From: an uncultured bacterium
Lineage (GTDB): Bacteria > Cyanobacteriota > Vampirovibrionia > Gastranaerophilales > Gastranaerophilaceae
Assembly (NCBI GenBank): GCA_949300485.1
Contig: CASGEL010000001.1
Coordinates: 186,001 to 250,000, forward strand
Length of the DNA: 64,000 nt
Direction of reading: 5' to 3'
Part shown: positions 1-64,000 of the stretch, piece after piece
How the letters are laid out: each line of letters opens with the position of its first letter
Numbering within the stretch: the stretch's first letter is position 1
Position numbers and translations under genes: made by a program
The notes under the pieces: generated by a model
Database searches by the model: none
What the model was told of the DNA's origin: nothing
What the model saw: only the letters and a program-made list of their open reading frames with translations

Positions 1-190
1 CAACAACAGATGCAATTAAATCACCGTAGCTGTTAACGCAGCCGTTAGTTTCTTCAACAATATATCTCAGACCTTTTTTACCTTCAATGGCTTTTTCTGC
101 ACAGTCCATTGCTTCGTCATAATCTTTAAATTCACCTACCAAATTTTTTGATAATTCTGATTTATCGCTTGATGTGTAAACTTGAAACAT
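1..190 (-). CDS. Hypothetical protein, N-terminal 63 codons only
   Basis: This gene runs off the left edge of the window, so only its N-terminus is visible. It starts MFQVYTSSDKSEL and continues with a soluble, acidic stretch (KDYDEAMDCAEKAIEG) that looks helical. A clear AAGGAG ribosome binding site sits 7 bases before the ATG, so the start is secure. There is no signal peptide or membrane segment in the visible part. I do not recognise the family. Its start lies 43 bases downstream of the end of the SulP gene on the same strand, so the two could be co-transcribed. Confidence 0.7.
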   Translation of the reverse strand, partial: MFQVYTSSDKSELSKNLVGEFKDYDEAMDCAEKAIEGKKGLRYIVEETNGCVNSYGDLIASVV

Positions 191-232
191 AACATATCTC
201 CTTTTTCTTTATAATATCACACATATAAAATT

Positions 233-1861
233 TTAACTTAAATTATTTGCATCATTCAAATGTAAATGATTTAAAGCCTGCTCAATTGCTACATTTTCAT
301 CAGTTAATACAGAATCTTCGCCAATTTGAGAAATAATTTCCAGAGATTTAATTTGGTTAAACACTCTTTCATTAGTTATCACAAGATAAAGTTTAATCTT
401 TTGGGATTCCAAACGTACAATAATATCTTCCAAAGCAAATATCGCAGACATATCAAGTTCTGCATTTGAGGAATAATTTAAAATAATATATTCCGTTTCT
501 AGCAGCTCATCAAAATGTGAAACAATCTGGGTGATTGATCCGAAGAAAAACTGACCGTCAATATGCAAAATTCTTATCTTATAATGCGACTCTCTCTCAA
601 CCTTAGTTTCATAAGAAGAATAGGCCTCAGGTTTATACTCATTAACCTTGATATTTGTATTATCTGCAACTCTTTTGGCATACAATAATGCGGCAAGAAT
701 AATTCCAATTCCCAATGCAAATATCAGATTATAAAACACAGTCAGCAATAATACAGTCAACAATACGTATAAATCGTCTTTAGGTGCATATTTTAAAACC
801 TTTAAAACTTTTAAATCCAAAATATCATAACCTATTTTTATCAAAATTGCCGCTAATACACAGATTGGAATTTGCGAAATAAATCCGGTAAATTTAAACA
901 ACAATACTGCCATAATTAAAGAACACAAAATAGCAGTAAGACGTGTCTTAGCTCCAATTTTGATGGCAGCAACACTACGCATTGTAGCAGCCGTTCCATA
1001 CATAGAACCGGTTAAGGCGCAAAATAAATTACCTATACCTTGAGAGGCGACAAGTCTTTTAGAATTGTGTTTAACTTTCATCAACGAATCCATTATAATC
1101 CCTGTCAATAAACTTTCACTGGTTGCAATAAAGGCTAAAGTCAAAGCCATAGGAACATCCTGCATTATCAGCTCTATCGAGAAATTTGGGATATGGGCAT
1201 GCGGAACCGAAAAAGTTACCCCCGCAATCTTTTCAACATCAAAACCAAAATAATAAGAAACACCCGTCATTAAAACAAGCGCCAAAAGTTGTGACGGAAG
1301 AAATTTTGTTATACATTTCGGGGTAAAAAACAAAATACCGAGCGTTATTACACCAAGAATACATGCCTGTAAATTAATATGAGAAAGTAAATGAGGATAA
1401 TACATTAAAGCTTTTATAGTAGACGGAAAAGTTTCACCGCCTAATAAAGGAGAGATTTGCAAAAGAATAATAATAAGACCTATTCCGGTTAAAAAGCCGG
1501 AAATAACAGGATAAGGTACATATTTAATCATTCTTGGTATCTGGGTTAAAGATATAATTATCTGAAATATTGCAGCCAAAATTAAAATAGGAATAACTTT
1601 ATCTATATTCCCTGTCATCTCACCGACAATAACTGCAACAATAATAGCAGTAGGACCTGTAGGCCCTGATACCAAAGGCAGATTACAGCCAAGAATCCCG
1701 GCAACAAAGGATAAAATGATAGCTCCCCATAAACCGGCTGAAGCCCCTAATCCGGAAGCCACACCAAATGCTAATGCCTGCGGAAAAGCTATTATGGTTG
1801 CAATAATTGCACCAAATATATCTCCCTTTAATATAGATAATCTTTCTTTTATATCTGTCAA
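233..1861 (-). CDS. SulP family inorganic anion transporter with STAS domain
   Basis: Predicted inner-membrane transporter of the SulP/SLC26 family, which moves sulfate, bicarbonate or similar anions, usually with Na+ or H+. Roughly residues 10-400 are a run of hydrophobic segments including the family's early FPQALAFG and SGPTGPT stretches. Residues about 425-535 form a cytoplasmic STAS domain. At 542 residues it has full family length. The start codon is TTG: the bases at 1859-1861 read TTG on the coding strand and an AGGAG box lies 8 bases before it. The substrate cannot be read from sequence. Cyanobacterial BicA carries bicarbonate, other members carry sulfate, and a sulfate-activation cassette lies 22 kb away. 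The gene upstream on the same strand is separated from it by a hairpin terminator. Confidence 0.9.
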   Translation of the reverse strand: MTDIKERLSILKGDIFGAIIATIIAFPQALAFGVASGLGASAGLWGAIILSFVAGILGCNLPLVSGPTGPTAIIVAVIVGEMTGNIDKVIPILILAAIFQIIISLTQIPRMIKYVPYPVISGFLTGIGLIIILLQISPLLGGETFPSTIKALMYYPHLLSHINLQACILGVITLGILFFTPKCITKFLPSQLLALVLMTGVSYYFGFDVEKIAGVTFSVPHAHIPNFSIELIMQDVPMALTLAFIATSESLLTGIIMDSLMKVKHNSKRLVASQGIGNLFCALTGSMYGTAATMRSVAAIKIGAKTRLTAILCSLIMAVLLFKFTGFISQIPICVLAAILIKIGYDILDLKVLKVLKYAPKDDLYVLLTVLLLTVFYNLIFALGIGIILAALLYAKRVADNTNIKVNEYKPEAYSSYETKVERESHYKIRILHIDGQFFFGSITQIVSHFDELLETEYIILNYSSNAELDMSAIFALEDIIVRLESQKIKLYLVITNERVFNQIKSLEIISQIGEDSVLTDENVAIEQALNHLHLNDANNLS

Positions 1862-1910
1862 AATTCTCTCCTGTTTTTAAAATCAAATAAATATATTATC
1901 AATATAACAA

Positions 1911-1943
1911 AAAAATAAGAACCTTTATCAGATTCTTATTTTT
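1911..1943 (-). terminator. Intrinsic terminator of the 118-residue gene
   Basis: An 11-base-pair perfect inverted repeat (1911-1921 with 1933-1943) has an 11-base loop. On the minus strand it is followed by a run of T. It lies just downstream of the hypothetical gene ending at 1972. Confidence 0.7.
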
Positions 1944-1971
1944 AATAATTAATTAAACCAATCTTATAAAA

Positions 1972-2328
1972 TTATAAATTTGCAAGTTTTAGACTTACAG
2001 ACTTAAAAAACGGAAGCTTTTCATCCAATTTTATATCCGATATAATCGGGAATTGCACAACAACTTCATCAGGATTTTCCACAATATATTCAGCGATTTC
2101 TGAGTCTTCAATGACATTATCCTGTATAGGCTCAGATATTTCATCAAAGATAGAGTCATCTTCTTCAGCTTCAACCAGTTTACCATTCAGCAAAATTTGT
2201 CTTATTTCTGATTTATTTAACTCAACAGTAGGCGCAGATTGAAATAAACTACTGAATTTTGTAGTTTTGCCCCTCATATTAAGACTTTTAATTTTTGTTG
2301 AATTGTTTCTTACAGTTTTTGCTAACAT
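1972..2328 (-). CDS. Hypothetical acidic protein, 118 residues
   Basis: The reading frame is open further upstream, but I place the start at the ATG at 2328 (MLAKTVRNNSTKIK), because a purine-rich AGAGGTAGG box lies a few bases before it. The N-terminal 40 residues are basic and Ser/Thr-rich. The middle (EAEEDDSIFDEISEP) is strongly acidic, and the C-terminus is hydrophobic and basic. There is no signal peptide or membrane span. I do not recognise it. It appears monocistronic, with its own terminator downstream and the divergent sugar transporter upstream. Confidence 0.65.
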   Translation of the reverse strand: MLAKTVRNNSTKIKSLNMRGKTTKFSSLFQSAPTVELNKSEIRQILLNGKLVEAEEDDSIFDEISEPIQDNVIEDSEIAEYIVENPDEVVVQFPIISDIKLDEKLPFFKSVSLKLANL

Positions 2329-2427
2329 AAAACCTACCTCTCTCCCACACAATTAGTATATAGAGTATGATAAATTTTGACATACTCTATTTAGATGAGA
2401 TTTGTAAGAATTATTCAAATAAAACAG

Positions 2428-2456
2428 TTTAAAATTTTTAGAAAATACATTATAAT
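2428..2456 (+). promoter_or_regulatory. Putative promoter of the sugar transporter gene
   Basis: TTTAAA at 2428-2433 and TATAAT at 2451-2456 are separated by 17 bases. Transcription would begin near 2463, after the earliest in-frame ATG of the transporter frame. That supports the downstream start at 2500. Confidence 0.5.
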
Positions 2457-2499
2457 AATAAATAATTATAGAGATAGTTTTAAAAGGGTGTTTATTATT

Positions 2500-3861
2500 A
2501 TGAAGTATTTTTGGTTGTACATTATTGCAATTATTGCATCATTAGGCGGTTTACTCTCAGGGTACGACACCGGAGTAATTTCAGGAGCATTATTATTTAT
2601 AAATGAATCATGGAATCTTGCTGATACCGCACAAGGAATTTTAGTAAGCTCAGTGCTAATAGGCGCAGTAATCGGAGCTGCAACTAACGGAATTTTAGCA
2701 GATATGTTCGGCAGAAAAAAAATTATTATGGCAACGGCTGTCATATTTATCTTAGGCTCAATCCTATGCGCAATAGCTCCAAATATATATGTACTTATTG
2801 CTTCAAGAATCTTTGTAGGATTTGCAGTAGGTATAGTAAACTTTGTTGTTCCGCTGTATTTGTCTGAGATTTCTCCGAAGCACCTAAGAGGAACCCTTGT
2901 TTCACTTTATCAATGGGCTATAACAGCAGGCATTTTATTCTCTTATTTTATAAATGCAGTTTTTGCAGGTGCAGTATATAACTGGAGATGGATGTTGTTT
3001 GCAGGAGTTGTACCAGGATTAATTTTATTTATAGGAATGTGCTTTATGCATGACACCCCAAGATGGCTTGTCAGCAAAAATCGTGACGACGAAGCAAAAG
3101 AAGTTTTTGCAAAAATTGAACCTGACATTGATGTGGATAAAGAAATTACAGACATAAAAGCAACTCTTCAAAACGAAGAAAATAAATCAGATAAAAAATT
3201 GAGATTCAAAAAATGGATGATAATGCCGTTTGTTGTTGGTATAGGAATCATGTTTGCTCAAATTTGCACAGGAATAAATACCATTATATATTATGCACCT
3301 ACAATATTCAAAAACGCAGGATTTGAAAGTAATATAAGCGCAATCTATGCAACAACCGGAATCGGGGTCATAAACTTCCTGATGACAATAGTAGCATTAT
3401 ACTTTACAGACCGACTCGGAAGAAAACCTTTATTATACTTTGGCTTAACAGGTGTAATGCTTAGTTTAATAGCCCTAGGCGGAGCCTTTGCCTTTGCAGA
3501 CTTTTTCGGAGATAACCTGAAATGGGTAACAGTAGGTAGCCTTGTAACATATATTATATGCTTTGCAATGAGTTTAGGACCAATCGGCTGGATCTTGGTT
3601 TCAGAAGTTTTTCCTCTAAGAATAAGAGGAATCGCGATGAGTATTTGTACCGTTTCAAACTTTGCATTTAATTTCTTTGTTGTAAGCAGCTTTCCTATAT
3701 TGTTAAACAGAATAGGCGGTGCATGGACATTCTGGGGCTTTGGAATTGTTTCGTTATTATGTATAATATTTGTTTACTTCTTTGTGCCTGAAACAAAAGG
3801 GATTTCCTTAGAAAAAATTGAGTCAAACTGGATACATGGAATTAACCCGAGAAAATTTTAA
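2500..3861 (+). CDS. Sugar porter family MFS transporter
   Basis: Predicted inner-membrane sugar:H+ symporter of the major facilitator superfamily, sugar porter branch (XylE/GalP/AraE type). Twelve hydrophobic segments are visible. Family signatures are GYDTGVISGAL near the N-terminus, the GRK loop motifs after helices 2 and 8 (DMFGRKK and DRLGRKP) and the PETKG motif near the C-terminus. The frame is open from 2395, but the ATG at 2500 (MKYFWLY) gives the usual length of about 453 residues. It begins right at helix 1 and has an AAGGGTG box 9 bases before it. The sugar is not predictable, though xylose, arabinose, galactose or glucose are typical. It is flanked by a promoter and a strong terminator, so it is probably monocistronic. 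Confidence 0.9.
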   Translation: MKYFWLYIIAIIASLGGLLSGYDTGVISGALLFINESWNLADTAQGILVSSVLIGAVIGAATNGILADMFGRKKIIMATAVIFILGSILCAIAPNIYVLIASRIFVGFAVGIVNFVVPLYLSEISPKHLRGTLVSLYQWAITAGILFSYFINAVFAGAVYNWRWMLFAGVVPGLILFIGMCFMHDTPRWLVSKNRDDEAKEVFAKIEPDIDVDKEITDIKATLQNEENKSDKKLRFKKWMIMPFVVGIGIMFAQICTGINTIIYYAPTIFKNAGFESNISAIYATTGIGVINFLMTIVALYFTDRLGRKPLLYFGLTGVMLSLIALGGAFAFADFFGDNLKWVTVGSLVTYIICFAMSLGPIGWILVSEVFPLRIRGIAMSICTVSNFAFNFFVVSSFPILLNRIGGAWTFWGFGIVSLLCIIFVYFFVPETKGISLEKIESNWIHGINPRKF

Positions 3862-3884
3862 GTTAACGACATGCTTTAAACTCA

Positions 3885-3918
3885 AAAATAGCTGTTATGT
3901 AAAAATAACAGCTATTTT
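3885..3918 (+). terminator. Intrinsic terminator after the sugar transporter
   Basis: A 14-base-pair perfect stem (3885-3898 with 3905-3918) and a 6-base loop are followed by a short T/A-rich tail. It lies 24 bases after the transporter stop codon. Confidence 0.75.
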
Positions 3919-4049
3919 AATATGTAAACAAATATTACACAAAGTATATACATTTGAAATACGCAAAAGCAATTTTAATATCGCAAAATTGTTTAAAAAA
4001 ACATAGGGGAAAATAAACACAATTAGTAGACATAAGGAGGATATTAAAA

Positions 4050-5162
4050 ATGGTAAAAAGAATTAGCGGTGTTTCATTAGCAGACAGAATTGCCGAAAAC
4101 AAATTGACAGAAGAAGACAAAAAAGCACTTGCAAAACAAAAAGAAGAATCCTTAAAGAAACAAAATTTATGGAAAAAACAACAGGAAAGCAAAAAGGAAT
4201 TTGGAAGAGGCTTCCAGATAGAATTAGAAAAAGAAAGAAGAGTCAATGCAGGTTTACCTGAATATGATATTCAACAATCATCAGATAAAGCCATAGTTGG
4301 AAAGAAGAAGGGAAAAACTGCAGAAGAAATTATACAAAGACAAAAAGGCTCTGAAGAATTAGGGAAATTACGTAAAGAAAGTAGAGCCAATGCACTTATT
4401 GCAAAAGCAGAACATCAGGCAGAAACACAATCAGCATCAGAGAAACACATTCATAAAGAATTAAAAGAAGCTGAAAAAATTGCTCCTGGAAGTACAAAAA
4501 ATATCAATGAAAAAGAACTTATCGAAAAAGCTGGAGAAGATATTAAACCTGCAGCTAAAGAAACCAAAGCTACAAATATTGCAGACAAAGTTGTTGATAA
4601 CTTGAAAAAAACTGGAGAAACAAATATTAAAAAATCAAGCGGCTTATTAAGCAAACTGGGCAAATTCGGGAAAAAAGCGGGTAAATTCGGCCTAATAGGA
4701 TTAGGAGCTGCGGCTATTCTTGGTGGTGCAACATACCTAATCGGGAAATTAGTAGGTGACGATGATAAGGTTAAGGAAGACAAAAACCAAACACCAGCAC
4801 CAACTCAGCCTGATAAGACAAATCCGAATGATGAAACCAACCCGGCTCCTGTCAATCCAGACGACAAGACTAATCCGGAAGACAAAACAGAACCAACTCC
4901 GGGTCCAACCAATCCTGATAACAAAACAAATCCGGATCCAACAAAATCTAAAACAGAACACATAGTTGTTAAAGGTGACAACGTTTGGAATATCGCAAAA
5001 CAACACTTGAAAGATATGAATCCAGATCCCAACTACAAACCAACTGATGCTGAAATTCTAAAACATACTAAAGAACTTATGGAATTAAATCAATTAAAAT
5101 TTGAACCAGACGGTTATGTAGTATTGATCAGACCAAATGACAAAATAAGATTGGTAGCATAG
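4050..5162 (+). CDS. Membrane-anchored protein with C-terminal LysM-like domain
   Basis: The start is secure: AAGGAGG lies 9 bases before the ATG. Residues 1 to about 205 are highly charged Lys/Glu-rich helix, probably coiled coil. Residues about 212-236 form one hydrophobic segment (GLIGLGAAAILGG core). Residues about 245-300 are a Pro/Asn/Asp/Thr-rich linker with imperfect repeats of D-K-T-N-P type. Residues about 303-368 look like a LysM domain (HIVVKGDNVWNIAKQHL), which in this family binds peptidoglycan. No signal peptide is present, so the long coil is likely cytoplasmic with the LysM domain across the inner membrane. The design suggests a link between a cytoplasmic partner and the cell wall. 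The exact role is unknown. A terminator follows immediately. Confidence 0.75.
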   Translation: MVKRISGVSLADRIAENKLTEEDKKALAKQKEESLKKQNLWKKQQESKKEFGRGFQIELEKERRVNAGLPEYDIQQSSDKAIVGKKKGKTAEEIIQRQKGSEELGKLRKESRANALIAKAEHQAETQSASEKHIHKELKEAEKIAPGSTKNINEKELIEKAGEDIKPAAKETKATNIADKVVDNLKKTGETNIKKSSGLLSKLGKFGKKAGKFGLIGLGAAAILGGATYLIGKLVGDDDKVKEDKNQTPAPTQPDKTNPNDETNPAPVNPDDKTNPEDKTEPTPGPTNPDNKTNPDPTKSKTEHIVVKGDNVWNIAKQHLKDMNPDPNYKPTDAEILKHTKELMELNQLKFEPDGYVVLIRPNDKIRLVA

Positions 5163-5183
5163 ACAATATAATATACACAAAAA

Positions 5184-5213
5184 AAGTCTGCCAGAAATGG
5201 CAGGCTTTTTTCG
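5184..5213 (+). terminator. Intrinsic terminator after the LysM gene
   Basis: The stem AGTCTGCCA pairs with TGGCAGGCT (one G-T pair) across a GAAA loop, with A-run before and T-run after. It is a strong bidirectional-looking hairpin 20 bases after the stop codon. Confidence 0.85.
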
Positions 5214-5224
5214 TGAAAAACATC

Positions 5225-5253
5225 TTGACAATGTGTTAGGTTTGCCTTACAAT
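5225..5253 (+). promoter_or_regulatory. Sigma-70 promoter with DtxR-type operator in the spacer
   Basis: A perfect TTGACA (5225-5230) and TACAAT (5248-5253) are separated by 17 bases. The spacer and start of the -10 box hold TTAGG-TTTG-CCTTA (5236-5249), an imperfect inverted repeat resembling half of a DtxR/IdeR iron box (TTAGGTTAGCCTAA core). It lies just before a DtxR-family gene, so metal-dependent autoregulation by occlusion of RNA polymerase is the natural reading (inference). Confidence 0.65.
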
Positions 5254-5276
5254 AACAAAATAAAGGAGCTTATTAC

Positions 5277-5705
5277 ATGTCAGGAACAAAATCTTTAACT
5301 TCAGGACTTGAAGATTACTTAGAAGAAATATATATTGCTCACCTTAACGACACACCATTAAGAGGTGCCGAGTTGGCAAGAAAATTAAACATTTCAAGAG
5401 CATCTGTTTCTGAAGCCCTGTCAAGACTTGTTGCAAAAGAATTGATAAAATACAACAGCTATGAAGCTATTTCTCTGACTAATAAAGGGTTCACAGAAGC
5501 AAAAAAAGTATATGACAAACACCATATACTAAAAAATTTTTTTGTAGAAGTACTTGGAATATCTGCAGATGAAGCAAGTGAGAATGCTTGTAAAATTGAA
5601 CACATAATTTCTCAAAACATACTGGACAAAATGACCTCATTTACGGATTTTTGTAAAAATCACAAAGATCTGTTGGAAAAATACCGGAAGGAAACACTTG
5701 ACTGA
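5277..5705 (+). CDS. DtxR/MntR-family metal-dependent transcriptional regulator
   Basis: A 142-residue cytoplasmic repressor of the DtxR family, which binds operator DNA when loaded with Fe2+ or Mn2+. Residues 1-70 form a winged helix-turn-helix (LEDYLEEIY, then ELARKLNISRASVSEALSRL). Residues 75-140 form the dimerisation and metal-binding helices. The C-K-I-E-H sequence at 105-109 has the Cys-x-x-Glu-His spacing of the DtxR primary site. The D13 region (LEDYLE) is more MntR-like, so the metal is uncertain between iron and manganese. There is no SH3-like third domain. An AAAGGAG box precedes the ATG. The upstream promoter contains a candidate operator. The gene overlaps the next one by one base (TGATG), so the two should be translated together. 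Confidence 0.85.
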   Translation: MSGTKSLTSGLEDYLEEIYIAHLNDTPLRGAELARKLNISRASVSEALSRLVAKELIKYNSYEAISLTNKGFTEAKKVYDKHHILKNFFVEVLGISADEASENACKIEHIISQNILDKMTSFTDFCKNHKDLLEKYRKETLD

Positions 5706-6718
5706 TGATTAAAATATCCTCTGTTGGAAAATTTTTAGACCAACCTTTATTAACAGCAAAAATAAAGAAAAATGTCCCTACGGTATTAACTTTAGGTTGT
5801 TCAGCTTTAGTACTTGAGCAAATAAATAATTCACCAAAAGAAGATAGGAAAAAAATCGGGATAAAATCTTCTATTATCCTTGGCGCAACAATCTTATCTG
5901 CAGTAAATGCATCAAAAATCGCAAGTTTTATAACGAAAAGAGAAATTCCAAAATCTATTGCAGAATTAAAGAAACATAACACAGAAATTGTAACTGATTA
6001 CCTATCAAAACACACCATTGATGAAAAATCAGAAAAAATTTTACAAAAAGCAAAAACCAAAATTCTTTCATTAAAAGAAATTGACTTTCTCAACAAAAAA
6101 TCACATTCTGATGTTATGAATAAACTAATTCCGCCGCCTGAAAATATAAACGCAAAAGATATTTTTAAAGATATCGGATGGTTATCAATATTTGGAGCAA
6201 TACCTGTTGCCGGAGGACTTATCGGCGGAATTGCAGCAGACAAGCTTACAAAAAAAAATTGGAAAGAGGGAATTCCAAATAAAGTTAATGAAGGAATTTA
6301 CCAATATCTTGCAAATATTTTCCTATGCAACGTAGGAGCAGGAATTGCACTTGGGATACTTGAAAAATGCAATATTAAATCAAAAGCCGCAAGGTGTGTT
6401 GGAATGGTTACAGGTATAATGCTTACAGGGGTAATAGGAGGAAGTGCAATTGCGAATTATATAGGTAAAAAGTTTATAAATCCTATTTTATCGCCTAAAC
6501 ACAAAGACGAAACAAGAACTCCTGAATTAATTGATATCGGATTGCATACAGATGATATAGCGACGGTTGCTGTACTGTCAGGGTTAAAATGGATAGAACC
6601 GTCACTGCCAATATTATATTCCGTATCAGGATATCGTGCAGGGATTGGTTACAGAAATCATCATAATCATAATCCTAAACACAAAGAAAAAGCTCATTTT
6701 TTACGAAACGAGTGTTAG
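5705..6718 (+). CDS. Membrane protein with His-rich tail, coupled to DtxR-type regulator
   Basis: A 337-residue protein that I do not recognise. Hydrophobic, glycine-rich segments occur near residues 55-76, 155-182, 200-221, 229-252 and 280-310, so it is probably an integral inner-membrane protein. A charged cytoplasmic-type stretch spans about residues 77-150. The C-terminus has a short histidine-rich tail (HHNHNPKHKEKAH), a composition often seen in metal-handling proteins. The start codon overlaps the stop of the DtxR-type gene by one base. This arrangement and the metal operator upstream suggest a role in iron or manganese handling, but that is inference only. A bidirectional terminator follows. 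Confidence 0.65.
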   Translation: MIKISSVGKFLDQPLLTAKIKKNVPTVLTLGCSALVLEQINNSPKEDRKKIGIKSSIILGATILSAVNASKIASFITKREIPKSIAELKKHNTEIVTDYLSKHTIDEKSEKILQKAKTKILSLKEIDFLNKKSHSDVMNKLIPPPENINAKDIFKDIGWLSIFGAIPVAGGLIGGIAADKLTKKNWKEGIPNKVNEGIYQYLANIFLCNVGAGIALGILEKCNIKSKAARCVGMVTGIMLTGVIGGSAIANYIGKKFINPILSPKHKDETRTPELIDIGLHTDDIATVAVLSGLKWIEPSLPILYSVSGYRAGIGYRNHHNHNPKHKEKAHFLRNEC

Positions 6719-6767
6719 GTAACACTAACACTTCACCTTATTTTACAACCCCACAACTGTACACTAA

Positions 6768-6795
6768 ATGAGGTGAAATTCATATTTCACCTCAT
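6768..6795. terminator. Bidirectional intrinsic terminator
   Basis: A 12-base-pair perfect stem (6768-6779 with 6784-6795) and a TCAT loop lie between two convergent genes, the His-tailed membrane protein on plus and the FGA-motif protein on minus. T-rich sequence follows it on the plus strand. Confidence 0.8.
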
Positions 6796-6822
6796 CATTA
6801 TTTTAAATTTAGTAAATGTAAA

Positions 6823-7395
6823 TTATTTGCCGATAACTTTTACCGCATCAGCTGATTTTGTTTCAATACCAACTTTATTAAGGAATTTCATTTCTTGAGA
6901 ATCAGCATAATGAACATATAATTTCGGTGATTTTTTACCTCCTGCAAGGGCTCTCAATGAAGCCAGCAGTGTGGCTGCAATATGTTTTATGTCACGAGAT
7001 CTGCGCTGCTGTTCATATGCAAATTTAGGATTTGTTCCAATTTTAAAAATTTCAATATCCTCTGCCTGACCCTTTTTTACTTTACTTGTAGTCATTAAAC
7101 CTAAAATGTGATCGGGAAGAATATTTTCAAAATTAGTTTTTTGCAGTGTCAGTCCGTAAACATTAGAACTTCCGCCGAGAATATTTGCCTCTTCAGCTAT
7201 GGAGCTTGATAAATTTTTACCATCCCAAAGATAACTGACGGCATCTAATTTTGAACGGTCTGCCACTTTATTAGTTTCAAATTTTATGAAATTCACATCT
7301 AAATCTTTCCAATATTTACCGGCTTTATATTTTACTTTTGCTGGACTTATTAATTTTGCTCCAAACTGTGTTCTATCTACAGATCTTACTTCCAT
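6823..7395 (-). CDS. Hypothetical FGA-motif protein, possibly GNAT-like
   Basis: A 190-residue soluble protein. The N-terminus has the motif Q-F-G-A at residues 10-13, shared in style with several other proteins of this window. The C-terminal part is weakly reminiscent of a GNAT acetyltransferase: a helix start like motif A (QRRSRDIKHIAATLLASL) and a late EMKFLNKVGIE similar to the A-x-x-F-x-x-x-G-F ending of that fold. The usual G-x-G pyrophosphate loop is not clear, so the assignment is tentative. There is no signal peptide. An AAAGGAAA box sits upstream of the ATG. It appears monocistronic, ending at a shared terminator. Confidence 0.6.
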   Translation of the reverse strand: MEVRSVDRTQFGAKLISPAKVKYKAGKYWKDLDVNFIKFETNKVADRSKLDAVSYLWDGKNLSSSIAEEANILGGSSNVYGLTLQKTNFENILPDHILGLMTTSKVKKGQAEDIEIFKIGTNPKFAYEQQRRSRDIKHIAATLLASLRALAGGKKSPKLYVHYADSQEMKFLNKVGIETKSADAVKVIGK

Positions 7396-7491
7396 ATTGA
7401 TTTATTTCCTTTCATTTTTACAGAGTGTAATGTATAAAAAAACGAACAAAGTTTTTTTTGCGCATAAAGCAATATTATAAAATATATTATG

Positions 7492-10400
7492 CTAAATTAA
7501 ATCCAATTTACAAAGATATTTATAAACACAATTTTTGCAAACACCTTGTTTATCTTCTTTTATAGGTTCAAATTTCAATGCTTTTATATTTTTATATGTA
7601 TCTTTTATCAAAGTCTCTATATAAGACATATCCTCTTCAGACAGAGTTTTACAAACACTTTTTTCATGATTTTCAACATAAATAATTCCTGCTTTTGAAA
7701 CTTTATGTGATGTTAATTTTTCATAAGCATATTTATATAAACATAATTGATTATAATAACTTTCTTTTTCTTCCCCAGGGGCAATTTTTTTATCAGATGT
7801 ATAATTGCCTGTTTTGTAATCATAAAGCTCATATGTTCCATCAGAATTTTTCTCTATCCTGTCTATTTTACCGGTTATCAAATCCCCATCTATATCAACT
7901 CCGTAAAAACTAAATTCGACATCAACAATTCTGCCGGCAGGAATTTGAGAAAAATAAGGATAATAGTTTTGCAGTAACTTTTCACCGCGTTTAAAATACT
8001 TTTCTTTCGCAGCCTCGGTTGTAAACTTTGAATTATCCATACCTATTCGAAAATCATCAAGCACTTTCTCAATTTTTGGATATTCATCATGTTCTTTTGC
8101 ATATTTTACAGATCTTTCTAAAAGTAAATGAATTAACGAGCCAAAATTAGCACCATCCCAATCAGCTTCTTCTACTTCAATTCCTAAAACCTTAATATAG
8201 AAAAATTTTCTTGGACATGTGAGATATTCGTTTATTCGGGAAGGAGATAATACAACAGATTTTACTCTTTCTGCAATTTCGTTTTTAAAAGCTTTCTGAT
8301 TGTCATAAACCTCAGATGAAATACTCCTGTAAAATTCCGTTGTTAAATCATCCCCACTGCATTCTATTTGTGATGAGTCAAAATCATAATCAGTAAATGA
8401 TGATAAATATTTTGTTATTTGCTGTGCTTTACCGTTATTATTATCGGCAAAAGAAATTGTCAAAGAATGTTTTGCTCTTGTTATTCCTACATACAACAAT
8501 TTTAACAGTTCGGAATCCTTTTTAATTTGAGCTGTATCTTTATCCAAAACCTCATCAGTAATAAGCTTATACTCCCCGGGCATTCTGAAATTTTCCCAGT
8601 TTGTACTAACTAAATTAGGAAGATATACATACTCAAATTCTCTTCCCTTTGAACCATGGTATGTCATTAACTGAACAGCATTCTGAACTCCTGAGTCTTT
8701 TTCCAGATTTATATCAATTTCATTTTGCAAACAATCATCCAAGTACTTAACAAAATCAGAAAGCCCCTTTGTCATATCGGAATTTTGAAAATCTCCGGCC
8801 TCTGTAATTATCCTCTTAATTCCTGAAATATTTTCAATTCTGTTTTGTGCCGATTTATAAAAATATTCTAAAATTCCCGTACGATTTACAATTTCTTTAA
8901 TTGTATTAGAAAGAGTGTTTGTAGAAGCGTATTCTTGTAATTCTTTAAATGTGTTCAAAAATTCATCAATTTTATCAGGACATTTCCAGTCTGAAAGCTT
9001 CATCATTAGGGAAATAAAATCACCAGGTTCATCTTTTTTAAACAAATGCTGCTCATGCAAAATTTTATTATAATCATCAAGATCTAATTTAAAAGGCTCA
9101 GACAACATCAGCCCAAATAATTTATCACTTGAAGTTTTATAGTTGTTCAAAGCTTTTAAATAAAAATAAATCAATATTGAAGATCTTATGGAAAAAATAC
9201 TTTTCCCCTCATCTAATTGAAAAGGTATATTTTTACCCTTCAACAATTCTGCAAGGGTTTGTAATTCTGCTCTCTTTTTACATATTATCGCAATTTGAGA
9301 AAAATCTTTTTCGCCATCACTATTTCTCGGGCAAGCATCTGAATCAACAATATTTTTGATATCATCAACAATATAATTAAATTCTTGAAGAGTTTCGCCA
9401 AACTGAATACGTTTAATTTTTTTATCTAATTCTATAATCTTAGGATTTTTTGCTATCAGTTTTTTAGAAATATTAAATTTATTTTTAAAAAGTTCATTAT
9501 TTTCAAGGCGATTGACATCCTGACTGACAACCATATTACCAAAATCCAAAATAGTCTGAGTTGATCTGTTATTCTCATTAAGACAGATAACTTTAGTTTG
9601 AGGATATTTTTTTAAGAAGTTTTCGATATTATCACTTTTAGCTCCTTGAAAACCGTAAATTATCTGATCATCATCACCAACAACAAGAATATTCTTTTTG
9701 TCATTACCGTCTACTAAATTAAAAATAATTTGATTTTGTAAATCATTTGTATCCTGATATTCATCAACTAAAAAGTAAGAATATTTATTTGAAACTTCTC
9801 GTAAAAACGATTCATCTTCTTCAAAAGAGGAAAGAACAAAATTTATCATATCCGCAAAATCAATCAAGTTATTTGAAATCATTTTTTGAGAATAGAGTTC
9901 ATAAAGAGTCCATAGTTCCTTTGCTTTTTCAATATTTATTTTGATTTTCTCTAATTCTGAATACCTGCCTTTATTTTGAGTTTTTCCGGCTTGCTCACGT
10001 TCGTATATTTCACTTTCCAGTTCTTTGTATCTCGGCATTAAAGATGGATTTGTATCTATACATGAAATATAATCATTTTTAGAAAGTCTTTTTGACTTTA
10101 ATCTTTCGACATAAGATATAAAATCTTTTGTAAAATAATATCGATCAGCACGAGCCGGTACAAAATATTCTAATTTTGCCTCATCAATACAGTCTTTCAT
10201 TATTGAAATTTTTTCAGCATCAGTAATCAATCTTACACCAGAGGACATTTCAAATTTGTCCGGATACATTTTTATTAAATCATTACAAAATGAATGATAT
10301 GTATAAATATCAACTGAAGAAGCAACAACTCCCATTTTTTTGATAAGACGCTGACGCATTTCAGATGCCGCAGCATCTGAAAATGTTAAACATAAAATTG

Positions 10401-10581
10401 AAGACGGATAAATCCCGTCAGAAAGCATTTTTTCAATTCGATGAATTACTGTAAAAGTTTTTCCTGTACCGGGACCCGCCAAAAGCATAACTGAGCCGTT
10501 TATGTTATCAATTGCTTCCTGCTGGCGTGAATTTGGTTTTATCTCAGATTTTACAAATTGAAGCTGCATCTGCTGTGTCAT
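7492..10581 (-). CDS. UvrD/PcrA-type superfamily 1 helicase fused to RecB-like Fe-S nuclease
   Basis: A predicted DNA repair and recombination enzyme of 1029 residues. The helicase part has Walker A GPGTGKT at 36-42, a Walker B DEYQDTN, a conserved GDDDQIIYGFQGA motif, and late helicase motifs including TYHGSKGREFEYVYLPN and YVGITRAKH. The last 250 residues form a PD-(D/E)xK nuclease of the RecB/Cas4 group: GSLIHLLLER, GKIDRIEK and ELYDYKTGNY. An early Cys (YLTCPRKFFY) plus C1015, C1018 and C1024 match the 4Fe-4S staple of AddB-type nucleases. This one-protein helicase-nuclease layout resembles AddAB-like end-resection enzymes and some defence helicases. No partner subunit is adjacent. The 505-residue gene ends 21 bases upstream of its start on the same strand. 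Confidence 0.9.
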   Translation of the reverse strand: MTQQMQLQFVKSEIKPNSRQQEAIDNINGSVMLLAGPGTGKTFTVIHRIEKMLSDGIYPSSILCLTFSDAAASEMRQRLIKKMGVVASSVDIYTYHSFCNDLIKMYPDKFEMSSGVRLITDAEKISIMKDCIDEAKLEYFVPARADRYYFTKDFISYVERLKSKRLSKNDYISCIDTNPSLMPRYKELESEIYEREQAGKTQNKGRYSELEKIKINIEKAKELWTLYELYSQKMISNNLIDFADMINFVLSSFEEDESFLREVSNKYSYFLVDEYQDTNDLQNQIIFNLVDGNDKKNILVVGDDDQIIYGFQGAKSDNIENFLKKYPQTKVICLNENNRSTQTILDFGNMVVSQDVNRLENNELFKNKFNISKKLIAKNPKIIELDKKIKRIQFGETLQEFNYIVDDIKNIVDSDACPRNSDGEKDFSQIAIICKKRAELQTLAELLKGKNIPFQLDEGKSIFSIRSSILIYFYLKALNNYKTSSDKLFGLMLSEPFKLDLDDYNKILHEQHLFKKDEPGDFISLMMKLSDWKCPDKIDEFLNTFKELQEYASTNTLSNTIKEIVNRTGILEYFYKSAQNRIENISGIKRIITEAGDFQNSDMTKGLSDFVKYLDDCLQNEIDINLEKDSGVQNAVQLMTYHGSKGREFEYVYLPNLVSTNWENFRMPGEYKLITDEVLDKDTAQIKKDSELLKLLYVGITRAKHSLTISFADNNNGKAQQITKYLSSFTDYDFDSSQIECSGDDLTTEFYRSISSEVYDNQKAFKNEIAERVKSVVLSPSRINEYLTCPRKFFYIKVLGIEVEEADWDGANFGSLIHLLLERSVKYAKEHDEYPKIEKVLDDFRIGMDNSKFTTEAAKEKYFKRGEKLLQNYYPYFSQIPAGRIVDVEFSFYGVDIDGDLITGKIDRIEKNSDGTYELYDYKTGNYTSDKKIAPGEEKESYYNQLCLYKYAYEKLTSHKVSKAGIIYVENHEKSVCKTLSEEDMSYIETLIKDTYKNIKALKFEPIKEDKQGVCKNCVYKYLCKLDLI

Positions 10582-10602
10582 AATAACAATTTAGCATAAA
10601 AA

Positions 10603-12120
10603 CTAAACTTGGTGAACAATAATTCTGGTAGGATTGTTATCAACGACCCTCATGATATCATCAGCAAATTTTGCAAACTGCTCAGCAGTACAAGAAACTC
10701 TGCCGGTAACTTTCTCCAGCTTTGGAGGAAATTTTGTAATTCTGGAATTAAATAATTTATTTTTACTGTCCAAAATTAAATTTCCATCTATAACTTTTAC
10801 ATTTTTCAACAAATCATCTTCATCCAGTCCAAACATCGAATAAGGTATAGATATACCACTATTTAAGTCCATATTATATGATGGTTTGTATGTAGAAATC
10901 TTCAAACTGTCATCCGGCAACTGTTCAACTTCAATCCCTAAATATTTAAGCATATCAATATCATCTTTTTCTTTAATAGCTTTCGCAAATGATTTTTTTA
11001 GTTCAGGGATTGATTCATTTAGCTTTTTACTTATAAGGATTGCCTGATGAGCCTTAGGACCTTCGTCAATAATACCGGATTGACACTGCAAACCCGATTT
11101 TTTAATAAAATCTTCAATATCATCCACAAGGGCTAAAGGAACAATATTATTATTTTCAATCCCCTGAATTTGGTCAATTTTTCCTTTAGACATTGTCATC
11201 CCGACTAAAGGCTCCCACAAATTAAACTTTCCGCGTTCAAGATATATATAAAAATCTCCGTCATCTAATGCATCTTTTGCTTTATCAACACTTGATCGGG
11301 TACACCAGTTTTTGCAGCTTAAAATTTCAAGTTTTTCAATATTTTTTTCACGATTTGCACTATCATGTTTTAATGAAGGAATTTTTACCCAGACAGAATC
11401 TCTGTCAGACATCCCCATATCCATCAATAAATTATCACGAAGTCTATGAGTATAAATTTCCAAAAAAGATGGGGCTGCACAACGAACCGCCCTATCTTTA
11501 GGTTCAATTTTTTCAAAACCTACTATTGTTTCCAGTAAAGCTTTTTCATCAAACGGTACCGGAATATGTCTGTTATTATCTTTAATTTCACCTGTTATAG
11601 CATTCCAAATAACAAATTTTAAAGATTTATCATCTTTTATTTTTTCTACCAATTCAGAATTGTAAGTTTTTCCCAGTGGAGAAACATACTCTGGATTTTG
11701 AAGAAAATCTTTCCACTGATCCATTCTGGCTTCACGAGCCATATTAATTTTATCAATTGAGAATGTTCTAATATCTTGCGGAATATATGATTTCCATTTT
11801 ATTTTCTCAACAAGACTTCTTTTGAACGGAACAAACACCTTGTCTTGTTCATATAAACTCTCAACTGCATCTTTTATTTTTGAAGCAGACAACATACTTC
11901 CATCTATTTGAAATTTTTTATTGCCAGCTAAAAGTTCTGCAGCTAAATATTCAAATACCGAACTATACATAGAAGGAGCAGACTTTCCAGTAAAATTCAC
12001 AGTATCTCCATCATATTGATTTTTGTAAAAATTATTTGGCTGAAGTCCGTTTTGCTGTTTTATATTCTGAGAATAATTAATATAAGGGGATGATTTAAAA
12101 CTATTTATAGTAAGCAACAT
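10603..12120 (-). CDS. Hypothetical FTG-motif protein with W-C-T / G-D-F-Y-I-Y-L domain
   Basis: A 505-residue protein without a signal peptide or membrane span. The N-terminus is polar and Asn/Gln-rich, leading to N-F-T-G-K at residues 42-46, similar to the F-G-A motif of other proteins here. Around residues 270-330 is a segment with KNWCTRSS, then DGDFYIYLERGK and KIDQIQGIENNN. From memory this W-C-T, G-D-F-Y-I-Y-L, I-Q-G-x-x-N pattern also occurs in PcfJ-like and gut leucine-rich-repeat proteins, but I cannot test this. An AAAGGA box lies before the ATG. It shares the minus strand with the downstream helicase-nuclease at a 21-base gap, so the two may form an operon. Confidence 0.65.
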   Translation of the reverse strand: MLLTINSFKSSPYINYSQNIKQQNGLQPNNFYKNQYDGDTVNFTGKSAPSMYSSVFEYLAAELLAGNKKFQIDGSMLSASKIKDAVESLYEQDKVFVPFKRSLVEKIKWKSYIPQDIRTFSIDKINMAREARMDQWKDFLQNPEYVSPLGKTYNSELVEKIKDDKSLKFVIWNAITGEIKDNNRHIPVPFDEKALLETIVGFEKIEPKDRAVRCAAPSFLEIYTHRLRDNLLMDMGMSDRDSVWVKIPSLKHDSANREKNIEKLEILSCKNWCTRSSVDKAKDALDDGDFYIYLERGKFNLWEPLVGMTMSKGKIDQIQGIENNNIVPLALVDDIEDFIKKSGLQCQSGIIDEGPKAHQAILISKKLNESIPELKKSFAKAIKEKDDIDMLKYLGIEVEQLPDDSLKISTYKPSYNMDLNSGISIPYSMFGLDEDDLLKNVKVIDGNLILDSKNKLFNSRITKFPPKLEKVTGRVSCTAEQFAKFADDIMRVVDNNPTRIIVHQV

Positions 12121-12273
12121 ATTAATATATCCTTTATTTAACCTTCTTTATGACGATTAAAAATACATCAATAAAAAATTTTGCTATTAAAAATTTTTAC
12201 CCCTTAATAAAATTTAACAAACAAAGTAACAAAAAATATATTCAGAAACTTTAATAAAAAAAAGGAGTATAAA

Positions 12274-12858
12274 ATGACAGAAATCAATTTTGGATCAACT
12301 TACAGAATACCTATTACGCAAGCAGGTGTAAATAAAGCTAAAAAAGCTAAATTAAAAGAACTTATTGAATCATATCCCAACGGACTCATCGGGAAAAGCA
12401 AAACGGGACAAGCAAGAATTTCAGTACCAGATAGCGAAGATAACAATTTTATTGCTAAACTTAAAGCAATAGGATACAAAGTTTACCAAAAATTTGAAGG
12501 AGATAATATTCCAAAAGAAAACATTGATACTCATATAAAAACACGTCTTGATATAAGAGAATTTGACCAAAAGGGTAAAAATCCGCAAAGATTACCTAAA
12601 GAAATAAAAGCTAAAAGACGATTTGAAAGAAATTATACAGAACCCTATAAAATAGAAACTCCTGAAGAAATTTCTTCTAGAACTTCGACAGAAAGAGTTG
12701 AAGAAACTAAAAAAGAAGCAATAAAGCAGCCTAAATCAGATGTTGAACAGCCTTATGACAGAAATGCAAAGATAAAAGAATCAAAAGGTTATCAGGAATT
12801 AAAAGAAAAATATGGTGAAGAATTTGCTGAAGCAGTATATTTCGGAATAAAAAAATAA
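12274..12858 (+). CDS. Hypothetical FGS-motif protein
   Basis: A 194-residue soluble protein starting MTEINFGSTYRIPI, with F-G-S at residues 6-8. Residues 15-75 look like a small folded domain (basic helix, then GLIGKSKTGQARISV, then a hydrophobic helix ending in KVYQKF). Residues 95-160 are charged and probably disordered. The last 25 residues (GYQELKEKYGEEFAEAVYFG) are helical. I do not recognise the family. A clear AAAGGAG box precedes the ATG. It stands alone between divergent and convergent genes, with no operon partner. Confidence 0.65.
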   Translation: MTEINFGSTYRIPITQAGVNKAKKAKLKELIESYPNGLIGKSKTGQARISVPDSEDNNFIAKLKAIGYKVYQKFEGDNIPKENIDTHIKTRLDIREFDQKGKNPQRLPKEIKAKRRFERNYTEPYKIETPEEISSRTSTERVEETKKEAIKQPKSDVEQPYDRNAKIKESKGYQELKEKYGEEFAEAVYFGIKK

Positions 12859-12966
12859 AAATCATATTCTAAAACAATTTTAAAATGATATTATATTATC
12901 CCCTCTAGCTTATGCAGGGGATTAATAATGTTTTTATGAGACTAAAATCTGAAAATCTTTAGAAGC

Positions 12967-13452
12967 TTACACAATATATTTTTGAAGAATTAATTTTTTC
13001 AAAGCTTTGGCATTGACAGCATCAGGCTCAATTTGTAAAAGCTTTTCCAAATACTCTAAAGCCTTATGATAATCTCCGAGTTTTTTATATGCTGCTGCCA
13101 TCGCATACATTGCATCTACAAATTTATCATCAAGTTCTAAAGCGTGTTCTAAATCTATGATCGCTTTATTTATATCAGGATTATCAATATCTTTTCTTAC
13201 AAGTGCAATCCTTGCCCTGTTATAATAAGCATCTGTCATTTTATCATTTATTTGCAGAGCCTTTGTATAATCAAGCATTGCATCATCATATCTTTCCAAT
13301 GCCTGATTGGCTACACCTCTGTAGAAATAAGAAATTTCCCAATCCTTTTTCAATTTAATTGATTTATTTATATTTTCAATTGCACTGTCAAAACGACCGT
13401 TTTGAATATCAAATATTCCGTTATCAATATAATACGTATAATCTTCAGACAT
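12967..13452 (-). CDS. TPR repeat protein
   Basis: A 161-residue protein made of about four tetratricopeptide repeats. Typical TPR positions are visible in YFYRGVANQALERYDDAML, AYYNRARIAL, VDAMYAMAAAYKKLGDYHKAL and EYLEKLLQIEP. Such repeats form a helical scaffold for protein-protein contacts. The open frame extends to 13575, but I start at the ATG at 13452 (MSEDYTYY), which has an AAGGTG box 5 bases before it. The upstream extension is hydrophobic and atypical. There is no signal peptide, so it is likely cytoplasmic. Nothing nearby identifies its partner. Confidence 0.8.
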   Translation of the reverse strand: MSEDYTYYIDNGIFDIQNGRFDSAIENINKSIKLKKDWEISYFYRGVANQALERYDDAMLDYTKALQINDKMTDAYYNRARIALVRKDIDNPDINKAIIDLEHALELDDKFVDAMYAMAAAYKKLGDYHKALEYLEKLLQIEPDAVNAKALKKLILQKYIV

Positions 13453-13578
13453 TTCACACCTTATAAAAATAATGTAATTATAAATAATTATACTATAAAA
13501 TTCACAAATCGCATTAGCATAATATGCTTGCTTAAACGGATACATTACATCCAATACGGATGTAATATATCCCACGAT

Positions 13579-13685
13579 GTGTCATTTCGAACTGACTAGA
13601 AAATTAGTTGAGAGATACTCGAAACAGTTCCTACTTGTGATTTGGGAATTTTTTTTGGAGAGGCCTGAAACGAGTTCAGGATGAA
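13579..13685. repeat. Putative dispersed palindromic intergenic repeat
   Basis: The 354-base gap between the TPR gene and the DMT gene holds no gene. It contains an imperfect hairpin near 13589-13614 and a perfect one, CCTGAA-ACGAG-TTCAGG (13664-13680). Read on the minus strand the second begins CATCCTGAACTCGTTTCAGG, a string I associate with repeats scattered in many gut genomes. Only one copy lies in this window, so its repeat nature cannot be shown here. Confidence 0.4.
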
Positions 13686-13806
13686 GTTAAACTTATTAGT
13701 TATTATAACGAAAATCTTTCATATTCAGTTATGCCTATACAAACCCCTTACCCACTATGGACTATTAAAACTTTTAAATATATAATTTAATTGAAGAGGA
13801 AGTATT

Positions 13807-14772
13807 ATGGCTAAAGATAATAAGACTGTATTTGCAAATCTTGCATTGCTGATAACAGCTTTTCTTTGGGGTGTATCGTTTGTCGCTCAAAAAGCAGGAA
13901 TGGAATATGTCGGACCTTTTAGCTTTAACTGCGTCAGAAGTTTTCTTGGCGGATTGAGCTTGATACCTTTTATATATATAGCAAAATTGTTTAAGGAAGA
14001 CCACAGACCCAAAAGAATGAAACACTTACAACATATATTACTGGCAAAAGCCGGTATTTGCTGCGGTGCTGCATTATTTACGGCAATGTCAATTCAGCAG
14101 TACAGTATGCTATCGGCTTCAGCCGGTAAAGCAGGGTTCATATCTTCTCTATACATAATATTTGTACCAATAATTTCTATATGTTTCGGACACAAACTAT
14201 CTAGAAATGTTAAAATAAGCCTAATATTAGCCGTTATAGGACTATATCTTTTATGTTTTAAAAATAATACATCAGGGTTTGACTATTACGATATACTACT
14301 TTTGATAAGTGCATTTTTCTATGGTGTGCACATTCTTGTAGTAAATTATTTTTCCAAACGTGTGGATGCTGCTAAAGTTTCCTGCCTGCAATTCTTTGTT
14401 GTAGGTATTTTATCTCTGCCGTTGATGATACTATTTGAAACCGCACATATTCAAGATTTTATAAATTGTGCAATTCCACTATTTTTTGCAGGAATTTTAA
14501 CTTGCGGAGTAGCATATACCCTGCAAATTTTCGGGCAAAAATATACAACACCTGTTATTGCAACATTAATACTCTGTTTAGAATCAGTATTTGCAGTATT
14601 AGGAGGAGCAGTTATATTACACGAAACAATGACTCCAAAAGAAATTTCTGGCTGTATATTTATGATATCTGCAGTAATTCTATCACAAATGCAGCTGCAT
14701 ACCTTTAGGAAAGGCTTTCAACAACCTTCTCTGCAAGAAGAAGCGCAGACTGAGGATTCTGCCCGGTTATAA
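13807..14772 (+). CDS. DMT superfamily (EamA) transporter
   Basis: A 321-residue inner-membrane protein with about ten hydrophobic helices arranged as two EamA domains. The first begins FANLALLITAFLWGVSFVAQKAG and the second, near residue 150, begins GFDYYDILLLISAFFYGVHI. The family exports or imports small metabolites such as amino acids, and the substrate cannot be predicted. A GAAGAGGAAG box precedes the ATG. Its last 68 bases overlap the 3' end of the convergent DJ-1/PfpI gene, so both C-termini are encoded by the same DNA. The C-terminal 20 residues are hydrophilic and dispensable-looking. Confidence 0.88.
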   Translation: MAKDNKTVFANLALLITAFLWGVSFVAQKAGMEYVGPFSFNCVRSFLGGLSLIPFIYIAKLFKEDHRPKRMKHLQHILLAKAGICCGAALFTAMSIQQYSMLSASAGKAGFISSLYIIFVPIISICFGHKLSRNVKISLILAVIGLYLLCFKNNTSGFDYYDILLLISAFFYGVHILVVNYFSKRVDAAKVSCLQFFVVGILSLPLMILFETAHIQDFINCAIPLFFAGILTCGVAYTLQIFGQKYTTPVIATLILCLESVFAVLGGAVILHETMTPKEISGCIFMISAVILSQMQLHTFRKGFQQPSLQEEAQTEDSARL

Positions 14773-15385
14773 GTTTTCCGTCCATACAAACACATACATG
14801 CTCTGACCAGGGTTTTGCATCTTCAAACCTTGCACCAAGTTCTCTTATCTTGCTTTCCAATAAAAACGGAACAGCTTCATCAAGTTTGACAATATGCTCT
14901 TCTTTATTGGTAAAACAAGTGACCTTTTTATCCTTCAAAACAGACTCACCGTCTTTTGTCTTTGCAGATATAAGACCTGCAGGGCCATGGCAGACTGCAC
15001 TTATAACCTTATTATTTTCATAAAAATATTCAACAATTTCTTTTAATAATTCATCGTTTACAAGATCAAACATGGGACCATGTCCGCCGGGGATAAATAA
15101 TGCATCATAGTTTTTATAATCAACTTCAGAAAGTCTTATAGTTTCCCTTAAAATTTTTATACATTGATCCCACTCTTCAGGATTTGAACAAGACATACTT
15201 TTTTCATCAACAGGAGATAAACCGCCTAAAGGACTCGCAACAGTAATCTCATAACCTGTATCCTTAAATACAAGATACGGAACAGCAAATTCCTCTAACC
15301 AGACTCCCGTTTCTTTTATATCAGAAGCTTCGTCACCTTTATAATTTGTAGTGACAATTAGAATTTTTTTATTTTTATTTGTCAT
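14705..15385 (-). CDS. DJ-1/PfpI family protein, Hsp31-like
   Basis: A 226-residue class I glutamine-amidotransferase-like protein of the DJ-1/PfpI superfamily, closest in style to Hsp31-type glyoxalase III and chaperone proteins. The nucleophile elbow is A-V-C-H-G-P at about 130-135, with C132 and the adjacent H133. An early acidic residue in GVWLEE (about 28-32) fits the Glu that tunes the cysteine, and FIPGGHGPM is the family loop. Likely role: cytoplasmic detoxification of methylglyoxal-type carbonyls or protein quality control. An AAAAGGAG box precedes the ATG. The gene converges on and overlaps the DMT transporter gene by 68 bases. Confidence 0.88.
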   Translation of the reverse strand: MTNKNKKILIVTTNYKGDEASDIKETGVWLEEFAVPYLVFKDTGYEITVASPLGGLSPVDEKSMSCSNPEEWDQCIKILRETIRLSEVDYKNYDALFIPGGHGPMFDLVNDELLKEIVEYFYENNKVISAVCHGPAGLISAKTKDGESVLKDKKVTCFTNKEEHIVKLDEAVPFLLESKIRELGARFEDAKPWSEHVCVCMDGKLITGQNPQSALLLAEKVVESLS

Positions 15386-15450
15386 AATAAACTCCTTTTA
15401 ACAAGAGTTTATTTTAAACAAATAAAACTTCTATCCGCTGACAGGAGAAT

Positions 15451-16257
15451 TTATAAGTAGCACTTACGCTCTTGACCTGCAACACCTGCATATAATTCTA
15501 CAAACTGTTTTGCAGGACTTGCATCAATTTTTGTCAATAGAACTTCTTCTATCTGGAAAAAGCCTACATCTCCTGACATTTCAATATCTATTTTTATAGG
15601 TTTTCTTTCACCTCTATGAATACCGATACGATTTATGGCATTGGCAGAATACTTATGAATATCTCCGACCCTTGGGGTTGTATTTATTGCCATAGGAATT
15701 CTTGCTCGGCCCTTTGTCATATCACATCCGTCAGCTATGAGGATTATTCCGGCTTCTATTGAATGAATTTTTCTTGTTGACATATGCCCGATGATTGCTT
15801 CCGTCGCAACGGATTTTATTACAACTCGTCTGTGCAAATCATTAGGCAAAATATGCATCAAGGAGCGATCAATCATAGGCTGAGCTAATAGAGCAGACAT
15901 ATTTTCATGACCCTGTCTTCCGATTGACATACCCAAATCATGCATCAAACCGGCAAGAATAACTGCACACATACTGTCTTCAAATGAGCCGATTTCTTCC
16001 TGCTCTAAAGACGTCTTAATTCCTGCTTCATGCAAAATATTTAGCATTTTAATCGCATTTCCGACAACCTGACGCATATGAACAGGCCCATGGTCATTAT
16101 AGCCTAGCCTTCTTATTGATACATTATTGGCATATTCTTGCATTTCTTGCAACTCTGCATCTGCAAATAAATATTTTACCAACTCTAAACAGATAGGAAT
16201 ATTCTTCAATCTATCCTGTATTTTTGATTCCGTTGTTATTTCCTTAACTGATTTCAT
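15451..16257 (-). CDS. HD-domain phosphohydrolase
   Basis: A 268-residue cytoplasmic protein of the HD superfamily of metal-dependent phosphohydrolases. Metal ligands are visible in YNDHGPVHMRQV (about 55-63), MHDLG (about 105-109) and GQGHE-type GRQGHEN just after. A later helix carries IIADGCDMTKGRARIP. The family hydrolyses nucleotides or cyclic nucleotides, and the substrate is unknown. There is no membrane segment or attached domain. The ribosome site is weak (AGAGAAAA upstream of the ATG). It lies between the DJ-1 gene on the same strand and the divergent porin gene. Confidence 0.85.
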   Translation of the reverse strand: MKSVKEITTESKIQDRLKNIPICLELVKYLFADAELQEMQEYANNVSIRRLGYNDHGPVHMRQVVGNAIKMLNILHEAGIKTSLEQEEIGSFEDSMCAVILAGLMHDLGMSIGRQGHENMSALLAQPMIDRSLMHILPNDLHRRVVIKSVATEAIIGHMSTRKIHSIEAGIILIADGCDMTKGRARIPMAINTTPRVGDIHKYSANAINRIGIHRGERKPIKIDIEMSGDVGFFQIEEVLLTKIDASPAKQFVELYAGVAGQERKCYL

Positions 16258-16374
16258 AATTCATTTTCTCTGGTTATCTTATATCTATCTATATCATAAC
16301 GCATTAATTATAAAAAGTTAAGTGGTTTATTTATAAATAATTTATAGATATATTTTTGTAGTAATATATTTAAT

Positions 16375-17667
16375 ATGAAAAAGATTTTGATATTGATTGT
16401 TCTTATGTTTTTTAGCAATTTTGCACTTGCCGAGGAAGAAGAAATCCATTTGGATTTTAATAACAATTTTAAAAAACACACCATAAACAATACAATTAAA
16501 AACCCCAACACATATAATGAAACTGATACGGATTATGACGAAGATGAAGGACTGTTTGATGAGATGCTTCCTATAGATTCAGGTCCTCCGACAGACACCT
16601 TCACAAATCCTAATACTGTCAACCCGCATATGCGTCTATATAACGGATTATTTCAAGGGGCAACCAAATTATATAATTTACAAATAACAGATACTAATGT
16701 ACCATCATCACTGTTTCAAAACCAGCTAACCAAACATTTTGAAACCGGCCCTCTAAAAAGTCTGCATACATGGGGGGTAATCCAAAGTAATTTTGGAACA
16801 ACAATTCCTGATGAGGGCAGCAGTCATACAAACTTTGATGTCGGACTTGTAAATGTACTTTTTGACGGACAATTCAAAAGCGGAAAAGAAAATTTTCGAC
16901 TAATGCTTGACCCGACACCACAAAATAATCGCCCATTTTTACAACAGTTTGTTCAGGATGTCTATGTTACAACAAACAGAATTCCGCATCATACACTACT
17001 TTTAGGTCATTCAAGACCTGGAGTCGGACTTGAAGGCGCTCAATCTCCATATACTTTACCTTTTATAAACAGATCACAGATTTCAAGAAATTTTGCAGCG
17101 ATAAGAAAAACTGGGATTAGACTAAAAGGAGATTATGACTTAGTCGATTATGACCTTGGCGGCTACAGCTCTGATACATTTTTTACTGAATTTATGCCAG
17201 GAGCTGAATTTGACGGATGGGTTAATATAAAACCGCTTGGAAAAACAGATGGTAAATACGGAAAACTCGTCACCGGGGGCGGAATTGTTGCCGGAACAAG
17301 AAATTCTACAGATTATTTTGTCAGCGGAGCTTATTTAGGATACAAATATAAAAAATTTTGGACAAAAATGGAATACGCTTCAGCTAACGGCTCAAACGGA
17401 GGATCAGGCTTGACAAACAAACATCGGGAAGGCTGGTACGTCACTCTTGGTTACTTTATAACAAAAAAGTTAGAAGTTCTTGCAAGATACGACCAGTTTG
17501 ATCACGATAAACGCCTTAGCAACGATAACCAAAGAGAATATACTGCGGGAATAAATTACTATTTAAAGGGACAAGCAATGAAGCTCATTCTTAATTATAT
17601 ATTTTGTCAAAGCGATTTTCGCCCAAACAGCCACAGAATTTTAGTAGGAGCACAGCTTGCATTGTAA
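16375..17667 (+). CDS. Outer-membrane porin, phosphate-selective porin O/P-like
   Basis: A 430-residue exported protein. Residues 1-20 are a classic signal peptide ending in FALAEE. After an acidic linker (YDEDEGLFDE), most of the chain consists of alternating beta-strand sequence with many Gly and aromatic residues. It ends in a C-terminal strand (HRILVGAQLAL), as expected of a 16-stranded porin. The middle section (GHSRPGVGLEG, RKTGIRLKGDY) recalls the Porin_O_P family of OprO/OprP. It lacks an SLH domain, unlike typical cyanobacterial OprB porins. No good Shine-Dalgarno box is seen. A TAATAT sits 7 bases before the ATG, so a leaderless start is possible. Confidence 0.78.
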   Translation: MKKILILIVLMFFSNFALAEEEEIHLDFNNNFKKHTINNTIKNPNTYNETDTDYDEDEGLFDEMLPIDSGPPTDTFTNPNTVNPHMRLYNGLFQGATKLYNLQITDTNVPSSLFQNQLTKHFETGPLKSLHTWGVIQSNFGTTIPDEGSSHTNFDVGLVNVLFDGQFKSGKENFRLMLDPTPQNNRPFLQQFVQDVYVTTNRIPHHTLLLGHSRPGVGLEGAQSPYTLPFINRSQISRNFAAIRKTGIRLKGDYDLVDYDLGGYSSDTFFTEFMPGAEFDGWVNIKPLGKTDGKYGKLVTGGGIVAGTRNSTDYFVSGAYLGYKYKKFWTKMEYASANGSNGGSGLTNKHREGWYVTLGYFITKKLEVLARYDQFDHDKRLSNDNQREYTAGINYYLKGQAMKLILNYIFCQSDFRPNSHRILVGAQLAL

Positions 17668-17742
17668 AGTTTTATAAAAATTTAAACAAAAATATCAAAA
17701 AATATATTTACATGACTTTAATATAATGCAAAAAGGAGCAAT

Positions 17743-20130
17743 ATGAAAATCGAAAATAATATACATTACCCAAAAACTTCTTATAATCCATATCGCATAA
17801 AATCCGATATGGATAACAAAAACCATATACAAACAGAGCAATATCAAAATAATCGTTATCTTAAAATTGACTATTCTCAAATAGCATTCGGTGCAATACA
17901 CAATGTTAAGGTTAAAAAAATTGATATTGATGCTGAAAAAACTAAATTACTTAAACAAATTTCTGAAATGCTTGATATTGATGTAGAAGACACTGACATA
18001 GAAGATATCCTAACAAACTCAATAAGAAAAGCTCTGCAAGCCTTCCGAACAAAAATAAGAAAACAGTCTGAACTCATACAAAAAGCTACAGAACTGGAAA
18101 AAGACCGAACCCTGTCTCCGCTACAAAAATTAGAAAAAGTTAACCAGTTAAAAAAAGAAGCACGACGCCTGGAAAGACCAATAAAGACAAATACTCAAAA
18201 AAATAAAACAGAAAAAAAACCTGATGAAAAAATTGATTACCAACTTTTAAACAGGTTTAAAACAGCAATCAGTGAAGATAATTTCAATCTCAAAAAAGTC
18301 ATACAGGATTATTACAGCGGACTCAATGAAATTACAACAATAAGTGAATTACAAGCCAGGTATCCCAAAATAAAAATCCCAAAACGCCCGGAACAAGTAA
18401 TTGCCGAAAAAATTGAATCAACCCTGACAAGAGATTTTTATGAAAAAATAGATAAACTTTTTGAAAAAGGTCCTGAAGGCGAAATACTAAATCATATTAT
18501 TGTTAAAGTTGCAGATTTATGCAATGGTTTAAGTCTAAAATACATAGAGCCTGAAGCTTTTTGTAAAAAAATTATAGAACCTACAATTAATGTAATCCTT
18601 AACAAATATACTACTATAAAAAATAGTTCAGGATTTTCATCACTTCCGGAAAACCGTAAAATAAAAACACCACAGATAACAGAAAATGATATGAAATTAT
18701 TGGCGGTTGATTTTGATGATTTTGTATTATCCGTAATAAGAAAACATTACTTTGAATCTCAAAGATTAAATGATATAAAATATGAGTCAGGTAATGTTAA
18801 AATTTCAATAAGTGAATTAAAATCTTTTGATTATAAATTTGAAAAAATGCCTGACAAAATCAAGGGTATTGCAAATACATCAGATAGACTTTTTACAGCT
18901 CAGAGAAGTTACGAAACATACGATACTGACCAATTTAAAAAGCGTTTGGATTTTTATGCCAATAGTGAACTGGGCAATAATGAAGAATTATTGAACCATA
19001 TTATAGATTTTGATACCTGTAACTTTACAGAAGAAGATGTCACGATGTTAATAAAATTCTTGAAAGAATTAGACAGCATAAATGACGGAGAAAAAACACT
19101 ACAAGAAGGCTTAAATACAATACACTCCAATGGTTACCGTCCGACAGGCACCGAAAAATTGAATGAAATAGAAAGACAAAAAGCTGCGGAAACATACAAA
19201 CTCCAACAACAAAAGACATTTCAATTAAATGAAATCAAGGATAATTTCGATTATGCCATAAATTTACTGTATGAAAACAATTTAAATAATATTGCTAATA
19301 CTTGCTCAAAATACCGTCCAACATCACTTACACCAAAAGAAATAAATGAAGCAAAATTTATAATAGAAACAATCATCAAAAATATTAATACAGATGCTTC
19401 TTCAATAAATAAAGCAAAACTTGAAGCAAGTATCACAAGATGGGATACATTTAATTATTATAAAAAGAATGACTCAAATAATCCTATATTTAAAAAAGCT
19501 ATTCGCTATGCTTCAAATGAAGACTGCTCTATAGATATTGATAAAGCAGGGCAGTATATTATAAATGCAGAAATTGTAAAGTCTTATCCGGAGAGTTTAG
19601 AATTTGTACAAGAGCCGGAAATTTTAACAAAAATTATGGACAAAACCGCAGGTAATCCTGAAGCTGCTATTCGTTATCTTTCTAAACTTGATGATTATAA
19701 ATCTCTACCGGAAAACGAAAAAACATATCTGTCAAGAATTCTGAGTATCTTTGATCAAAAAGATGCGGTTGATAAAACTATTTTAAAATATATTATTGAA
19801 AATGACTATATTACATCCGATACTAAAGTATTGACCTCTATACATGATACAAGCGATGAAACAATTCCGGCAGAAATTCTATCAACAGCTAAACAACAGA
19901 TATATGATAAATATAAATATCCTACCTGTATTCAATATATGTCAGCCTTTGAGGATGCATTATATTCTCTTGCAAGCGCAACCGGAACCTCCGGAATAAA
20001 AATGACAGGTAAAAATAACAAAACAATTGAATACAAAATGGAACTGAAAATCAAAGGTCATGACGACAGATTATTCTCAAGTAATAATGACTACAGATTT
20101 GATATTTTTTCAGACAGAGGTATGCACTAA
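17743..20130 (+). CDS. Large hypothetical FGA-motif protein, 795 residues
   Basis: A large soluble protein with no signal peptide and no recognised domain. Residues 1-46 are polar and Asn/Tyr-rich, ending in Q-I-A-F-G-A at 46-51. The rest is almost entirely charged alpha-helix, with likely coiled-coil segments around residues 90-160 and helical-bundle stretches to the C-terminus (KYPTCIQYMSAFEDALYSLA). The last 60 residues may form a small beta-rich cap. An AAAAAGGAG box precedes the ATG. It stands alone. The combination of size, the FGA-type N-terminus and helical architecture suggests a scaffold or secreted effector-like protein, but there is no direct evidence. Confidence 0.65.
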   Translation: MKIENNIHYPKTSYNPYRIKSDMDNKNHIQTEQYQNNRYLKIDYSQIAFGAIHNVKVKKIDIDAEKTKLLKQISEMLDIDVEDTDIEDILTNSIRKALQAFRTKIRKQSELIQKATELEKDRTLSPLQKLEKVNQLKKEARRLERPIKTNTQKNKTEKKPDEKIDYQLLNRFKTAISEDNFNLKKVIQDYYSGLNEITTISELQARYPKIKIPKRPEQVIAEKIESTLTRDFYEKIDKLFEKGPEGEILNHIIVKVADLCNGLSLKYIEPEAFCKKIIEPTINVILNKYTTIKNSSGFSSLPENRKIKTPQITENDMKLLAVDFDDFVLSVIRKHYFESQRLNDIKYESGNVKISISELKSFDYKFEKMPDKIKGIANTSDRLFTAQRSYETYDTDQFKKRLDFYANSELGNNEELLNHIIDFDTCNFTEEDVTMLIKFLKELDSINDGEKTLQEGLNTIHSNGYRPTGTEKLNEIERQKAAETYKLQQQKTFQLNEIKDNFDYAINLLYENNLNNIANTCSKYRPTSLTPKEINEAKFIIETIIKNINTDASSINKAKLEASITRWDTFNYYKKNDSNNPIFKKAIRYASNEDCSIDIDKAGQYIINAEIVKSYPESLEFVQEPEILTKIMDKTAGNPEAAIRYLSKLDDYKSLPENEKTYLSRILSIFDQKDAVDKTILKYIIENDYITSDTKVLTSIHDTSDETIPAEILSTAKQQIYDKYKYPTCIQYMSAFEDALYSLASATGTSGIKMTGKNNKTIEYKMELKIKGHDDRLFSSNNDYRFDIFSDRGMH

Positions 20131-20209
20131 CATCACTAAAAATTACTCTTTTTGGTATTGAATAATCTTTTTGAAGATAATAAAATAAGTTGGAAAAAGG
20201 AGGCTTTTT

Positions 20210-20551
20210 ATGTGGATATTAATACTTAAATGGGTAGTATTTGCCTTAATAATATCATTTGTAGGATGGCTTACTCCAGGGCTTGAAATTGACGGATTTT
20301 TAACTGCAATGATTGCTGCTGTAGTTATTACATTGATTAATGCATTTATCAAACCTGTTATTATGTTGTTAACCCTGCCTATAAACATATTTACATTGGG
20401 TATATTTACTCTGGTTATAAACGCATTATTATTTATGTTTGCGGCATACCTTGTGCCCGGAATTGAACTTGAAGGATTCTGGAGTGCTCTAATTGCATCC
20501 ATTCTTATATCAATATTTTCAGTTATATTATCAATATTCAAATCAAAATAA
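20210..20551 (+). CDS. Phage holin family 4_2 (DUF360-like) small membrane protein
   Basis: A 113-residue protein of four hydrophobic helices with the family's repeated features LTPGLEIDGF and VPGIELEGF and a FIKPVIMLLTLPINIFTLG core. Despite the Pfam name, members are widespread chromosomal membrane proteins in cyanobacteria and many other phyla with no shown lysis role. No phage genes are nearby, so I do not read it as prophage. An AAAAAGGAGG box lies before the ATG and a terminator follows 4 bases after the stop. Confidence 0.85.
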   Translation: MWILILKWVVFALIISFVGWLTPGLEIDGFLTAMIAAVVITLINAFIKPVIMLLTLPINIFTLGIFTLVINALLFMFAAYLVPGIELEGFWSALIASILISIFSVILSIFKSK

Positions 20552-20554
20552 CAA

Positions 20555-20584
20555 AAAGAGGGAATTTTTTATTCCCTCTTTTTT
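20555..20584. terminator. Bidirectional intrinsic terminator
   Basis: An 11-base-pair perfect stem (20555-20565 with 20571-20581) and a 5-base T loop, with A-run and T-run on either side, lie between the convergent holin-family and ferritin-like genes. Confidence 0.85.
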
Positions 20585-20591
20585 ATTATAT

Positions 20592-21887
20592 TTACATTTC
20601 GAACTTTTGTGTACACATTTTCTTATATTCTTCATAGGTAACAGTATCCGGAGCCTGAGCTTTGGGCTCTAGTCCCCTTTCTAATAGTTTAGGGACATCT
20701 TTTGTAAGTTTGTCCGATGCTATAATCAAATCTCGGCCTTTTTGTTTTGAAATTAAATGAATAGTCATTTCAGTAGGAGCCCCGTCTGATGAAACCTTTT
20801 CCTGAACCTTATAACTTGACCACTCTTCAGGAAGATCTTCAATTTTTGCATAGTCTTTTTTTACCCCTAAACGTTTATCAATTTCGTTTTCCAAAATATT
20901 TGTTACATATTCTCTTTGAGATTGGAAATGACAAGGATATATAATTTCAGAACCTATAACTTCTTCAGGATCACGTTTTTCATGTTTTTTAAATAATTCC
21001 GCAGCAACTGCTAAATGCCCCAGTTCATAATCCACAAATTCTTCCCATACAGGTTTTAGTATATCGTCTACTTCGTCTTCCATACAGTTATAATATGTAC
21101 AAACTTCCGTAAATTCGTGAATTAACAGTTTTTCATATAAAGACTCTGTTGGATCAATTAAAGATTCATACATAGTAACATGCTCTTCTTCCACATCTTT
21201 AATTTCTGCATATGTTTTTCTTATACATTCATTACCATATTCCATACCATGTTCAGCATAATAATTATGTGTTTGCTGTTCTCCAGAAACTAAAGTCAAA
21301 ATGTTAACCTTTGTCTGCGGAGAAGCAGTTGTCTTATCATAAGATTTACGCAATCTCAAAATATTGTCGTTGTGATGGTTTTGTGTCGGTCGACTAAGCA
21401 TTATATCTGTCTGATTCTGTACAATATCATCGGGATCAACTCCGTACTCCATATATGCCCATTGACTGTATCTATACAAATGATCAAAATCCTCTAATAA
21501 TCCAAAATCAAAAGTTTCTCTAACATAAGCATCCGGTTCATTTTGTGCAAGCCATGCTGTTAAATCAACCGCAACCTGCTCATATCCTAAAGTAGTTTCT
21601 AAAACTGATTGATCAGACGGAGTCATCCAGTTAACAGTTGTTTGCTGCATATCTTCAATACGTTTTGCCATAGCTAAAAATTCTTTAGTTTCATCGTCAT
21701 CAGTAATCCTGGCAAAATTATGCTTAAAATTCCAAGCTTCAATTTCTATGCCATTCATCAAAATTTGACGTGTTCTAGAATAACAATCAACACCATATTT
21801 ATTAAATTTTCTATGCGCTATATCATGCCAGCTTCTTAGTTGTTTGGAAAGAGATACTCCCTTCTCTTTTAACGGATTAAAACTCAT
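20592..21887 (-). CDS. Ferritin-like (predicted diiron) protein, 431 residues
   Basis: A long-helix protein rich in Glu, Asp and His. Candidate metal-ligand motifs occur in successive helices: YEQVAVD, GEQQTHNYYAEHG (about 205-217), DVEEEHVTMYE (about 231-241), HEFTEVCTYY and DYELGHLAVAAE. The E-x-x-H spacings (E-Q-Q-T-H, E-E-E-H) and the last D-Y-E-L-G-H helix are typical of ferritin/rubrerythrin-type diiron bundles. That fold assignment is inference, because the protein is much longer than rubrerythrin and has no rubredoxin Cys pairs. It has no signal peptide. An AAAGGAG box precedes the ATG. A role in iron or oxidative stress would fit a gut anaerobe. Confidence 0.65.
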   Translation of the reverse strand: MSFNPLKEKGVSLSKQLRSWHDIAHRKFNKYGVDCYSRTRQILMNGIEIEAWNFKHNFARITDDDETKEFLAMAKRIEDMQQTTVNWMTPSDQSVLETTLGYEQVAVDLTAWLAQNEPDAYVRETFDFGLLEDFDHLYRYSQWAYMEYGVDPDDIVQNQTDIMLSRPTQNHHNDNILRLRKSYDKTTASPQTKVNILTLVSGEQQTHNYYAEHGMEYGNECIRKTYAEIKDVEEEHVTMYESLIDPTESLYEKLLIHEFTEVCTYYNCMEDEVDDILKPVWEEFVDYELGHLAVAAELFKKHEKRDPEEVIGSEIIYPCHFQSQREYVTNILENEIDKRLGVKKDYAKIEDLPEEWSSYKVQEKVSSDGAPTEMTIHLISKQKGRDLIIASDKLTKDVPKLLERGLEPKAQAPDTVTYEEYKKMCTQKFEM

Positions 21888-21958
21888 TATAAATTCTCCT
21901 TTCTATTAAGGTCAATTTATAATAATTCAAACCGATATCTTTGATATTACATAGCCGA

Positions 21959-22492
21959 TTATCCGTAATACTTATCTTTTTTTATTTTAAAAATTAAATG
22001 TTTCATCACCTTATTTTTAACATTCTTATTAAAACTGCCGTAAACAACAGCTCCAAATTTCTCTGCTACTTTTATTGATGCAGAATTTTCAGGCCGAATT
22101 TCAAAAATCACCTCATTAATATTTAACCTGTTAAAGGCATAATCAATCAAATATTTTACACATTCAGAAGCATAACCTTTATGCCAGTGCTCATACTTAA
22201 ACATATAACCAATCTCATAATATTTATTTCCATCAATAACATCAGGTACCAGCGCAACTTGCCCTAATACTTCATTAGTATTTTTATCACAGACTAAAAA
22301 ATAACCTAAAGAATACTTAGTGTATCGCTCTATATTTTTTAAAATCCACTCCGAAACATCTATATCGGAAAAATTATACTCCCAGGCATATACAACCTTA
22401 GGATTTTTCAGCATTAAAGCAATATCGGAAAAATCTTTTTCTGTCATTCTCCTTAAATATAAGCGATCTGTACTTAAAAAAATTTCTTGCAT
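21959..22492 (-). CDS. GNAT family N-acetyltransferase, RimJ/RimL type
   Basis: A 177-residue acetyltransferase. It starts with the typical STDRLYLRRMTEKDFSDIALML of the RimJ/RimL group. It then has YEIGYMFKYEHWHKGYASECV, where the G-x-x-x-H-x-G-x-A corresponds to the acetyl-CoA loop, and ends with ENSASIKVAEKFGAVVYG. It probably acetylates a protein N-terminus or small amine in the cytoplasm. The acceptor is unknown. No strong ribosome site is seen upstream of the ATG. The next gene upstream on the same strand is separated from it by an intrinsic terminator. Confidence 0.88.
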   Translation of the reverse strand: MQEIFLSTDRLYLRRMTEKDFSDIALMLKNPKVVYAWEYNFSDIDVSEWILKNIERYTKYSLGYFLVCDKNTNEVLGQVALVPDVIDGNKYYEIGYMFKYEHWHKGYASECVKYLIDYAFNRLNINEVIFEIRPENSASIKVAEKFGAVVYGSFNKNVKNKVMKHLIFKIKKDKYYG

Positions 22493-22505
22493 AGTTTAAT
22501 TATAT

Positions 22506-22539
22506 AAAAAATAAAACCGGAATTACCGGTTTTATTTTT
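22506..22539 (-). terminator. Intrinsic terminator of the 127-residue FGA gene
   Basis: A perfect inverted repeat around ACCGG-AATTA-CCGGT is extended by A-run and T-run arms, 3 bases after the stop codon of the minus-strand gene ending at 22542. Confidence 0.85.
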
Positions 22540-22541
22540 CA

Positions 22542-22925
22542 CTACTTTTTAAAGAACCCTTCATATTTATCAATCAAATAATCCTCTGAAACTTTTGTTA
22601 ACTTATCACTTAAATCTGATTCTTTTGTTCCATGTGAACTTACATAGAAGAACTGTCCATCATTATTAATTCTTTTAAATTTATCAACAATTTTTCTAAA
22701 TAGATTTACAGGTGAAATATCACTAACAATTAAAGCCGGATGAACCAATTTAGGATCTTTTGAGCTCCTCATCAAAATATAACTAACATCAGCGTTATAT
22801 CTCTTCCCGAATTTTTCTACTGCCTTTGAATCCAAAAGTGCATTATAAACGACTTCAGGCATATTTTTATCCCCATAAATTCTTACTGCACCAAATGTTG
22901 GGGATTGGACTTTTTCAATGTTCAT
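22542..22925 (-). CDS. Hypothetical FGA-motif protein, 127 residues
   Basis: A small soluble protein starting MNIEKVQSPTFGAVRI, with F-G-A at 11-13. This is the same position as in the 190-residue protein at 6823-7395, although the rest differs. The body alternates short helices and strands (DVSYILMRSSKD, HPALIVSDISPVN, FFYVSSHGTKESD). No family is recognised. A ribosome site of AGAAAGGTAATG type precedes the start. It lies 27 bases downstream of tRNA-Ala(GGC) on the same strand and ends at its own terminator, so it may be read from the tRNA promoter. Confidence 0.65.
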   Translation of the reverse strand: MNIEKVQSPTFGAVRIYGDKNMPEVVYNALLDSKAVEKFGKRYNADVSYILMRSSKDPKLVHPALIVSDISPVNLFRKIVDKFKRINNDGQFFYVSSHGTKESDLSDKLTKVSEDYLIDKYEGFFKK

Positions 22926-22952
22926 TTCATTACCTTTCTAACATTAAAATTA

Positions 22953-23025
22953 TGGAGCGTAGGGGACTTGAACCCCTGACCCCCACACTGCCAGTGTGAT
23001 GCGCTACCAACTGCGCTAACGCCCC
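22953..23025 (-). tRNA. tRNA-Ala (anticodon GGC)
   Basis: A complete 73-base cloverleaf. The 7-base-pair acceptor GGGGCGT pairs with ACGCTCC (one G-T). The D arm is GCGC-GCGC. The anticodon arm TCACA/TGTGG has loop CTGGCAG giving GGC, and the T arm has loop TTCAAGT. The discriminator is A and CCA is not encoded. Reads GCC/GCU alanine codons. Confidence 0.95.
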
Positions 23026-23060
23026 TTATATTACAAAATTAATATATCATAAATAAACGA

Positions 23061-23813
23061 TTATGATAACTTCTTTATATAAAACATTACATGCTTTATC
23101 CAATCCTCAGCGACAGACTTATCGCAATATTTTCCGGAACGTCCAAGCTCCTCTAAAGTATTAAGATGACTTTCTTTATGATGTTTTGCAACAGTTTCAG
23201 CCATTGCATCAATACAATCTTCTACTCTAGAAAACTTCCTTAAGCCATTACGCCCCATAATACCACCGATGTTATTTTTAGTACGTGCAGCAACTGAAGT
23301 ACCTCTTGAAGATTCTGCCATAGAAATTGCCATCAAAACAATCGGATTAACATTATATTTTTCGGCTTTATTTAAAAATACAGCGGCTTTATTTTTTATT
23401 GGATTAGTTTTATTACCTTTTTTTAATAAAAGATCATTTAATAAAACATTCAATTCTTTTGCTGATTTATAAGGATCATCCACTAATAATACATCTTTTG
23501 CAGATTTTATAACGGGAACTTTAGCAACTGATTTTTTAACAGACGGGCTTTTTAACGTAAAACAATCAGTAACTATACCGGGCTTTGTACGTACAAAAAC
23601 ATCTCCATTATTTTCAACTAAATTTGCTGATTTATTTGCAAACTGAGGATTCAAGCCACCAGAAACAAACATTACAGCTGTTACAGCTCTTCTACCTTTA
23701 TCTCCGACCTGTTCAACACATTTTTTAGTACCTTTTAAAATTTGTTTTCCTGATTTTACAGTAAAATTAAATGCACTATTTATATTTGCATTACTTATAT
23801 GGGGTATTTTCAT
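23061..23813 (-). CDS. Lysozyme-like / glucosaminidase-type peptidoglycan hydrolase
   Basis: A 250-residue protein. The last 100 residues resemble a glucosaminidase or lysozyme-like domain: NPIVLMAISMAESSRGTSVAARTKNNIGGIMG. Here the E of AESSRG would be the catalytic acid and NNIGGI corresponds to the nN-hfG-i motif. It ends in YCDKSVAEDWIKHVMFYIKKL. The N-terminal half is basic and lacks a clear cleavable signal peptide, although AVTAVMFVSGGL is a short hydrophobic patch. The early AFNFTVKSG faintly resembles the F-x-G style N-termini of neighbours. It likely cleaves cell-wall glycan, though export is unclear. It lies upstream of the tRNA on the same strand. Confidence 0.7.
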   Translation of the reverse strand: MKIPHISNANINSAFNFTVKSGKQILKGTKKCVEQVGDKGRRAVTAVMFVSGGLNPQFANKSANLVENNGDVFVRTKPGIVTDCFTLKSPSVKKSVAKVPVIKSAKDVLLVDDPYKSAKELNVLLNDLLLKKGNKTNPIKNKAAVFLNKAEKYNVNPIVLMAISMAESSRGTSVAARTKNNIGGIMGRNGLRKFSRVEDCIDAMAETVAKHHKESHLNTLEELGRSGKYCDKSVAEDWIKHVMFYIKKLS

Positions 23814-23961
23814 ATTACATATTCCTTTTTAAATCAATTATATTCTACAATAGTAGAACGTATTATGACAAGAAAATTTGCTAGTTAATTTAATATATTT
23901 TCACAAATTTAACAATATTTTAAATAAACAAAATATACAAGATCACTAACATCTAAAAATA

Positions 23962-23990
23962 TTTACAAGATCACCCAACTAAGCTACAAT
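23962..23990 (+). promoter_or_regulatory. Promoter of the cysD operon, likely leaderless
   Basis: TTTACA (23962-23967) and TACAAT (23985-23990) are separated by 17 bases. The ATG of cysD begins 8 bases after the -10 box, at the expected transcription start, and no Shine-Dalgarno sequence is present. The mRNA is therefore probably leaderless. Confidence 0.6.
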
Positions 23991-23997
23991 AATTATT

Positions 23998-24855
23998 ATG
24001 AAAAGTCACTTGGATATATTAGAAAAAGAATCAATAGAATTAATAAGAGAAGTTTTATCAACCAATGATTTAAATGAAATATGCTGTTTTTACTCTATTG
24101 GTAAAGATAGTAGTGTTCTTTTAAAACTATTTGAAAAAGCCTGTTGGCCAAATGAAATTCCCATAAAATTCTTACATATAGATACAGGTTATAAGTTTAA
24201 AGAGATGTATGAATTTAAAGAAAAGATAAAAAACCGAATTAATTTGATTACATATATCAATCCAGAAAAATTAAATCCCTTTGAACATGATTCATCATAC
24301 TACACTAATATTATGAAAACTCAGGCTTTGATACAAGCATTGAGATTATATAACATTAAAATATCTTTTGGAGGAGCTAGAAGAGAAGAAGAAAAAAGTA
24401 GAGCAAAAGAACGTATGGTTTCTATACGCTATAACGAATGTTGGAATCCAAGGATGCAAAATAGTGAAATAAACTACCTATGGAACACATTTCATACAGA
24501 AGACACAACATTAAGAATTTTTCCTCTAAGCAATTGGACCGAGCTGGATATTTGGGAATATATCAATAGAGAAAAAATTGAAGTTGTCCCAATATATTTT
24601 GCTCATAAAAGGAAAGTTATATTAAAAAATGGACAATTTTTTGCAACTCAAACTGATGAAGGAGAAATAAAACAAGTAAGATTTAGAACTCTTGGATGTT
24701 ATCCACTTTCAGCTGCGATAGAAAGTAATGCACAAACACCAGAAGATATTATAGAGGAACTTAAAAATACAAAATATTCAGAAAGAGTCGGTCGTATGAT
24801 AGATTATGATCAAGATTGTTCAATGGAAAAAAAGAAAAAAGAAGGTTATTTTTAA
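23998..24855 (+). CDS. cysD: Sulfate adenylyltransferase subunit 2 (CysD)
   Basis: Small catalytic subunit of ATP sulfurylase, which with CysN makes APS from ATP and sulfate in the cytoplasm. The 285-residue length is normal. The PP-loop SIGKDS is at 33-38. Typical CysD features follow: HIDTGYKFKEMYEF, SFGGARREEEKSRAKER, FPLSNWTELDIWEYI and the C-terminal RVGRMIDYDQDCSMEKKKKEGYF. It is first in the cassette cysD-DUF2061-cysNC, with a one-base stop/start overlap to the next gene. The promoter is directly at the ATG. The DNA from here to about 27.2 kb looks even more AT-rich than neighbouring regions by eye. Confidence 0.95.
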   Translation: MKSHLDILEKESIELIREVLSTNDLNEICCFYSIGKDSSVLLKLFEKACWPNEIPIKFLHIDTGYKFKEMYEFKEKIKNRINLITYINPEKLNPFEHDSSYYTNIMKTQALIQALRLYNIKISFGGARREEEKSRAKERMVSIRYNECWNPRMQNSEINYLWNTFHTEDTTLRIFPLSNWTELDIWEYINREKIEVVPIYFAHKRKVILKNGQFFATQTDEGEIKQVRFRTLGCYPLSAAIESNAQTPEDIIEELKNTKYSERVGRMIDYDQDCSMEKKKKEGYF

Positions 24856-25091
24856 TGAATATAAATAAATTATTAAAAAAACACTATAATTTCATGTTAT
24901 TAATTAAAGCCATAGGTTACAGATTATGGGGAACTCTGGCAACTATTATTATATCTTTTATATTTACAGGAAATGTAAAAATTTCAGTATCAATAGGTAT
25001 TTGCGAAATAATTTCCAAAATTATATTATACTATATTTACGAGAAAATATGGGAAAAACTTTTTAGGAATAAAAATGAAGAGAATTTGTAA
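24855..25091 (+). CDS. DUF2061-like small membrane protein in sulfation cassette
   Basis: A 78-residue membrane protein with two hydrophobic segments, GYRLWGTLATIIISFIFTG and SVSIGICEIISKIILYYIYE. It ends in the basic aromatic EKIWEKLFRNK. The pattern fits DUF2061, a family of small membrane proteins that I recall seeing beside cysDN genes in gut bacteria. The start is the ATG at 24855, which overlaps the cysD stop codon by one base. Its 3' end overlaps cysNC by 17 bases. Translational coupling and position suggest it works with sulfate activation, though no function is known. Confidence 0.75.
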   Translation: MNINKLLKKHYNFMLLIKAIGYRLWGTLATIIISFIFTGNVKISVSIGICEIISKIILYYIYEKIWEKLFRNKNEENL

Positions 25092-26637
25092 TATTGTAAC
25101 ATGCGGAGATGTCGACAGCGGTAAATCAACTTTATTTGGACGTTTATTATACAATACGAATAATGTATATGAAGATGCGAAACGAGATGTAGAAAAAGCA
25201 TCAAAGAAATACAGTAAAAATAACAGGCTAGAATATGGACTGTTATTAGATGGTTTACAAGATGAGCGGCAACAACAAATTACTATTGATATTGCTCACA
25301 GATACTTTAATATAAAAAACACTCGCTTCCACTTATTAGACTGCCCTGGCCATAGTCAATACACACATAACTTTGTTATTGCTGCCGCTGAAGCTGACAT
25401 TGCAGTATTAATTATTGATTCAACTAAAGGTATCATGCCACAAACGCTTATTCACCTAGAACTTTGTAAATTATTACAAGTGAAAAACCTTATTATTGCA
25501 ATAACTAAAATTGATTTAAGTCGGGATTCTAAGGTTAATGACATAGAATCAAAAATATTACATACTATCACAGATTTTGCTAATTACAGAATAATTAAAA
25601 CAAGTGCAATTAAAAATATCAATATAGACATTTTAGCAAATATATTATATAAAATGTCCATATCCATACGTAAAGATGAATCTTTTACTCTATGTGTACA
25701 AACAGTTAAAAAACTTAAAAATGATAGAATCTATCAGGGAATTTCAACCGGAAAAATTAAAAATGGACAAAATATTAAAGTTTATCCATCAAATATTGAC
25801 TCAAAAATATACAAAATAAAAAAGACCGTTGATTGTTATAAACTTGATACGAATATAGATATAGGAAGAAGTTATATAATTACAGAAAAAGAATTACAAG
25901 TTTCTAATGAGATAAAAGGTGAATATATTTCTTTTAATAAGAAAATCAAGTCTTCGAATCTAATATTTAAACATGGAACATCAATTTCCAGAATTATATC
26001 TTTAACCAAAAATAAAATCATTTTATCAGAAAATATATCATTTGCTAATATAGAAGAAATAAAACGTTTAGGTTATGGAATAATTATTGATAATTCCAGC
26101 AAATTAAATGTTGGAATGTTTATAATCTCTCAAAATAAAAAAGAATTTCCAAATTATTGCTATTGGTTTACTGGATATTCAGGAAGTGGGAAAACAACAT
26201 TGGCCCACCAATTAGCCAAACACTTTGCAATCAAACCTGTTATTTTAGACGGTGACGAAATTCGCAAAACAGTAAATTACGATTTAACCCTGAATAAAGA
26301 AGACAGAGATAAAAATGTAACTAAAATTGCCAATCTTGCAAATCTATTATTATCACAAGGGCATAATGTTATCGTTGCGTGTATTAGTAAAGATATTAAT
26401 CAAAGACTTTATGCAAGAAATTTAATGGGTAATTCATACTGTGAAATATATATAGAATCAAGTGAGTCAACAAGAATTAAAAGGGATACTAAAAAACTTT
26501 ATAAGAATCAGATTAAAGTATTAGATAATTATGAACCAAGTCCTTGGGAAAATATCGTTATTAATACAGATACAAATTCTGTCGACCAATCAACCATTGA
26601 ATTACTGGAAAAATTACAAGCTAAACATTATTTATAA
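25075..26637 (+). CDS. cysNC: CysN-CysC fusion: ATP sulfurylase GTPase subunit and APS kinase
   Basis: A bifunctional cytoplasmic enzyme of 520 residues. Residues 1 to about 350 are CysN, an EF-Tu-like GTPase: G1 GDVDSGKST at 11-19, DCPGH at about 89-93 and a G4-like ITKIDL where NKxD is usual. Beta-barrel domains follow. Residues about 360-520 are APS kinase: P-loop TGYSGSGKTT near 366-375, then DGDEIRKTVN and NKEDRDKNVTKIANLA. The fused enzyme makes APS and then PAPS, the sulfate donor for sulfotransferases. The fused kinase points to sulfation rather than only assimilation. The CysN part is somewhat shorter than in enterobacteria. It converges on a broken sulfotransferase gene. Confidence 0.93.
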   Translation: MKRICNIVTCGDVDSGKSTLFGRLLYNTNNVYEDAKRDVEKASKKYSKNNRLEYGLLLDGLQDERQQQITIDIAHRYFNIKNTRFHLLDCPGHSQYTHNFVIAAAEADIAVLIIDSTKGIMPQTLIHLELCKLLQVKNLIIAITKIDLSRDSKVNDIESKILHTITDFANYRIIKTSAIKNINIDILANILYKMSISIRKDESFTLCVQTVKKLKNDRIYQGISTGKIKNGQNIKVYPSNIDSKIYKIKKTVDCYKLDTNIDIGRSYIITEKELQVSNEIKGEYISFNKKIKSSNLIFKHGTSISRIISLTKNKIILSENISFANIEEIKRLGYGIIIDNSSKLNVGMFIISQNKKEFPNYCYWFTGYSGSGKTTLAHQLAKHFAIKPVILDGDEIRKTVNYDLTLNKEDRDKNVTKIANLANLLLSQGHNVIVACISKDINQRLYARNLMGNSYCEIYIESSESTRIKRDTKKLYKNQIKVLDNYEPSPWENIVINTDTNSVDQSTIELLEKLQAKHYL

Positions 26638-27223
26638 AACTTATTACCAAATTTTTTAGGAATTTGTAAATCTTCTTTATATAGATTTTTGATTTCTAAA
26701 ATTTGACTTGGAGTAAGAAGCTCTTTTGTAATAATTCTGTCTTTAGAGACATAAAAATGATTTGGTCTTATATTAAACTTTTCTTCCATAAATATATCCA
26801 ATTTCTTTATATCAACAAAGTCTGTAATATACTCTAAAATATTCCTATGATATGTATAAATTGGTACAACATGTTAATCCCATTTATACATATTCATTGA
26901 ATTTAATTTAGCAAGCAATATTGATTTATCAATAAATTCATTTAAATCAGTATCATAAGAAGGCTTTAAAGAAGATAAAATAAAATTTTGTCTTGTATAT
27001 TTATTATTCAACATCCTCACAAACCTATCTACAGGATTATCATAAACCATAAAAATAATACTATAATCATTATTTTTATCAGATAAAAAATCATCCACAG
27101 ATAAATTCATCTGAGATTTTGTATGATGATGTTTACTATCACATTTTTCTCCGGAAATACTATTTTATCTTCTAAAGTATCTGCAATTGTAATGTTATGA
27201 GAGTACAGAACAATAGACTTCAT
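26628..27223 (-). pseudogene. Decayed sulfotransferase gene (Sulfotransfer_2-like)
   Basis: Reading the minus strand from 27164 gives a continuous frame containing SKHHHTKSQMNLS, IFMVYDNPVDRFVRMLNNKY and MYKWD. An in-frame TAA follows at 26876-26874, and the same frame then continues HVVPIYTYHRNILEYITDF to DRIITKELLTPSQILEIKN and LYKEDLQ, ending at 26628. These match the pattern of PAPS-dependent sulfotransferases: K-H-H, the R-N-P-x-D-R-like D-N-P-V-D-R-F-V, D-x-H, late L-L-T and L-Y-K-E-D. The TAA would be a CAA (Gln) mutated once. The N-terminus is worse: a short piece in another frame starts at 27223 (MKSIVLYSHN) and the PAPS-binding P-K-T-G-G-T is absent. The 3' end overlaps cysNC by 10 bases. 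Confidence 0.7.
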
Positions 27224-27246
27224 AAATATTCATCTTATAAAATTGA

Positions 27247-28473
27247 TTACAAAAAACATTTCAAAATCAAAGATGTATTGATACCACCAAATGCAAAATT
27301 ATTTGACATAACTATGTTCGTATCAATTTCTCGACCTGCATTTTGAATATAATCTAGTTTACCACAAGCTTCATCTACATCATTCAAATTCAAGGTCGGA
27401 CAAAACCATTTTTTTCTAGCCATATCAATAGTCAAAATAGCTTCTATTGCACCACAGGCACCAAGAGTATGACCTGTATAACTTTTGATAGAACTTGTCG
27501 GAATGCTGCGTTTAAAAATATCATAAGTTGCATTACTTTCTGCGATATCTCCCTGCACAGTTGCTGTACCATGAGCATTGACATAACCTATATCTTCAGG
27601 AGATATATTGGCATCTTTTAATGCTAACTCTAATGCCGTTTTCATTTTATCCCGATTGGGAGTAGTAATATGCGTACCATCAGTACTTGTACCAAAGCCG
27701 ATAACTTCAGCATAAATTTTTGCCCCGCGCTTTTTGGCATGCTCATACTCTTCCAATATAACAGTTCCTGCACCTTCTCCAATTACAAGCCCATCCCTGT
27801 TTTTATCAAAAGGAGAAGGAGTCAGCTCAGGAGTATCATTTTTCTGACTCGTTGCATACAATGTATCAAATATTGCAATCTGAGTCGGATGCATTTCGTC
27901 TGCACCACCTGCAATCATTATTGTTTCATAACCATTTTTGATAGCTTCATATCCGTACCCTATTCCCATTGCTCCGGATGTACAAGCAGTAGAGGTAGGA
28001 ATTAATCTTCCTGTAGTTTTAAAATACAATGAAATATTAACAGCCGAAGTCTGAGGCATCATTTTTACATAACTGCCTGAAGTAAGAGTACGAACTTCCT
28101 TTTTCTCCATCATTGAATAAAAATCAATAATACTTTCCAAAGAACCTGAAGATGATCCATAACTTACACCTGTTTGACCGTTTGTGATAATTTCATCACC
28201 CAGTAGACCGGCATCTTGTAAAGCTTCTTCCGCACTGACAACACTCATAACCGCAACACGACCCATTGTCCTAAGAACCTTGCGAGTGTAATGTTCAGGC
28301 GCAATGAAATTGTCAACCGGTGCGGCAAGTTTTGTATTCAAACGTGTAAACACCTCTAATTCAGGCATATATTTTACACAATTTTTCAAGCTTAACAAAC
28401 GTTCAAAAGCATCCTCTCTTGTTCTGCCAAGAGGACTAATCTGCGACATTCCGGTAATAACAACACGTTTCAT
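27247..28473 (-). CDS. Beta-ketoacyl-ACP synthase, ApeR-like (aryl polyene cluster)
   Basis: A 408-residue condensing enzyme of the FabF/KAS II type, cytoplasmic. The catalytic triad is Cys164 in S-T-A-C-T-S-G, His in NAHGTATVQGD and His in YTGHTLGACGA. It would extend a polyene acyl-ACP with malonyl-ACP. I start at the ATG at 28473, since GGAGG lies 9 bases before it. The ORF's extra residue comes from a preceding TTG. The start overlaps the ketoreductase stop by one base. Last of four leftward genes whose order (KS, dehydratase, ketoreductase, KS) matches apeO-P-Q-R of Escherichia coli. Confidence 0.92.
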   Translation of the reverse strand: MKRVVITGMSQISPLGRTREDAFERLLSLKNCVKYMPELEVFTRLNTKLAAPVDNFIAPEHYTRKVLRTMGRVAVMSVVSAEEALQDAGLLGDEIITNGQTGVSYGSSSGSLESIIDFYSMMEKKEVRTLTSGSYVKMMPQTSAVNISLYFKTTGRLIPTSTACTSGAMGIGYGYEAIKNGYETIMIAGGADEMHPTQIAIFDTLYATSQKNDTPELTPSPFDKNRDGLVIGEGAGTVILEEYEHAKKRGAKIYAEVIGFGTSTDGTHITTPNRDKMKTALELALKDANISPEDIGYVNAHGTATVQGDIAESNATYDIFKRSIPTSSIKSYTGHTLGACGAIEAILTIDMARKKWFCPTLNLNDVDEACGKLDYIQNAGREIDTNIVMSNNFAFGGINTSLILKCFL

Positions 28474-29198
28474 CAATATAATCCTCCATTTACAGAAATA
28501 ACCTGACCTGTTATATACCCAGCATCTTCACTCATAAGATAATTAACAAGACTGGCAACTTCTTTAGCCGTACCAAATCGTTTCATCGGAATATGCTTTT
28601 TAATCTCATCTACCGGCAAATCTTGTGTCATATCAGACTCAATAGCCCCTGGGGCAACACAATTTACAGTAATTTTTCTTTTAGCTAACTCAAGTGCTAA
28701 AGCTTTTGATGCACCTATTATTCCGGCTTTTGAGGCACTATAATTCACCTGTCCATAATTCCCTCTAAGCCCTGAAACTGATGACATTGCAACAATTCTG
28801 CCTTTAACCCTTGCGGCTATCATTGGCATTACAATCGGTTTTAAAACATTATAAAATCCGCCAAGATTTGTATTCAAAACACTATCCCACGCTTCGTCAT
28901 CCATAGACGGGAAAACGGAATCTCTTGTAATTCCGGCATTTAGCACAACTCCGTAATAAACACCATTCTTCTCAATATCTTCTGATATAACCTTTTTACA
29001 CTGTTCCCTATCTGTTGTATCAAACTGCAAAATTCGACCATTAACTCCTAAAGATTTTATTTCTTGAAGAACAGCTTCTGCTTTTTGCATATTCTTATTA
29101 CAATGCAAAATAATATCAAATTCATTTTTAGCAAGATATAAAGCGGTTTCTTTTCCTATACCGCGGCTTGAACCGGTTACCAACACTTCTTTTCCCAT
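28473..29198 (-). CDS. 3-oxoacyl-ACP reductase, FabG/ApeQ-like
   Basis: A 241-residue short-chain dehydrogenase that reduces beta-ketoacyl-ACP with NADPH. The TGSSRGIG cofactor loop is at 8-15, NAG at 87-89, catalytic Ser near 140 and Y153-x-x-x-K157 in YSASKAG. It ends with the family's YITGQVISVNGGLY. It is cytoplasmic and of normal length. It sits between the dehydratase (4-base gap) and the ApeR-like synthase (1-base overlap), so it belongs to the polyene cluster rather than housekeeping fatty acid synthesis. Confidence 0.92.
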   Translation of the reverse strand: MGKEVLVTGSSRGIGKETALYLAKNEFDIILHCNKNMQKAEAVLQEIKSLGVNGRILQFDTTDREQCKKVISEDIEKNGVYYGVVLNAGITRDSVFPSMDDEAWDSVLNTNLGGFYNVLKPIVMPMIAARVKGRIVAMSSVSGLRGNYGQVNYSASKAGIIGASKALALELAKRKITVNCVAPGAIESDMTQDLPVDEIKKHIPMKRFGTAKEVASLVNYLMSEDAGYITGQVISVNGGLY

Positions 29199-29202
29199 AT
29201 AT

Positions 29203-29652
29203 TTAACCCCCGATGTTCAGGTATTCCGTAGCATTCTTCGGCTGATAAGCATTTATAGTTGCTTTAGCACACTCAGCACCCTCATTATAAATTAAACATT
29301 CAAATGAAACAAGCTCATCATCACAAAAGATTTCTTTTGCTTTGATTATGTACTTATGATCTTTTTCAAATTTTTCCAAAGAACATCTGTAAGATCGAGT
29401 ACCTAATAAAAAACCTATTTGCGGAGTTTCATTATTATTTTTAAAATGAGTATATGCGGCAATAGTTTGAGCCATAAATTCAATTCCAAGAAGATACGAA
29501 ACTCCATCCAATTCTCTTTCGAAAAATACATTATCCTCTCTTATAGTAACACTTGTTAAAATATATTCTTCATCTAAATTAACTTCTTCAATATTATCAA
29601 TAAGTATCATCGGATTATTATGCGGTAATATTTTTTCCAAATCGTATTTCAT
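29203..29652 (-). CDS. Hotdog-fold 3-hydroxyacyl-ACP dehydratase, ApeP-like
   Basis: A 149-residue FabZ/FabA-like dehydratase. The catalytic His is H11 in ILPHNNPMILIDN and the partner Glu is probably E58 in LLGIEFMAQTIAAY. It removes water from 3-hydroxyacyl-ACP to give the conjugated double bonds of a polyene. Compact length and position between two ketosynthase/reductase genes match ApeP of aryl polyene clusters. A second dehydratase domain is fused to the ligase on the rightward arm. Confidence 0.88.
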   Translation of the reverse strand: MKYDLEKILPHNNPMILIDNIEEVNLDEEYILTSVTIREDNVFFERELDGVSYLLGIEFMAQTIAAYTHFKNNNETPQIGFLLGTRSYRCSLEKFEKDHKYIIKAKEIFCDDELVSFECLIYNEGAECAKATINAYQPKNATEYLNIGG

Positions 29653-29653
29653 A

Positions 29654-30730
29654 TTATTTCCCTAAAATTATAACTGCGTTCGTTCCGCCAAAACCAAAGG
29701 CATTACACATAACATTCTTAATGTTTTTAATTTTTGAACCCTTTACTGCAAGATTTATCTGTGGAATATCCGGATTATATTCTCCATCATAAATATGTGG
29801 AGGAAGATCATTCACTCCGGATCTTAAGAGTTCAAAACAAATAGCAGTTTCTATACTTGCAGATGCCCCAAGACAATGCCCCGTTAACGGTTTAGTTGCA
29901 CTTACCAAAGTTGAATTGCCAAATACTTTATATACAGCATTTGCCTCCATTGTATCATTTGCAACAGTGCCGGTCCCATGAAGATTTATATAATCGATAT
30001 CTCCAGGTTGCAAGCCGGCCGAGTTAAGCGCTGCAATCATAGCATTGGCAGCTTCTTCTCCATCCGGATTTGGAGTTGAAGCATGGTATGCATCCGAAGT
30101 TTCTCCAATGCCAAGAATTTTTATTCCTTTATCTGCTTTTTCGAGAATAAACAGAGCTGCAGCCTCAGAAATATTTATGCCCGTAGGATTTTTACTAAAA
30201 GGATTTGACCTTTTATCAGATAATACCTCCAGGGCACTAAATCCTGCTAATGGAAATTTTGAAATTTCATCTGCTCCACCAACTATAACTGCATCACAAA
30301 TACCTGCATCCATCCATTTCTGTGCAGTTAAAAAAGCTTTTATTCCTGATGAACATGCTGTAGACACACCACAGAAAGGTCCGGATAATTCTAAATATTC
30401 TTTTACAAATTCTGCAGGATTACTCATCTTTAAAAATTCAGGATTTTGGGTATTTTCATAGTTATCAATACCTGTATTAGTGGTAGAAATAACAACTCCA
30501 ATTCTTTTTTTGTCGTAACGCAAAATCAAATTATTTATATCATATCTAATTTTATCTATGCAATGGAGAAGCATTCTGTTACAACGGATATTGTAAATTT
30601 CAGATTCAATTTCAGGAAGGGTTGTTGAAATCTTGAAATCTACAAGCTTTCCATCTATTACATTTTTGAAAACTTCTTCTAAATTTTCACCTAAATTACA
30701 TATTGCAGCAGCTTTTGTGATACTAATCAT
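29654..30730 (-). CDS. Beta-ketoacyl-ACP synthase, ApeO-like (aryl polyene cluster)
   Basis: A 358-residue condensing enzyme, somewhat shorter than FabF. Active-site Cys126 lies in S-T-A-C-S-S-G, with His in NLHGTGTVAND and His in PLTGHCLGASASIE, so the triad is intact. In characterised aryl polyene systems ApeO pairs with the chain-length factor ApeC, and here the ApeC-like gene is directly across the divergent promoter. An AGAGGAA box precedes the ATG. The next gene starts one base after this one stops, consistent with an operon apeO-P-Q-R. Confidence 0.92.
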   Translation of the reverse strand: MISITKAAAICNLGENLEEVFKNVIDGKLVDFKISTTLPEIESEIYNIRCNRMLLHCIDKIRYDINNLILRYDKKRIGVVISTTNTGIDNYENTQNPEFLKMSNPAEFVKEYLELSGPFCGVSTACSSGIKAFLTAQKWMDAGICDAVIVGGADEISKFPLAGFSALEVLSDKRSNPFSKNPTGINISEAAALFILEKADKGIKILGIGETSDAYHASTPNPDGEEAANAMIAALNSAGLQPGDIDYINLHGTGTVANDTMEANAVYKVFGNSTLVSATKPLTGHCLGASASIETAICFELLRSGVNDLPPHIYDGEYNPDIPQINLAVKGSKIKNIKNVMCNAFGFGGTNAVIILGK

Positions 30731-30741
30731 TATTCCTCTTC

Positions 30742-30770
30742 TTGCAGAATTATTATATCAATATTATACT
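30742..30770 (+). promoter_or_regulatory. Putative rightward promoter of the polyene cluster
   Basis: TTGCAG (30742-30747) and TATACT (30765-30770) are separated by 17 bases inside the 48-base divergent gap. The ATG of the chain-length-factor gene lies 8 bases after the -10 box without a Shine-Dalgarno sequence, so the message may be leaderless. The -35 match is weak. Confidence 0.4.
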
Positions 30771-30778
30771 ATAATATC

Positions 30779-31369
30779 ATGAAGGAAATTATTTTTGATA
30801 TAAAAAAATATTCATATATAAAAGATGAAGAATGCGATGTGTCTTTTATTCCGATGCTAACAAGAAGAAAACTGAACAAATTTGGACGCTGTGCCTTATA
30901 TACACTGTATAAAGTTTATGAGAAAGGAAATCCCCGATTAGTATTTGCTTCAGAATACGGAGACATTGAAAGGGTCAATAAATTAATTATACAAAGAAAT
31001 GAAGACGGAGAAGTTTCACCTACCGGATTTAGTTCATCGGTTCATAATGCTTCTATTGGCCTATTTTCACTACTTGAAAATAATAAAACAGGTTATAACT
31101 CAATTTCAGCTGGCAAAAAAACAATTGCAACAGGATTTTTGGAAAGCATATTATCAACAAATGCAATCTTTTGTTATACAGAAAGCTTGGGTGGATTAAA
31201 AAGTGTTTCTGCGGAAATTCAAACATCAAAAAATGGTAAATACATCCTAACCGAAAAAACTCAAGATGAAATAACAAAAGACTCTTTTAAAGATTTTACA
31301 GAATTCCTTGACGGGAAATGCGATTTATTTGTAAGTGATATATATAAAGTTCAAAGGATTGTGAAATGA
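30779..31369 (+). CDS. Ketosynthase chain-length factor, ApeC-like
   Basis: A 196-residue protein of the beta-ketoacyl synthase-like N-terminal family (PF13723 type). It keeps ketosynthase-like sequence but has lost the active-site Cys: the region reads SSSVHNASIGLFS. It also has the conserved FIPMLTRRKLNKFGRCALYTL and VFASEYGD. Such proteins form a heterodimer with the catalytic ketosynthase and set polyene length. First gene of the rightward arm. It overlaps the acyltransferase gene by 4 bases (ATGA). Confidence 0.87.
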   Translation: MKEIIFDIKKYSYIKDEECDVSFIPMLTRRKLNKFGRCALYTLYKVYEKGNPRLVFASEYGDIERVNKLIIQRNEDGEVSPTGFSSSVHNASIGLFSLLENNKTGYNSISAGKKTIATGFLESILSTNAIFCYTESLGGLKSVSAEIQTSKNGKYILTEKTQDEITKDSFKDFTEFLDGKCDLFVSDIYKVQRIVK

Positions 31370-32097
31370 AATTCTATAGATCATTTCTTGTACTTATTGA
31401 AATATGTATTTTTGGAACAGGGGCATTAATAATTGGATGTTTGATATTTCCAACTCTATCACTATTTGTAAAAGAACAAAACCGACGAGAATATTTTTCC
31501 AATATTATACATAGTTCTTGGAAATTTTTTATAGACATAATGCAAAAAACAGGGGTAATAAATGTAAATATTGAAGGAGATTTATCAAATATAAAAGGCA
31601 AAATAGTTGCTGCATCACATCCAAGCTTAATAGATATTATTCTATTAATAGGACAAATGCCTAAATCTCTTTGTCTGGCAAAAAAAGAACTGTTAAAAAA
31701 CCCTGTTATGCACAATATCGTTAAATCACTTTATATAATAAATAATATTGATCCCGAAATATTCAAAAAAAATGCAACGGAAGCTCTTAAAGACGGTTAT
31801 AACATTGTAATATTCCCAACAGGTACAAGAACACTTCCTGACGAACACATTAAAATTCATAAAGGTGCCGCCCAACTTGCTATAGCCTCAGGAACAAGCA
31901 TTATTCCAATCAATATTAAAACAGATTATCCGTTTCTTATAAAACACCATTCACCGTTAGATGCCGGATCCAAAACAGTAAATTACTACTTAAAAGTCAT
32001 GCCTGAAATAAATCCGCAAAACTATATGGATACAACTGATAGCGAAATTAAAGCACGAAACCATATATCAGAAAAAATTAAAGAATATATAAATTGA
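31366..32097 (+). CDS. PlsC-type acyltransferase, ApeD-like
   Basis: A 243-residue lysophospholipid-type acyltransferase with one N-terminal membrane helix (LVLIEICIFGTGALIIGCLIF). Block I is H85-P-S-L-I-D90 (the HxxxxD motif), and block III is FPTGTRT where FPEGTR is usual. It ends in a typical C-terminal extension. Position two of the rightward arm matches ApeD, thought to attach the polyene to a lipid carrier. An AAAGGA box and a 4-base overlap with the upstream gene show coupling. Confidence 0.88.
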   Translation: MKFYRSFLVLIEICIFGTGALIIGCLIFPTLSLFVKEQNRREYFSNIIHSSWKFFIDIMQKTGVINVNIEGDLSNIKGKIVAASHPSLIDIILLIGQMPKSLCLAKKELLKNPVMHNIVKSLYIINNIDPEIFKKNATEALKDGYNIVIFPTGTRTLPDEHIKIHKGAAQLAIASGTSIIPINIKTDYPFLIKHHSPLDAGSKTVNYYLKVMPEINPQNYMDTTDSEIKARNHISEKIKEYIN

Positions 32098-32143
32098 CTT
32101 TAGAAAAGAATTAAGTTATAAATTTAGTATAGGAATTAACGAT

Positions 32144-32401
32144 ATGACACTGGAAAATGAAATAAAAGAATTAATAATTAAATCATTGGAATTGGAAGAT
32201 ATAACACCTTCCGATATTAAAGATGAAGAACCGCTTTTTGGTGAAGGATTAGGTTTAGATTCAATTGATGCTTTAGAACTTGGTATGGCATTGAAAAAGA
32301 AATTTAATATTAAGTTATCTTCTGACAAGGATGAAAATTCTGAATATTTTTATTCAGTAAAAACAATTGCTGATTTTATTAGGAGTAACAACTGTGAATA
32401 A
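32144..32401 (+). CDS. Acyl carrier protein, ApeE-like
   Basis: An 85-residue acidic carrier protein. The phosphopantetheine site is Ser40 in LGLDSIDALEL. It carries growing polyene intermediates. The first of two tandem acyl carrier proteins, as in characterised aryl polyene clusters. It should be activated by the cluster's own phosphopantetheinyl transferase. No strong ribosome site is seen (GGAATTAACG upstream). Confidence 0.93.
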   Translation: MTLENEIKELIIKSLELEDITPSDIKDEEPLFGEGLGLDSIDALELGMALKKKFNIKLSSDKDENSEYFYSVKTIADFIRSNNCE

Positions 32402-32654
32402 AACATTTACTTACGATGAAATTATGAATAAGTTAACAGAAATTCTTGTCGATGATTTTGAAATCGACAAATCTCTTATTACTCCGAGCGCAAACTTGTT
32501 TGAAGATCTTGAATTAGATAGTATAGATGCTGTTGATTTGGCAGTAAAGCTTCAATATTTTACTGATAAAAAAATTCCGCCGGAAAATTTCAAACAAATT
32601 AAAACAGTAGAAGATGTCGCAAAAACTATTGAAGAACTTGTAAAATGCGATTAA
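32394..32654 (+). CDS. Acyl carrier protein, ApeF-like, GTG start
   Basis: An 86-residue carrier protein with Ser43 in LELDSIDAVDL as the phosphopantetheine site. The frame is open from 32367, but AGGAG followed by 8 bases points to the GTG at 32394 (reading M-N-K-T-F-T). This overlaps the first carrier gene by 8 bases. The two carriers are clearly diverged, so they likely serve different enzymes (starter loading and elongation, as reported for ApeE/ApeF). Confidence 0.92.
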   Translation: MNKTFTYDEIMNKLTEILVDDFEIDKSLITPSANLFEDLELDSIDAVDLAVKLQYFTDKKIPPENFKQIKTVEDVAKTIEELVKCD

Positions 32655-33049
32655 AATATATTTTTCCAGTATTTATTACTATTTTGGTAATTATACTATT
32701 TCATTTTACTCAGCTTTATTTTATAAAACTATATCCGGTTGTTGCAAATTTAACAACATTTCTTGTCTTTTTGATATCTTCATTCTCAAAAGAAACTGTC
32801 ATCCAAAAGTTTGCAAAGAAACTTGAAGGTGGCAATCTAGATGATTTTACACGCATATATACAAGAAAACTAACATACATATGGTGTGTTATTACTTTTT
32901 TAAATCTGGCTATATCAATAATAACTGTATTTTTACCTGAAAAATGGTGGGCATTATATAACGGATGTATTTCATACTTTGCAATCGGAACAGTGTTTGT
33001 GGTTGAATATATAATAAGAATAGTTTTAAGGAAAAAGTATAAAAAATGA
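32645..33049 (+). CDS. Small membrane protein, COG4648/ApeG-like
   Basis: A 134-residue inner-membrane protein with about four hydrophobic segments (IFPVFITILVIILFHF, VVANLTTFLVFLISS, YIWCVITFLNLAISII, CISYFAIGTVFVVEYI). The conserved-looking middle is FAKKLEGGNLDDFTRIYTRK. It resembles the COG4648 proteins found between the carrier proteins and the ligase in aryl polyene clusters. Function is unknown. It overlaps the carrier gene by 10 bases and the ligase gene by 4. Confidence 0.8.
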   Translation: MRLKYIFPVFITILVIILFHFTQLYFIKLYPVVANLTTFLVFLISSFSKETVIQKFAKKLEGGNLDDFTRIYTRKLTYIWCVITFLNLAISIITVFLPEKWWALYNGCISYFAIGTVFVVEYIIRIVLRKKYKK

Positions 33050-34590
33050 TATTAGAAAAATTCCGTACAGATAAATACGATAAAGATCTTGTCTTTATAA
33101 ATCCGGATATAACTTTAGGAGAATTAAAACGCTATATCTGTTATCAGTGCAAAGAATTTGAGAAATCTCCAATTAAAAATGTTATTTTATTTGGGAATAA
33201 CTACTTTAATTTTGTAATAAATTTCTTCGCAGCTGCATTCACTAAAAAAAACATTTATCTTATTTCTGATAAAGAACGTTTAAAACAATTAAAAGTTGAT
33301 TATATAATCCCACTCGAAGCTCAACCTATAGACGGAGAAATAAATGTTCCTGACATACAAGCAAAAGATGTTGTAATAAACTTTTTTACATCAGGATCAA
33401 CCGGAGAACCACAAAATATAGAAAAAAATTTATATAATCTTGAAGTTGAATCTCAAACTACAATTGAAGAATTTGATCTAAAACCAGATAGAATTTTTGT
33501 TGCCACAACATCTTTGGCACATAGTTTTGGTATAGTTTTTAATTTTATACTTCCTTTCTTATATGGATGTAAAATTAACCACAAACGAATTGATTTTCCA
33601 GAACAGCTTGATATCCAAGATGAATACATATTAATTTCAACACCTTCGTTTATGGAAAAATTAGCGAAGTATGATTATACATTTTATAAAACTCCTGAAA
33701 AAGTTTTCCTAGCAGGAGCAAAATTAAAACACAATATTATTGATTATTTTAAACAGTATACTGATCTTATTGATATATATGGCAGTACTGAAACCGGTAA
33801 TATTGCATATAAAAGAGGATATACCAACTTTACTCCGTTTAAAGATGTTGAAGTTACAACAGACAACCAAAACCAAGCCATTATAAAATCAGAATATTTT
33901 CCGCAAGATTATGCACATTTATCAGATATTATTGAATTTATAAATGAAAAAGAATTTGTGTTTAAAAAACGCTCAGATAGAATTGTTAAAGTCTGTGAAA
34001 AACGCATTTCCCTTGATGAAATAGAAAATAATTTAAGAAAACATGATAAAATAAAAGACTGCTATTGCTTCATGTACAATGATAAATTGGCCTGCATAGT
34101 CGCAACTGATGATATTAATCTTGAAAAAATTGATCTGAAACTTTTTCTTATGAATTACGGGGATACAGTACCTAAAACTTGGAGAATTGTAGACGAACTT
34201 CCAAAAACAGCAACCGGGAAAATTAATAGATCAAAACTGTTAAAACTTTTTGGAATGAACCCATCTCTGCCATTCGTCAAGTCCAAAAGCGTATTCCAAA
34301 ATGAAGCTGAAATAGAACTTGTATTTAAGAAAAATTGTAATTTTTTTAACGGACATTTTAACTTAGTTAAAATCCTTCCTGGTGTTGTTCAGCTTTATTA
34401 TGCAAAATTCTTCGCAGATGATATTTTTAATATTGAAATTCCACCGACAGAAGTTAAAAAGGTAAAATTTTCAAATATTATAACACCTGATACAACTATG
34501 ACTTTAAAACTAAAAAATAAAGACAACTGTGTAGAATTTGCCTACATGTCTGATGCCAAAATATTTTCTGCAGGTATATTTGTAAAGTAA
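33046..34590 (+). CDS. AMP-forming acyl ligase fused to hotdog dehydratase (ApeH-ApeI-like)
   Basis: A 514-residue two-domain protein. Residues 1 to about 410 are an adenylate-forming ligase: phosphate loop TSGSTGEP near 115-122, YGSTETGN near 245, and the catalytic-lysine motif PKTATGKINR near 390-400. It would activate the starter acid and load it on a carrier protein. Residues about 415-514 are a hotdog dehydratase-like domain with FFNGHFNLVKILPGVVQLYYAKFF, matching ApeI (GHF and LPG-V-Q). In E. coli these are two genes, whereas here they are fused. The GHF His supports catalysis. Confidence 0.87.
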   Translation: MILEKFRTDKYDKDLVFINPDITLGELKRYICYQCKEFEKSPIKNVILFGNNYFNFVINFFAAAFTKKNIYLISDKERLKQLKVDYIIPLEAQPIDGEINVPDIQAKDVVINFFTSGSTGEPQNIEKNLYNLEVESQTTIEEFDLKPDRIFVATTSLAHSFGIVFNFILPFLYGCKINHKRIDFPEQLDIQDEYILISTPSFMEKLAKYDYTFYKTPEKVFLAGAKLKHNIIDYFKQYTDLIDIYGSTETGNIAYKRGYTNFTPFKDVEVTTDNQNQAIIKSEYFPQDYAHLSDIIEFINEKEFVFKKRSDRIVKVCEKRISLDEIENNLRKHDKIKDCYCFMYNDKLACIVATDDINLEKIDLKLFLMNYGDTVPKTWRIVDELPKTATGKINRSKLLKLFGMNPSLPFVKSKSVFQNEAEIELVFKKNCNFFNGHFNLVKILPGVVQLYYAKFFADDIFNIEIPPTEVKKVKFSNIITPDTTMTLKLKNKDNCVEFAYMSDAKIFSAGIFVK

Positions 34591-34610
34591 ATTAAAATTT
34601 GAGGTGAAAA

Positions 34611-35024
34611 ATGAAATTTGAAGCAGAAACATTTATAACAGTACAATTTTATGACCTTGATCCAATGAATGTTGTATGGCATGGAAACTATATAAAGTAT
34701 CTGGAAACGGCAAGATGTGATCTGCTTGCAAAACTAGGATATGATTATGATTCAATGAGAAAAGATAATATTATGTATCCTGTTGCAACCATGGAGATGA
34801 AATATATTAAATCTTGTGAATTCCAACAAAAATTAAAAATTATCTCTTCCCTTGAAGAAATTGAACCTTGTATGATTATAAAATATACTATTGTTGATGC
34901 TGAAACAGGCGAAAAAATTTTCAAGGCTAAAACAATGCAAATATGCGTTGATGTTGCTACAAAAAAAAGTTTATATTCTGCCCCAGAAGGTTTGAAAGAA
35001 AAACTTGCTTGTTGTAAGCTTTAA
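34611..35024 (+). CDS. Acyl-ACP/CoA thioesterase, ApeK-like
   Basis: A 137-residue hotdog thioesterase of the 4-hydroxybenzoyl-CoA thioesterase group. The catalytic Asp is D17 in VQFYDLDPMNVVWHGNY, with H24 and Y27 conserved. It ends in a typical beta sheet (KAKTMQICVDV). It could release or proofread polyene acyl chains. A GAGGTGAAA box precedes the ATG. Position after the ligase fits ApeK, with the glycosyltransferase ApeJ missing between them. Confidence 0.9.
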   Translation: MKFEAETFITVQFYDLDPMNVVWHGNYIKYLETARCDLLAKLGYDYDSMRKDNIMYPVATMEMKYIKSCEFQQKLKIISSLEEIEPCMIIKYTIVDAETGEKIFKAKTMQICVDVATKKSLYSAPEGLKEKLACCKL

Positions 35025-35026
35025 TT

Positions 35027-35548
35027 ATGAAACAACTATTTACTTTGGTTCTAATAATGATTTTTAGCGGAAGTTTAGCTGTTGCCAAAGATGCAATATA
35101 TCAGCATCCTGCGCAAATATCAAAGCTTAAGACACCTCAATATTCACAAGCTTCCTGCAAATTCTCTCAAATAAAAACCATTCCGAATTCAGATGCATAC
35201 ATCAAATCCGGAGGAAATTTTAAATTTGATATAAACAACGGAGTTATTTTTGAAACTCTTTATCCGGTTAAATCTACAACTGCCTATACATCAGAACAAA
35301 GTAAACGCATAAGCGATATTATTATTGCAATTTCTAAAAAGAATTATTCTTATATAAATAGAAATTTTGAAGTCTATTATTTAAATAGTTCAGGGACTTG
35401 GCAAATTGCATTAAAACCCAAAAAAGACTCCAAAATATCTAATGTTATGGCTTCTATAGTCATTCATGGAAGCAAATATATAGACAAAATTGAAATTAAC
35501 ACATTAAAAAGCGGAAGTACTAAAATAAATTTTACAGAATGCAAATAG
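35027..35548 (+). CDS. LolA-like periplasmic lipoprotein carrier, ApeL-like
   Basis: A 173-residue exported protein: signal peptide MKQLFTLVLIMIFSGSLAVAKD, then beta-strand-rich sequence like the LolA half-barrel (ASCKFSQIKTIP, GGNFKFDINNGVIFETLYPV). It probably shields the hydrophobic polyene or its lipid anchor during transit through the periplasm. It starts 2 bases after the thioesterase stop and stops 1 base before the exporter gene. This is direct evidence for an outer membrane target. Confidence 0.85.
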   Translation: MKQLFTLVLIMIFSGSLAVAKDAIYQHPAQISKLKTPQYSQASCKFSQIKTIPNSDAYIKSGGNFKFDINNGVIFETLYPVKSTTAYTSEQSKRISDIIIAISKKNYSYINRNFEVYYLNSSGTWQIALKPKKDSKISNVMASIVIHGSKYIDKIEINTLKSGSTKINFTECK

Positions 35549-35549
35549 T

Positions 35550-37655
35550 ATGAAAAATCTTTTGAGAATTTTATATATTTTATTTTTTATTATTGTAGGA
35601 TTAATCGTTTGGTTTCATCCTGCCAAAACAGAAACAAATTTGTTAAAAGCAGTGTATTCCAACAGTTATTCTGACGAACTTGTTGTGATGTTGAGTTCAC
35701 GATACTCTTCAAACATAAATGTTTTAGTTGAATCCTCATCCGCAGAAACATCGTCCAAAACAGCAGATGAATTTCTTAACAAAATAGATAAACAATCATT
35801 TAATGTAAAAAACTTTGATTTTTCAAAAGTTCTTTCAACTTATAAAAAATATAATAATAATTTGCTTTCACCGTCTACAGCCCAAAAACTTGAAGAAAAA
35901 AAATATAATGAAGTGACCGCAGATGCTTATAACAAATTGCTTGATCCATTTGGTGTTATGCTTCTGCCTCTGAATGAAGATCCTTTTATGCTGTTTGTTG
36001 ATTATATAAAATCACTTGGCAATGGAGACTCATACAATATGCAATATAAGGATAAATACTATAGGATATTAACGTTAGAAGTTAATAATGAAATAGCACT
36101 TTCTCCTGATATTGTTAATAAAAAAATTAAATCACTGACAAAACTACAAACTGAACTATCAAATGAAGATGTACATATATACCTGACAGGAACCCCGATA
36201 CACTCATATTATGCAAGTTCACGTTCCATGGTTGAGATAAATATAATATGTATACTATCCTTTATTTTCATACTCGGAATATGTTATTTCTATTTTAAAA
36301 ATTTAAAACTACTCTTTCCAATAGCTGTAAGTTTGGGATGCGGAATTTTAGCAGGATATTTGCTATGCGCAATAATTTTTCCTTCAATACATGTTTTGAC
36401 TTTTGTCTTTTCTACAACACTCATTGGTATATGTATAGATTATTCTCTGCATTATTTTATAGAAAGAGATCTGAAGAAAATATTTAAAAGTCTCACAGTC
36501 AGTATGATTACAACAGTCAGTGCATTTGCCATTTTATTATTCTCAGGTGTTGAACTCTTAAAACAGATAGCTGTATTTACTATGACCGGACTATTTATGG
36601 TTTATTCAATGGTAGTATTGTTTTATCCGTTTTTAAAATTCAATTTACAAACAAGAAAAATTAATTTTAAAGTTAATGAAACATTCAAAAAAATTTTTGC
36701 AGCCATTGTTCTTATTGTATCTCTGGCAGGAGCATGCTGCTTAAGATTTAACGATGATATTAGAAATTTGTATGTCCCATCTAAAAAGCTTATGAAAGCA
36801 GAAAAACTTTTTGCCTCTGTTACAGGCGGAAACAGAAAAACATCATTTGCGGTTATTAATGGCAAAAATATGCAGGAAATTTTAGAAAAAGAAGAAACTA
36901 TAGCTAAAAATCTAAACAGCGAAGATTACCAAGCCATAAGTAAATTTATACCGTCAGTTAAACAGCAAAAGAAAAATTTTGCATTAAGAAAAACTCTTTA
37001 TAAGAATGAATTAGATAATTTTGCGCAATTCTTATCACCAAAAGAAAAACAAAAACTGCTAAATGAAAAACAGCCAAATGAATTTTTAGAATACACAGAT
37101 TTGCCGCTATTGTCAGAATTCTTACCGGCTGAAAATACTTCATTAATGGTTCTTTATGATATAAAAGACCCACAAATAATAACTAAAAACGGAGGTCAAT
37201 ATATAGACGTAACACAAAGTATTACAAATAAAATAAAACATTGCAGGATAAGCTGTGTAAAAATGCTCTTGCCGATTTTTACTATTCTATTTATTTTGCT
37301 AGCATGTATTTACAAACCTAAAACAGCTTTAAAAATAACAAGCCCATCTATTATAGCTGCGATTTTTTCAATCGGACTTGTATCATTATGCGGTCAGGAA
37401 ATTAACCTTTTCCATATTCTTGCCATATTTCTAATCGTAGGCTTCGGACTTGATTATTCAGTATTTAGAGCAAGCGGTATAAAATCCGCATCTGACGCAG
37501 TACTATTATCCTGCCTGACAAGTATATTTTCATTTTTGCTATTAGCATTCACAAGCTTTAAACTCATAAGTTCACTTGGTTTTATATTATCCGCAGGTTT
37601 AACTGTTTCTTATCTCGCAAGTCTTTTATTTGATTATAAAAAGGAGAACAACTGA
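35550..37655 (+). CDS. MMPL/RND-type exporter, ApeM-like
   Basis: A 701-residue inner-membrane transporter. One N-terminal helix, a periplasmic domain (about 25-225), a bundle of helices (about 228-360), one helix near 385, a second periplasmic domain (400-570), and a final helix bundle (about 573-695). This is the duplicated MMPL layout. The family's GICIDYSLHYFIE and GFGLDYSVF charged helix motifs are visible. It likely flips the polyene lipid across the inner membrane using proton motive force. Neighbouring LolA-like and acyltransferase genes agree. Confidence 0.9.
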   Translation: MKNLLRILYILFFIIVGLIVWFHPAKTETNLLKAVYSNSYSDELVVMLSSRYSSNINVLVESSSAETSSKTADEFLNKIDKQSFNVKNFDFSKVLSTYKKYNNNLLSPSTAQKLEEKKYNEVTADAYNKLLDPFGVMLLPLNEDPFMLFVDYIKSLGNGDSYNMQYKDKYYRILTLEVNNEIALSPDIVNKKIKSLTKLQTELSNEDVHIYLTGTPIHSYYASSRSMVEINIICILSFIFILGICYFYFKNLKLLFPIAVSLGCGILAGYLLCAIIFPSIHVLTFVFSTTLIGICIDYSLHYFIERDLKKIFKSLTVSMITTVSAFAILLFSGVELLKQIAVFTMTGLFMVYSMVVLFYPFLKFNLQTRKINFKVNETFKKIFAAIVLIVSLAGACCLRFNDDIRNLYVPSKKLMKAEKLFASVTGGNRKTSFAVINGKNMQEILEKEETIAKNLNSEDYQAISKFIPSVKQQKKNFALRKTLYKNELDNFAQFLSPKEKQKLLNEKQPNEFLEYTDLPLLSEFLPAENTSLMVLYDIKDPQIITKNGGQYIDVTQSITNKIKHCRISCVKMLLPIFTILFILLACIYKPKTALKITSPSIIAAIFSIGLVSLCGQEINLFHILAIFLIVGFGLDYSVFRASGIKSASDAVLLSCLTSIFSFLLLAFTSFKLISSLGFILSAGLTVSYLASLLFDYKKENN

Positions 37656-37656
37656 T

Positions 37657-38550
37657 ATGAAGTGGTATCAAATGAAAGAACAAGCTGCAGGAACTCTGCG
37701 TCTTTTGATAATTTGGAAAATTTATAAAATCTTCGGGAAAAAAGTTGTAGAATTTTTGGTAATATTTATAACATTCTTTGCTTTCCTCGGTGCCAAAGAA
37801 CCCCGTAAATATTCTAAAAAATACCTTTCTATTATAGGTATGAATTCAGGACTTTTAAATCAATTCAAACATTTTTTGGCACTTTCATACTCACTTATTG
37901 ATAAAATGGAGGTTTATGCAGGCAAATTTAATCCTGATAACATATTTTTTGACAATGAAGAAGATAAAAAGATTTTTATAAACGATTTGCCAAAAGGAGT
38001 TTTTATTATCAGTTCTCATCTGGGAAATATAGAAATGATGCGTGCATTTTTACTTACAAGTATCTGCACAAATTTAAATATTTTTCTATCAATAGATCAA
38101 TGCAAAATTTTTAACAACTTTATTAAACAGATTGAAATCCAATCTCCTGTTACGATTTATCCAGTCGAAGATATAAATATAAATACTTCAATAGAAATTA
38201 AAGAAAAAATATCTAACGGAGAATCCGTTGTTATGGCAGGAGATAGAATTTCTCCAAACAGCGCCGGTAATTACACTCAATTTTTAGGCAAAAAAATCCA
38301 AATTCCGCCAGGAACATTTAAGTTTGCACTCATTATGGAAAGTCCGATATATTTTATATGCGCACTAAAAGAGGGTGAAAAATACCGTATTTATTTAAAA
38401 AAATTTGAATGCAACGGTAAAAGAAGTAATGTTATTAACCAAATGCAAAACGAATATATCGCATTTTTAGAACAACTTGTTCCAAAATATCCTTTCCAAT
38501 TCTTCCATTTTTATGATTTATTTGAAGAAAATCAATCGACAGGACAATAA
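37657..38550 (+). CDS. LpxL/HtrB-type acyltransferase (ApeJ acyltransferase half-like)
   Basis: A 297-residue lipid A late-acyltransferase-like protein. A hydrophobic segment near residues 28-47 anchors it in the inner membrane. The HxxxxE motif is S-S-H-L-G-N-I-E at about 119-126. The later AGDRISP and KIQIPPGTFKFAL are typical of the family. The start is the ATG at 37657, preceded by AAAAGGAG, which sits inside the end of the exporter gene. In E. coli ApeJ joins a glycosyltransferase and such an acyltransferase, whereas only the second half is present here. It could attach the polyene to its lipid anchor. Confidence 0.85.
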   Translation: MKWYQMKEQAAGTLRLLIIWKIYKIFGKKVVEFLVIFITFFAFLGAKEPRKYSKKYLSIIGMNSGLLNQFKHFLALSYSLIDKMEVYAGKFNPDNIFFDNEEDKKIFINDLPKGVFIISSHLGNIEMMRAFLLTSICTNLNIFLSIDQCKIFNNFIKQIEIQSPVTIYPVEDININTSIEIKEKISNGESVVMAGDRISPNSAGNYTQFLGKKIQIPPGTFKFALIMESPIYFICALKEGEKYRIYLKKFECNGKRSNVINQMQNEYIAFLEQLVPKYPFQFFHFYDLFEENQSTGQ

Positions 38551-38551
38551 T

Positions 38552-39085
38552 ATGAAATTTTTTTATATAAATTCTGATGATTTTTTAAAAAGTTATAATT
38601 TTGAATTTCTACAACAATTTACCGATGGGAAAAACTTTCAAACCCCAAAAAGGTTTATTCAATACTCCATAGGCAGATATTTAATAAAATCTGTCGGTAA
38701 AAATCATTTTGGAATATCAGATACCGCAATAGAAATTATTAACAACAAACCAAAATTTAAACACAGCAATATAAAATTCAGTATATCTCACTGCCAAAAA
38801 TATGTAGCAGCAGCGTTTGACAATATAGAATGCGGAATAGATATAGAAGAAATAAAACCTCGTAACTTAAATGACTTGTCAGAATTATACAATCAAAGCT
38901 TTAACTCCCTCAAAGATTTTTATACATTTTGGACAAAAGGAGAAGCTAAAATCAAACTTCAGCAAGAAGTCAAATGGGAATATTCTGCTATATTTAAAAA
39001 TAAATATATATTTACAGTTGTTTCCGCAAATCCAAAATGTGAAAAACCTTCTTTGATAAATTATTTAGAATTCAATCATATTTAA
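38552..39085 (+). CDS. 4'-phosphopantetheinyl transferase (Sfp/AcpT type)
   Basis: A 177-residue enzyme that transfers phosphopantetheine from CoA to the Ser of carrier proteins. Motifs: IKFSISHCQKYVAAAF, then GIDIE at 95-99 (Mg2+ ligands Asp97 and Glu99) and FWTKGEAKIKL (W-x-x-x-E-A-x-K). It is short compared with Sfp. The start is the ATG at 38552 with AGGA upstream, 1 base after the acyltransferase stop. Last gene of the cluster, so the pathway activates its own two carrier proteins. Confidence 0.9.
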   Translation: MKFFYINSDDFLKSYNFEFLQQFTDGKNFQTPKRFIQYSIGRYLIKSVGKNHFGISDTAIEIINNKPKFKHSNIKFSISHCQKYVAAAFDNIECGIDIEEIKPRNLNDLSELYNQSFNSLKDFYTFWTKGEAKIKLQQEVKWEYSAIFKNKYIFTVVSANPKCEKPSLINYLEFNHI

Positions 39086-39126
39086 TTATGTAATATAGCA
39101 TAAACTTTTAAGGTAAAATTAAAAAG

Positions 39127-40062
39127 ATGATAATCAATACAGGCTCAAGAACAGATACCGTACAATATTACACACAGTGGTTATTAAAAAGATTTGAAGA
39201 AGGTTTTGTATATTCAAGAAACCCAATATTTCCCAATAAAGTCATACGCTATGAATTAAATCCAGAAGTAGTTGACTGTATTATATTTTGTTCTAAAAAT
39301 TATGAACCTATTTTACCATATATCAAAACAATAACTGCTAAGTTCAATACGTATTTTCACTATACAATAACGGCTTATGGTAAAGACATAGAACCTAATG
39401 TTCCTGATATAGATAAAAGTATTGAAACCCTAATCAAATTGTCTGAAATTGTTGGGAAACAACGTATTGGCTGGCGATATGATCCAATACTTTTGACAGA
39501 AAAATATACTAAAGAAATACATTATGAAACCTTTAACTATATGACAAAAGAAATATCACCTTATATTGACAGATGTATTTTCAGCTTTGTTGAGATATAC
39601 AAAAAATTAAAAAAGAACATGCCTGAAATTATATTATTAACAGACAATGATAAAACAGAAATAGCAAAACACATTGGATCCATTGCAAAAAAATATAATA
39701 TGACAATACAAACCTGTGCAACAACAGGAGATTATGAACAATTCGGAATCTTAAAATCCGGCTGTCTTACATCAGAAATTCTGGGACAGGCGAATAATAT
39801 CCAATTCAAAAAAATAAAACATTCTGGCAACCGTAAAGGCTGTAACTGTATGGAAAACAGAAATATAGGAGATTACGATACCTGCCCGAACGGTTGCAAA
39901 TACTGTTATGCTAATCAAAATTCCGAAATTGCAAAAATAAATTTTACAAAACATGATCCAAATGCTCCGTTCATATTAGGAAACCTGCATGAAACAGATG
40001 AAATTATACAAGGGAAACAACAATCATTTATAATACAATGCGAGCAAAAAAAATTATTTTAA
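39127..40062 (+). CDS. DUF1848 family protein with Cys-rich C-terminus
   Basis: A 311-residue protein matching the DUF1848 pattern: MIINTGSRTDTVQYYTQWL at the N-terminus and a C-terminal cysteine cluster GCNCMENRNIGDYDTC-PNGCKYCYA. The C-x-x-x-C-x-x-C ending resembles a radical SAM or Fe-S site, placed unusually at the C-terminus. The middle looks like a TIM-barrel half (ITAYGKDIEPNVPD, GWRYDPILLT). Biochemical role unknown. It lies 41 bases after the polyene cluster on the same strand, with TAAAAT 7 bases before the ATG, so it may have its own promoter. Confidence 0.85.
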   Translation: MIINTGSRTDTVQYYTQWLLKRFEEGFVYSRNPIFPNKVIRYELNPEVVDCIIFCSKNYEPILPYIKTITAKFNTYFHYTITAYGKDIEPNVPDIDKSIETLIKLSEIVGKQRIGWRYDPILLTEKYTKEIHYETFNYMTKEISPYIDRCIFSFVEIYKKLKKNMPEIILLTDNDKTEIAKHIGSIAKKYNMTIQTCATTGDYEQFGILKSGCLTSEILGQANNIQFKKIKHSGNRKGCNCMENRNIGDYDTCPNGCKYCYANQNSEIAKINFTKHDPNAPFILGNLHETDEIIQGKQQSFIIQCEQKKLF

Positions 40063-40066
40063 AATT

Positions 40067-40180
40067 TTATGTAAAATCATCAAATTTTAATTTTAACTCC
40101 ATAGGATTAATAGGTGCTGTTTGCAAAATACTAATCTTTCCACAGGCATTTAAGCATGCAGAAGTACTCTGAGCTAAACT
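40067..40180 (-). pseudogene. Possible 3' remnant of a lost gene
   Basis: On the minus strand a frame open from a stop at 40183-40181 reads SLAQSTSACLNACGKISIL and continues QTAPINPMELKLKFDDFT to a stop at 40069-40067. It has protein-like composition but no start codon, so it could be the C-terminal end of a deleted gene. The rest of the gap to the tRNA terminator (40184-40281) holds nothing I recognise. Confidence 0.3.
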
Positions 40181-40281
40181 TTAAGCTAATTTTATAATCA
40201 AAATCAACTATACATATAATAAAGTTATGTAAAAAAATATTGGTCTAGCCTAAAACAAATATTATAAAACTTAATAATAAT

Positions 40282-40316
40282 AAAAAACACATCCGACAAA
40301 TTCGAATGTGTTTTTT
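40282..40316 (-). terminator. Intrinsic terminator of tRNA-Ala(TGC)
   Basis: An 11-base-pair stem (40282-40292 with 40306-40316) ends in T-run on the minus strand, 4 bases after the tRNA 3' end. Confidence 0.75.
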
Positions 40317-40320
40317 ATGG

Positions 40321-40393
40321 TGGAGGATAGGAGATTCGAACTCCTGACCCCCTGCGTGCAAAGCAGGTGCTCTACCAGCTGAGCTAATCCCCC
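40321..40393 (-). tRNA. tRNA-Ala (anticodon TGC)
   Basis: A 73-base cloverleaf: acceptor GGGGGAT with ATCCTCC (one G-T), D arm GCTC-GAGC, anticodon arm CCTGC/GCAGG with loop TTTGCAC giving TGC, and T loop TTCGAAT. Discriminator A, CCA not encoded. This isoacceptor is often in rRNA spacers. Here it stands alone with no rRNA nearby. Confidence 0.95.
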
Positions 40394-40396
40394 ATG

Positions 40397-40440
40397 CCAA
40401 GTACTTTCGGGGTCTTGGTCTTGCGGTTTACTCTCCGCAA
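40397..40440 (-). other. Two small hairpins in the 5' leader of tRNA-Ala(TGC)
   Basis: TTGCGG (40421-40426) pairs with CCGCAA (40435-40440), and CCAAG (40397-40401) pairs with CTTGG (40414-40418). They lie just upstream of the tRNA on its strand and may be part of the precursor transcript. A TGTAAAAT-like -10 lies next upstream. The 453-base gap 40063-40515 otherwise contains the tRNA, its terminator and a possible gene remnant. Confidence 0.35.
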
Positions 40441-40515
40441 TTACTATTTTACATGCTGATTTTTTTTTGTAAAGAGGGTACTTTTAATATATTTTAAATT
40501 TCTACATCCTTCACT

Positions 40516-41091
40516 TTACAAAAATCTATATAAACCGGCCAGTATCGGAAGAAAATCCTTATCTAGATTATATTCTCCCACATACTTCGGACTTGAATTT
40601 GTGTAATACATAAGCTGCATATTTATCCCATCACCTGTAATAAGTTCATCATTACGAAAATTTCTTCGCCAGATATCTATACATTCCTTACCAAATTGCC
40701 CTTTTAAGCTTCTGCCCTCAAATTTAGCGTTATCTGCAATTTCAATTTTTTTATCCCCTACAAACCCCGTTATTTTGCCGGAAGTTTTCAAAATGTCATT
40801 GTATTGTAAACTGACATTAACAGGTTTGTCTCCAATAACACCAATTAGCTCTATATTAGAGCCGTTACAAATCCTTTTCAGTTTATATTGTTCGCCATAG
40901 TTTAGGCCGCTAATCTCCACAGAACCTTTTATAGCATCTGATGGCTTTATATTATTTGCTGATATTTTATAAGTAAAATTGTCTTTTACATCAGTTTTAT
41001 GCTCTGGATTTTGTGAAATTCCGACATTAGAATTTCCATTAAAATAAATATTTTTGAAAATATAATTATGTAATATTATTTTTTGAATCAT
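40516..41091 (-). CDS. Hypothetical FNG-motif protein
   Basis: A 191-residue protein when started at the ATG at 41091 (MIQKIILHNYIF). The longer reading would need a TTG without a ribosome site. The N-terminus leads to Y-F-N-G at residues 16-19, similar to the F-G-A/F-T-G group. The body is beta-rich and glycine-rich with repeated short strands (GEQYKLKRICNG, GDKPVNVSLQYND, GKITGFVGDKKIEIADN). It ends in a hydrophobic strand. No signal peptide, no known family. It is divergent from the glutaredoxin gene across a 53-base gap. Confidence 0.6.
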   Translation of the reverse strand: MIQKIILHNYIFKNIYFNGNSNVGISQNPEHKTDVKDNFTYKISANNIKPSDAIKGSVEISGLNYGEQYKLKRICNGSNIELIGVIGDKPVNVSLQYNDILKTSGKITGFVGDKKIEIADNAKFEGRSLKGQFGKECIDIWRRNFRNDELITGDGINMQLMYYTNSSPKYVGEYNLDKDFLPILAGLYRFL

Positions 41092-41144
41092 ATTTATATT
41101 AAAATACAAACAAAATAAATTTTGCAAAACTAAAGGAGTTTACG

Positions 41145-41405
41145 ATGAATAAAATTGAAATCTACACATCTGCAACTTGTCCATACTGCATTAAGTCCAA
41201 AAAGCTTTTACAAATGCTAAAGCTTGAATACACAGAATATAATATTGATGATAAATTTGACACTATATGTGAGGAATTATCATCAAAATATAACAAACAA
41301 ATTCAAACTGTCCCTCAAATTATAATAAATGATAATTATGTTGGAGGATATACAGATCTGGAAGCCATGTACAAAAATGGAAAACTTAACAAATTATTAC
41401 ATTAA
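41145..41405 (+). CDS. grxC: Glutaredoxin
   Basis: An 86-residue dithiol glutaredoxin with C12-P-Y-C15 active site, the cis-proline region TVPQIIIND and the glutathione-binding GGYTDLEAM. A cytoplasmic thiol-disulfide reductase using glutathione or another thiol. An AAAGGAG box precedes the ATG and a strong terminator follows. The symbol is by closest type (Grx3-like). Confidence 0.93.
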   Translation: MNKIEIYTSATCPYCIKSKKLLQMLKLEYTEYNIDDKFDTICEELSSKYNKQIQTVPQIIINDNYVGGYTDLEAMYKNGKLNKLLH

Positions 41406-41421
41406 GTAAAATATAACTAAT

Positions 41422-41457
41422 AAAAAGACTTTTCAAAATATTTTGAAAAGTCTTTTT
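41422..41457. terminator. Bidirectional intrinsic terminator
   Basis: A long palindrome (41422-41439 with 41440-41457) with A-run and T-run arms lies between the convergent glutaredoxin and ppdK genes. It can serve both. Confidence 0.85.
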
Positions 41458-41486
41458 ATTTTATATAAATATTAAAAGTTTAATAT

Positions 41487-44135
41487 TTATTTTTTACCTT
41501 CAACAACAGCCTGCGCAGCTGCAAGTTTTGCCTGAGGAATTCTGAATGGAGAACAAGATACATAATCCAAACCGATTCTATAGCTGAATTTAACAGAATC
41601 AGGATCGCCGCCATGTTCTCCGCAGACACCACCAACTAATGAAGAATTTACAGCTTTACCTTTAGTCATTGACATTTCAATCAACTGGCCAACACCTTTT
41701 TGATCTAATGTTTCAAATGGATTAGAAGGTAGTATTTTCTGTTCAACATAACGGCCTAAGAATTTACCTTCAGCATCATCTCTTGAATAACCGAATGTCA
41801 TTTGAGTTAAGTCATTTGTACCAAATGAGAAGAATTCGGCATATTCTGCAATTTCATCAGATGTTAAAGCTGCACGAGGAATTTCAATCATTGTGCCGAA
41901 TTTGTACTCAACTTCAACACCTTTTTCTGTCATAACATCTTTTGCTACACGAACTAAAATTTCTTTAGCAACTTTAAGTTCATTAACATGGCCGATTAAC
42001 GGAATCATAACCCAAGGTTTTACATTTATACCTTCTTTTTTAACATCACAAGCAGCCTCAAAAATTGCTCTTACCTGCATTTCGTTAATTTCAGGATAAG
42101 TCAAACCTAAACGGCATCCTCTTAATCCCATCATTGGATTAGACTCAGATAAACCTTCAACAATATGCAATACTTCTTCTTTTTCTTTTGCATCTTTACC
42201 TTGAGCCTTTAGGGTTGCAACTTCTGCAATTAAAGATTCTTTATCAGGTAAGAATTCATGTAAAGGCGGATCAAGAAGTCTTACTGTCATTGGTTTATCA
42301 CCAATTGCCTTAAACATAGCATAGAAATCTGAATACTGCATTGGTAGCAAGTGATCTAAAGCTTCTTTTCTTGCTTCAGGAGTGCCTGCAATAATCATCT
42401 TTTGAACCCAAGGAAGTCTGTCAGGATCCATAAACATATGCTCTGTACGACATAAGCCTACACCTTCTGCTCCGAACTTTTTAGCATTTTCAATATCCTT
42501 CGGAGTATCTGCGTTTGCTTCAACTTTCATTGTTCTGATTTCGTCAACCCAAGAGAAGAATTTATTCCAATTGTCATCAATTCTTGCTTCTACAAGTTTA
42601 ACAGCACCTTCCATAACAATACCCTTGCCGCCGTCAAGAGAAATAACATCATTCTTGTGGTAAACAGAACCGTCACAACCGGTTAAAGTTTCATTAGCAA
42701 GATCAATTTTCATGTCCTCGCAACCTGAAACACAAGGTTTTCCCATACCTTTTGCAACAACAGCAGCATGAGATGTAGCGCCACCTCTAAGTGTTAATAC
42801 ACCTTGAGAAACAGCCATACCATGAATGTCATCCGGACAAGTTTCTACACGAACAAGAATAACCTTTTCGCCGGCTGCTCCACGTTGTGCTGCTTCTTCA
42901 GTATCAAATACGATTTTACCGACAGCAGCACCAGGAGAAGCATTTACACCTTGAGCAATTTTATGAGCTTCTTCTAAAGCTTTTGCATCAAAACATGGCA
43001 ATAATATCTGGTTTACAGTATATGGATCAACTAACTGAATTGCTCTTTCTTTTGTAATAATACCTTCTTCACACATATCAACAGCAATTTTTACAGCAGC
43101 TGCAGCTGTTCTCTTACCATTTCTTGTTTGAAGAATATATAATTTACCTTTTTCAATTGTAAATTCCATATCCTGAACGTCTTTATAACCAACTTCAAGT
43201 TTTTTAGCTATATCAACGTACTGTTTATACAATTCAGGCATTTCAGTTTCCAACATGGCAATAGGTTTCGGAGTTCTAATACCTGCTACAACGTCTTCAC
43301 CCTGAGCATTTGTCAAATATTCACCATAGAACTTATTTTCACCAGTTGCTGGGTTACGAGTAAACGAAACACCTGTAGCACAATCATCACCCATATTACC
43401 GAATACCATTGTTTGAACGTTAACCGCAGTACCGAAATTATGATCGATTTTGTTCATATTTCTATATGCTACAGCACGAGGAATATTCCAAGATCTAAAT
43501 ACTGCTTCAATTGCTTCCTGAAGCTGTACATAAGGATCTTGAGGAAATTCTTTGCCTGTAACTTCTTTAATAACATTTTTATAAATAGGAATTAATGATT
43601 TCCAGCCTTCTGCAGAAACTTCTGTATCAGATTTTACGCCTTCTCTTTCTTTAACTTTTTCAACTTCTACTTCGAAGTATTTTTGTCTGTCCATTTCCCA
43701 GGCAACAGACCCAAACATTGTTAAGAAACGACGATATGAATCATAACAAAATCTTGGATTATTTGTTAACTTAATCATAGCCTCAACAGTTTCATCATTC
43801 AAACCTAAGTTTAAAATAGTTTCCATCATACCAGGCATTGAAATTCTGGCACCGGATCTTACTGAAACCAATAAAGGATTTGTTGTATCTCCAAATTTTT
43901 TACCAGCCTGTTCTTCAACTGTTTTTAATGCTGCCTTCACTTCATCCATCAAACCTTCTGGCATTTTGTTACCATGATTGATATAATCCATACAGGTTTC
44001 TGTAGTAATCGTCAAACCCGGAGGAACAGGCAAACCCAAGTTTGTCATTTCCGCCAAATTAGCACCTTTTCCCCCAAGAAGGTTACGCATAGATGCATTG
44101 CCTTCTTTGAAAAGCCATACACGTTTTTCACTCAT
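41487..44135 (-). CDS. ppdK: Pyruvate, phosphate dikinase
   Basis: An 882-residue enzyme interconverting pyruvate, ATP and phosphate with PEP, AMP and pyrophosphate. An N-terminal ATP-grasp domain begins RVWLFKEGNASMRNLLGGKG. The central swivelling domain has the phospho-His in LRGGATSHAAVVAKGMG near residue 455. The C-terminal PEP/pyruvate barrel has GLCRTEHMF and the catalytic Cys in GGVCGEHGGDP. Full length and intact, cytoplasmic. In gut anaerobes it often works in the glycolytic direction with pyrophosphate, and tpiA at the right edge is another glycolytic gene. An AAAAGGAG box precedes the ATG. Monocistronic. Confidence 0.97.
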   Translation of the reverse strand: MSEKRVWLFKEGNASMRNLLGGKGANLAEMTNLGLPVPPGLTITTETCMDYINHGNKMPEGLMDEVKAALKTVEEQAGKKFGDTTNPLLVSVRSGARISMPGMMETILNLGLNDETVEAMIKLTNNPRFCYDSYRRFLTMFGSVAWEMDRQKYFEVEVEKVKEREGVKSDTEVSAEGWKSLIPIYKNVIKEVTGKEFPQDPYVQLQEAIEAVFRSWNIPRAVAYRNMNKIDHNFGTAVNVQTMVFGNMGDDCATGVSFTRNPATGENKFYGEYLTNAQGEDVVAGIRTPKPIAMLETEMPELYKQYVDIAKKLEVGYKDVQDMEFTIEKGKLYILQTRNGKRTAAAAVKIAVDMCEEGIITKERAIQLVDPYTVNQILLPCFDAKALEEAHKIAQGVNASPGAAVGKIVFDTEEAAQRGAAGEKVILVRVETCPDDIHGMAVSQGVLTLRGGATSHAAVVAKGMGKPCVSGCEDMKIDLANETLTGCDGSVYHKNDVISLDGGKGIVMEGAVKLVEARIDDNWNKFFSWVDEIRTMKVEANADTPKDIENAKKFGAEGVGLCRTEHMFMDPDRLPWVQKMIIAGTPEARKEALDHLLPMQYSDFYAMFKAIGDKPMTVRLLDPPLHEFLPDKESLIAEVATLKAQGKDAKEKEEVLHIVEGLSESNPMMGLRGCRLGLTYPEINEMQVRAIFEAACDVKKEGINVKPWVMIPLIGHVNELKVAKEILVRVAKDVMTEKGVEVEYKFGTMIEIPRAALTSDEIAEYAEFFSFGTNDLTQMTFGYSRDDAEGKFLGRYVEQKILPSNPFETLDQKGVGQLIEMSMTKGKAVNSSLVGGVCGEHGGDPDSVKFSYRIGLDYVSCSPFRIPQAKLAAAQAVVEGKK

Positions 44136-44249
44136 AGTTCATTCTCCTTTTAGTATGTAAAAACCTCTCTAAATAATCTATAAGTAAATTTTACCACGAA
44201 AATTTATTTTGTTACATTATATTTCAAATTAATCATATAATATAAAATG

Positions 44250-45680
44250 CTACATAAAATATAACTCAGGGGTTTTTTCAAAAATATCAATATAATCCCT
44301 TATGCTAAGAGTTTTATAAATATCATTATTTTTACTAAAATACTCATCCATATCTTTGATGGTTTCAAAACCCAACCTCTTAGACACAGTAGTAACATAA
44401 TATAACGCAGCTCTGCGTTGTTCTACTGACATATTATGAAAATTTCTCTGACATTTTTTAATTATCTCTTCCGTACCAAATTCATTCAACTTGTTTGCCA
44501 GATATTCAAGCTTTGCAATAATTACTCCAAAAGATTCAGCATTAGTTGTATCTTCTGATGTTTTTGCTATAACTTGTTTTATCCTCAGTCTGTCAATTAA
44601 ATATCTGAGATCTTTTAAATTATTATTATAATAAGATTTGTAGAAAATTTCGTATATATCATCATCTGTAAATGTATTAAAATCTTTTTTAGCTACAGTC
44701 GCAAGAAATATATTATGTGGAACATATTCTTGCAATGATTTTGGAAGAGAATGAGGCTTTAACTGCTGCGGATTTAACTTTATAAATTCGTCAGTTGTAG
44801 GTAACTTATAATATGACGGGAAAAAATCTTTCAGCTTTAGCAATGAACGTATATGTTCAAAAGCCAGATTAATAGACAGCTCTTTTGCCTCTGTTTTAAG
44901 CTTTCTCGCAGTTGTAATTGCATCTGCCATTTTTGTATATTGAGTTTTTATTATACTATGCAAATTTTCATCTTTTAATTTATCCATTTGCTGTGTTATT
45001 GATGTTGCCGTCGAAATTAATTGGTTTTCAGAAGCTTCAACAAGATCAGAATGTGAATTATTTTTAAATTTAGGTAGATGAACATAATCATTAATAACAA
45101 GCTTAGATTTTTCTTTTTTATGCTCGATAATATCAGAAACTTCTCTAGTAATTCTATGAACTAATACACCAAAATTATCAATATCTGAAGCTCCACCTTT
45201 AGCAGAATCAATATCACTGCGTGAAATAGCTTCAAAAGCGATATCCATTGCTCTTGAAACTAACTTCGGATCCTTAAGCTTTTTAATATTAAATAAAAAA
45301 CTCGCCGGAGAAATATATCTTTGCTCTTTATACTTTTTGATAAAAGCCGAAGCACCTTTATAATACTCTTCTGTAGTCTTTTTTATAAATGTGGAATATT
45401 CACTTAACTCAGATTCCATTCTAAATATTCTATTCTTAACATTATTCTTAAATAATTTGACTTTTCCTGGAGTTTTAATCCCGTAATACAAGAAAATTGC
45501 ACCCCCAGCAACCAAACCCATCGGAGCAAGAATATCTTTCCAATTATCAGATCTTTGTTGAGATTCATCATTTTTTCTCACTACAGTAGAATCTGTCACA
45601 GATAGAGGCACTTGAGCTTTTCTATGATTCACATAATAAGTATGATTTGCTGCTATTTTGTCTTGTATTAAATTTACCAT
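44250..45680 (-). CDS. Hypothetical membrane-anchored helical protein
   Basis: A 476-residue protein I do not recognise. Residues 1-46 are polar. Residues about 47-66 form one hydrophobic segment (ILAPMGLVAGGAIFLYYG) followed by a very basic stretch (KVKLFKNNVKNR). The remaining 400 residues are charged alpha-helix without obvious repeats. The positive-inside rule puts the large C-terminal part in the cytoplasm. It resembles in style the other helical orphan proteins of this window, for example the 795-residue one, but has no F-G-A motif. No neighbour suggests a role. Confidence 0.65.
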   Translation of the reverse strand: MVNLIQDKIAANHTYYVNHRKAQVPLSVTDSTVVRKNDESQQRSDNWKDILAPMGLVAGGAIFLYYGIKTPGKVKLFKNNVKNRIFRMESELSEYSTFIKKTTEEYYKGASAFIKKYKEQRYISPASFLFNIKKLKDPKLVSRAMDIAFEAISRSDIDSAKGGASDIDNFGVLVHRITREVSDIIEHKKEKSKLVINDYVHLPKFKNNSHSDLVEASENQLISTATSITQQMDKLKDENLHSIIKTQYTKMADAITTARKLKTEAKELSINLAFEHIRSLLKLKDFFPSYYKLPTTDEFIKLNPQQLKPHSLPKSLQEYVPHNIFLATVAKKDFNTFTDDDIYEIFYKSYYNNNLKDLRYLIDRLRIKQVIAKTSEDTTNAESFGVIIAKLEYLANKLNEFGTEEIIKKCQRNFHNMSVEQRRAALYYVTTVSKRLGFETIKDMDEYFSKNNDIYKTLSIRDYIDIFEKTPELYFM

Positions 45681-45792
45681 ATAGGACCTACCACAGATAT
45701 ATAAAAACGAAAAAATTTTTTTTTGCTAATAATTACAAAAAGACAAAATTACCAATACTACACCTAACAATTTAATCTATCCAAAGAAATAG

Positions 45793-47058
45793 TTAAACGT
45801 CAGGTAAAGTTCCTTTTACATCAGCAATTTCTTCACATCCTAGATTAAAAACATCATGCAAAGCTTTTACTGCTTTCTGCGCATCATCCTTATTAATTAG
45901 ACAACTAATTTTTATTTCACTTGTTGAAATCATTCTAATATTTATACCATTATTAGCAAGGGTTTTAAACATTGTTGAAGCAATACCCGGTCTATCAATC
46001 ATACCCGCACCTATGATAGAAACTTTTGCAATATTATCATCAATTTTAACATCAGCAGCACCGAGTTTCTTCTTTACTTCTTCCAAAACTTCAACTGCTT
46101 TTGGTAAATCCTCCTTACTAATAGTAAAAGCAATATCATTTGTATTTGAAGCTTTTCTTGCATATGACTGAATAATCATATCAACAGAAATATTTTGATC
46201 AGCCAAACAACCGAATAATGTTGCAGCCTCACCCGGAGTATCCGGAACATCACATACTACAACTCTTACTTGTGAGGAATCAGCAGCCACGCCTGCAACA
46301 GGTTTATTTATTTCCATTTTTTCAACTCCTAATATTAAAGTTCCCATATTTTCAAGTTTAAAACTGCTACGAACCCTCAAAGGTACTGCATATTGCTTTG
46401 CAGTTTCAACACTTCTCGGATGAAGTACATTTGCTCCAGCGTGTGCAAGCTCCAACATTTCTTCATAAGAGATTGAATCAAGCCTTGATGCATTTGGAAC
46501 AACTCTTGGATCTGTCGTATACACACCTTCGACATCAGTATAAATATCACATCTTTCAGCATTTAAAGATGCAGCTAAAGCTACCGCAGATGTGTCAGAA
46601 CCGCCTCGACCCAACGTTGTAATCTCTCCGTCTTCTGTAACACCTTGAAAACCGGCTACTACAATAATATTTCCTTCATCCAAATTTTTCTTCAATTTTT
46701 CAGTTTTTATATCAATAATTCTTGCTTTAGAATGTACATTTTCTGTTAAAATACCAATCTGAGTTGCGTTAAAACTTACAGCTTTATAACCCTGAGCCTG
46801 AATTGCCATCGTTAATAATGCAATAGAAACACACTCCCCTGTTGATAAAAGCATATCCATTTCCCTTGCCGAAGGGTTAGGATTCAAGTCTTTTGCCATT
46901 TTAACCAAATGATCAGTAGTATGTCCCATTGCAGAAACTACTACTACAACATCATTACCGTTTTCTTTTTCTTTTATAACTGTTTGTGCAACATTTTTTA
47001 TTTTATCAGTATCCGCAACTGAAGTTCCGCCAAATTTTTGTACTATTATTTTTTTCAA
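45793..47058 (-). CDS. lysC: Aspartate kinase
   Basis: A 421-residue enzyme for the first step of lysine, threonine and methionine synthesis: ATP plus aspartate to aspartyl phosphate. The kinase domain begins with VQKFGGTSVADT and has GRGGSDTSAVALAA and YTDVEGVYTTDPR. Residues about 265-415 are two ACT domains, the usual site of feedback inhibition (VPDTPGEAATLFG, DRPGIASTMFKTLANNGINI). The start codon is TTG at 47058, with AGGAAAA overlapping the end of the upstream TPR gene. Third gene of an overlapping kdsC-TPR-lysC run. Confidence 0.96.
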   Translation of the reverse strand: MKKIIVQKFGGTSVADTDKIKNVAQTVIKEKENGNDVVVVVSAMGHTTDHLVKMAKDLNPNPSAREMDMLLSTGECVSIALLTMAIQAQGYKAVSFNATQIGILTENVHSKARIIDIKTEKLKKNLDEGNIIVVAGFQGVTEDGEITTLGRGGSDTSAVALAASLNAERCDIYTDVEGVYTTDPRVVPNASRLDSISYEEMLELAHAGANVLHPRSVETAKQYAVPLRVRSSFKLENMGTLILGVEKMEINKPVAGVAADSSQVRVVVCDVPDTPGEAATLFGCLADQNISVDMIIQSYARKASNTNDIAFTISKEDLPKAVEVLEEVKKKLGAADVKIDDNIAKVSIIGAGMIDRPGIASTMFKTLANNGINIRMISTSEIKISCLINKDDAQKAVKALHDVFNLGCEEIADVKGTLPDV

Positions 47059-47059
47059 T

Positions 47060-48547
47060 TTAACTTTTTTCCTGTAAATTTTCTAATATATTCTCCAACT
47101 CCAGCTTTTCGGCTTCATACTCAAAGCTTCCTGCAGCTTTAACTTTTTGCGCCAGTGAAATAGCTTCCTTTATATTATATTCACAAACGTTCTCCTTGGC
47201 AAGAGTATAAGAAGTATAAAATAACAAATTTAAAACTGACATATTATTACCATCAATTTTTTCAGCTTTTCTGAGTTTTCTCTGAGCATCAGCAAAATCA
47301 GAAATACTTATAAGCCATTTTGAATATTCCAAAAATCCAGGAAGATATTTAGGATTCTCTCTTATAAATTTTTCAAAATTCTCTTTTGTTTTGTAATTAT
47401 TATTTAATAATTGATATGCTCTTGCTAAATGGAGATAATTGTAAGTTTTACTTTGATCTGTTCTCAGAGCCTTTTTAAACATATCAATAGCATCTTCCAC
47501 CCGGCCTTCAGACAGTTTTTCCAAAGCCATACCTTCTTGGATATAAACATTATTGCCATTTTTCTCTTTTAATTCATCTACAAGTATAAAGTTACCATTC
47601 AAAGCATCTAATAAGGCCATCGCAAGCTTAACACTTAAATAATCATTGTCCCTTGCCAATGCAGCATTAAAATGTTCCCTTGCTTTCTCAAATTCAAACA
47701 ACCTGATACAAGCTTTTCCCCATTCATAATGCAATGTTTCATTTTCTAAATCATTATCCAAAGCTGCCTGGAATATTTTTTGAGTCTGTTCGAAATCCTT
47801 GCGTCGTGAATAAATTTCCCCTAATATGATATATGCTGGCTGCATTTGTTTATTAAATTCTATTGATTTTTTTGCATATTTTTCAGCTGCATCATAATCT
47901 GCTTTTAATAATTTCAGATTAGCATATTCGTAAGTACTGCTCTCATTTGGTGCTACACGAGCTAAAAACTCCAATTTAGCTTCCGCAGAATCATAATCAC
48001 ACAATTTTACTTCCATAATTGCAGATAACAAAATAGCTGTAAAATTATATTTACTTATTTTTGCTGCAGCTAAAAATTTGTCCCTAGCCATAGCATATTT
48101 TTTTAATTTCATTAATGTCATACCCCAGCCGGTTTGGACATCTGTATTTATCGGAGTAATCTTATTTGCTCTTTCGAAAGAATTTAACGCTTCATTATAC
48201 ATTTTGGAATTGAGCTGGCACATTCCAAGTCTAAGCCATATATCTTTATCCTGAGGATTGATTTTTGATGAAATAGTATAATAATGAACCGCATCTTCAA
48301 ATTTAGTCCTCAATTCATAAATTCTACCTAAATATTTATAGATTCTAGAATCTTGATCCGAGATATCCAATGCCTCTTTTAAAACAATCTCTGCATCATC
48401 CAAATTCCTGTTTTCAATCATTTTTTTCGCTTTATTAACATAGGCAACTGTTGGCAAAGACTGAATTATTGAAGCCTTTTGATATGAATCAACCAAACCG
48501 CTCAAATTTTTAATCTTATCTGTTATATTATTTATCCAATCAGACAA
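47060..48547 (-). CDS. TPR repeat protein, 495 residues
   Basis: A soluble protein with about ten tetratricopeptide repeats from residue 30 to 440 (for example RIYKYLGRIYELRTKFEDAV, IWLRLGMCQLNSKMYNEAL and AYIILGEIYSRRKDFEQT). Likely a protein-interaction scaffold. The start codon is TTG at 48547, preceded by AGAGGTGG 5 bases away. It overlaps the phosphatase gene upstream by 16 bases and nearly touches lysC downstream, so it is translated in one operon with them. The link between the three functions is not obvious. Confidence 0.88.
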   Translation of the reverse strand: MSDWINNITDKIKNLSGLVDSYQKASIIQSLPTVAYVNKAKKMIENRNLDDAEIVLKEALDISDQDSRIYKYLGRIYELRTKFEDAVHYYTISSKINPQDKDIWLRLGMCQLNSKMYNEALNSFERANKITPINTDVQTGWGMTLMKLKKYAMARDKFLAAAKISKYNFTAILLSAIMEVKLCDYDSAEAKLEFLARVAPNESSTYEYANLKLLKADYDAAEKYAKKSIEFNKQMQPAYIILGEIYSRRKDFEQTQKIFQAALDNDLENETLHYEWGKACIRLFEFEKAREHFNAALARDNDYLSVKLAMALLDALNGNFILVDELKEKNGNNVYIQEGMALEKLSEGRVEDAIDMFKKALRTDQSKTYNYLHLARAYQLLNNNYKTKENFEKFIRENPKYLPGFLEYSKWLISISDFADAQRKLRKAEKIDGNNMSVLNLLFYTSYTLAKENVCEYNIKEAISLAQKVKAAGSFEYEAEKLELENILENLQEKS

Positions 48548-49014
48548 TCTGCCACCTCTCTGAATGCACCGTCACCAGCCATACTCTTTGTTATTTGAAT
48601 ATCCTTTACTGCTTTAACTTTATCTACAGCATGCGGAACTGTTATTTTGTATTTAGCATACTCTAAACATTCCAGATCATTTATGTCATCTCCTATATAC
48701 ACATATTCATCCTGTGATAAATTATATTTATTAATAATCAATTTTAAAACGTCGATTTTTTTTCTGATTTTTTGATGAATTTCTTTTATTTCAAATTTTT
48801 TTGACAGAATCTCTATTGCCGAATTTGCTTCCCCTGAAATTATTGCTATATCATATCCGTTTTTTTTCAAAATTGAAAAACCCATTACATCTTTAAAATT
48901 CAATTTTCTGGACATAGTAAAATCTTCATTTATATAAACACAATTATCCGTTACAATACCATCAAAATCCGTAATTACCATTTTTATTGAATTTGGAAGC
49001 TTTATTCCGGACAT
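48532..49014 (-). CDS. kdsC: KdsC-type HAD phosphatase
   Basis: A 160-residue HAD-superfamily phosphatase of the capless C0 type. The nucleophile motif is TDFDGIVTDN (D-x-D-G), and the C-terminal metal site is GDDINDLECLEYA. It matches 3-deoxy-D-manno-octulosonate 8-phosphate phosphatase in length and motif spacing, which would put it in Kdo synthesis for lipopolysaccharide. A related sialic-acid-type phosphatase is possible. No other kds genes are in the window. First gene of the kdsC-TPR-lysC run. Confidence 0.8.
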   Translation of the reverse strand: MSGIKLPNSIKMVITDFDGIVTDNCVYINEDFTMSRKLNFKDVMGFSILKKNGYDIAIISGEANSAIEILSKKFEIKEIHQKIRKKIDVLKLIINKYNLSQDEYVYIGDDINDLECLEYAKYKITVPHAVDKVKAVKDIQITKSMAGDGAFREVADCLIG

Positions 49015-49118
49015 TTTACTGTTTTATTTCCTTATGTATTAACAAACTCCACACTATTTGATATAATTATAACATAAAGTGGCAAAAATTAGGATAAAGA
49101 GAGTTAAAAAAGTAATAA

Positions 49119-50402
49119 ATGTTTTCATATTTTTATATAATTAATATTTGTGTAATTATCGTATTTATTTGTCTGTTTTTCATAACCAGAAAAACCAATA
49201 AACGCTGGTCTAAAATCAACGATTATCTTGGAAAAGTTACAACAACAGTGGACTCTATAAGATATGGAAATCTTTCAACAAAAATTGAAAAAATAGAACA
49301 CCCTACGTACCAAAATGTTACTGATAGTATAAACAGAATGGTCGAAACCCTAAACGACAGAGAAAAAATGATTATAGAATACCAAGCAGAACTTATGCGC
49401 CAAAATAAATTATTAGAATCAGTAATTAACTCATTATCTGACGGTATTCTTATCATAAATGAAAAATTTGATATACTAAGAGCTACCCCCAAAATATTGA
49501 AATGGTTCGGAGTAAAAGGAAAAGACATTATAGGCAAAAATGTTTTTGAATTTATACAGCCTGTTAATGATGAAAACTTTCAAATTTCAGAACTCAACAA
49601 TGTTGAAGTATTCATAAAACATACCCCGACAAATAATTTTATAGTAAGTTCCCAGCCTTTATCCTCTCTTGAGAAAAAAAGATTTGTACTAATTATTAAA
49701 GATATTACAACAGAAAAAGAAATTGAAACTCTGAAAGAAGATTTTGTCGCAACACTGACTCATGATTTAAAAGTTCCGATTGTTGCAGCCTCAAACATGA
49801 TTGATTTATTTTTAGCAAATAAATTCGGAGAAATTTCAGAAAAACAAAAATTCGCACTGGACAGCATGAAAACGTCTAATAAAAGCCTTTTAGAACTTGT
49901 ACAAATCTTACTTGAAACATACAAACTCAAAGATCAAGGCATCAAATTGGTAAAAGAAACAATATCTCTAAATCCGTTTATTCAAGAAATCGTAAAGGAA
50001 ATGGAACCGCTTGCAAATGAAATTAAAATCGACATAAACTTTACTCAGGCAAAAGATAATCCCGTTTTATATGCAGACCCAATGCAAATTCAAAGGGTCG
50101 TAAAGAATTTAATTTCAAATGCAATAGACCATAGCAACACCCAAAAACCAATTGATGTCAAAATCGGAAAAATTCCGGGATTTACAACAATTTCTGTTAT
50201 TGATTACGGTCAGGGAATACCAAAAGAAGAATTGAAAATGATTTTTAACAAATATTATTCCGCAGCTAAAAAACTTAGAAAAGTCGGAACCGGCCTGGGG
50301 CTTTATCTATCACAGCAAATAGCACTGGCACATGGCGGAGAAATTATTGCAACAAGTGAAGAAAATGTACAAACAGAATTCTGTATAAAAATCCCGTCCT
50401 AA
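49119..50402 (+). CDS. Membrane sensor histidine kinase with PAS domain
   Basis: A 427-residue kinase. One N-terminal membrane helix (residues about 3-22), a HAMP-like linker to about 80, a PAS domain about 85-190 (ILIINEKFDILRATPKIL), HisKA with phospho-acceptor His near 215 in LTHDLKVP, and a HATPase domain with NLISNAIDH, DYGQGIP and GTGLGLYLSQQIALAHGG. There is no periplasmic sensor domain, so the signal is likely cytoplasmic or in the membrane. No response regulator is adjacent. A lone receiver protein lies at 57340-57723. It converges on the sigma factor gene with a 3-base gap. Confidence 0.92.
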   Translation: MFSYFYIINICVIIVFICLFFITRKTNKRWSKINDYLGKVTTTVDSIRYGNLSTKIEKIEHPTYQNVTDSINRMVETLNDREKMIIEYQAELMRQNKLLESVINSLSDGILIINEKFDILRATPKILKWFGVKGKDIIGKNVFEFIQPVNDENFQISELNNVEVFIKHTPTNNFIVSSQPLSSLEKKRFVLIIKDITTEKEIETLKEDFVATLTHDLKVPIVAASNMIDLFLANKFGEISEKQKFALDSMKTSNKSLLELVQILLETYKLKDQGIKLVKETISLNPFIQEIVKEMEPLANEIKIDINFTQAKDNPVLYADPMQIQRVVKNLISNAIDHSNTQKPIDVKIGKIPGFTTISVIDYGQGIPKEELKMIFNKYYSAAKKLRKVGTGLGLYLSQQIALAHGGEIIATSEENVQTEFCIKIPS

Positions 50403-50405
50403 AAT

Positions 50406-51425
50406 TTAGGATGCAAAATAATTCATCAAATCATCATGCAAATTTTCATTTTTACACAATTTCTTTAACTTTGAAATAGCCCTATTCTCAATTTGACGAA
50501 TTCTTTCTCTTGAAACACCATATTGAGAACCGATTTCATCCAATGTTTTTTTCATTCCATTGTTATCCAAACCGTAACGTAAAATTAATACATCACGTTC
50601 TTTTTGGCTCAATTGATTTAAAATTCTTCTTATATCCTCCAATAAATTATCATGTGAAACCTTACCATCCGGAGTAATAGTAGAATTATCAACAATAAAA
50701 TCTGCAATCTTTGAAGAATCATCATCTGAGGTGGCAGGAGTATCCATACTCACAGTAGATTGCGCAGATTTAATAATAGAAGTTAATTTGGAAACAGGCA
50801 ACCCGAGCCTGTATGCTATTTCTTGTTTTGTAGGAGCATGTCCCAATTCTGTAGTCAAATCAATTGTAGCTCTTCTGATTTTTCCTATAGAATCTATCAT
50901 ATGTATCGGCAACCTGATAATACGCGCCTTATCGGCTATTGCTCTGGTAATAGATTGCTGAATCCACCAGGTAGCATATGTTGAAAATTTGTATCCTTTT
51001 TTATAATCAAAGCGGCCTGCAGCTTTTATTAATCCGACATTGCCTTCTTGAATTAAATCCAAAAATGACAAGCCCCTACCTATATATTTTTTTGCAATAC
51101 TTACTACTAAGCGCAAGTTAGCATTAACAAGCAAATTTTTAGCAAATTCATCATGATCCTCTTGAATTTTTCGAGCTAAATCCAATTCTTCTTCGGATGA
51201 TAACAGTGGAATCTTACCTATTTGCCTCAAATATATTTTCACACTGTCATCAGAATTTACAGAAACTAAACTTTCCTGAACCTTTGGGTCTTCAACCGAT
51301 TTTAATACATCTTCACCGTCTTCAACATCTTCAATCTCAAGTTCTTGAAGTTTATTAAAATCGACATGTTCATCAGAAATTTCTTCACCTGTTAGTATAC
51401 CAAAATGCTCAAATTCTTTTTTCAC
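50406..51425 (-). CDS. rpoD: RNA polymerase primary sigma factor, RpoD/SigA type
   Basis: A 339-residue sigma-70 family protein. A short acidic N-terminus, region 1.2 ([21 protein letters not shown]), region 2 with [15 protein letters not shown] and the -10-binding [17 protein letters not shown], and region 4 ending in [21 protein letters not shown]. It should direct most transcription and fits the TTGACA/TATAAT promoters seen here. The GTG at 51425 is the better start: GGAG lies 6 bases before it, while the TTG 12 bases upstream has no ribosome site. It could also be a group 2 sigma factor. Confidence 0.88.
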
Positions 51426-51491
51426 AATATGCTCCAATCATATATAAACAATATAATCAAAAATAATGTTATTAGTCGTCATCTGATCGTA

Positions 51492-52241
51492 CTATTTGTT
51501 ATGTTTAATCAGTTTTTGGCGCAGAGTTTCAAATATAATCGCACTTAATGCATTTGATACATTTAATGAATTAAATTCATTTTGCATCGGGATTTTTACA
51601 ACAAAATCAGATGCTTTTAATAGAGTTTTAGAAACTCCTGCATGCTCTGCACCCATAATTATTGCAAAGTTCATATCATCATATTTGATATCATAATAAT
51701 TATCTTTTGCTGAAGCATCTGTTGCAATTATCCACCAGTTGTTATCCTTTAATCTTTGAACTGCACTGACAAGACTATTGACTTTTATGATAGGAATATG
51801 ATTTATTGCACCTGCACTTGTTTTCTCCACAACAGAATTAACTTGCACATTACGCCTTGAGGGAATTATTATCCCGTCAACACCGGCACAAACACACGTT
51901 CTTATAATTGCTCCAAGATTGTGGACATCTTCAATACCATCAAGAATTACCAATGATGAATTTATATGACCTTTTGATATAAACTCATCCAAATCTTCAT
52001 ATTTTATAGGAGAAACAAATGCAATTACTCCCTGATGATTAAATTCTGCATATGGTTGAAACTTTTCCCTCGCAACGAATTGAAATATTACACCACGTTC
52101 TTGTGCCAATTCCTTAATCTTATTAATTTTAGAATCAGAGTGAATATTTTTAGAAATCAATATTTTATTTATCTCTCTAGTACCTGAAATTAAAGCTTCT
52201 GTTACAGAGTTTTTACCATATATTATTTCAGAATTATCCAT
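51492..52241 (-). CDS. rlmB: 23S rRNA (guanosine-2'-O)-methyltransferase, TrmH/RlmB type
   Basis: A 249-residue SPOUT methyltransferase. An N-terminal L30e-like substrate-binding domain (YGKNSVTEALISG...) is followed by the knotted SpoU catalytic domain with DGIEDVHNLGAIIRTCVCAGVDG, MGAEHAGVSKTLL and IPMQNEFNSLNVSNALSAIIFE, the three family motifs. It methylates G2251-type ribose in 23S rRNA, using SAM. It starts 1 base after the nadA stop codon. Confidence 0.92.
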   Translation of the reverse strand: MDNSEIIYGKNSVTEALISGTREINKILISKNIHSDSKINKIKELAQERGVIFQFVAREKFQPYAEFNHQGVIAFVSPIKYEDLDEFISKGHINSSLVILDGIEDVHNLGAIIRTCVCAGVDGIIIPSRRNVQVNSVVEKTSAGAINHIPIIKVNSLVSAVQRLKDNNWWIIATDASAKDNYYDIKYDDMNFAIIMGAEHAGVSKTLLKASDFVVKIPMQNEFNSLNVSNALSAIIFETLRQKLIKHNK

Positions 52242-52242
52242 A

Positions 52243-53154
52243 CTATTTTGACACCTCTAACATCCTGTCAATACATTTAATTGCCTTTTTAGCTATTTCC
52301 TCATTTACTTTTATTTCAGGGGCCTCAGTTTTCAAAGCTGCATATATATCCTCTACAGTATTTAATTTCATACTTTCACAAATAGAAGGCTTATCATAAA
52401 TATTATAAAACTGCTTAGACGGATAATCTCTTTTCAGTCTGTCAACAACACCCTGTTCTGTAGCAATAATAAATTGTTTTGCACTGCTATTTTTAACATA
52501 ATTCATTATACCTGTAGTGCTTCCCACGTAGTCTGCTCCATCAAGAAAAACTTCCTTGCATTCAGGATGAGCAAGAACTATTGCTTCAGGATACTGCAAT
52601 CTTGCATCTTTAATACCTGAAGGTTCAAAATTATTATGTATAGGGCAATAGCCATTATAAGTAATAACTTCAACATTTCCTAACTGTTTTTCAACCCATC
52701 TGCCTAAATTTTGGTCGGGAACAAATAATACCTTATCCGCATTTAGACTGGCGACTATATCAACAGCATTAGAACTTGTACAACATATATCACATTCTGA
52801 TTTAACTTCAGCGGTTGAATTAATATAACATACAACAGGAATATCAGGGTACTTATTTTTAAATAATCTGAGCTGCTGCAAGTCGATCATATCGGCCATA
52901 TCACATCCTGCTTTCTCACTGTTTGGAAGAATTACCTTTTTATCAGGATTTAAAATTTTAGCAGTCTGCGCCATAAAATAAACTCCGGCGAATACAATAA
53001 TGTCTGCATCAGTTTCTTTTGCTTTTTGACTTAAAAATAGCGAATCACCAACATAATCAGCAACCTCATCAACTTCCACATTCTGATAACTATGAGCCAG
53101 AACTATAGCATTTTTCTCTCTTTTTATTTTCTTTACTTCTTCTATATAATTCAT
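52243..53154 (-). CDS. nadA: Quinolinate synthase
   Basis: A 303-residue 4Fe-4S enzyme that condenses iminoaspartate with dihydroxyacetone phosphate to quinolinate in NAD synthesis. The three cluster cysteines fit SEKAGCDMADM, CDICCTSSNAV and the late PSICESMKLNT. Further signatures are LAHSYQNVEVDEVADYVGDS, CPIHNNF and HPECKEVFLDGADYVGSTTG. The length fits the standalone prokaryotic form. A GGAGG box lies 12 bases before the ATG. nadB and nadC are not in the window. Confidence 0.96.
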   Translation of the reverse strand: MNYIEEVKKIKREKNAIVLAHSYQNVEVDEVADYVGDSLFLSQKAKETDADIIVFAGVYFMAQTAKILNPDKKVILPNSEKAGCDMADMIDLQQLRLFKNKYPDIPVVCYINSTAEVKSECDICCTSSNAVDIVASLNADKVLFVPDQNLGRWVEKQLGNVEVITYNGYCPIHNNFEPSGIKDARLQYPEAIVLAHPECKEVFLDGADYVGSTTGIMNYVKNSSAKQFIIATEQGVVDRLKRDYPSKQFYNIYDKPSICESMKLNTVEDIYAALKTEAPEIKVNEEIAKKAIKCIDRMLEVSK

Positions 53155-53263
53155 TTAAGAATTTATCCTCCGTTCGGTGTAAATTTATGTTAAGATTTTT
53201 CCATTTATAAAATATATTGTATAATAAAAATAAGAATATAGTAAGAAGAGTAAAAAGGTAAAT

Positions 53264-55009
53264 ATGTCATTAGAAAATTTATTAGGATTGGGTGGAGGAG
53301 CTGAAGTATATGTTTCAGTATCGCCGGCTTGCGGTCTTGAAATGATTGCTGTTGACAGACATGGAAATATCAAATCATATGCTCAAACACCATTAGACTA
53401 TAACGAAGCTCAAAGAGAAATAGCAAATTACGATGATTTTAAAGCTGGTCTTGAAATGCTATTTCAAATGCGTAATATTAATCCTGTCAAAGCAAAAGTC
53501 CATTTAAGTGTACCTACTGTTTGGTTTGGCTCAAAAGAAGGATTACCTTTATTATTAGATGATCCTGCAATCACTAATATTGTTATTGGAGATTTGGAAC
53601 AAACATATATTTTCAAACGCAAAGAACCTATGCCCTTTTGGTTTGATGCTTTAGCCTCCAGCAACTCTGATTCAAGAAACGTTTTTTACACTGCAGTACA
53701 AAAAGAAGCAATCGATCAAATCAAAGATATACTTACCTCTATGGGTGCAACTCTTGTAAGTGTTGATTGTTCATTGTTTGCGGATCTAAAAGCTCTATAT
53801 GTGACTGGTATTGCCGCAGAACAAATGCAAGATGGTTACTCTTGGAGTTTGATGATTATTAACAACAGCGGATTCCAAATGATAGGCCTTCAAGGTAAAA
53901 GAATCCTTGAATACTATGAAGAACCTCTGCCTATTAAATCATATGAAGGTGAAGAAATTTATGCCGCAATTGAAAACGCAGCACAAATTGCGCTTATGAG
54001 CACTCCATCAAGCGCATTACTGGTACTTTCAGAAACTGATCTGGTTTCTGCAGAAATTTTGGCCGGTCGTCTGCAATTCAGCGGAAAGACTTTATATGTT
54101 GAAGATAACCAGTTCAGAAAAGAACCTCTTATGGAAATGAGTTTAAACATTCTTTCTGAAGACCAAATTAAGGTTTCTTTACATGCTATAGGTGCTTCTC
54201 AAACGACAGGAGTAATGCCAGTTGAAGTTAATTTCTTAGCTGAAGGCGGTAAGAAGAAAGTTGAAACAGCAGTTATTGAACTTAATTTGGGCGGTGGAAA
54301 AGTTTTTGAACTAACACCAAATACAGCATCAGTACTCGTAATTGTTTTAATTGCTATAGTAATGGTGCCAATAGGTCTGGCATATTGGTTTACAGGAGAT
54401 ATGCTAAAAAAAGCTCAAGCTGAAAGTGCCGCATTGGATGCACAAATTACACAATTAGATGAACAATTAAAAAAATATGAAACAACAAAAGAAGACAATT
54501 CTTTTGATCCACTTGCCGAAATCGAAAATGTTTTGAAAAATAACAGAACAAAAATTATGGCATATGCAGCATTAGGAGAATCTATTCCGTCAAATTTATA
54601 TTTGACATATTTTATGACCGGAGATGACGGGAAAATAGATATTAAAGGTTGTGCTGACTCAGTTGAAGATGTTTACGTATTTTTCAAAAACCTAAAAGAT
54701 TCTTTGGTAGAATCAAAACTAAGATTAAGTAAACTTGATTTGAAAAATGGATCTTTAGATACTGTTATAAATAGTACTGTATCCACAATAGATACAGCTC
54801 CGTATGTTTTTGAAATTACTAATATGACAGACACTCAACTTCAAACATTTATGAAGCAATTAACGGGAGAAAGCCCTGCACCTGCTAATAATACCAACGC
54901 AGCTGCAGCCCCAGCAAATACAACAAACAACGCTGCAAATCAAAATAATAATACTGCTGCAGCAAATACTAATACAACAAATGCAGCTGCGGCTCCGGCT
55001 GCAAAATAA
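53264..55009 (+). CDS. Fused PilM-PilN-like type IV pilus alignment protein
   Basis: A 581-residue protein. Residues 1 to about 325 are PilM-like, an actin-fold cytoplasmic protein (YVSVSPACGLEMIAVDRHGNI, ALLVLSETDLVS). Residues about 328-340 read MPVEVNFLAEGGKK, which recalls the I-N-L-L-P motif of PilN that binds PilM. A membrane helix follows at about 354-377, then a coiled coil and a PilN-like periplasmic domain with KNLKDSLVESKLRLSKLDL. The last 50 residues are low-complexity Ala/Asn/Thr/Pro. PilM and PilN are normally separate. A PilO-like gene follows after 30 bases. PilP, PilQ and the motor genes are not in the window. Confidence 0.8.
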   Translation: MSLENLLGLGGGAEVYVSVSPACGLEMIAVDRHGNIKSYAQTPLDYNEAQREIANYDDFKAGLEMLFQMRNINPVKAKVHLSVPTVWFGSKEGLPLLLDDPAITNIVIGDLEQTYIFKRKEPMPFWFDALASSNSDSRNVFYTAVQKEAIDQIKDILTSMGATLVSVDCSLFADLKALYVTGIAAEQMQDGYSWSLMIINNSGFQMIGLQGKRILEYYEEPLPIKSYEGEEIYAAIENAAQIALMSTPSSALLVLSETDLVSAEILAGRLQFSGKTLYVEDNQFRKEPLMEMSLNILSEDQIKVSLHAIGASQTTGVMPVEVNFLAEGGKKKVETAVIELNLGGGKVFELTPNTASVLVIVLIAIVMVPIGLAYWFTGDMLKKAQAESAALDAQITQLDEQLKKYETTKEDNSFDPLAEIENVLKNNRTKIMAYAALGESIPSNLYLTYFMTGDDGKIDIKGCADSVEDVYVFFKNLKDSLVESKLRLSKLDLKNGSLDTVINSTVSTIDTAPYVFEITNMTDTQLQTFMKQLTGESPAPANNTNAAAAPANTTNNAANQNNNTAAANTNTTNAAAAPAAK

Positions 55010-55039
55010 TCAGCAAAATAAGATTTAAAGGATAAATAG

Positions 55040-55627
55040 ATGGATACTGAAAAATTAAAACAATTTATTATACCAATAGCCTTAATAATTTTATTAATTG
55101 CAGGTATAGGCTGGTCAATTCCTAAAGTTAATACAAATTGGCAAGGATATAAAGCGGCTCAGCAAGGAATTACAACGAAAACCGCAACCATTCAGGAAAA
55201 ACAGACTAAACTCGAGAATTATAAAAGAAAAGAACAAGAAGAAAAGGCTAAAGAACAAGAATCTAAAAAAAGCGGTAAACCATTCTATAAACCAATTTTA
55301 TCAGGAATGGATACAGAAGCTGTTATTGCTGGTGAATTTGCTGAAATATTACAATTAATCAGAGCAAATCAAATTAAAGTAAGATCTATAAAATATGACT
55401 ACGATCCTTCAGATGATAATTTTGTTAAAGGTGCTGGAGATAAATACAATGTTGCAAGATTGAACATGGAAATGATCGGCAACTATTCAAATTACGATAA
55501 TTTCTTAAAAGAATTATACAAACACGAACATTTCCTTGACATTCAATCTGCAGAAATAGTCCCTTATAAAAAGAATAAACGAATACTTCTTATTAACTTT
55601 AAAGTAAAATTATATGCTCAAAAATAA
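55040..55627 (+). CDS. pilO: PilO-like type IV pilus assembly protein
   Basis: A 195-residue bitopic inner-membrane protein. A short cytoplasmic N-terminus, one helix (residues about 11-29, FIIPIALIILLIAGIGW), a coiled coil (about 45-80), and a ferredoxin-like periplasmic domain ending in LDIQSAEIVPYKKNKRILLINFKVKLYAQ. The layout and the position after PilMN match PilO, which dimerises with PilN to link motor and secretin. AAAGGATAAATAG lies before the ATG. Its terminator is inside the next, convergent gene. Confidence 0.8.
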   Translation: MDTEKLKQFIIPIALIILLIAGIGWSIPKVNTNWQGYKAAQQGITTKTATIQEKQTKLENYKRKEQEEKAKEQESKKSGKPFYKPILSGMDTEAVIAGEFAEILQLIRANQIKVRSIKYDYDPSDDNFVKGAGDKYNVARLNMEMIGNYSNYDNFLKELYKHEHFLDIQSAEIVPYKKNKRILLINFKVKLYAQK

Positions 55628-56485
55628 TTATTCAAAATTTGAAAAATCTATTGAAAACATTTGTTTTTGAGATTTTATACAAGTATTGCAAAAGCTCGTT
55701 TCAAGCGAGCTTTTTTTATTGTAATCAGCAAATGAACTGCCACAACGCCCACGATAATCATTTGCTAAAAAAGGACACGTATAAACTCCTGTTGAAGTTA
55801 AAATCCTTCCATATTCACAATCAAGTTTGTTCCAATTTTTAATCATATTATCATCAAATTCAGATGAGGTATCATGCCATTGATTAATTTGTAAATTTGT
55901 TTGATCCATATCAAAATTATTTTTGACAAAAACAGACTTAAATCCTTGCCAAATCTCATCTCTATCCAGATTATAATAATTTGTAACAGTAACAATAGGA
56001 TTAAAACTATATTTTAAAAGGTGCTTAATTGCAAAAATAGCTTGTCTATAAGCTCCTCTATAACGAATATCATCATTTTTAATCTCATCATAGTGATCAA
56101 TGCTTACCTTAAAAATGATCTCATTAGTTGATTCCTCCTCAACTTTCTTTAAGAACCTCGCCTTTTTTTCATTAATAAAGGAACCGTTTGTACAAATGCA
56201 TACATTAGATCTTTTAAGACACAATCGCAATATTGCGTTAAAATCAGGATGCGTCATAGGTTCTGCTCCTGTTAAGTAAATACATTCGATATCTTCATTT
56301 GTAGTATCGTTGAGAGCTTGTTTTATAACATCAATTGAAATAAAATCAGCCTCTTTTTTATATTTTGGAAAATTGAGAAAACAATGTTTACAATGCTGAT
56401 TACAATTTTTTGCAGTCATTTCAATAAACAAATTATTTAAAACTTTCATTTCAGCAACTTCTGATTGATAAATATTACTCTTCAT
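55628..56485 (-). CDS. Radical SAM protein with C-terminal Cys cluster
   Basis: A 285-residue radical SAM enzyme when started at the ATG at 56485, which has GAGGAG 11 bases before it. C28-x-x-x-C32-x-x-C35 (NCNQHCKHC) holds the 4Fe-4S cluster, followed by YLTGAEPMTHPDF and ICTNGSFINEKK of the barrel. The C-terminal part has more cysteines (CEYGR, CPFLANDYRGRCG, FCNTCIK), like a SPASM-type auxiliary cluster. Substrate unknown. SPASM proteins often modify peptides, but no precursor peptide gene was spotted nearby. Its 3' end hosts the terminator of the pilus operon. Confidence 0.85.
   Translation of the reverse strand: MKSNIYQSEVAEMKVLNNLFIEMTAKNCNQHCKHCFLNFPKYKKEADFISIDVIKQALNDTTNEDIECIYLTGAEPMTHPDFNAILRLCLKRSNVCICTNGSFINEKKARFLKKVEEESTNEIIFKVSIDHYDEIKNDDIRYRGAYRQAIFAIKHLLKYSFNPIVTVTNYYNLDRDEIWQGFKSVFVKNNFDMDQTNLQINQWHDTSSEFDDNMIKNWNKLDCEYGRILTSTGVYTCPFLANDYRGRCGSSFADYNKKSSLETSFCNTCIKSQKQMFSIDFSNFE
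55691..55717 (+). terminator. Intrinsic terminator of the pilMN-pilO operon, inside a convergent gene
   Basis: AAAGCTCG (55691-55698) pairs with CGAGCTTT (55706-55713) over a 7-base loop, followed by seven T. It lies 64 bases past the pilO stop and within the coding sequence of the minus-strand radical SAM gene. Confidence 0.75.
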
Positions 56486-56585
56486 AAAATATAAGCTCCT
56501 CTCCATTTAAAATCATGTTAAACGGCAGAAGATAAAAATAAATTATCCAACATGGCAAATAATACAAAACAAAGTTACTTTCTTA

Positions 56586-56594
56586 TGCTACAAT
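56586..56594 (+). promoter_or_regulatory. Extended -10 promoter, likely leaderless
   Basis: TGC-TACAAT is an extended -10 element whose end is 6 bases before the ATG of the aldolase-like gene. No Shine-Dalgarno box and no clear -35 were found. Confidence 0.45.
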
Positions 56595-56600
56595 GAAATT

Positions 56601-57347
56601 ATGGTTAAAATTTTAGACTGCACAACAAGAGATGGCGGACATATAACAAATTGGCAATTTACAGACAAATTTATTGCAAATTTGATAGAATGCCTTGAAA
56701 AAACTAAAGTTTCTTATTTTGAAATAGGTTACAGAAATTTTTATGATACAGACGGTAAAGGAAAATTTTACAAATGCGATAAAAATCTTATAAAAAAATT
56801 CCAATTAATAAAAAAACATTTAAAAATAGGAATAATGACAGATACAAAAAGGTTCAATTATGAGGATTTCATAAACGGCGAAAATGATTTTGTTGATTTT
56901 GTAAGAATAGCCTGCCACCCCGATAAAATTGCACAGACTCTGGAAATCGCACAAAATCTTAATGAGAGAAATTATAAAACTATTATACAACTTATGGATA
57001 TTTCAAATGTCACTGATAATGAATATAAAATATTACAAAATTGGAAACACAAAAAAATATTAGAAACATTATATATGGCTGATAGTTATGGAACATTAAA
57101 ACCTCATGATGTAAAAGTTTATTTTAACAAATTAAAAAATGCAGGATTTGACAAAATAAGTTTTCATGGCCATAACAATCTAGGTTTAGCGCTAGATAAC
57201 AGTCTGCAAGCAATCGAACTCGGGGCTTATTCTGTTGATGTAACAGTAAACGGCATAGGCCGAGCAGGAGGAAATCTTGATGCTATTAAATTACTTGATA
57301 GGCTAAACGAATTTACTTCCGAGTATTACAAAAAACTTGTTATATAA
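56601..57347 (+). CDS. HMGL-like (DRE-TIM metallolyase) aldolase family protein
   Basis: A 248-residue TIM-barrel enzyme. The N-terminal LDCTTRDGGHITNWQF is the D-x-T-x-R-D-G metal and substrate site of the DRE-TIM family, and HGHNNLGLALDNS carries the H-x-H metal ligands. It ends with VDVTVNGIGRAGGNLD. The family includes 4-hydroxy-2-oxovalerate aldolase, HMG-CoA lyase and isopropylmalate synthase. This copy is short and lacks extra domains, so it is probably an aldolase/lyase of unknown substrate. It overlaps the convergent receiver gene by 8 bases. Confidence 0.82.
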   Translation: MVKILDCTTRDGGHITNWQFTDKFIANLIECLEKTKVSYFEIGYRNFYDTDGKGKFYKCDKNLIKKFQLIKKHLKIGIMTDTKRFNYEDFINGENDFVDFVRIACHPDKIAQTLEIAQNLNERNYKTIIQLMDISNVTDNEYKILQNWKHKKILETLYMADSYGTLKPHDVKVYFNKLKNAGFDKISFHGHNNLGLALDNSLQAIELGAYSVDVTVNGIGRAGGNLDAIKLLDRLNEFTSEYYKKLVI

Positions 57348-57723
57348 ACTGTCTGTATATTTCTGCATCAGAATTTCTTACAACTGTTTTAGGCAAAAAT
57401 AAAACCCCATTTTTTTCAGCAACTCTCTGAATAGACGGAGAGGCAGACACTATAACTATTTTCGTTTTATCATAATATTTATAAGTTTTAATTTGCTCAA
57501 CAAACCATTCGCCTGCAAGTTTAGGAAGAAAATCACTTTCCATCTGCAAATCAGTAAATATAGTAGTATATGGATTATCTATTGAAGCTTCAATTTTAGC
57601 TAAACCTTCTTTTGCAGATTCTGCAGTATCTATACCTAAATCAGGAATATTCAAATATTCTATATTATTTTTATGAAAACGAATCCAGCCCGGAACGTCA
57701 TCAACAATTAAAATTTTTTTCAT
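57340..57723 (-). CDS. Stand-alone response regulator receiver domain
   Basis: A 127-residue CheY-like receiver with no output domain. Acidic pair D8-D9 in LIVDDVPGW, phospho-acceptor D58 in IFTDLQM, S93 in VSASPS and K112 in FLPKTVV. It probably passes a phosphate or blocks a partner. The nearest histidine kinase is 7 kb away. The gene converges on the aldolase-like gene with an 8-base overlap. Confidence 0.88.
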   Translation of the reverse strand: MKKILIVDDVPGWIRFHKNNIEYLNIPDLGIDTAESAKEGLAKIEASIDNPYTTIFTDLQMESDFLPKLAGEWFVEQIKTYKYYDKTKIVIVSASPSIQRVAEKNGVLFLPKTVVRNSDAEIYRQFI

Positions 57724-57821
57724 AATGAATTTATTTTATACAAAATAATAAATTATTTCTACCCTATCAGGTATTGAAAAAAGCGTCAATACTTTTTATT
57801 TTGCTATAAAAAGGAACCCCT

Positions 57822-58301
57822 ATGAAAATAAAAATAGTACTACTAATAATTGCTATCATCTTTGGATATACAAATGCTTATGCAAAAACCCCAAAAGAAG
57901 CAATAGATTTTTTTAATAAATATACAACATATGCGAATAATTATGATGAAAATCTTTTAGATTTATACTCCCCAGAAGCTAAAATTATCAGAGAAGTAGT
58001 AAAACCCTCCGGGGAAACAGTAGATGTAGTTGTCCCTACAAAAAGATACTTTAAAGAATTGAAAATAGGACAAAAAACTGCTAAACTAAGAAGGTACAAA
58101 AATAAATACAGAAATATAATTGCACAAGAAACTCCGGATGGAATAAAAATAAGTGCAGAAAGACAACCTACAAGAGAAAATTATTGGCTAAAGATGTATC
58201 AAATTGTACAGGAAACAGATACAGGATTTAAAATAAAAGAAGAAATGATGCAAACAAAAGTTCAAACATTTCTAAAACATAAAGACAAGGGTGAAGAATG
58301 A
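57822..58301 (+). CDS. Exported hypothetical protein, possibly NTF2-like
   Basis: A 159-residue protein with signal peptide MKIKIVLLIIAIIFGYTNAYAK, so periplasmic or beyond. The mature part begins with a helix (PKEAIDFFNKYTTYANNYD), then LYSPEAKIIREVVKPSGET and several strands. A helix-then-sheet layout of this size resembles NTF2/SnoaL-like folds, though this is only a guess. AAAAAGGAACCCCT lies before the ATG. It overlaps aroC by 4 bases, an odd partner for an exported protein. Confidence 0.72.
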   Translation: MKIKIVLLIIAIIFGYTNAYAKTPKEAIDFFNKYTTYANNYDENLLDLYSPEAKIIREVVKPSGETVDVVVPTKRYFKELKIGQKTAKLRRYKNKYRNIIAQETPDGIKISAERQPTRENYWLKMYQIVQETDTGFKIKEEMMQTKVQTFLKHKDKGEE

Positions 58302-59353
58302 ATAAATTCAGATTTTTAACAGCAGGTGAAAGCCATGGAAAATGTTTAACCGCAATAATAGAAGGAGTTCCGTCAGGAGTTCCCATTGATATCGATTTTA
58401 TCAACAATGAACTTCAACGCCGTCAAAAAGGATATGGACGCGGAGAACGGATGAAAATTGAAAATGATATGGTTGAAATAACATCAGGTGTCAGGTTTGG
58501 AAAAACATTAGGTTCTCCAATTACCTTAGTTGTCAAAAACCGAGATTTTGACAGCTGGCAAAAAGTTATGAGCGTGGCTCCAGAAGACGTAACAGATGAT
58601 AAAGCTTTTTCAACATTTCGCCCGGGTCATGCAGACTATGCAGGAAGTATTAAATATAATCAAAAAGATTTACGCAATATTTTAGAACGTTCAAGTGCAA
58701 GAAAAACCGCAATAGAAGTAGCAGTTGGGGCTGTAGCAAAATTATTATTAAAAGAACTCGGAATAAGCGGAACATCGAAAATAACACAAATAGGTTCCGC
58801 ATGCTGCCCTGCAAACTTTAACGAAGAAATAGATATAATGCGCGGAAAAGGTGATACTGTAGGTGGGAAATTCGTTGTTCTATACAAAAATCTGCCTATA
58901 GGACTTGGATCTTTTGTACATTGGGACAGAGGCATTGATGGACGTTTAGCACAAGCTGTAATGAGCATCCCTGCAGTTAAAGTCGTTGAAATAGGAACAA
59001 ATCCGCTTGGTTATCAGGGCAGCACCTATCATGATGAACTATTTATCAAAGACGGAGAAATAGAACATAAAACAAATAACGCAGGTGGTATTGAAGGCGG
59101 AATGACAAACGGAGAAGATTTGATAATTTCTGCAATTATGAAACCGATTCCAACCATGAAAAAACCTTTAAAAACAGTTGATGCCCAAACATTAGAAGAA
59201 ACAGAAGCACATTTTGAACGCTCTGATGTTTGTGCGGTTGAAGCATGTTCAGTTATTGCAGAGGCAAGAATTGCTTGGATTTTGGCAGATGAAATATTAC
59301 TGAAATATGGCGGAGACAGCTTAGAAGAATTAAAAAATAACTATAAGAACTAA
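58298..59353 (+). CDS. aroC: Chorismate synthase
   Basis: A 351-residue enzyme making chorismate from EPSP, with reduced FMN. Signatures: FLTAGESHGKCL at the N-terminus, RRQKGYGRGERMKIE, FRPGHADYAGSIKY and RSSARKTA. The C-terminal NAGGIEGGMTNGED and the final ERSDVCAVEACSVIAEARIAW are typical. Normal length, cytoplasmic. It supplies aromatic amino acids and could supply aromatic starter acids to the polyene cluster 20 kb away (inference). A TGAATGA-type overlap couples it to the exported protein gene. Confidence 0.97.
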   Translation: MNKFRFLTAGESHGKCLTAIIEGVPSGVPIDIDFINNELQRRQKGYGRGERMKIENDMVEITSGVRFGKTLGSPITLVVKNRDFDSWQKVMSVAPEDVTDDKAFSTFRPGHADYAGSIKYNQKDLRNILERSSARKTAIEVAVGAVAKLLLKELGISGTSKITQIGSACCPANFNEEIDIMRGKGDTVGGKFVVLYKNLPIGLGSFVHWDRGIDGRLAQAVMSIPAVKVVEIGTNPLGYQGSTYHDELFIKDGEIEHKTNNAGGIEGGMTNGEDLIISAIMKPIPTMKKPLKTVDAQTLEETEAHFERSDVCAVEACSVIAEARIAWILADEILLKYGGDSLEELKNNYKN

Positions 59354-59358
59354 TAAAA

Positions 59359-61263
59359 TCAAACTATATCATGTTCTATAAGCGAAATAAATTCTTTGAC
59401 CAAATTGTCATTCCATTTTTTACCCATATCGGCTTTAATAATTTCAAGCGCATCTTGACCTGAAAGCTTTGCTCGATAAGGGCGTTGTTCTGTTAATGCA
59501 AAATATTCATCTATAATAAGAATAATCTGAGATGTTAGAGGTATTTCATCTTTTGATATTTTATTAGGATAACCTGTACCGTCCCAGTTTTCATGATGAT
59601 GTTCAATAATAGGTAAAACGTCTTGGATATAAGAAATTGGTTTTAAAATTTCTCTTGCTGCAATGACGGGATGATTTTTAATAGTTTCACGTTCCTCATC
59701 AGTAAGCGGAGTGGCCTTTTGTAAAAGATCAGAAGGCAGCATAAGATTTCCTATATCATATAACAGTACAGCCACTCTAAGATTATCAATTTCATCTTTT
59801 GGAAGGTCAAACCTTTTGGCAAGGCTCACTGCCATTTGAACTTTTTGTTTAATAACACCCGGAGTATGCATAGGATTGTATAATTTTGTCAACATATCCG
59901 CAACTGTATATAATCCTTCTTTTGAAGATTCATTTTTATTTGCTTCCTTAAGTTTTTGACATAATTCTTTGGATAAATGCTTTGCTTTAGGAATTCTGTT
60001 TTTAGATAAAATATCTAAGAAAGTATTAACAGCAATTTCTTGCCAATATGTTTCTGAAATAGGTTTTGCAAGTGTAACTCTGTTTCTACCATTTCGTTTT
60101 GAGGTATACATTGCCTGATCTGTTAGTTCTAAAAGTTCTTCTGAATTTTCACTGTGTTCAAAATATGTTGCAACACCCAAACTGCCAGTAATATGACCAA
60201 CAGTATCTATTTCTGCTTTTTCTATTGATTTACGAATTCTTTCTGCCGCAGCCATAGCTCCTTCAGAATTGATACCAGGCAATAATACATTAAATTCTTC
60301 TCCGCCGATACGGGCAGGAATATCGACAGATCTGGCATTGGATTTTAAAACATCAGCAATTGTCTTGATTGCTAAATCCCCATAAGTGTGCCCGTATGTA
60401 TCATTTATTTTTTTCAAATAGTCTAAATCAATTCCGATAATAGAAAATGGTTGTTTTTGACGTTTGGCACGCTGAACTTCTTTTTCCAAAGCTTCTTCAA
60501 AATATCTTCGATTATATAATCCTGTCAAAGCATCCGTAACGGCCTGTTCTCTGACAGCTTGAAATAAATCGGCAATAGTTATTGCCATTTCAATCTGTTT
60601 TGCAAACAATCCCAAAAAATCCATTTCAGCACTTGCAAGTTCTTCTCTTGCGGAAAATACACAAAACCAGCCAAATTCATTTTTTTGAGCTACTAGCGGA
60701 ACTACAATAACCGATTTTATCGGTTGATTTGTAAGAATTTTATTAACAGTTTCCTGAGATAATTCCGGTAACACCGCACTTAAGGATAAATCAATAGATT
60801 TTGTCTGAATAATTGTTCTTTGCCTCATTGTATCAGCAAATACACTTTCATTAGAATAATTTAAACGTCTTGTCTGAATACCAGGCGGCCCGATCAGATT
60901 ATTCAATCTATCAATCAAAGCATCATTTGATTGAGCTATAATATGCATATAATCGCCTTGCTCATCAACACATTTTTTAAGAATGACACAGTGCATATAA
61001 CCAAGTTCGCCTTGAGTACTGTTTACTATAGCTTCCAATACATTTTCCAAAGGAGTTGAAGAATTCATCATATCCCAGATATGCTGAAGGGTAAACATAC
61101 GCTTATTGGCATCATTTAATTCTTCGGTTCGTTCTGCAATCTCTTTTTCCAGTTCAATGTTTCTTTCATAAATTTCAAGATAGTCACGTTTTTCATGGTA
61201 GATATTATTTTCTACCTCAGAAACCTTACGTGTTAGTTCTTTAAACTTATCAAATAACCCCAT
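59359..61263 (-). CDS. GAF-GGDEF-HD-GYP signalling protein with altered HD motif
   Basis: A 634-residue cytoplasmic protein. An N-terminal coiled coil (about 10-55), a GAF domain (about 60-215), a GGDEF domain (about 235-400) with GGEEF near 320 and so likely active diguanylate cyclase, and a C-terminal HD-GYP-like domain (about 430-630). In the last, HHENWDGTGYP is intact but the HD motif reads YDIGNL instead of HDIGK, losing a metal ligand. The phosphodiesterase part may be inactive or regulatory. c-di-GMP made here could affect the type IV pilus. It lies 5 bases from the end of convergent aroC. Confidence 0.88.
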   Translation of the reverse strand: MGLFDKFKELTRKVSEVENNIYHEKRDYLEIYERNIELEKEIAERTEELNDANKRMFTLQHIWDMMNSSTPLENVLEAIVNSTQGELGYMHCVILKKCVDEQGDYMHIIAQSNDALIDRLNNLIGPPGIQTRRLNYSNESVFADTMRQRTIIQTKSIDLSLSAVLPELSQETVNKILTNQPIKSVIVVPLVAQKNEFGWFCVFSAREELASAEMDFLGLFAKQIEMAITIADLFQAVREQAVTDALTGLYNRRYFEEALEKEVQRAKRQKQPFSIIGIDLDYLKKINDTYGHTYGDLAIKTIADVLKSNARSVDIPARIGGEEFNVLLPGINSEGAMAAAERIRKSIEKAEIDTVGHITGSLGVATYFEHSENSEELLELTDQAMYTSKRNGRNRVTLAKPISETYWQEIAVNTFLDILSKNRIPKAKHLSKELCQKLKEANKNESSKEGLYTVADMLTKLYNPMHTPGVIKQKVQMAVSLAKRFDLPKDEIDNLRVAVLLYDIGNLMLPSDLLQKATPLTDEERETIKNHPVIAAREILKPISYIQDVLPIIEHHHENWDGTGYPNKISKDEIPLTSQIILIIDEYFALTEQRPYRAKLSGQDALEIIKADMGKKWNDNLVKEFISLIEHDIV

Positions 61264-61314
61264 AAAGACCCTTTACAAACTGATTACAGGTATAATAATT
61301 ATACAACTATTTTC

Positions 61315-62361
61315 CTAAAATATCAAGCTATCTATAACTTTCACCACTTCTCTAGGGCTTGGGAAATTTGTACAGGCATCAATATTCCTTTTTAGTCTAC
61401 ATTTTCTTTTAAAACATGGTTGACAAGGCAATCCTTCTCCCCCTAATGCTACATATTTGGAGCTGTCACCATATGGTGCCAAAACTTCTTTTGGGGTACA
61501 AGTGAAAATAGTGATTACTGCAGGTTTTCCTGTTGCCCAGGCCAAATGTGCGCTGCCGCTGTCAGGTGCCATCACAAGATTTGCTCTTGAAAATAACTCC
61601 ATAAGCTCCATAATATCTGTTTTTCCTGCAAGGTTTATAAACCTGTTACGGCTTATGTAGTTAATCATGTCACTATCATTCGGCCCGCCTGTAAATACTA
61701 AATTACATTTGTCATATATACTATCAACAACATTTCTCCAACTATCTTTATTCCAGTGTTTATTCTTCCAAGTAGTTGCAGGAGCAATTACAACAAGCGG
61801 TTTTTGACTGTCAATGCCTTTAAGAATTTCATCAATTTTCTTAATTTGCGCATCGCTTCTCGGCGGCAATGAAACATTTATTTTTTCCGGTTTTATACCA
61901 AGATGTTCCGCATACTTTAAATAATTTAAAACAATAGGAGAATTTGGTGTGTAAGAAATATCATCAATCCATTCATTTCCACCCAGGATTGCAAATTCTC
62001 TAGCTTCTTTTGATATAATTCTTCTTTTAGCACCGCAAAATAACATCCAGTATAAACTTTTTAGCATCATTTGCGAATCAATAGCAATATCAAATTTTTC
62101 GGCTCTGAGTTCTTTTAAAATAGCTAAATATTCTTTGAAACTTTCAATAGAAAATCCTCTCTTTTTCCATTTTTGAATTGGTACTAATATCGCCCTATCT
62201 ACGCAAGGATTATCTTTAACAACCTGAATACCTTTTTCAGATACCAGCCAGGTAACTTCGTATCCTGCATCTTTTAAAGCATTTGCAAGAGGTATATTAA
62301 AAATCACATCTCCTAAAGAAGACAGTTTTATAAGCAAAACTTTTTGTTTTTTTTCTTCCAT
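61315..62361 (-). CDS. Glycosyltransferase family 9, heptosyltransferase type
   Basis: A 348-residue GT-B enzyme. The N-terminus KVLLIKLSSLGDVIFNIPLANAL is the typical heptosyltransferase start (WaaC/WaaF). The C-terminal domain has VFTGGPNDSDMI, LAGKTDIMEL and APDSGSAHLAWATGKPAVTIF-type donor-binding sequence. It adds a heptose or similar sugar to the lipopolysaccharide core on the cytoplasmic face of the inner membrane. The late Cys-rich PCQPCFKRKCRLKRNIDAC is common in this family. Agrees with the KdsC-like gene in pointing to LPS. Confidence 0.9.
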   Translation of the reverse strand: MEEKKQKVLLIKLSSLGDVIFNIPLANALKDAGYEVTWLVSEKGIQVVKDNPCVDRAILVPIQKWKKRGFSIESFKEYLAILKELRAEKFDIAIDSQMMLKSLYWMLFCGAKRRIISKEAREFAILGGNEWIDDISYTPNSPIVLNYLKYAEHLGIKPEKINVSLPPRSDAQIKKIDEILKGIDSQKPLVVIAPATTWKNKHWNKDSWRNVVDSIYDKCNLVFTGGPNDSDMINYISRNRFINLAGKTDIMELMELFSRANLVMAPDSGSAHLAWATGKPAVITIFTCTPKEVLAPYGDSSKYVALGGEGLPCQPCFKRKCRLKRNIDACTNFPSPREVVKVIDSLIF

Positions 62362-62418
62362 TTACCATTTACCATTTTCCAATAAAATCAAGCATACATC
62401 AATTATATTGCAAAAATA

Positions 62419-62949
62419 TTATTTGTCATTTTGATGTAAAAATGTAATATATTTATCACCATACTTTTTTTGTTTCAATACAGAAAAACTATTAAAATCT
62501 ACATCAGTCACATGTTCTAAAATTACAATTCCACCGCATATTTTTGAAATAACTTCGAGAGATTTTTCATATATGCCTGAAAAATACGGCGGATCGATAT
62601 AAATTATATCAAATTTGTAATCCAAATTTTTACAAATTTTTATACTATCCCCAAGAATCAATTTTAAATCATTCTCCTTTTCATATTTTCTAAAGTTATA
62701 TTTAATAACATTATAAACTTTTCTGTTTTTTTCTATAGAAACAACTTTAGAAAAACCCCTTGATAAAGCTTCGAGCCCCATAATTCCTGACCCTGCATAC
62801 ATATCAAGGAAGCTTGCTTCCTCAAATTCAATAATAGACTGCAAAGTATTAAAAACACTCATCCTTACTTTTGATAAAGTCGGTCGGGTTATATTTTCAT
62901 CAGGTGCTGTAATTTTTTGCCCCTTATATTTGCCTGCTGTAATATTCAT
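62419..62949 (-). CDS. rsmD: 16S rRNA (guanine-966-N2)-methyltransferase
   Basis: A 176-residue SAM-dependent methyltransferase of the RsmD family. It begins with NITAGKYKGQKITAP, then RPTLSKVRMSVFNTLQ. The SAM-binding loop is LDMYAGSGIMGLEALSRG and the catalytic D-P-P-Y is in IYIDPPYFSGIYE. Normal length and cytoplasmic. It probably forms a run with the GT9 gene downstream (57-base gap). Confidence 0.94.
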   Translation of the reverse strand: MNITAGKYKGQKITAPDENITRPTLSKVRMSVFNTLQSIIEFEEASFLDMYAGSGIMGLEALSRGFSKVVSIEKNRKVYNVIKYNFRKYEKENDLKLILGDSIKICKNLDYKFDIIYIDPPYFSGIYEKSLEVISKICGGIVILEHVTDVDFNSFSVLKQKKYGDKYITFLHQNDK

Positions 62950-62980
62950 ATTTCTAATTTATCATAAAAAGTTTTAATAA

Positions 62981-63012
62981 AAAAAGACCCGGAAATAATT
63001 CCGAGTCTTTTC
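62981..63012 (-). terminator. Intrinsic terminator of tpiA
   Basis: A stem around GAC-CCGGAA and TTCCG-A-GTC has one mismatch and A-run/T-run arms, 20 bases after the tpiA stop codon. Confidence 0.75.
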
Positions 63013-63031
63013 TTTCGACTGTCAATCAAAA

Positions 63032-63829
63032 TTATTTTACGGCAACTTTCATTGTTTTTTCGATAATTTCATTAAAGCTGTCAGCTTTTAATGAAGCACC
63101 ACCGATTAAAGCACCATCGATATCAGATTTAGACATTTGTTCTTCAATAGTTGAAGGTTTTACAGAACCACCGTATAGAATTCTTATAGAATCAGCAGCT
63201 TGAGCGCCTGCAACTTCAGCAACAACTCCTCTGATCATTTTGATAACTCTGTTAGCTTCATCAGCATCACAAGATTTTCCGGTACCGATAGCCCAGATTG
63301 GTTCGTAAGCAATAACTGACTTAGCAACATCTTCTGAAGAAATTCCATCTAATGCAGCTCTGATTTGAGAAGCAATATGAGAATCTGTAACACCAGCTTC
63401 TCTTTGTTCTAAAGTTTCACCACAACAGATGATTGGAATTAAACCGCCTGCTAAAATAGCTTTTGCTTTTTTATTAATCATTTCATCTGTTTCAGAGAAA
63501 TATTGTCTTCTTTCAGAGTGACCGATGATAACAAAAGAACATCCTGCATCCTTTAACATTTCAACAGAAATTTCGCCTGTATAAGCACCTGAAGATTCCC
63601 AGTGGCAGTTTTGACCAGCAACGTACAATTTTGAACCTTTGCAACCACAATCGCAAGGGATTTCTGCAACCTGATTTAATGAAGTAAATACAGGAGCAAT
63701 TACAACTGTAGGTAATTGCGGTGCATTAAATTTATCTACAAAAGATTTAATACCTTCATATAAAGCTTTAGCTTCACTTTGAAGAAGGTTCATTTTCCAG
63801 TTTCCTGCAATAATTGGTTTTCTTGACAT
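63032..63829 (-). CDS. tpiA: Triosephosphate isomerase
   Basis: A 265-residue glycolytic enzyme interconverting dihydroxyacetone phosphate and glyceraldehyde 3-phosphate. IAGNWKMN carries the catalytic Asn and Lys, IIGHSERRQYF the catalytic His, and AYEPIWAIGTGK the catalytic Glu and flexible loop. It ends in ILYGGSVKPS and DGALIGGASL. A CDCGCKG insertion near residue 60 is unusual. An AAAGGAG box precedes the ATG. The 171 bases to the right edge hold no gene I can support. Confidence 0.97.
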   Translation of the reverse strand: MSRKPIIAGNWKMNLLQSEAKALYEGIKSFVDKFNAPQLPTVVIAPVFTSLNQVAEIPCDCGCKGSKLYVAGQNCHWESSGAYTGEISVEMLKDAGCSFVIIGHSERRQYFSETDEMINKKAKAILAGGLIPIICCGETLEQREAGVTDSHIASQIRAALDGISSEDVAKSVIAYEPIWAIGTGKSCDADEANRVIKMIRGVVAEVAGAQAADSIRILYGGSVKPSTIEEQMSKSDIDGALIGGASLKADSFNEIIEKTMKVAVK

Positions 63830-64000
63830 AATACAATCTCCTTTAATAGTACCACTTACACGACGTATTTTATATTAAACAAATTTTCAATGCAACTTAT
63901 CATTAGACTTCCACACTACTGCTTTATTTCAAAATAAGATAAATTAATGGAAGAAAGATTAAACCTTATTATAATATTGGGAAGATGTTATAGGTTTGAT

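Follow-up and report, generated by a model that had tools for sequence, protein, structure and literature searches.

What does a bacterium do with PAPS when the sulfotransferase gene beside its PAPS-making genes is broken? The question is raised by a locus in a 64,000-nucleotide stretch of DNA (G000:C1:186001-250000), referred to here as the window, which lies in a genome of 2.05 Mb (27 contigs, 98.92% complete) whose source is a probable gut bacterium, by its protein motifs perhaps of a Gastranaerophilales-like lineage. An earlier note described the locus as cysD, a DUF2061 gene and a cysN-cysC fusion next to a convergent sulfotransferase remnant, and left two fates for the cassette: it is either being lost or serving another sulfotransferase.

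The cassette and its broken neighbor

The four features of the locus are as follows.

23998..24855, plus strand: cysD, small (catalytic) subunit of sulfate adenylyltransferase, 285 aa, intact (PF01507, E 7e-43; NF003587 CysD, E 1.8e-99)
24855..25091, plus strand: DUF2061 gene, 78 aa, presumed two-helix membrane protein (PF09834, E 1.6e-16)
25075..26637, plus strand: cysN-cysC fusion (cysNC), 520 aa, intact (PF00009 (GTP_EFTU), E 2.3e-43, and PF01583 (APS_kinase), E 4.9e-27, in one frame)
26628..27134, minus strand: sulfotransferase pseudogene, C-terminal ~170 model positions only, with TAA in frame at 26874-26876 (by homology to intact relatives)

Pfam, NCBIfam and motif alignments bear out the gene content proposed for the cassette, and the coordinates given earlier for its three genes stand. 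The open frames overlap in operon-like fashion: the cysD stop and the DUF2061 start codon share TAATG at 24855, and the DUF2061 gene overlaps cysNC by 17 bp. A complete ATP sulfurylase (CysD, CysN) and APS kinase (CysC) are thus encoded in the cassette. By family assignment, CysD and the CysN domain would convert sulfate and ATP to APS, which the CysC domain would phosphorylate to PAPS. CysD is 59-64% identical to the CysD of four genomes of the same family. In an alignment with four relatives, CysNC retains its P-loops, the GTPase and APS-kinase motifs and other conserved motifs. The fusion is compact: it has 520 aa, versus 531-535 aa in the four same-family relatives, and fusions from other families of the order have open frames of 575-649 aa. 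With frames open and catalytic motifs retained, the three genes show no signs of decay.

The sulfotransferase gene is dead, a pseudogene produced by a deletion plus a nonsense mutation. Its 3' end meets that of cysNC convergently, with an overlap of 10 bp. The remnant was identified as a sulfotransferase solely via relatives; none of its pieces has a relevant match in Pfam, in NCBIfam or among PDB sequences. Against the intact sulfotransferase of G169, a genome from another genus of the same family, it is 40% identical over 141 residues (tblastn E 2e-36; E 1.6e-30 in a whole-genome search with the G169 protein), and the alignment runs straight across the TAA. Against a profile of five intact members it scores E 1.2e-44 over positions 141-312 of 316. 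The TAA sits inside the D-x-H motif, which reads D-Q-H in all five intact members. The N-terminal ~140 model positions, including the 5'-phosphosulfate loop, are missing. The earlier placement of the remnant's start at 27223 does not hold, as homology is detectable at 26628-27134. When the five intact N-terminal halves were compared with the DNA near 27134-27223, nothing was significant (best E 0.01, on the wrong strand, in a 400-bp search space). The end of homology at 27134 and the fabF stop at 27247 are only 112 bp apart, too short a gap for the ~140 model positions that are missing; there is no room here for the N-terminal half. A frame break and a stop in close proximity can be sequencing or assembly errors in an intact gene; however, with most of the N-terminal half physically absent, such an error is extremely unlikely to account for the remnant. 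The claim of a convergent sulfotransferase remnant is borne out both by the profile and by the G169 genome, where an intact gene occupies the same convergent place.

An intact paralogue in a small sulfotransferase family

Searching the genome with the G169 sulfotransferase returned two matches, the remnant and one further gene:

Contig C13, 6250-7170: intact sulfotransferase paralogue, 306 aa, no inner stop

The search for other sulfotransferases that the earlier note had suggested thus turned up one intact paralogue. Over 307 residues the C13 enzyme shares 37% identity with the G169 protein. Like the other four intact members, it has the 5'-phosphosulfate loop and the D-Q-H motif (5/5), which are presumably functional residues.

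Standard profiles barely see this family. Relative to the PF03567 cut-off of 22 bits, scores are 16.1 for the C13 enzyme, 18.2 for the G169 protein (23.3 with neighbors), 23.3 for the member in G362, and 16.8 (22.4 with neighbors) and 13.0 for the two in G145; at E 0.001, PF03567 is missing from the hmmscan result for the C13 enzyme. In the PF03567 search of the source genome, the C13 gene was found, under the cut-off, with a laxer limit; a stricter run in which the controls were silent too was not counted as absence. Profile comparison by hhalign nevertheless relates the family to three enzymes from the same order that clearly belong to PF03567 (probability 92.9, E 3.8e-7), with both the loop and the D-x-H motif in register. 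A profile of the five intact enzymes had no match (0) among PDB sequences.

One departure from PF03567 lies in the motif whose Arg and Ser presumably bind the 3'-phosphate. Both residues are canonical in the three comparison enzymes (3/3), whereas Asp or Glu replaces the Arg in all five intact members and Arg replaces the Ser in four of the five. Judged from these residues, the replacement of Arg by Asp/Glu could alter donor use.

The AlphaFold models of the C13 enzyme (mean pLDDT 60.5) and the G169 protein are poor, with mean pLDDT of about 60, and contain an N-terminal region of ~75 residues modelled as beta strands. Foldseek found no match at E 0.001 for either model; for the G169 model, heparan sulfate enzymes came first (best E 0.14). 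All 50 rows returned by VIA-align for the C13 model are sulfotransferases, led by heparan sulfate 6-O, 2-O and 3-O enzymes, although the best row (Z 6.6, rmsd 5.0, 181 residues aligned) falls in the range below Z 8, where a match may reflect a common arrangement only. To judge from motifs and profiles, the C13-type enzyme would work like a PF03567 sulfotransferase without being a canonical member. A bolder proposal is that the family is a separate subfamily, with the charges at its 3'-phosphate site swapped (Asp/Glu for Arg, Arg for Ser) and a beta domain added at the N-terminus. It may bind its donor differently, possibly accepting APS, or using PAPS only when this is channelled to it by a complex of CysD, DUF2061 and CysNC at the membrane, and it would sulfate a nonulosonic-acid surface glycan; taken as a whole, this is a speculative and rather improbable reading. 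A phage origin of the family was also considered; the viral contigs gave 49 pattern matches and no relative, and there is no sign of such an origin.

Genomic context in the source genome and its relatives

Facing the C13 gene convergently is a block that encodes a HAD phosphatase, a cytidylyltransferase (PF02348), a GT2 glycosyltransferase (PF00535) and NeuB (PF03102, E 3e-68). Because of this neighborhood, the best guess for the acceptor is a surface glycan, perhaps carrying nonulosonic acid.

Beside the cassette, the sulfotransferase gene is a pseudogene in the window and intact in G169 and G235. In G169, cysNC overlaps an intact 319-aa sulfotransferase gene convergently by 17 bp (L045, 11352-12311, minus strand), and the cassette adjoins a ManC/ManA-type gene. 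In G235, two ASST genes precede cysD and a PF03567 sulfotransferase gene follows straight after cysNC on the same strand; this genome has the cassette without the C13-type family. The question whether relatives keep an intact sulfotransferase at this spot, posed in the earlier note, is therefore answered by G169, with the G235 gene placed after cysNC in the other orientation. No sulfotransferase gene adjoins the cassette in the DNA seen of G145, where the contig ends, or of G362. The family members of these two genomes lie elsewhere: one G145 gene is beside a polysaccharide pyruvyl transferase gene (PF04230) and another is near GT2 and PMT_2 genes, and the G362 gene has a DUF1796 gene two genes off.

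DUF2061 as a companion of CysD and CysN

Four of the five same-family cassettes have DUF2061 between cysD and cysNC, with the TAATG overlap recurring in G145, G362 and G235; DUF2061 is absent from the 20 kb seen of the G169 locus. More widely, a 7-seed HMM found it in 3 of the best 80 of at least 593 CysD loci: L102, which shares the CysD of the G362 contig, and L114 and L130, two gammaproteobacterial MAGs with the order cysD-cysNC-DUF2061 and no sulfotransferase recognized by eye. In two Mesorhizobium nod clusters that were opened, DUF2061 is situated between a sulfotransferase gene and cysD, and in two Microvirga plasmid records it is fused to the CysN C-terminus. Two other plasmid records, one from Halobellus and one from Bradyrhizobium, contain DUF2061 without a cys neighbor. 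Beside the CysN-DUF2061 gene of Microvirga VF16 is what we take, by eye, to be a cysH-like gene; an SLC13-like permease, a CysQ-like protein, an aryl polyene cluster and a P-type ATPase are likewise names we presume from inspection by eye.

The idea that DUF2061 marks sulfation specifically was rejected on account of L114 and L130, with no recognized sulfotransferase, and of the Microvirga VF16 copy. It is a companion of CysN more generally, seen in a minority of cases. On the simplest reading DUF2061 would be a physical partner of CysN at the membrane; in the window, the small protein would probably keep PAPS synthesis there. The word DUF2061 is absent from the titles and abstracts of the literature matched, in which one passage concerns PA3237, not sulfation.

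Distribution and origin of the cassette

At E 1e-20, CysD occurs in 12 of the 383 genomes of the order searched: the source genome, four of its family and seven of other families. The C13-type sulfotransferases occur in four of the 383, all among these 12. The naive hypergeometric p for this co-occurrence is 6e-7 (0.016 at genus level), a value biased in that the family was first found in cassette-bearing genomes and related genomes are non-independent, with G235 an instance of the cassette without the family.

A separate search for CysNC covered 45 further genomes of the genus and 13 of the family and found no full-length copy in them; the partial matches in same-genus genomes would be those expected of elongation-factor GTPases. 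In G036 the flanks are kept (glucosaminidase-like protein 71%, FabF 88% aa identity), and the cassette's place between them is taken by a repeat ORF of 140 aa and a gene resembling uracil-DNA-glycosylase. Five further fabF-block loci of the same genus (L089, L090, L091, L093 and L094) also lack the cassette and have at least three other kinds of content after fabF; the edge of the fatty-acid-type cluster is therefore a variable site.

Its absence from 45 other genomes of the genus makes the cassette look horizontally acquired. The CysD tree has 81 rows (73 of the best 80 of at least 593 loci, plus eight others; L102, a duplicate, and six loci in which no suitable ORF was picked up were left out). 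In it, the five same-family copies and a MAG contig assigned to Alphaproteobacteria (SUUT01000012, SIG53; L101; 65% identical) form a clade with 100/99 support, and a transfer between bacteria of different phyla, in either direction, is likely. The G000 copy joins the alphaproteobacterial MAG at 82/94 support, and its end branch is the longest on the tree (2.2) with odd composition; for these reasons no donor is named. No CysNC in phage records covers 80% of the query; 271 in plasmid records do, all at <60% identity.

The probable use of the activated sulfate

The three genes are probably an operon gained by horizontal transfer that makes PAPS specifically for sulfation and not for cysteine synthesis; it would feed the C13 paralogue, with a surface glycan as the likely acceptor. 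One or more sulfotransferases, all from a single small family, probably came in together with the module; the gene next to the cassette would later have lost its N-terminal half and died, leaving PAPS to be used, probably, by the intact C13 enzyme. The C13 paralogue is the most likely recipient because no reductive branch was found, the paralogue is kept intact, and all four genomes with the family have the cassette. The pairing is indirect, as enzyme and cassette lie on different contigs.

CysD and CysN are common to sulfate assimilation, in which APS or PAPS would here be reduced for cysteine synthesis by an enzyme unrecognized in these searches, and the CysN-DUF2061 fusion of Microvirga sp. 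VF16 adjoins its cysH-like gene. In this genome, however, PF01507, searched in the source genome (control positive in 14/14 genomes), matches CysD alone, and PF01077 for sulfite reductase matches in 0 of 10 genomes (the source genome, five of its genus and four of its family, covering all five cassette-bearing family genomes; control positive in 11/14). No reductive branch was thus found, in a genome almost complete by the figure given above, and intact sulfotransferases adjoin the cassette in two relatives. The alternative that the earlier note had weighed, a cysH or sulfite reductase elsewhere making this a plain assimilation pathway, is disfavored, and assimilation is very unlikely. Other sulfotransferase profiles yield nothing above their cut-offs in the source genome: PF13469 matches in 0/7 genomes, the source included (control positive in 4/14), PF00685 has a single sub-threshold match in the source genome (E 0.046), and the ASST profile PF05935 is sub-threshold in G000 (E 0.056) and G036 (E 0.052) and above the cut-off only in G235.

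If instead the cassette's own sulfotransferase died first, the remaining genes could be partnerless and the next to go. The state of the adjacent pseudogene would fit, as would the cassette GC of 0.28, at the low end among the 58 window ORFs of >=100 aa, and the long G000 branch on the CysD tree, which could reflect relaxed constraint. Yet the three frames are open with their catalytic motifs retained, and the genome retains an intact paralogue of the enzyme that was lost, so that ongoing loss is unlikely. Of the two fates offered in the earlier note, service to another sulfotransferase fits better. With the cassette feeding the C13 enzyme, the cell would probably still sulfate something, most likely a surface glycan.

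What emerges is a mobile module for making PAPS, its CysD from a single clade, that occurs in 5 of 383 genomes searched of one order (the source genome and four of its family), and four of these five carry the small sulfotransferase family. Cassette and C13 enzyme form a compact, testable pair for sulfated surface glycans. DUF2061, a domain of unknown function, joins the parts that travel with CysD and CysN: it is their neighbor in the window and in the nod clusters of Mesorhizobium, and in Microvirga it is fused to CysN.

Comparison with known systems

PAPS-dependent sulfation is known from gut Bacteroides, where steroids are the acceptors (PMC9417993), and from rhizobia, which sulfate surface polysaccharides (PMC6192434). 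Among the literature matches listed, titles and abstract openings show nothing on PAPS-dependent sulfation in Gastranaerophilales or Melainabacteria. ASST, the type found before cysD in G235, is a PAPS-independent sulfotransferase class (PMC10932419).

Rhizobial nodPQ with a NodH-type sulfotransferase is among the closest known systems. There, CysD and CysN(C) specifically serve a sulfotransferase that acts on an exported glycan; in M. loti, nodPQ is required for sulfated surface polysaccharide (PMC6192434, citing Townsend 2006). Annotated clusters of Mesorhizobium loti (CP050295) and M. huakuii (NZ_CP050299) have the order nodB-nodC-nodI-ABC permease-sulfotransferase-DUF2061-cysD-cysN, and because of this order DUF2061 belongs to the rhizobial nod module too. 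In contrast to that module, the gene order in the window is other, the sulfotransferase of the source genome is of a distant subfamily, and the one beside the cassette is dead.

In Bacteroides thetaiotaomicron, also a gut bacterium, PAPS-making genes adjoin a PAPS-dependent sulfotransferase gene, BT_0411-BT_0416 being described as PAPS genes plus a cholesterol sulfotransferase (PMC9417993). BT_0416, compared by description, is a steroid enzyme, whereas the C13 enzyme has heparan sulfate sulfotransferases as structural neighbors and glycan genes on its flank. The heparan/chondroitin-type family PF03567 (Sulfotransfer_2) shares fold neighbors, the 5'-phosphosulfate loop and the D-x-H motif with the C13-type enzymes, which differ in scoring near or under its cut-off, in the modelled N-terminal beta region, and in having Y-D/E-D-P-x-K-R-F-x-R/S where canonical enzymes have V-R-N-P-x-x-x-x-x-S. 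The window module is thus ordinary in kind, a dedicated PAPS-sulfotransferase module like nodPQH and BT_0413-0416; what is unusual in it is the sulfotransferase family and DUF2061.

Arylsulfate sulfotransferase-like genes and variant cassettes

Genes resembling ASST, a PAPS-independent sulfotransferase class, accompany cassette relatives in two genomes, and the DUF2061 domain recurs fused to CysN on two Microvirga plasmids. The features, with the block beside the window cassette, are as follows.

L047 (same-family genome G235) 5866-8742: two tandem ASST-like genes, immediately upstream of cysD
L101 (alphaproteobacterial MAG contig SUUT01000012.1) 8852-10219: CysN-CysC relative, 455 aa, aligning to most of the window cysN-cysC fusion
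L101 10211-11698: ASST-like gene, convergent neighbour of the CysN-CysC relative (PF14269, E 3.6e-18)
L098 (Microvirga plasmid) 3615-5204: CysN with DUF2061 fused at its C-terminus
L099 (Microvirga plasmid) 3636-5252: CysN with DUF2061 fused at its C-terminus
Window 27247-32097: FabF/FabG/dehydratase-like/ketosynthase/acyltransferase block

The paired genes of G235, which share 59% identity with each other, are odd within a PAPS operon because ASST enzymes are described in PMC10932419 as PAPS-independent. At L101 the ASST-like gene occupies the convergent position in place of a PAPS sulfotransferase; alignment with the window fusion shows that the APS-kinase P-loop is missing from the CysN-CysC relative, and its kinase domain no longer finds a match in a Pfam search. 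This locus may make only APS.

Loci L048 and L049 (genomes G076 and G080, from other families of the order) carry a different PAPS operon that lacks DUF2061 and has the order cysC-cysD-cysNC. The genes after cysNC were named by eye as a permease and then an inositol-monophosphatase-like gene.

Surroundings of the cassette and of the intact sulfotransferase

Close to the intact sulfotransferase on contig C13 of the window's own genome lies a 332-aa ORF (L068 4741-5739), whose C-terminal part looks ADP-ribosyltransferase-like by eye. Upstream of the cassette, between ORFs 22542-22925 and 23061-23813, a stretch of about 60-100 bp (window 22941-23025) recurs in many contigs of the genus at 75-98% identity, with a further copy at G000:C3:6575-6636; it is a dispersed repeat or shared element.

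The fabF block is kept in sister genomes, and gene content at its outer edge, beside fabF, differs between species. The block resembles an aryl polyene cluster.
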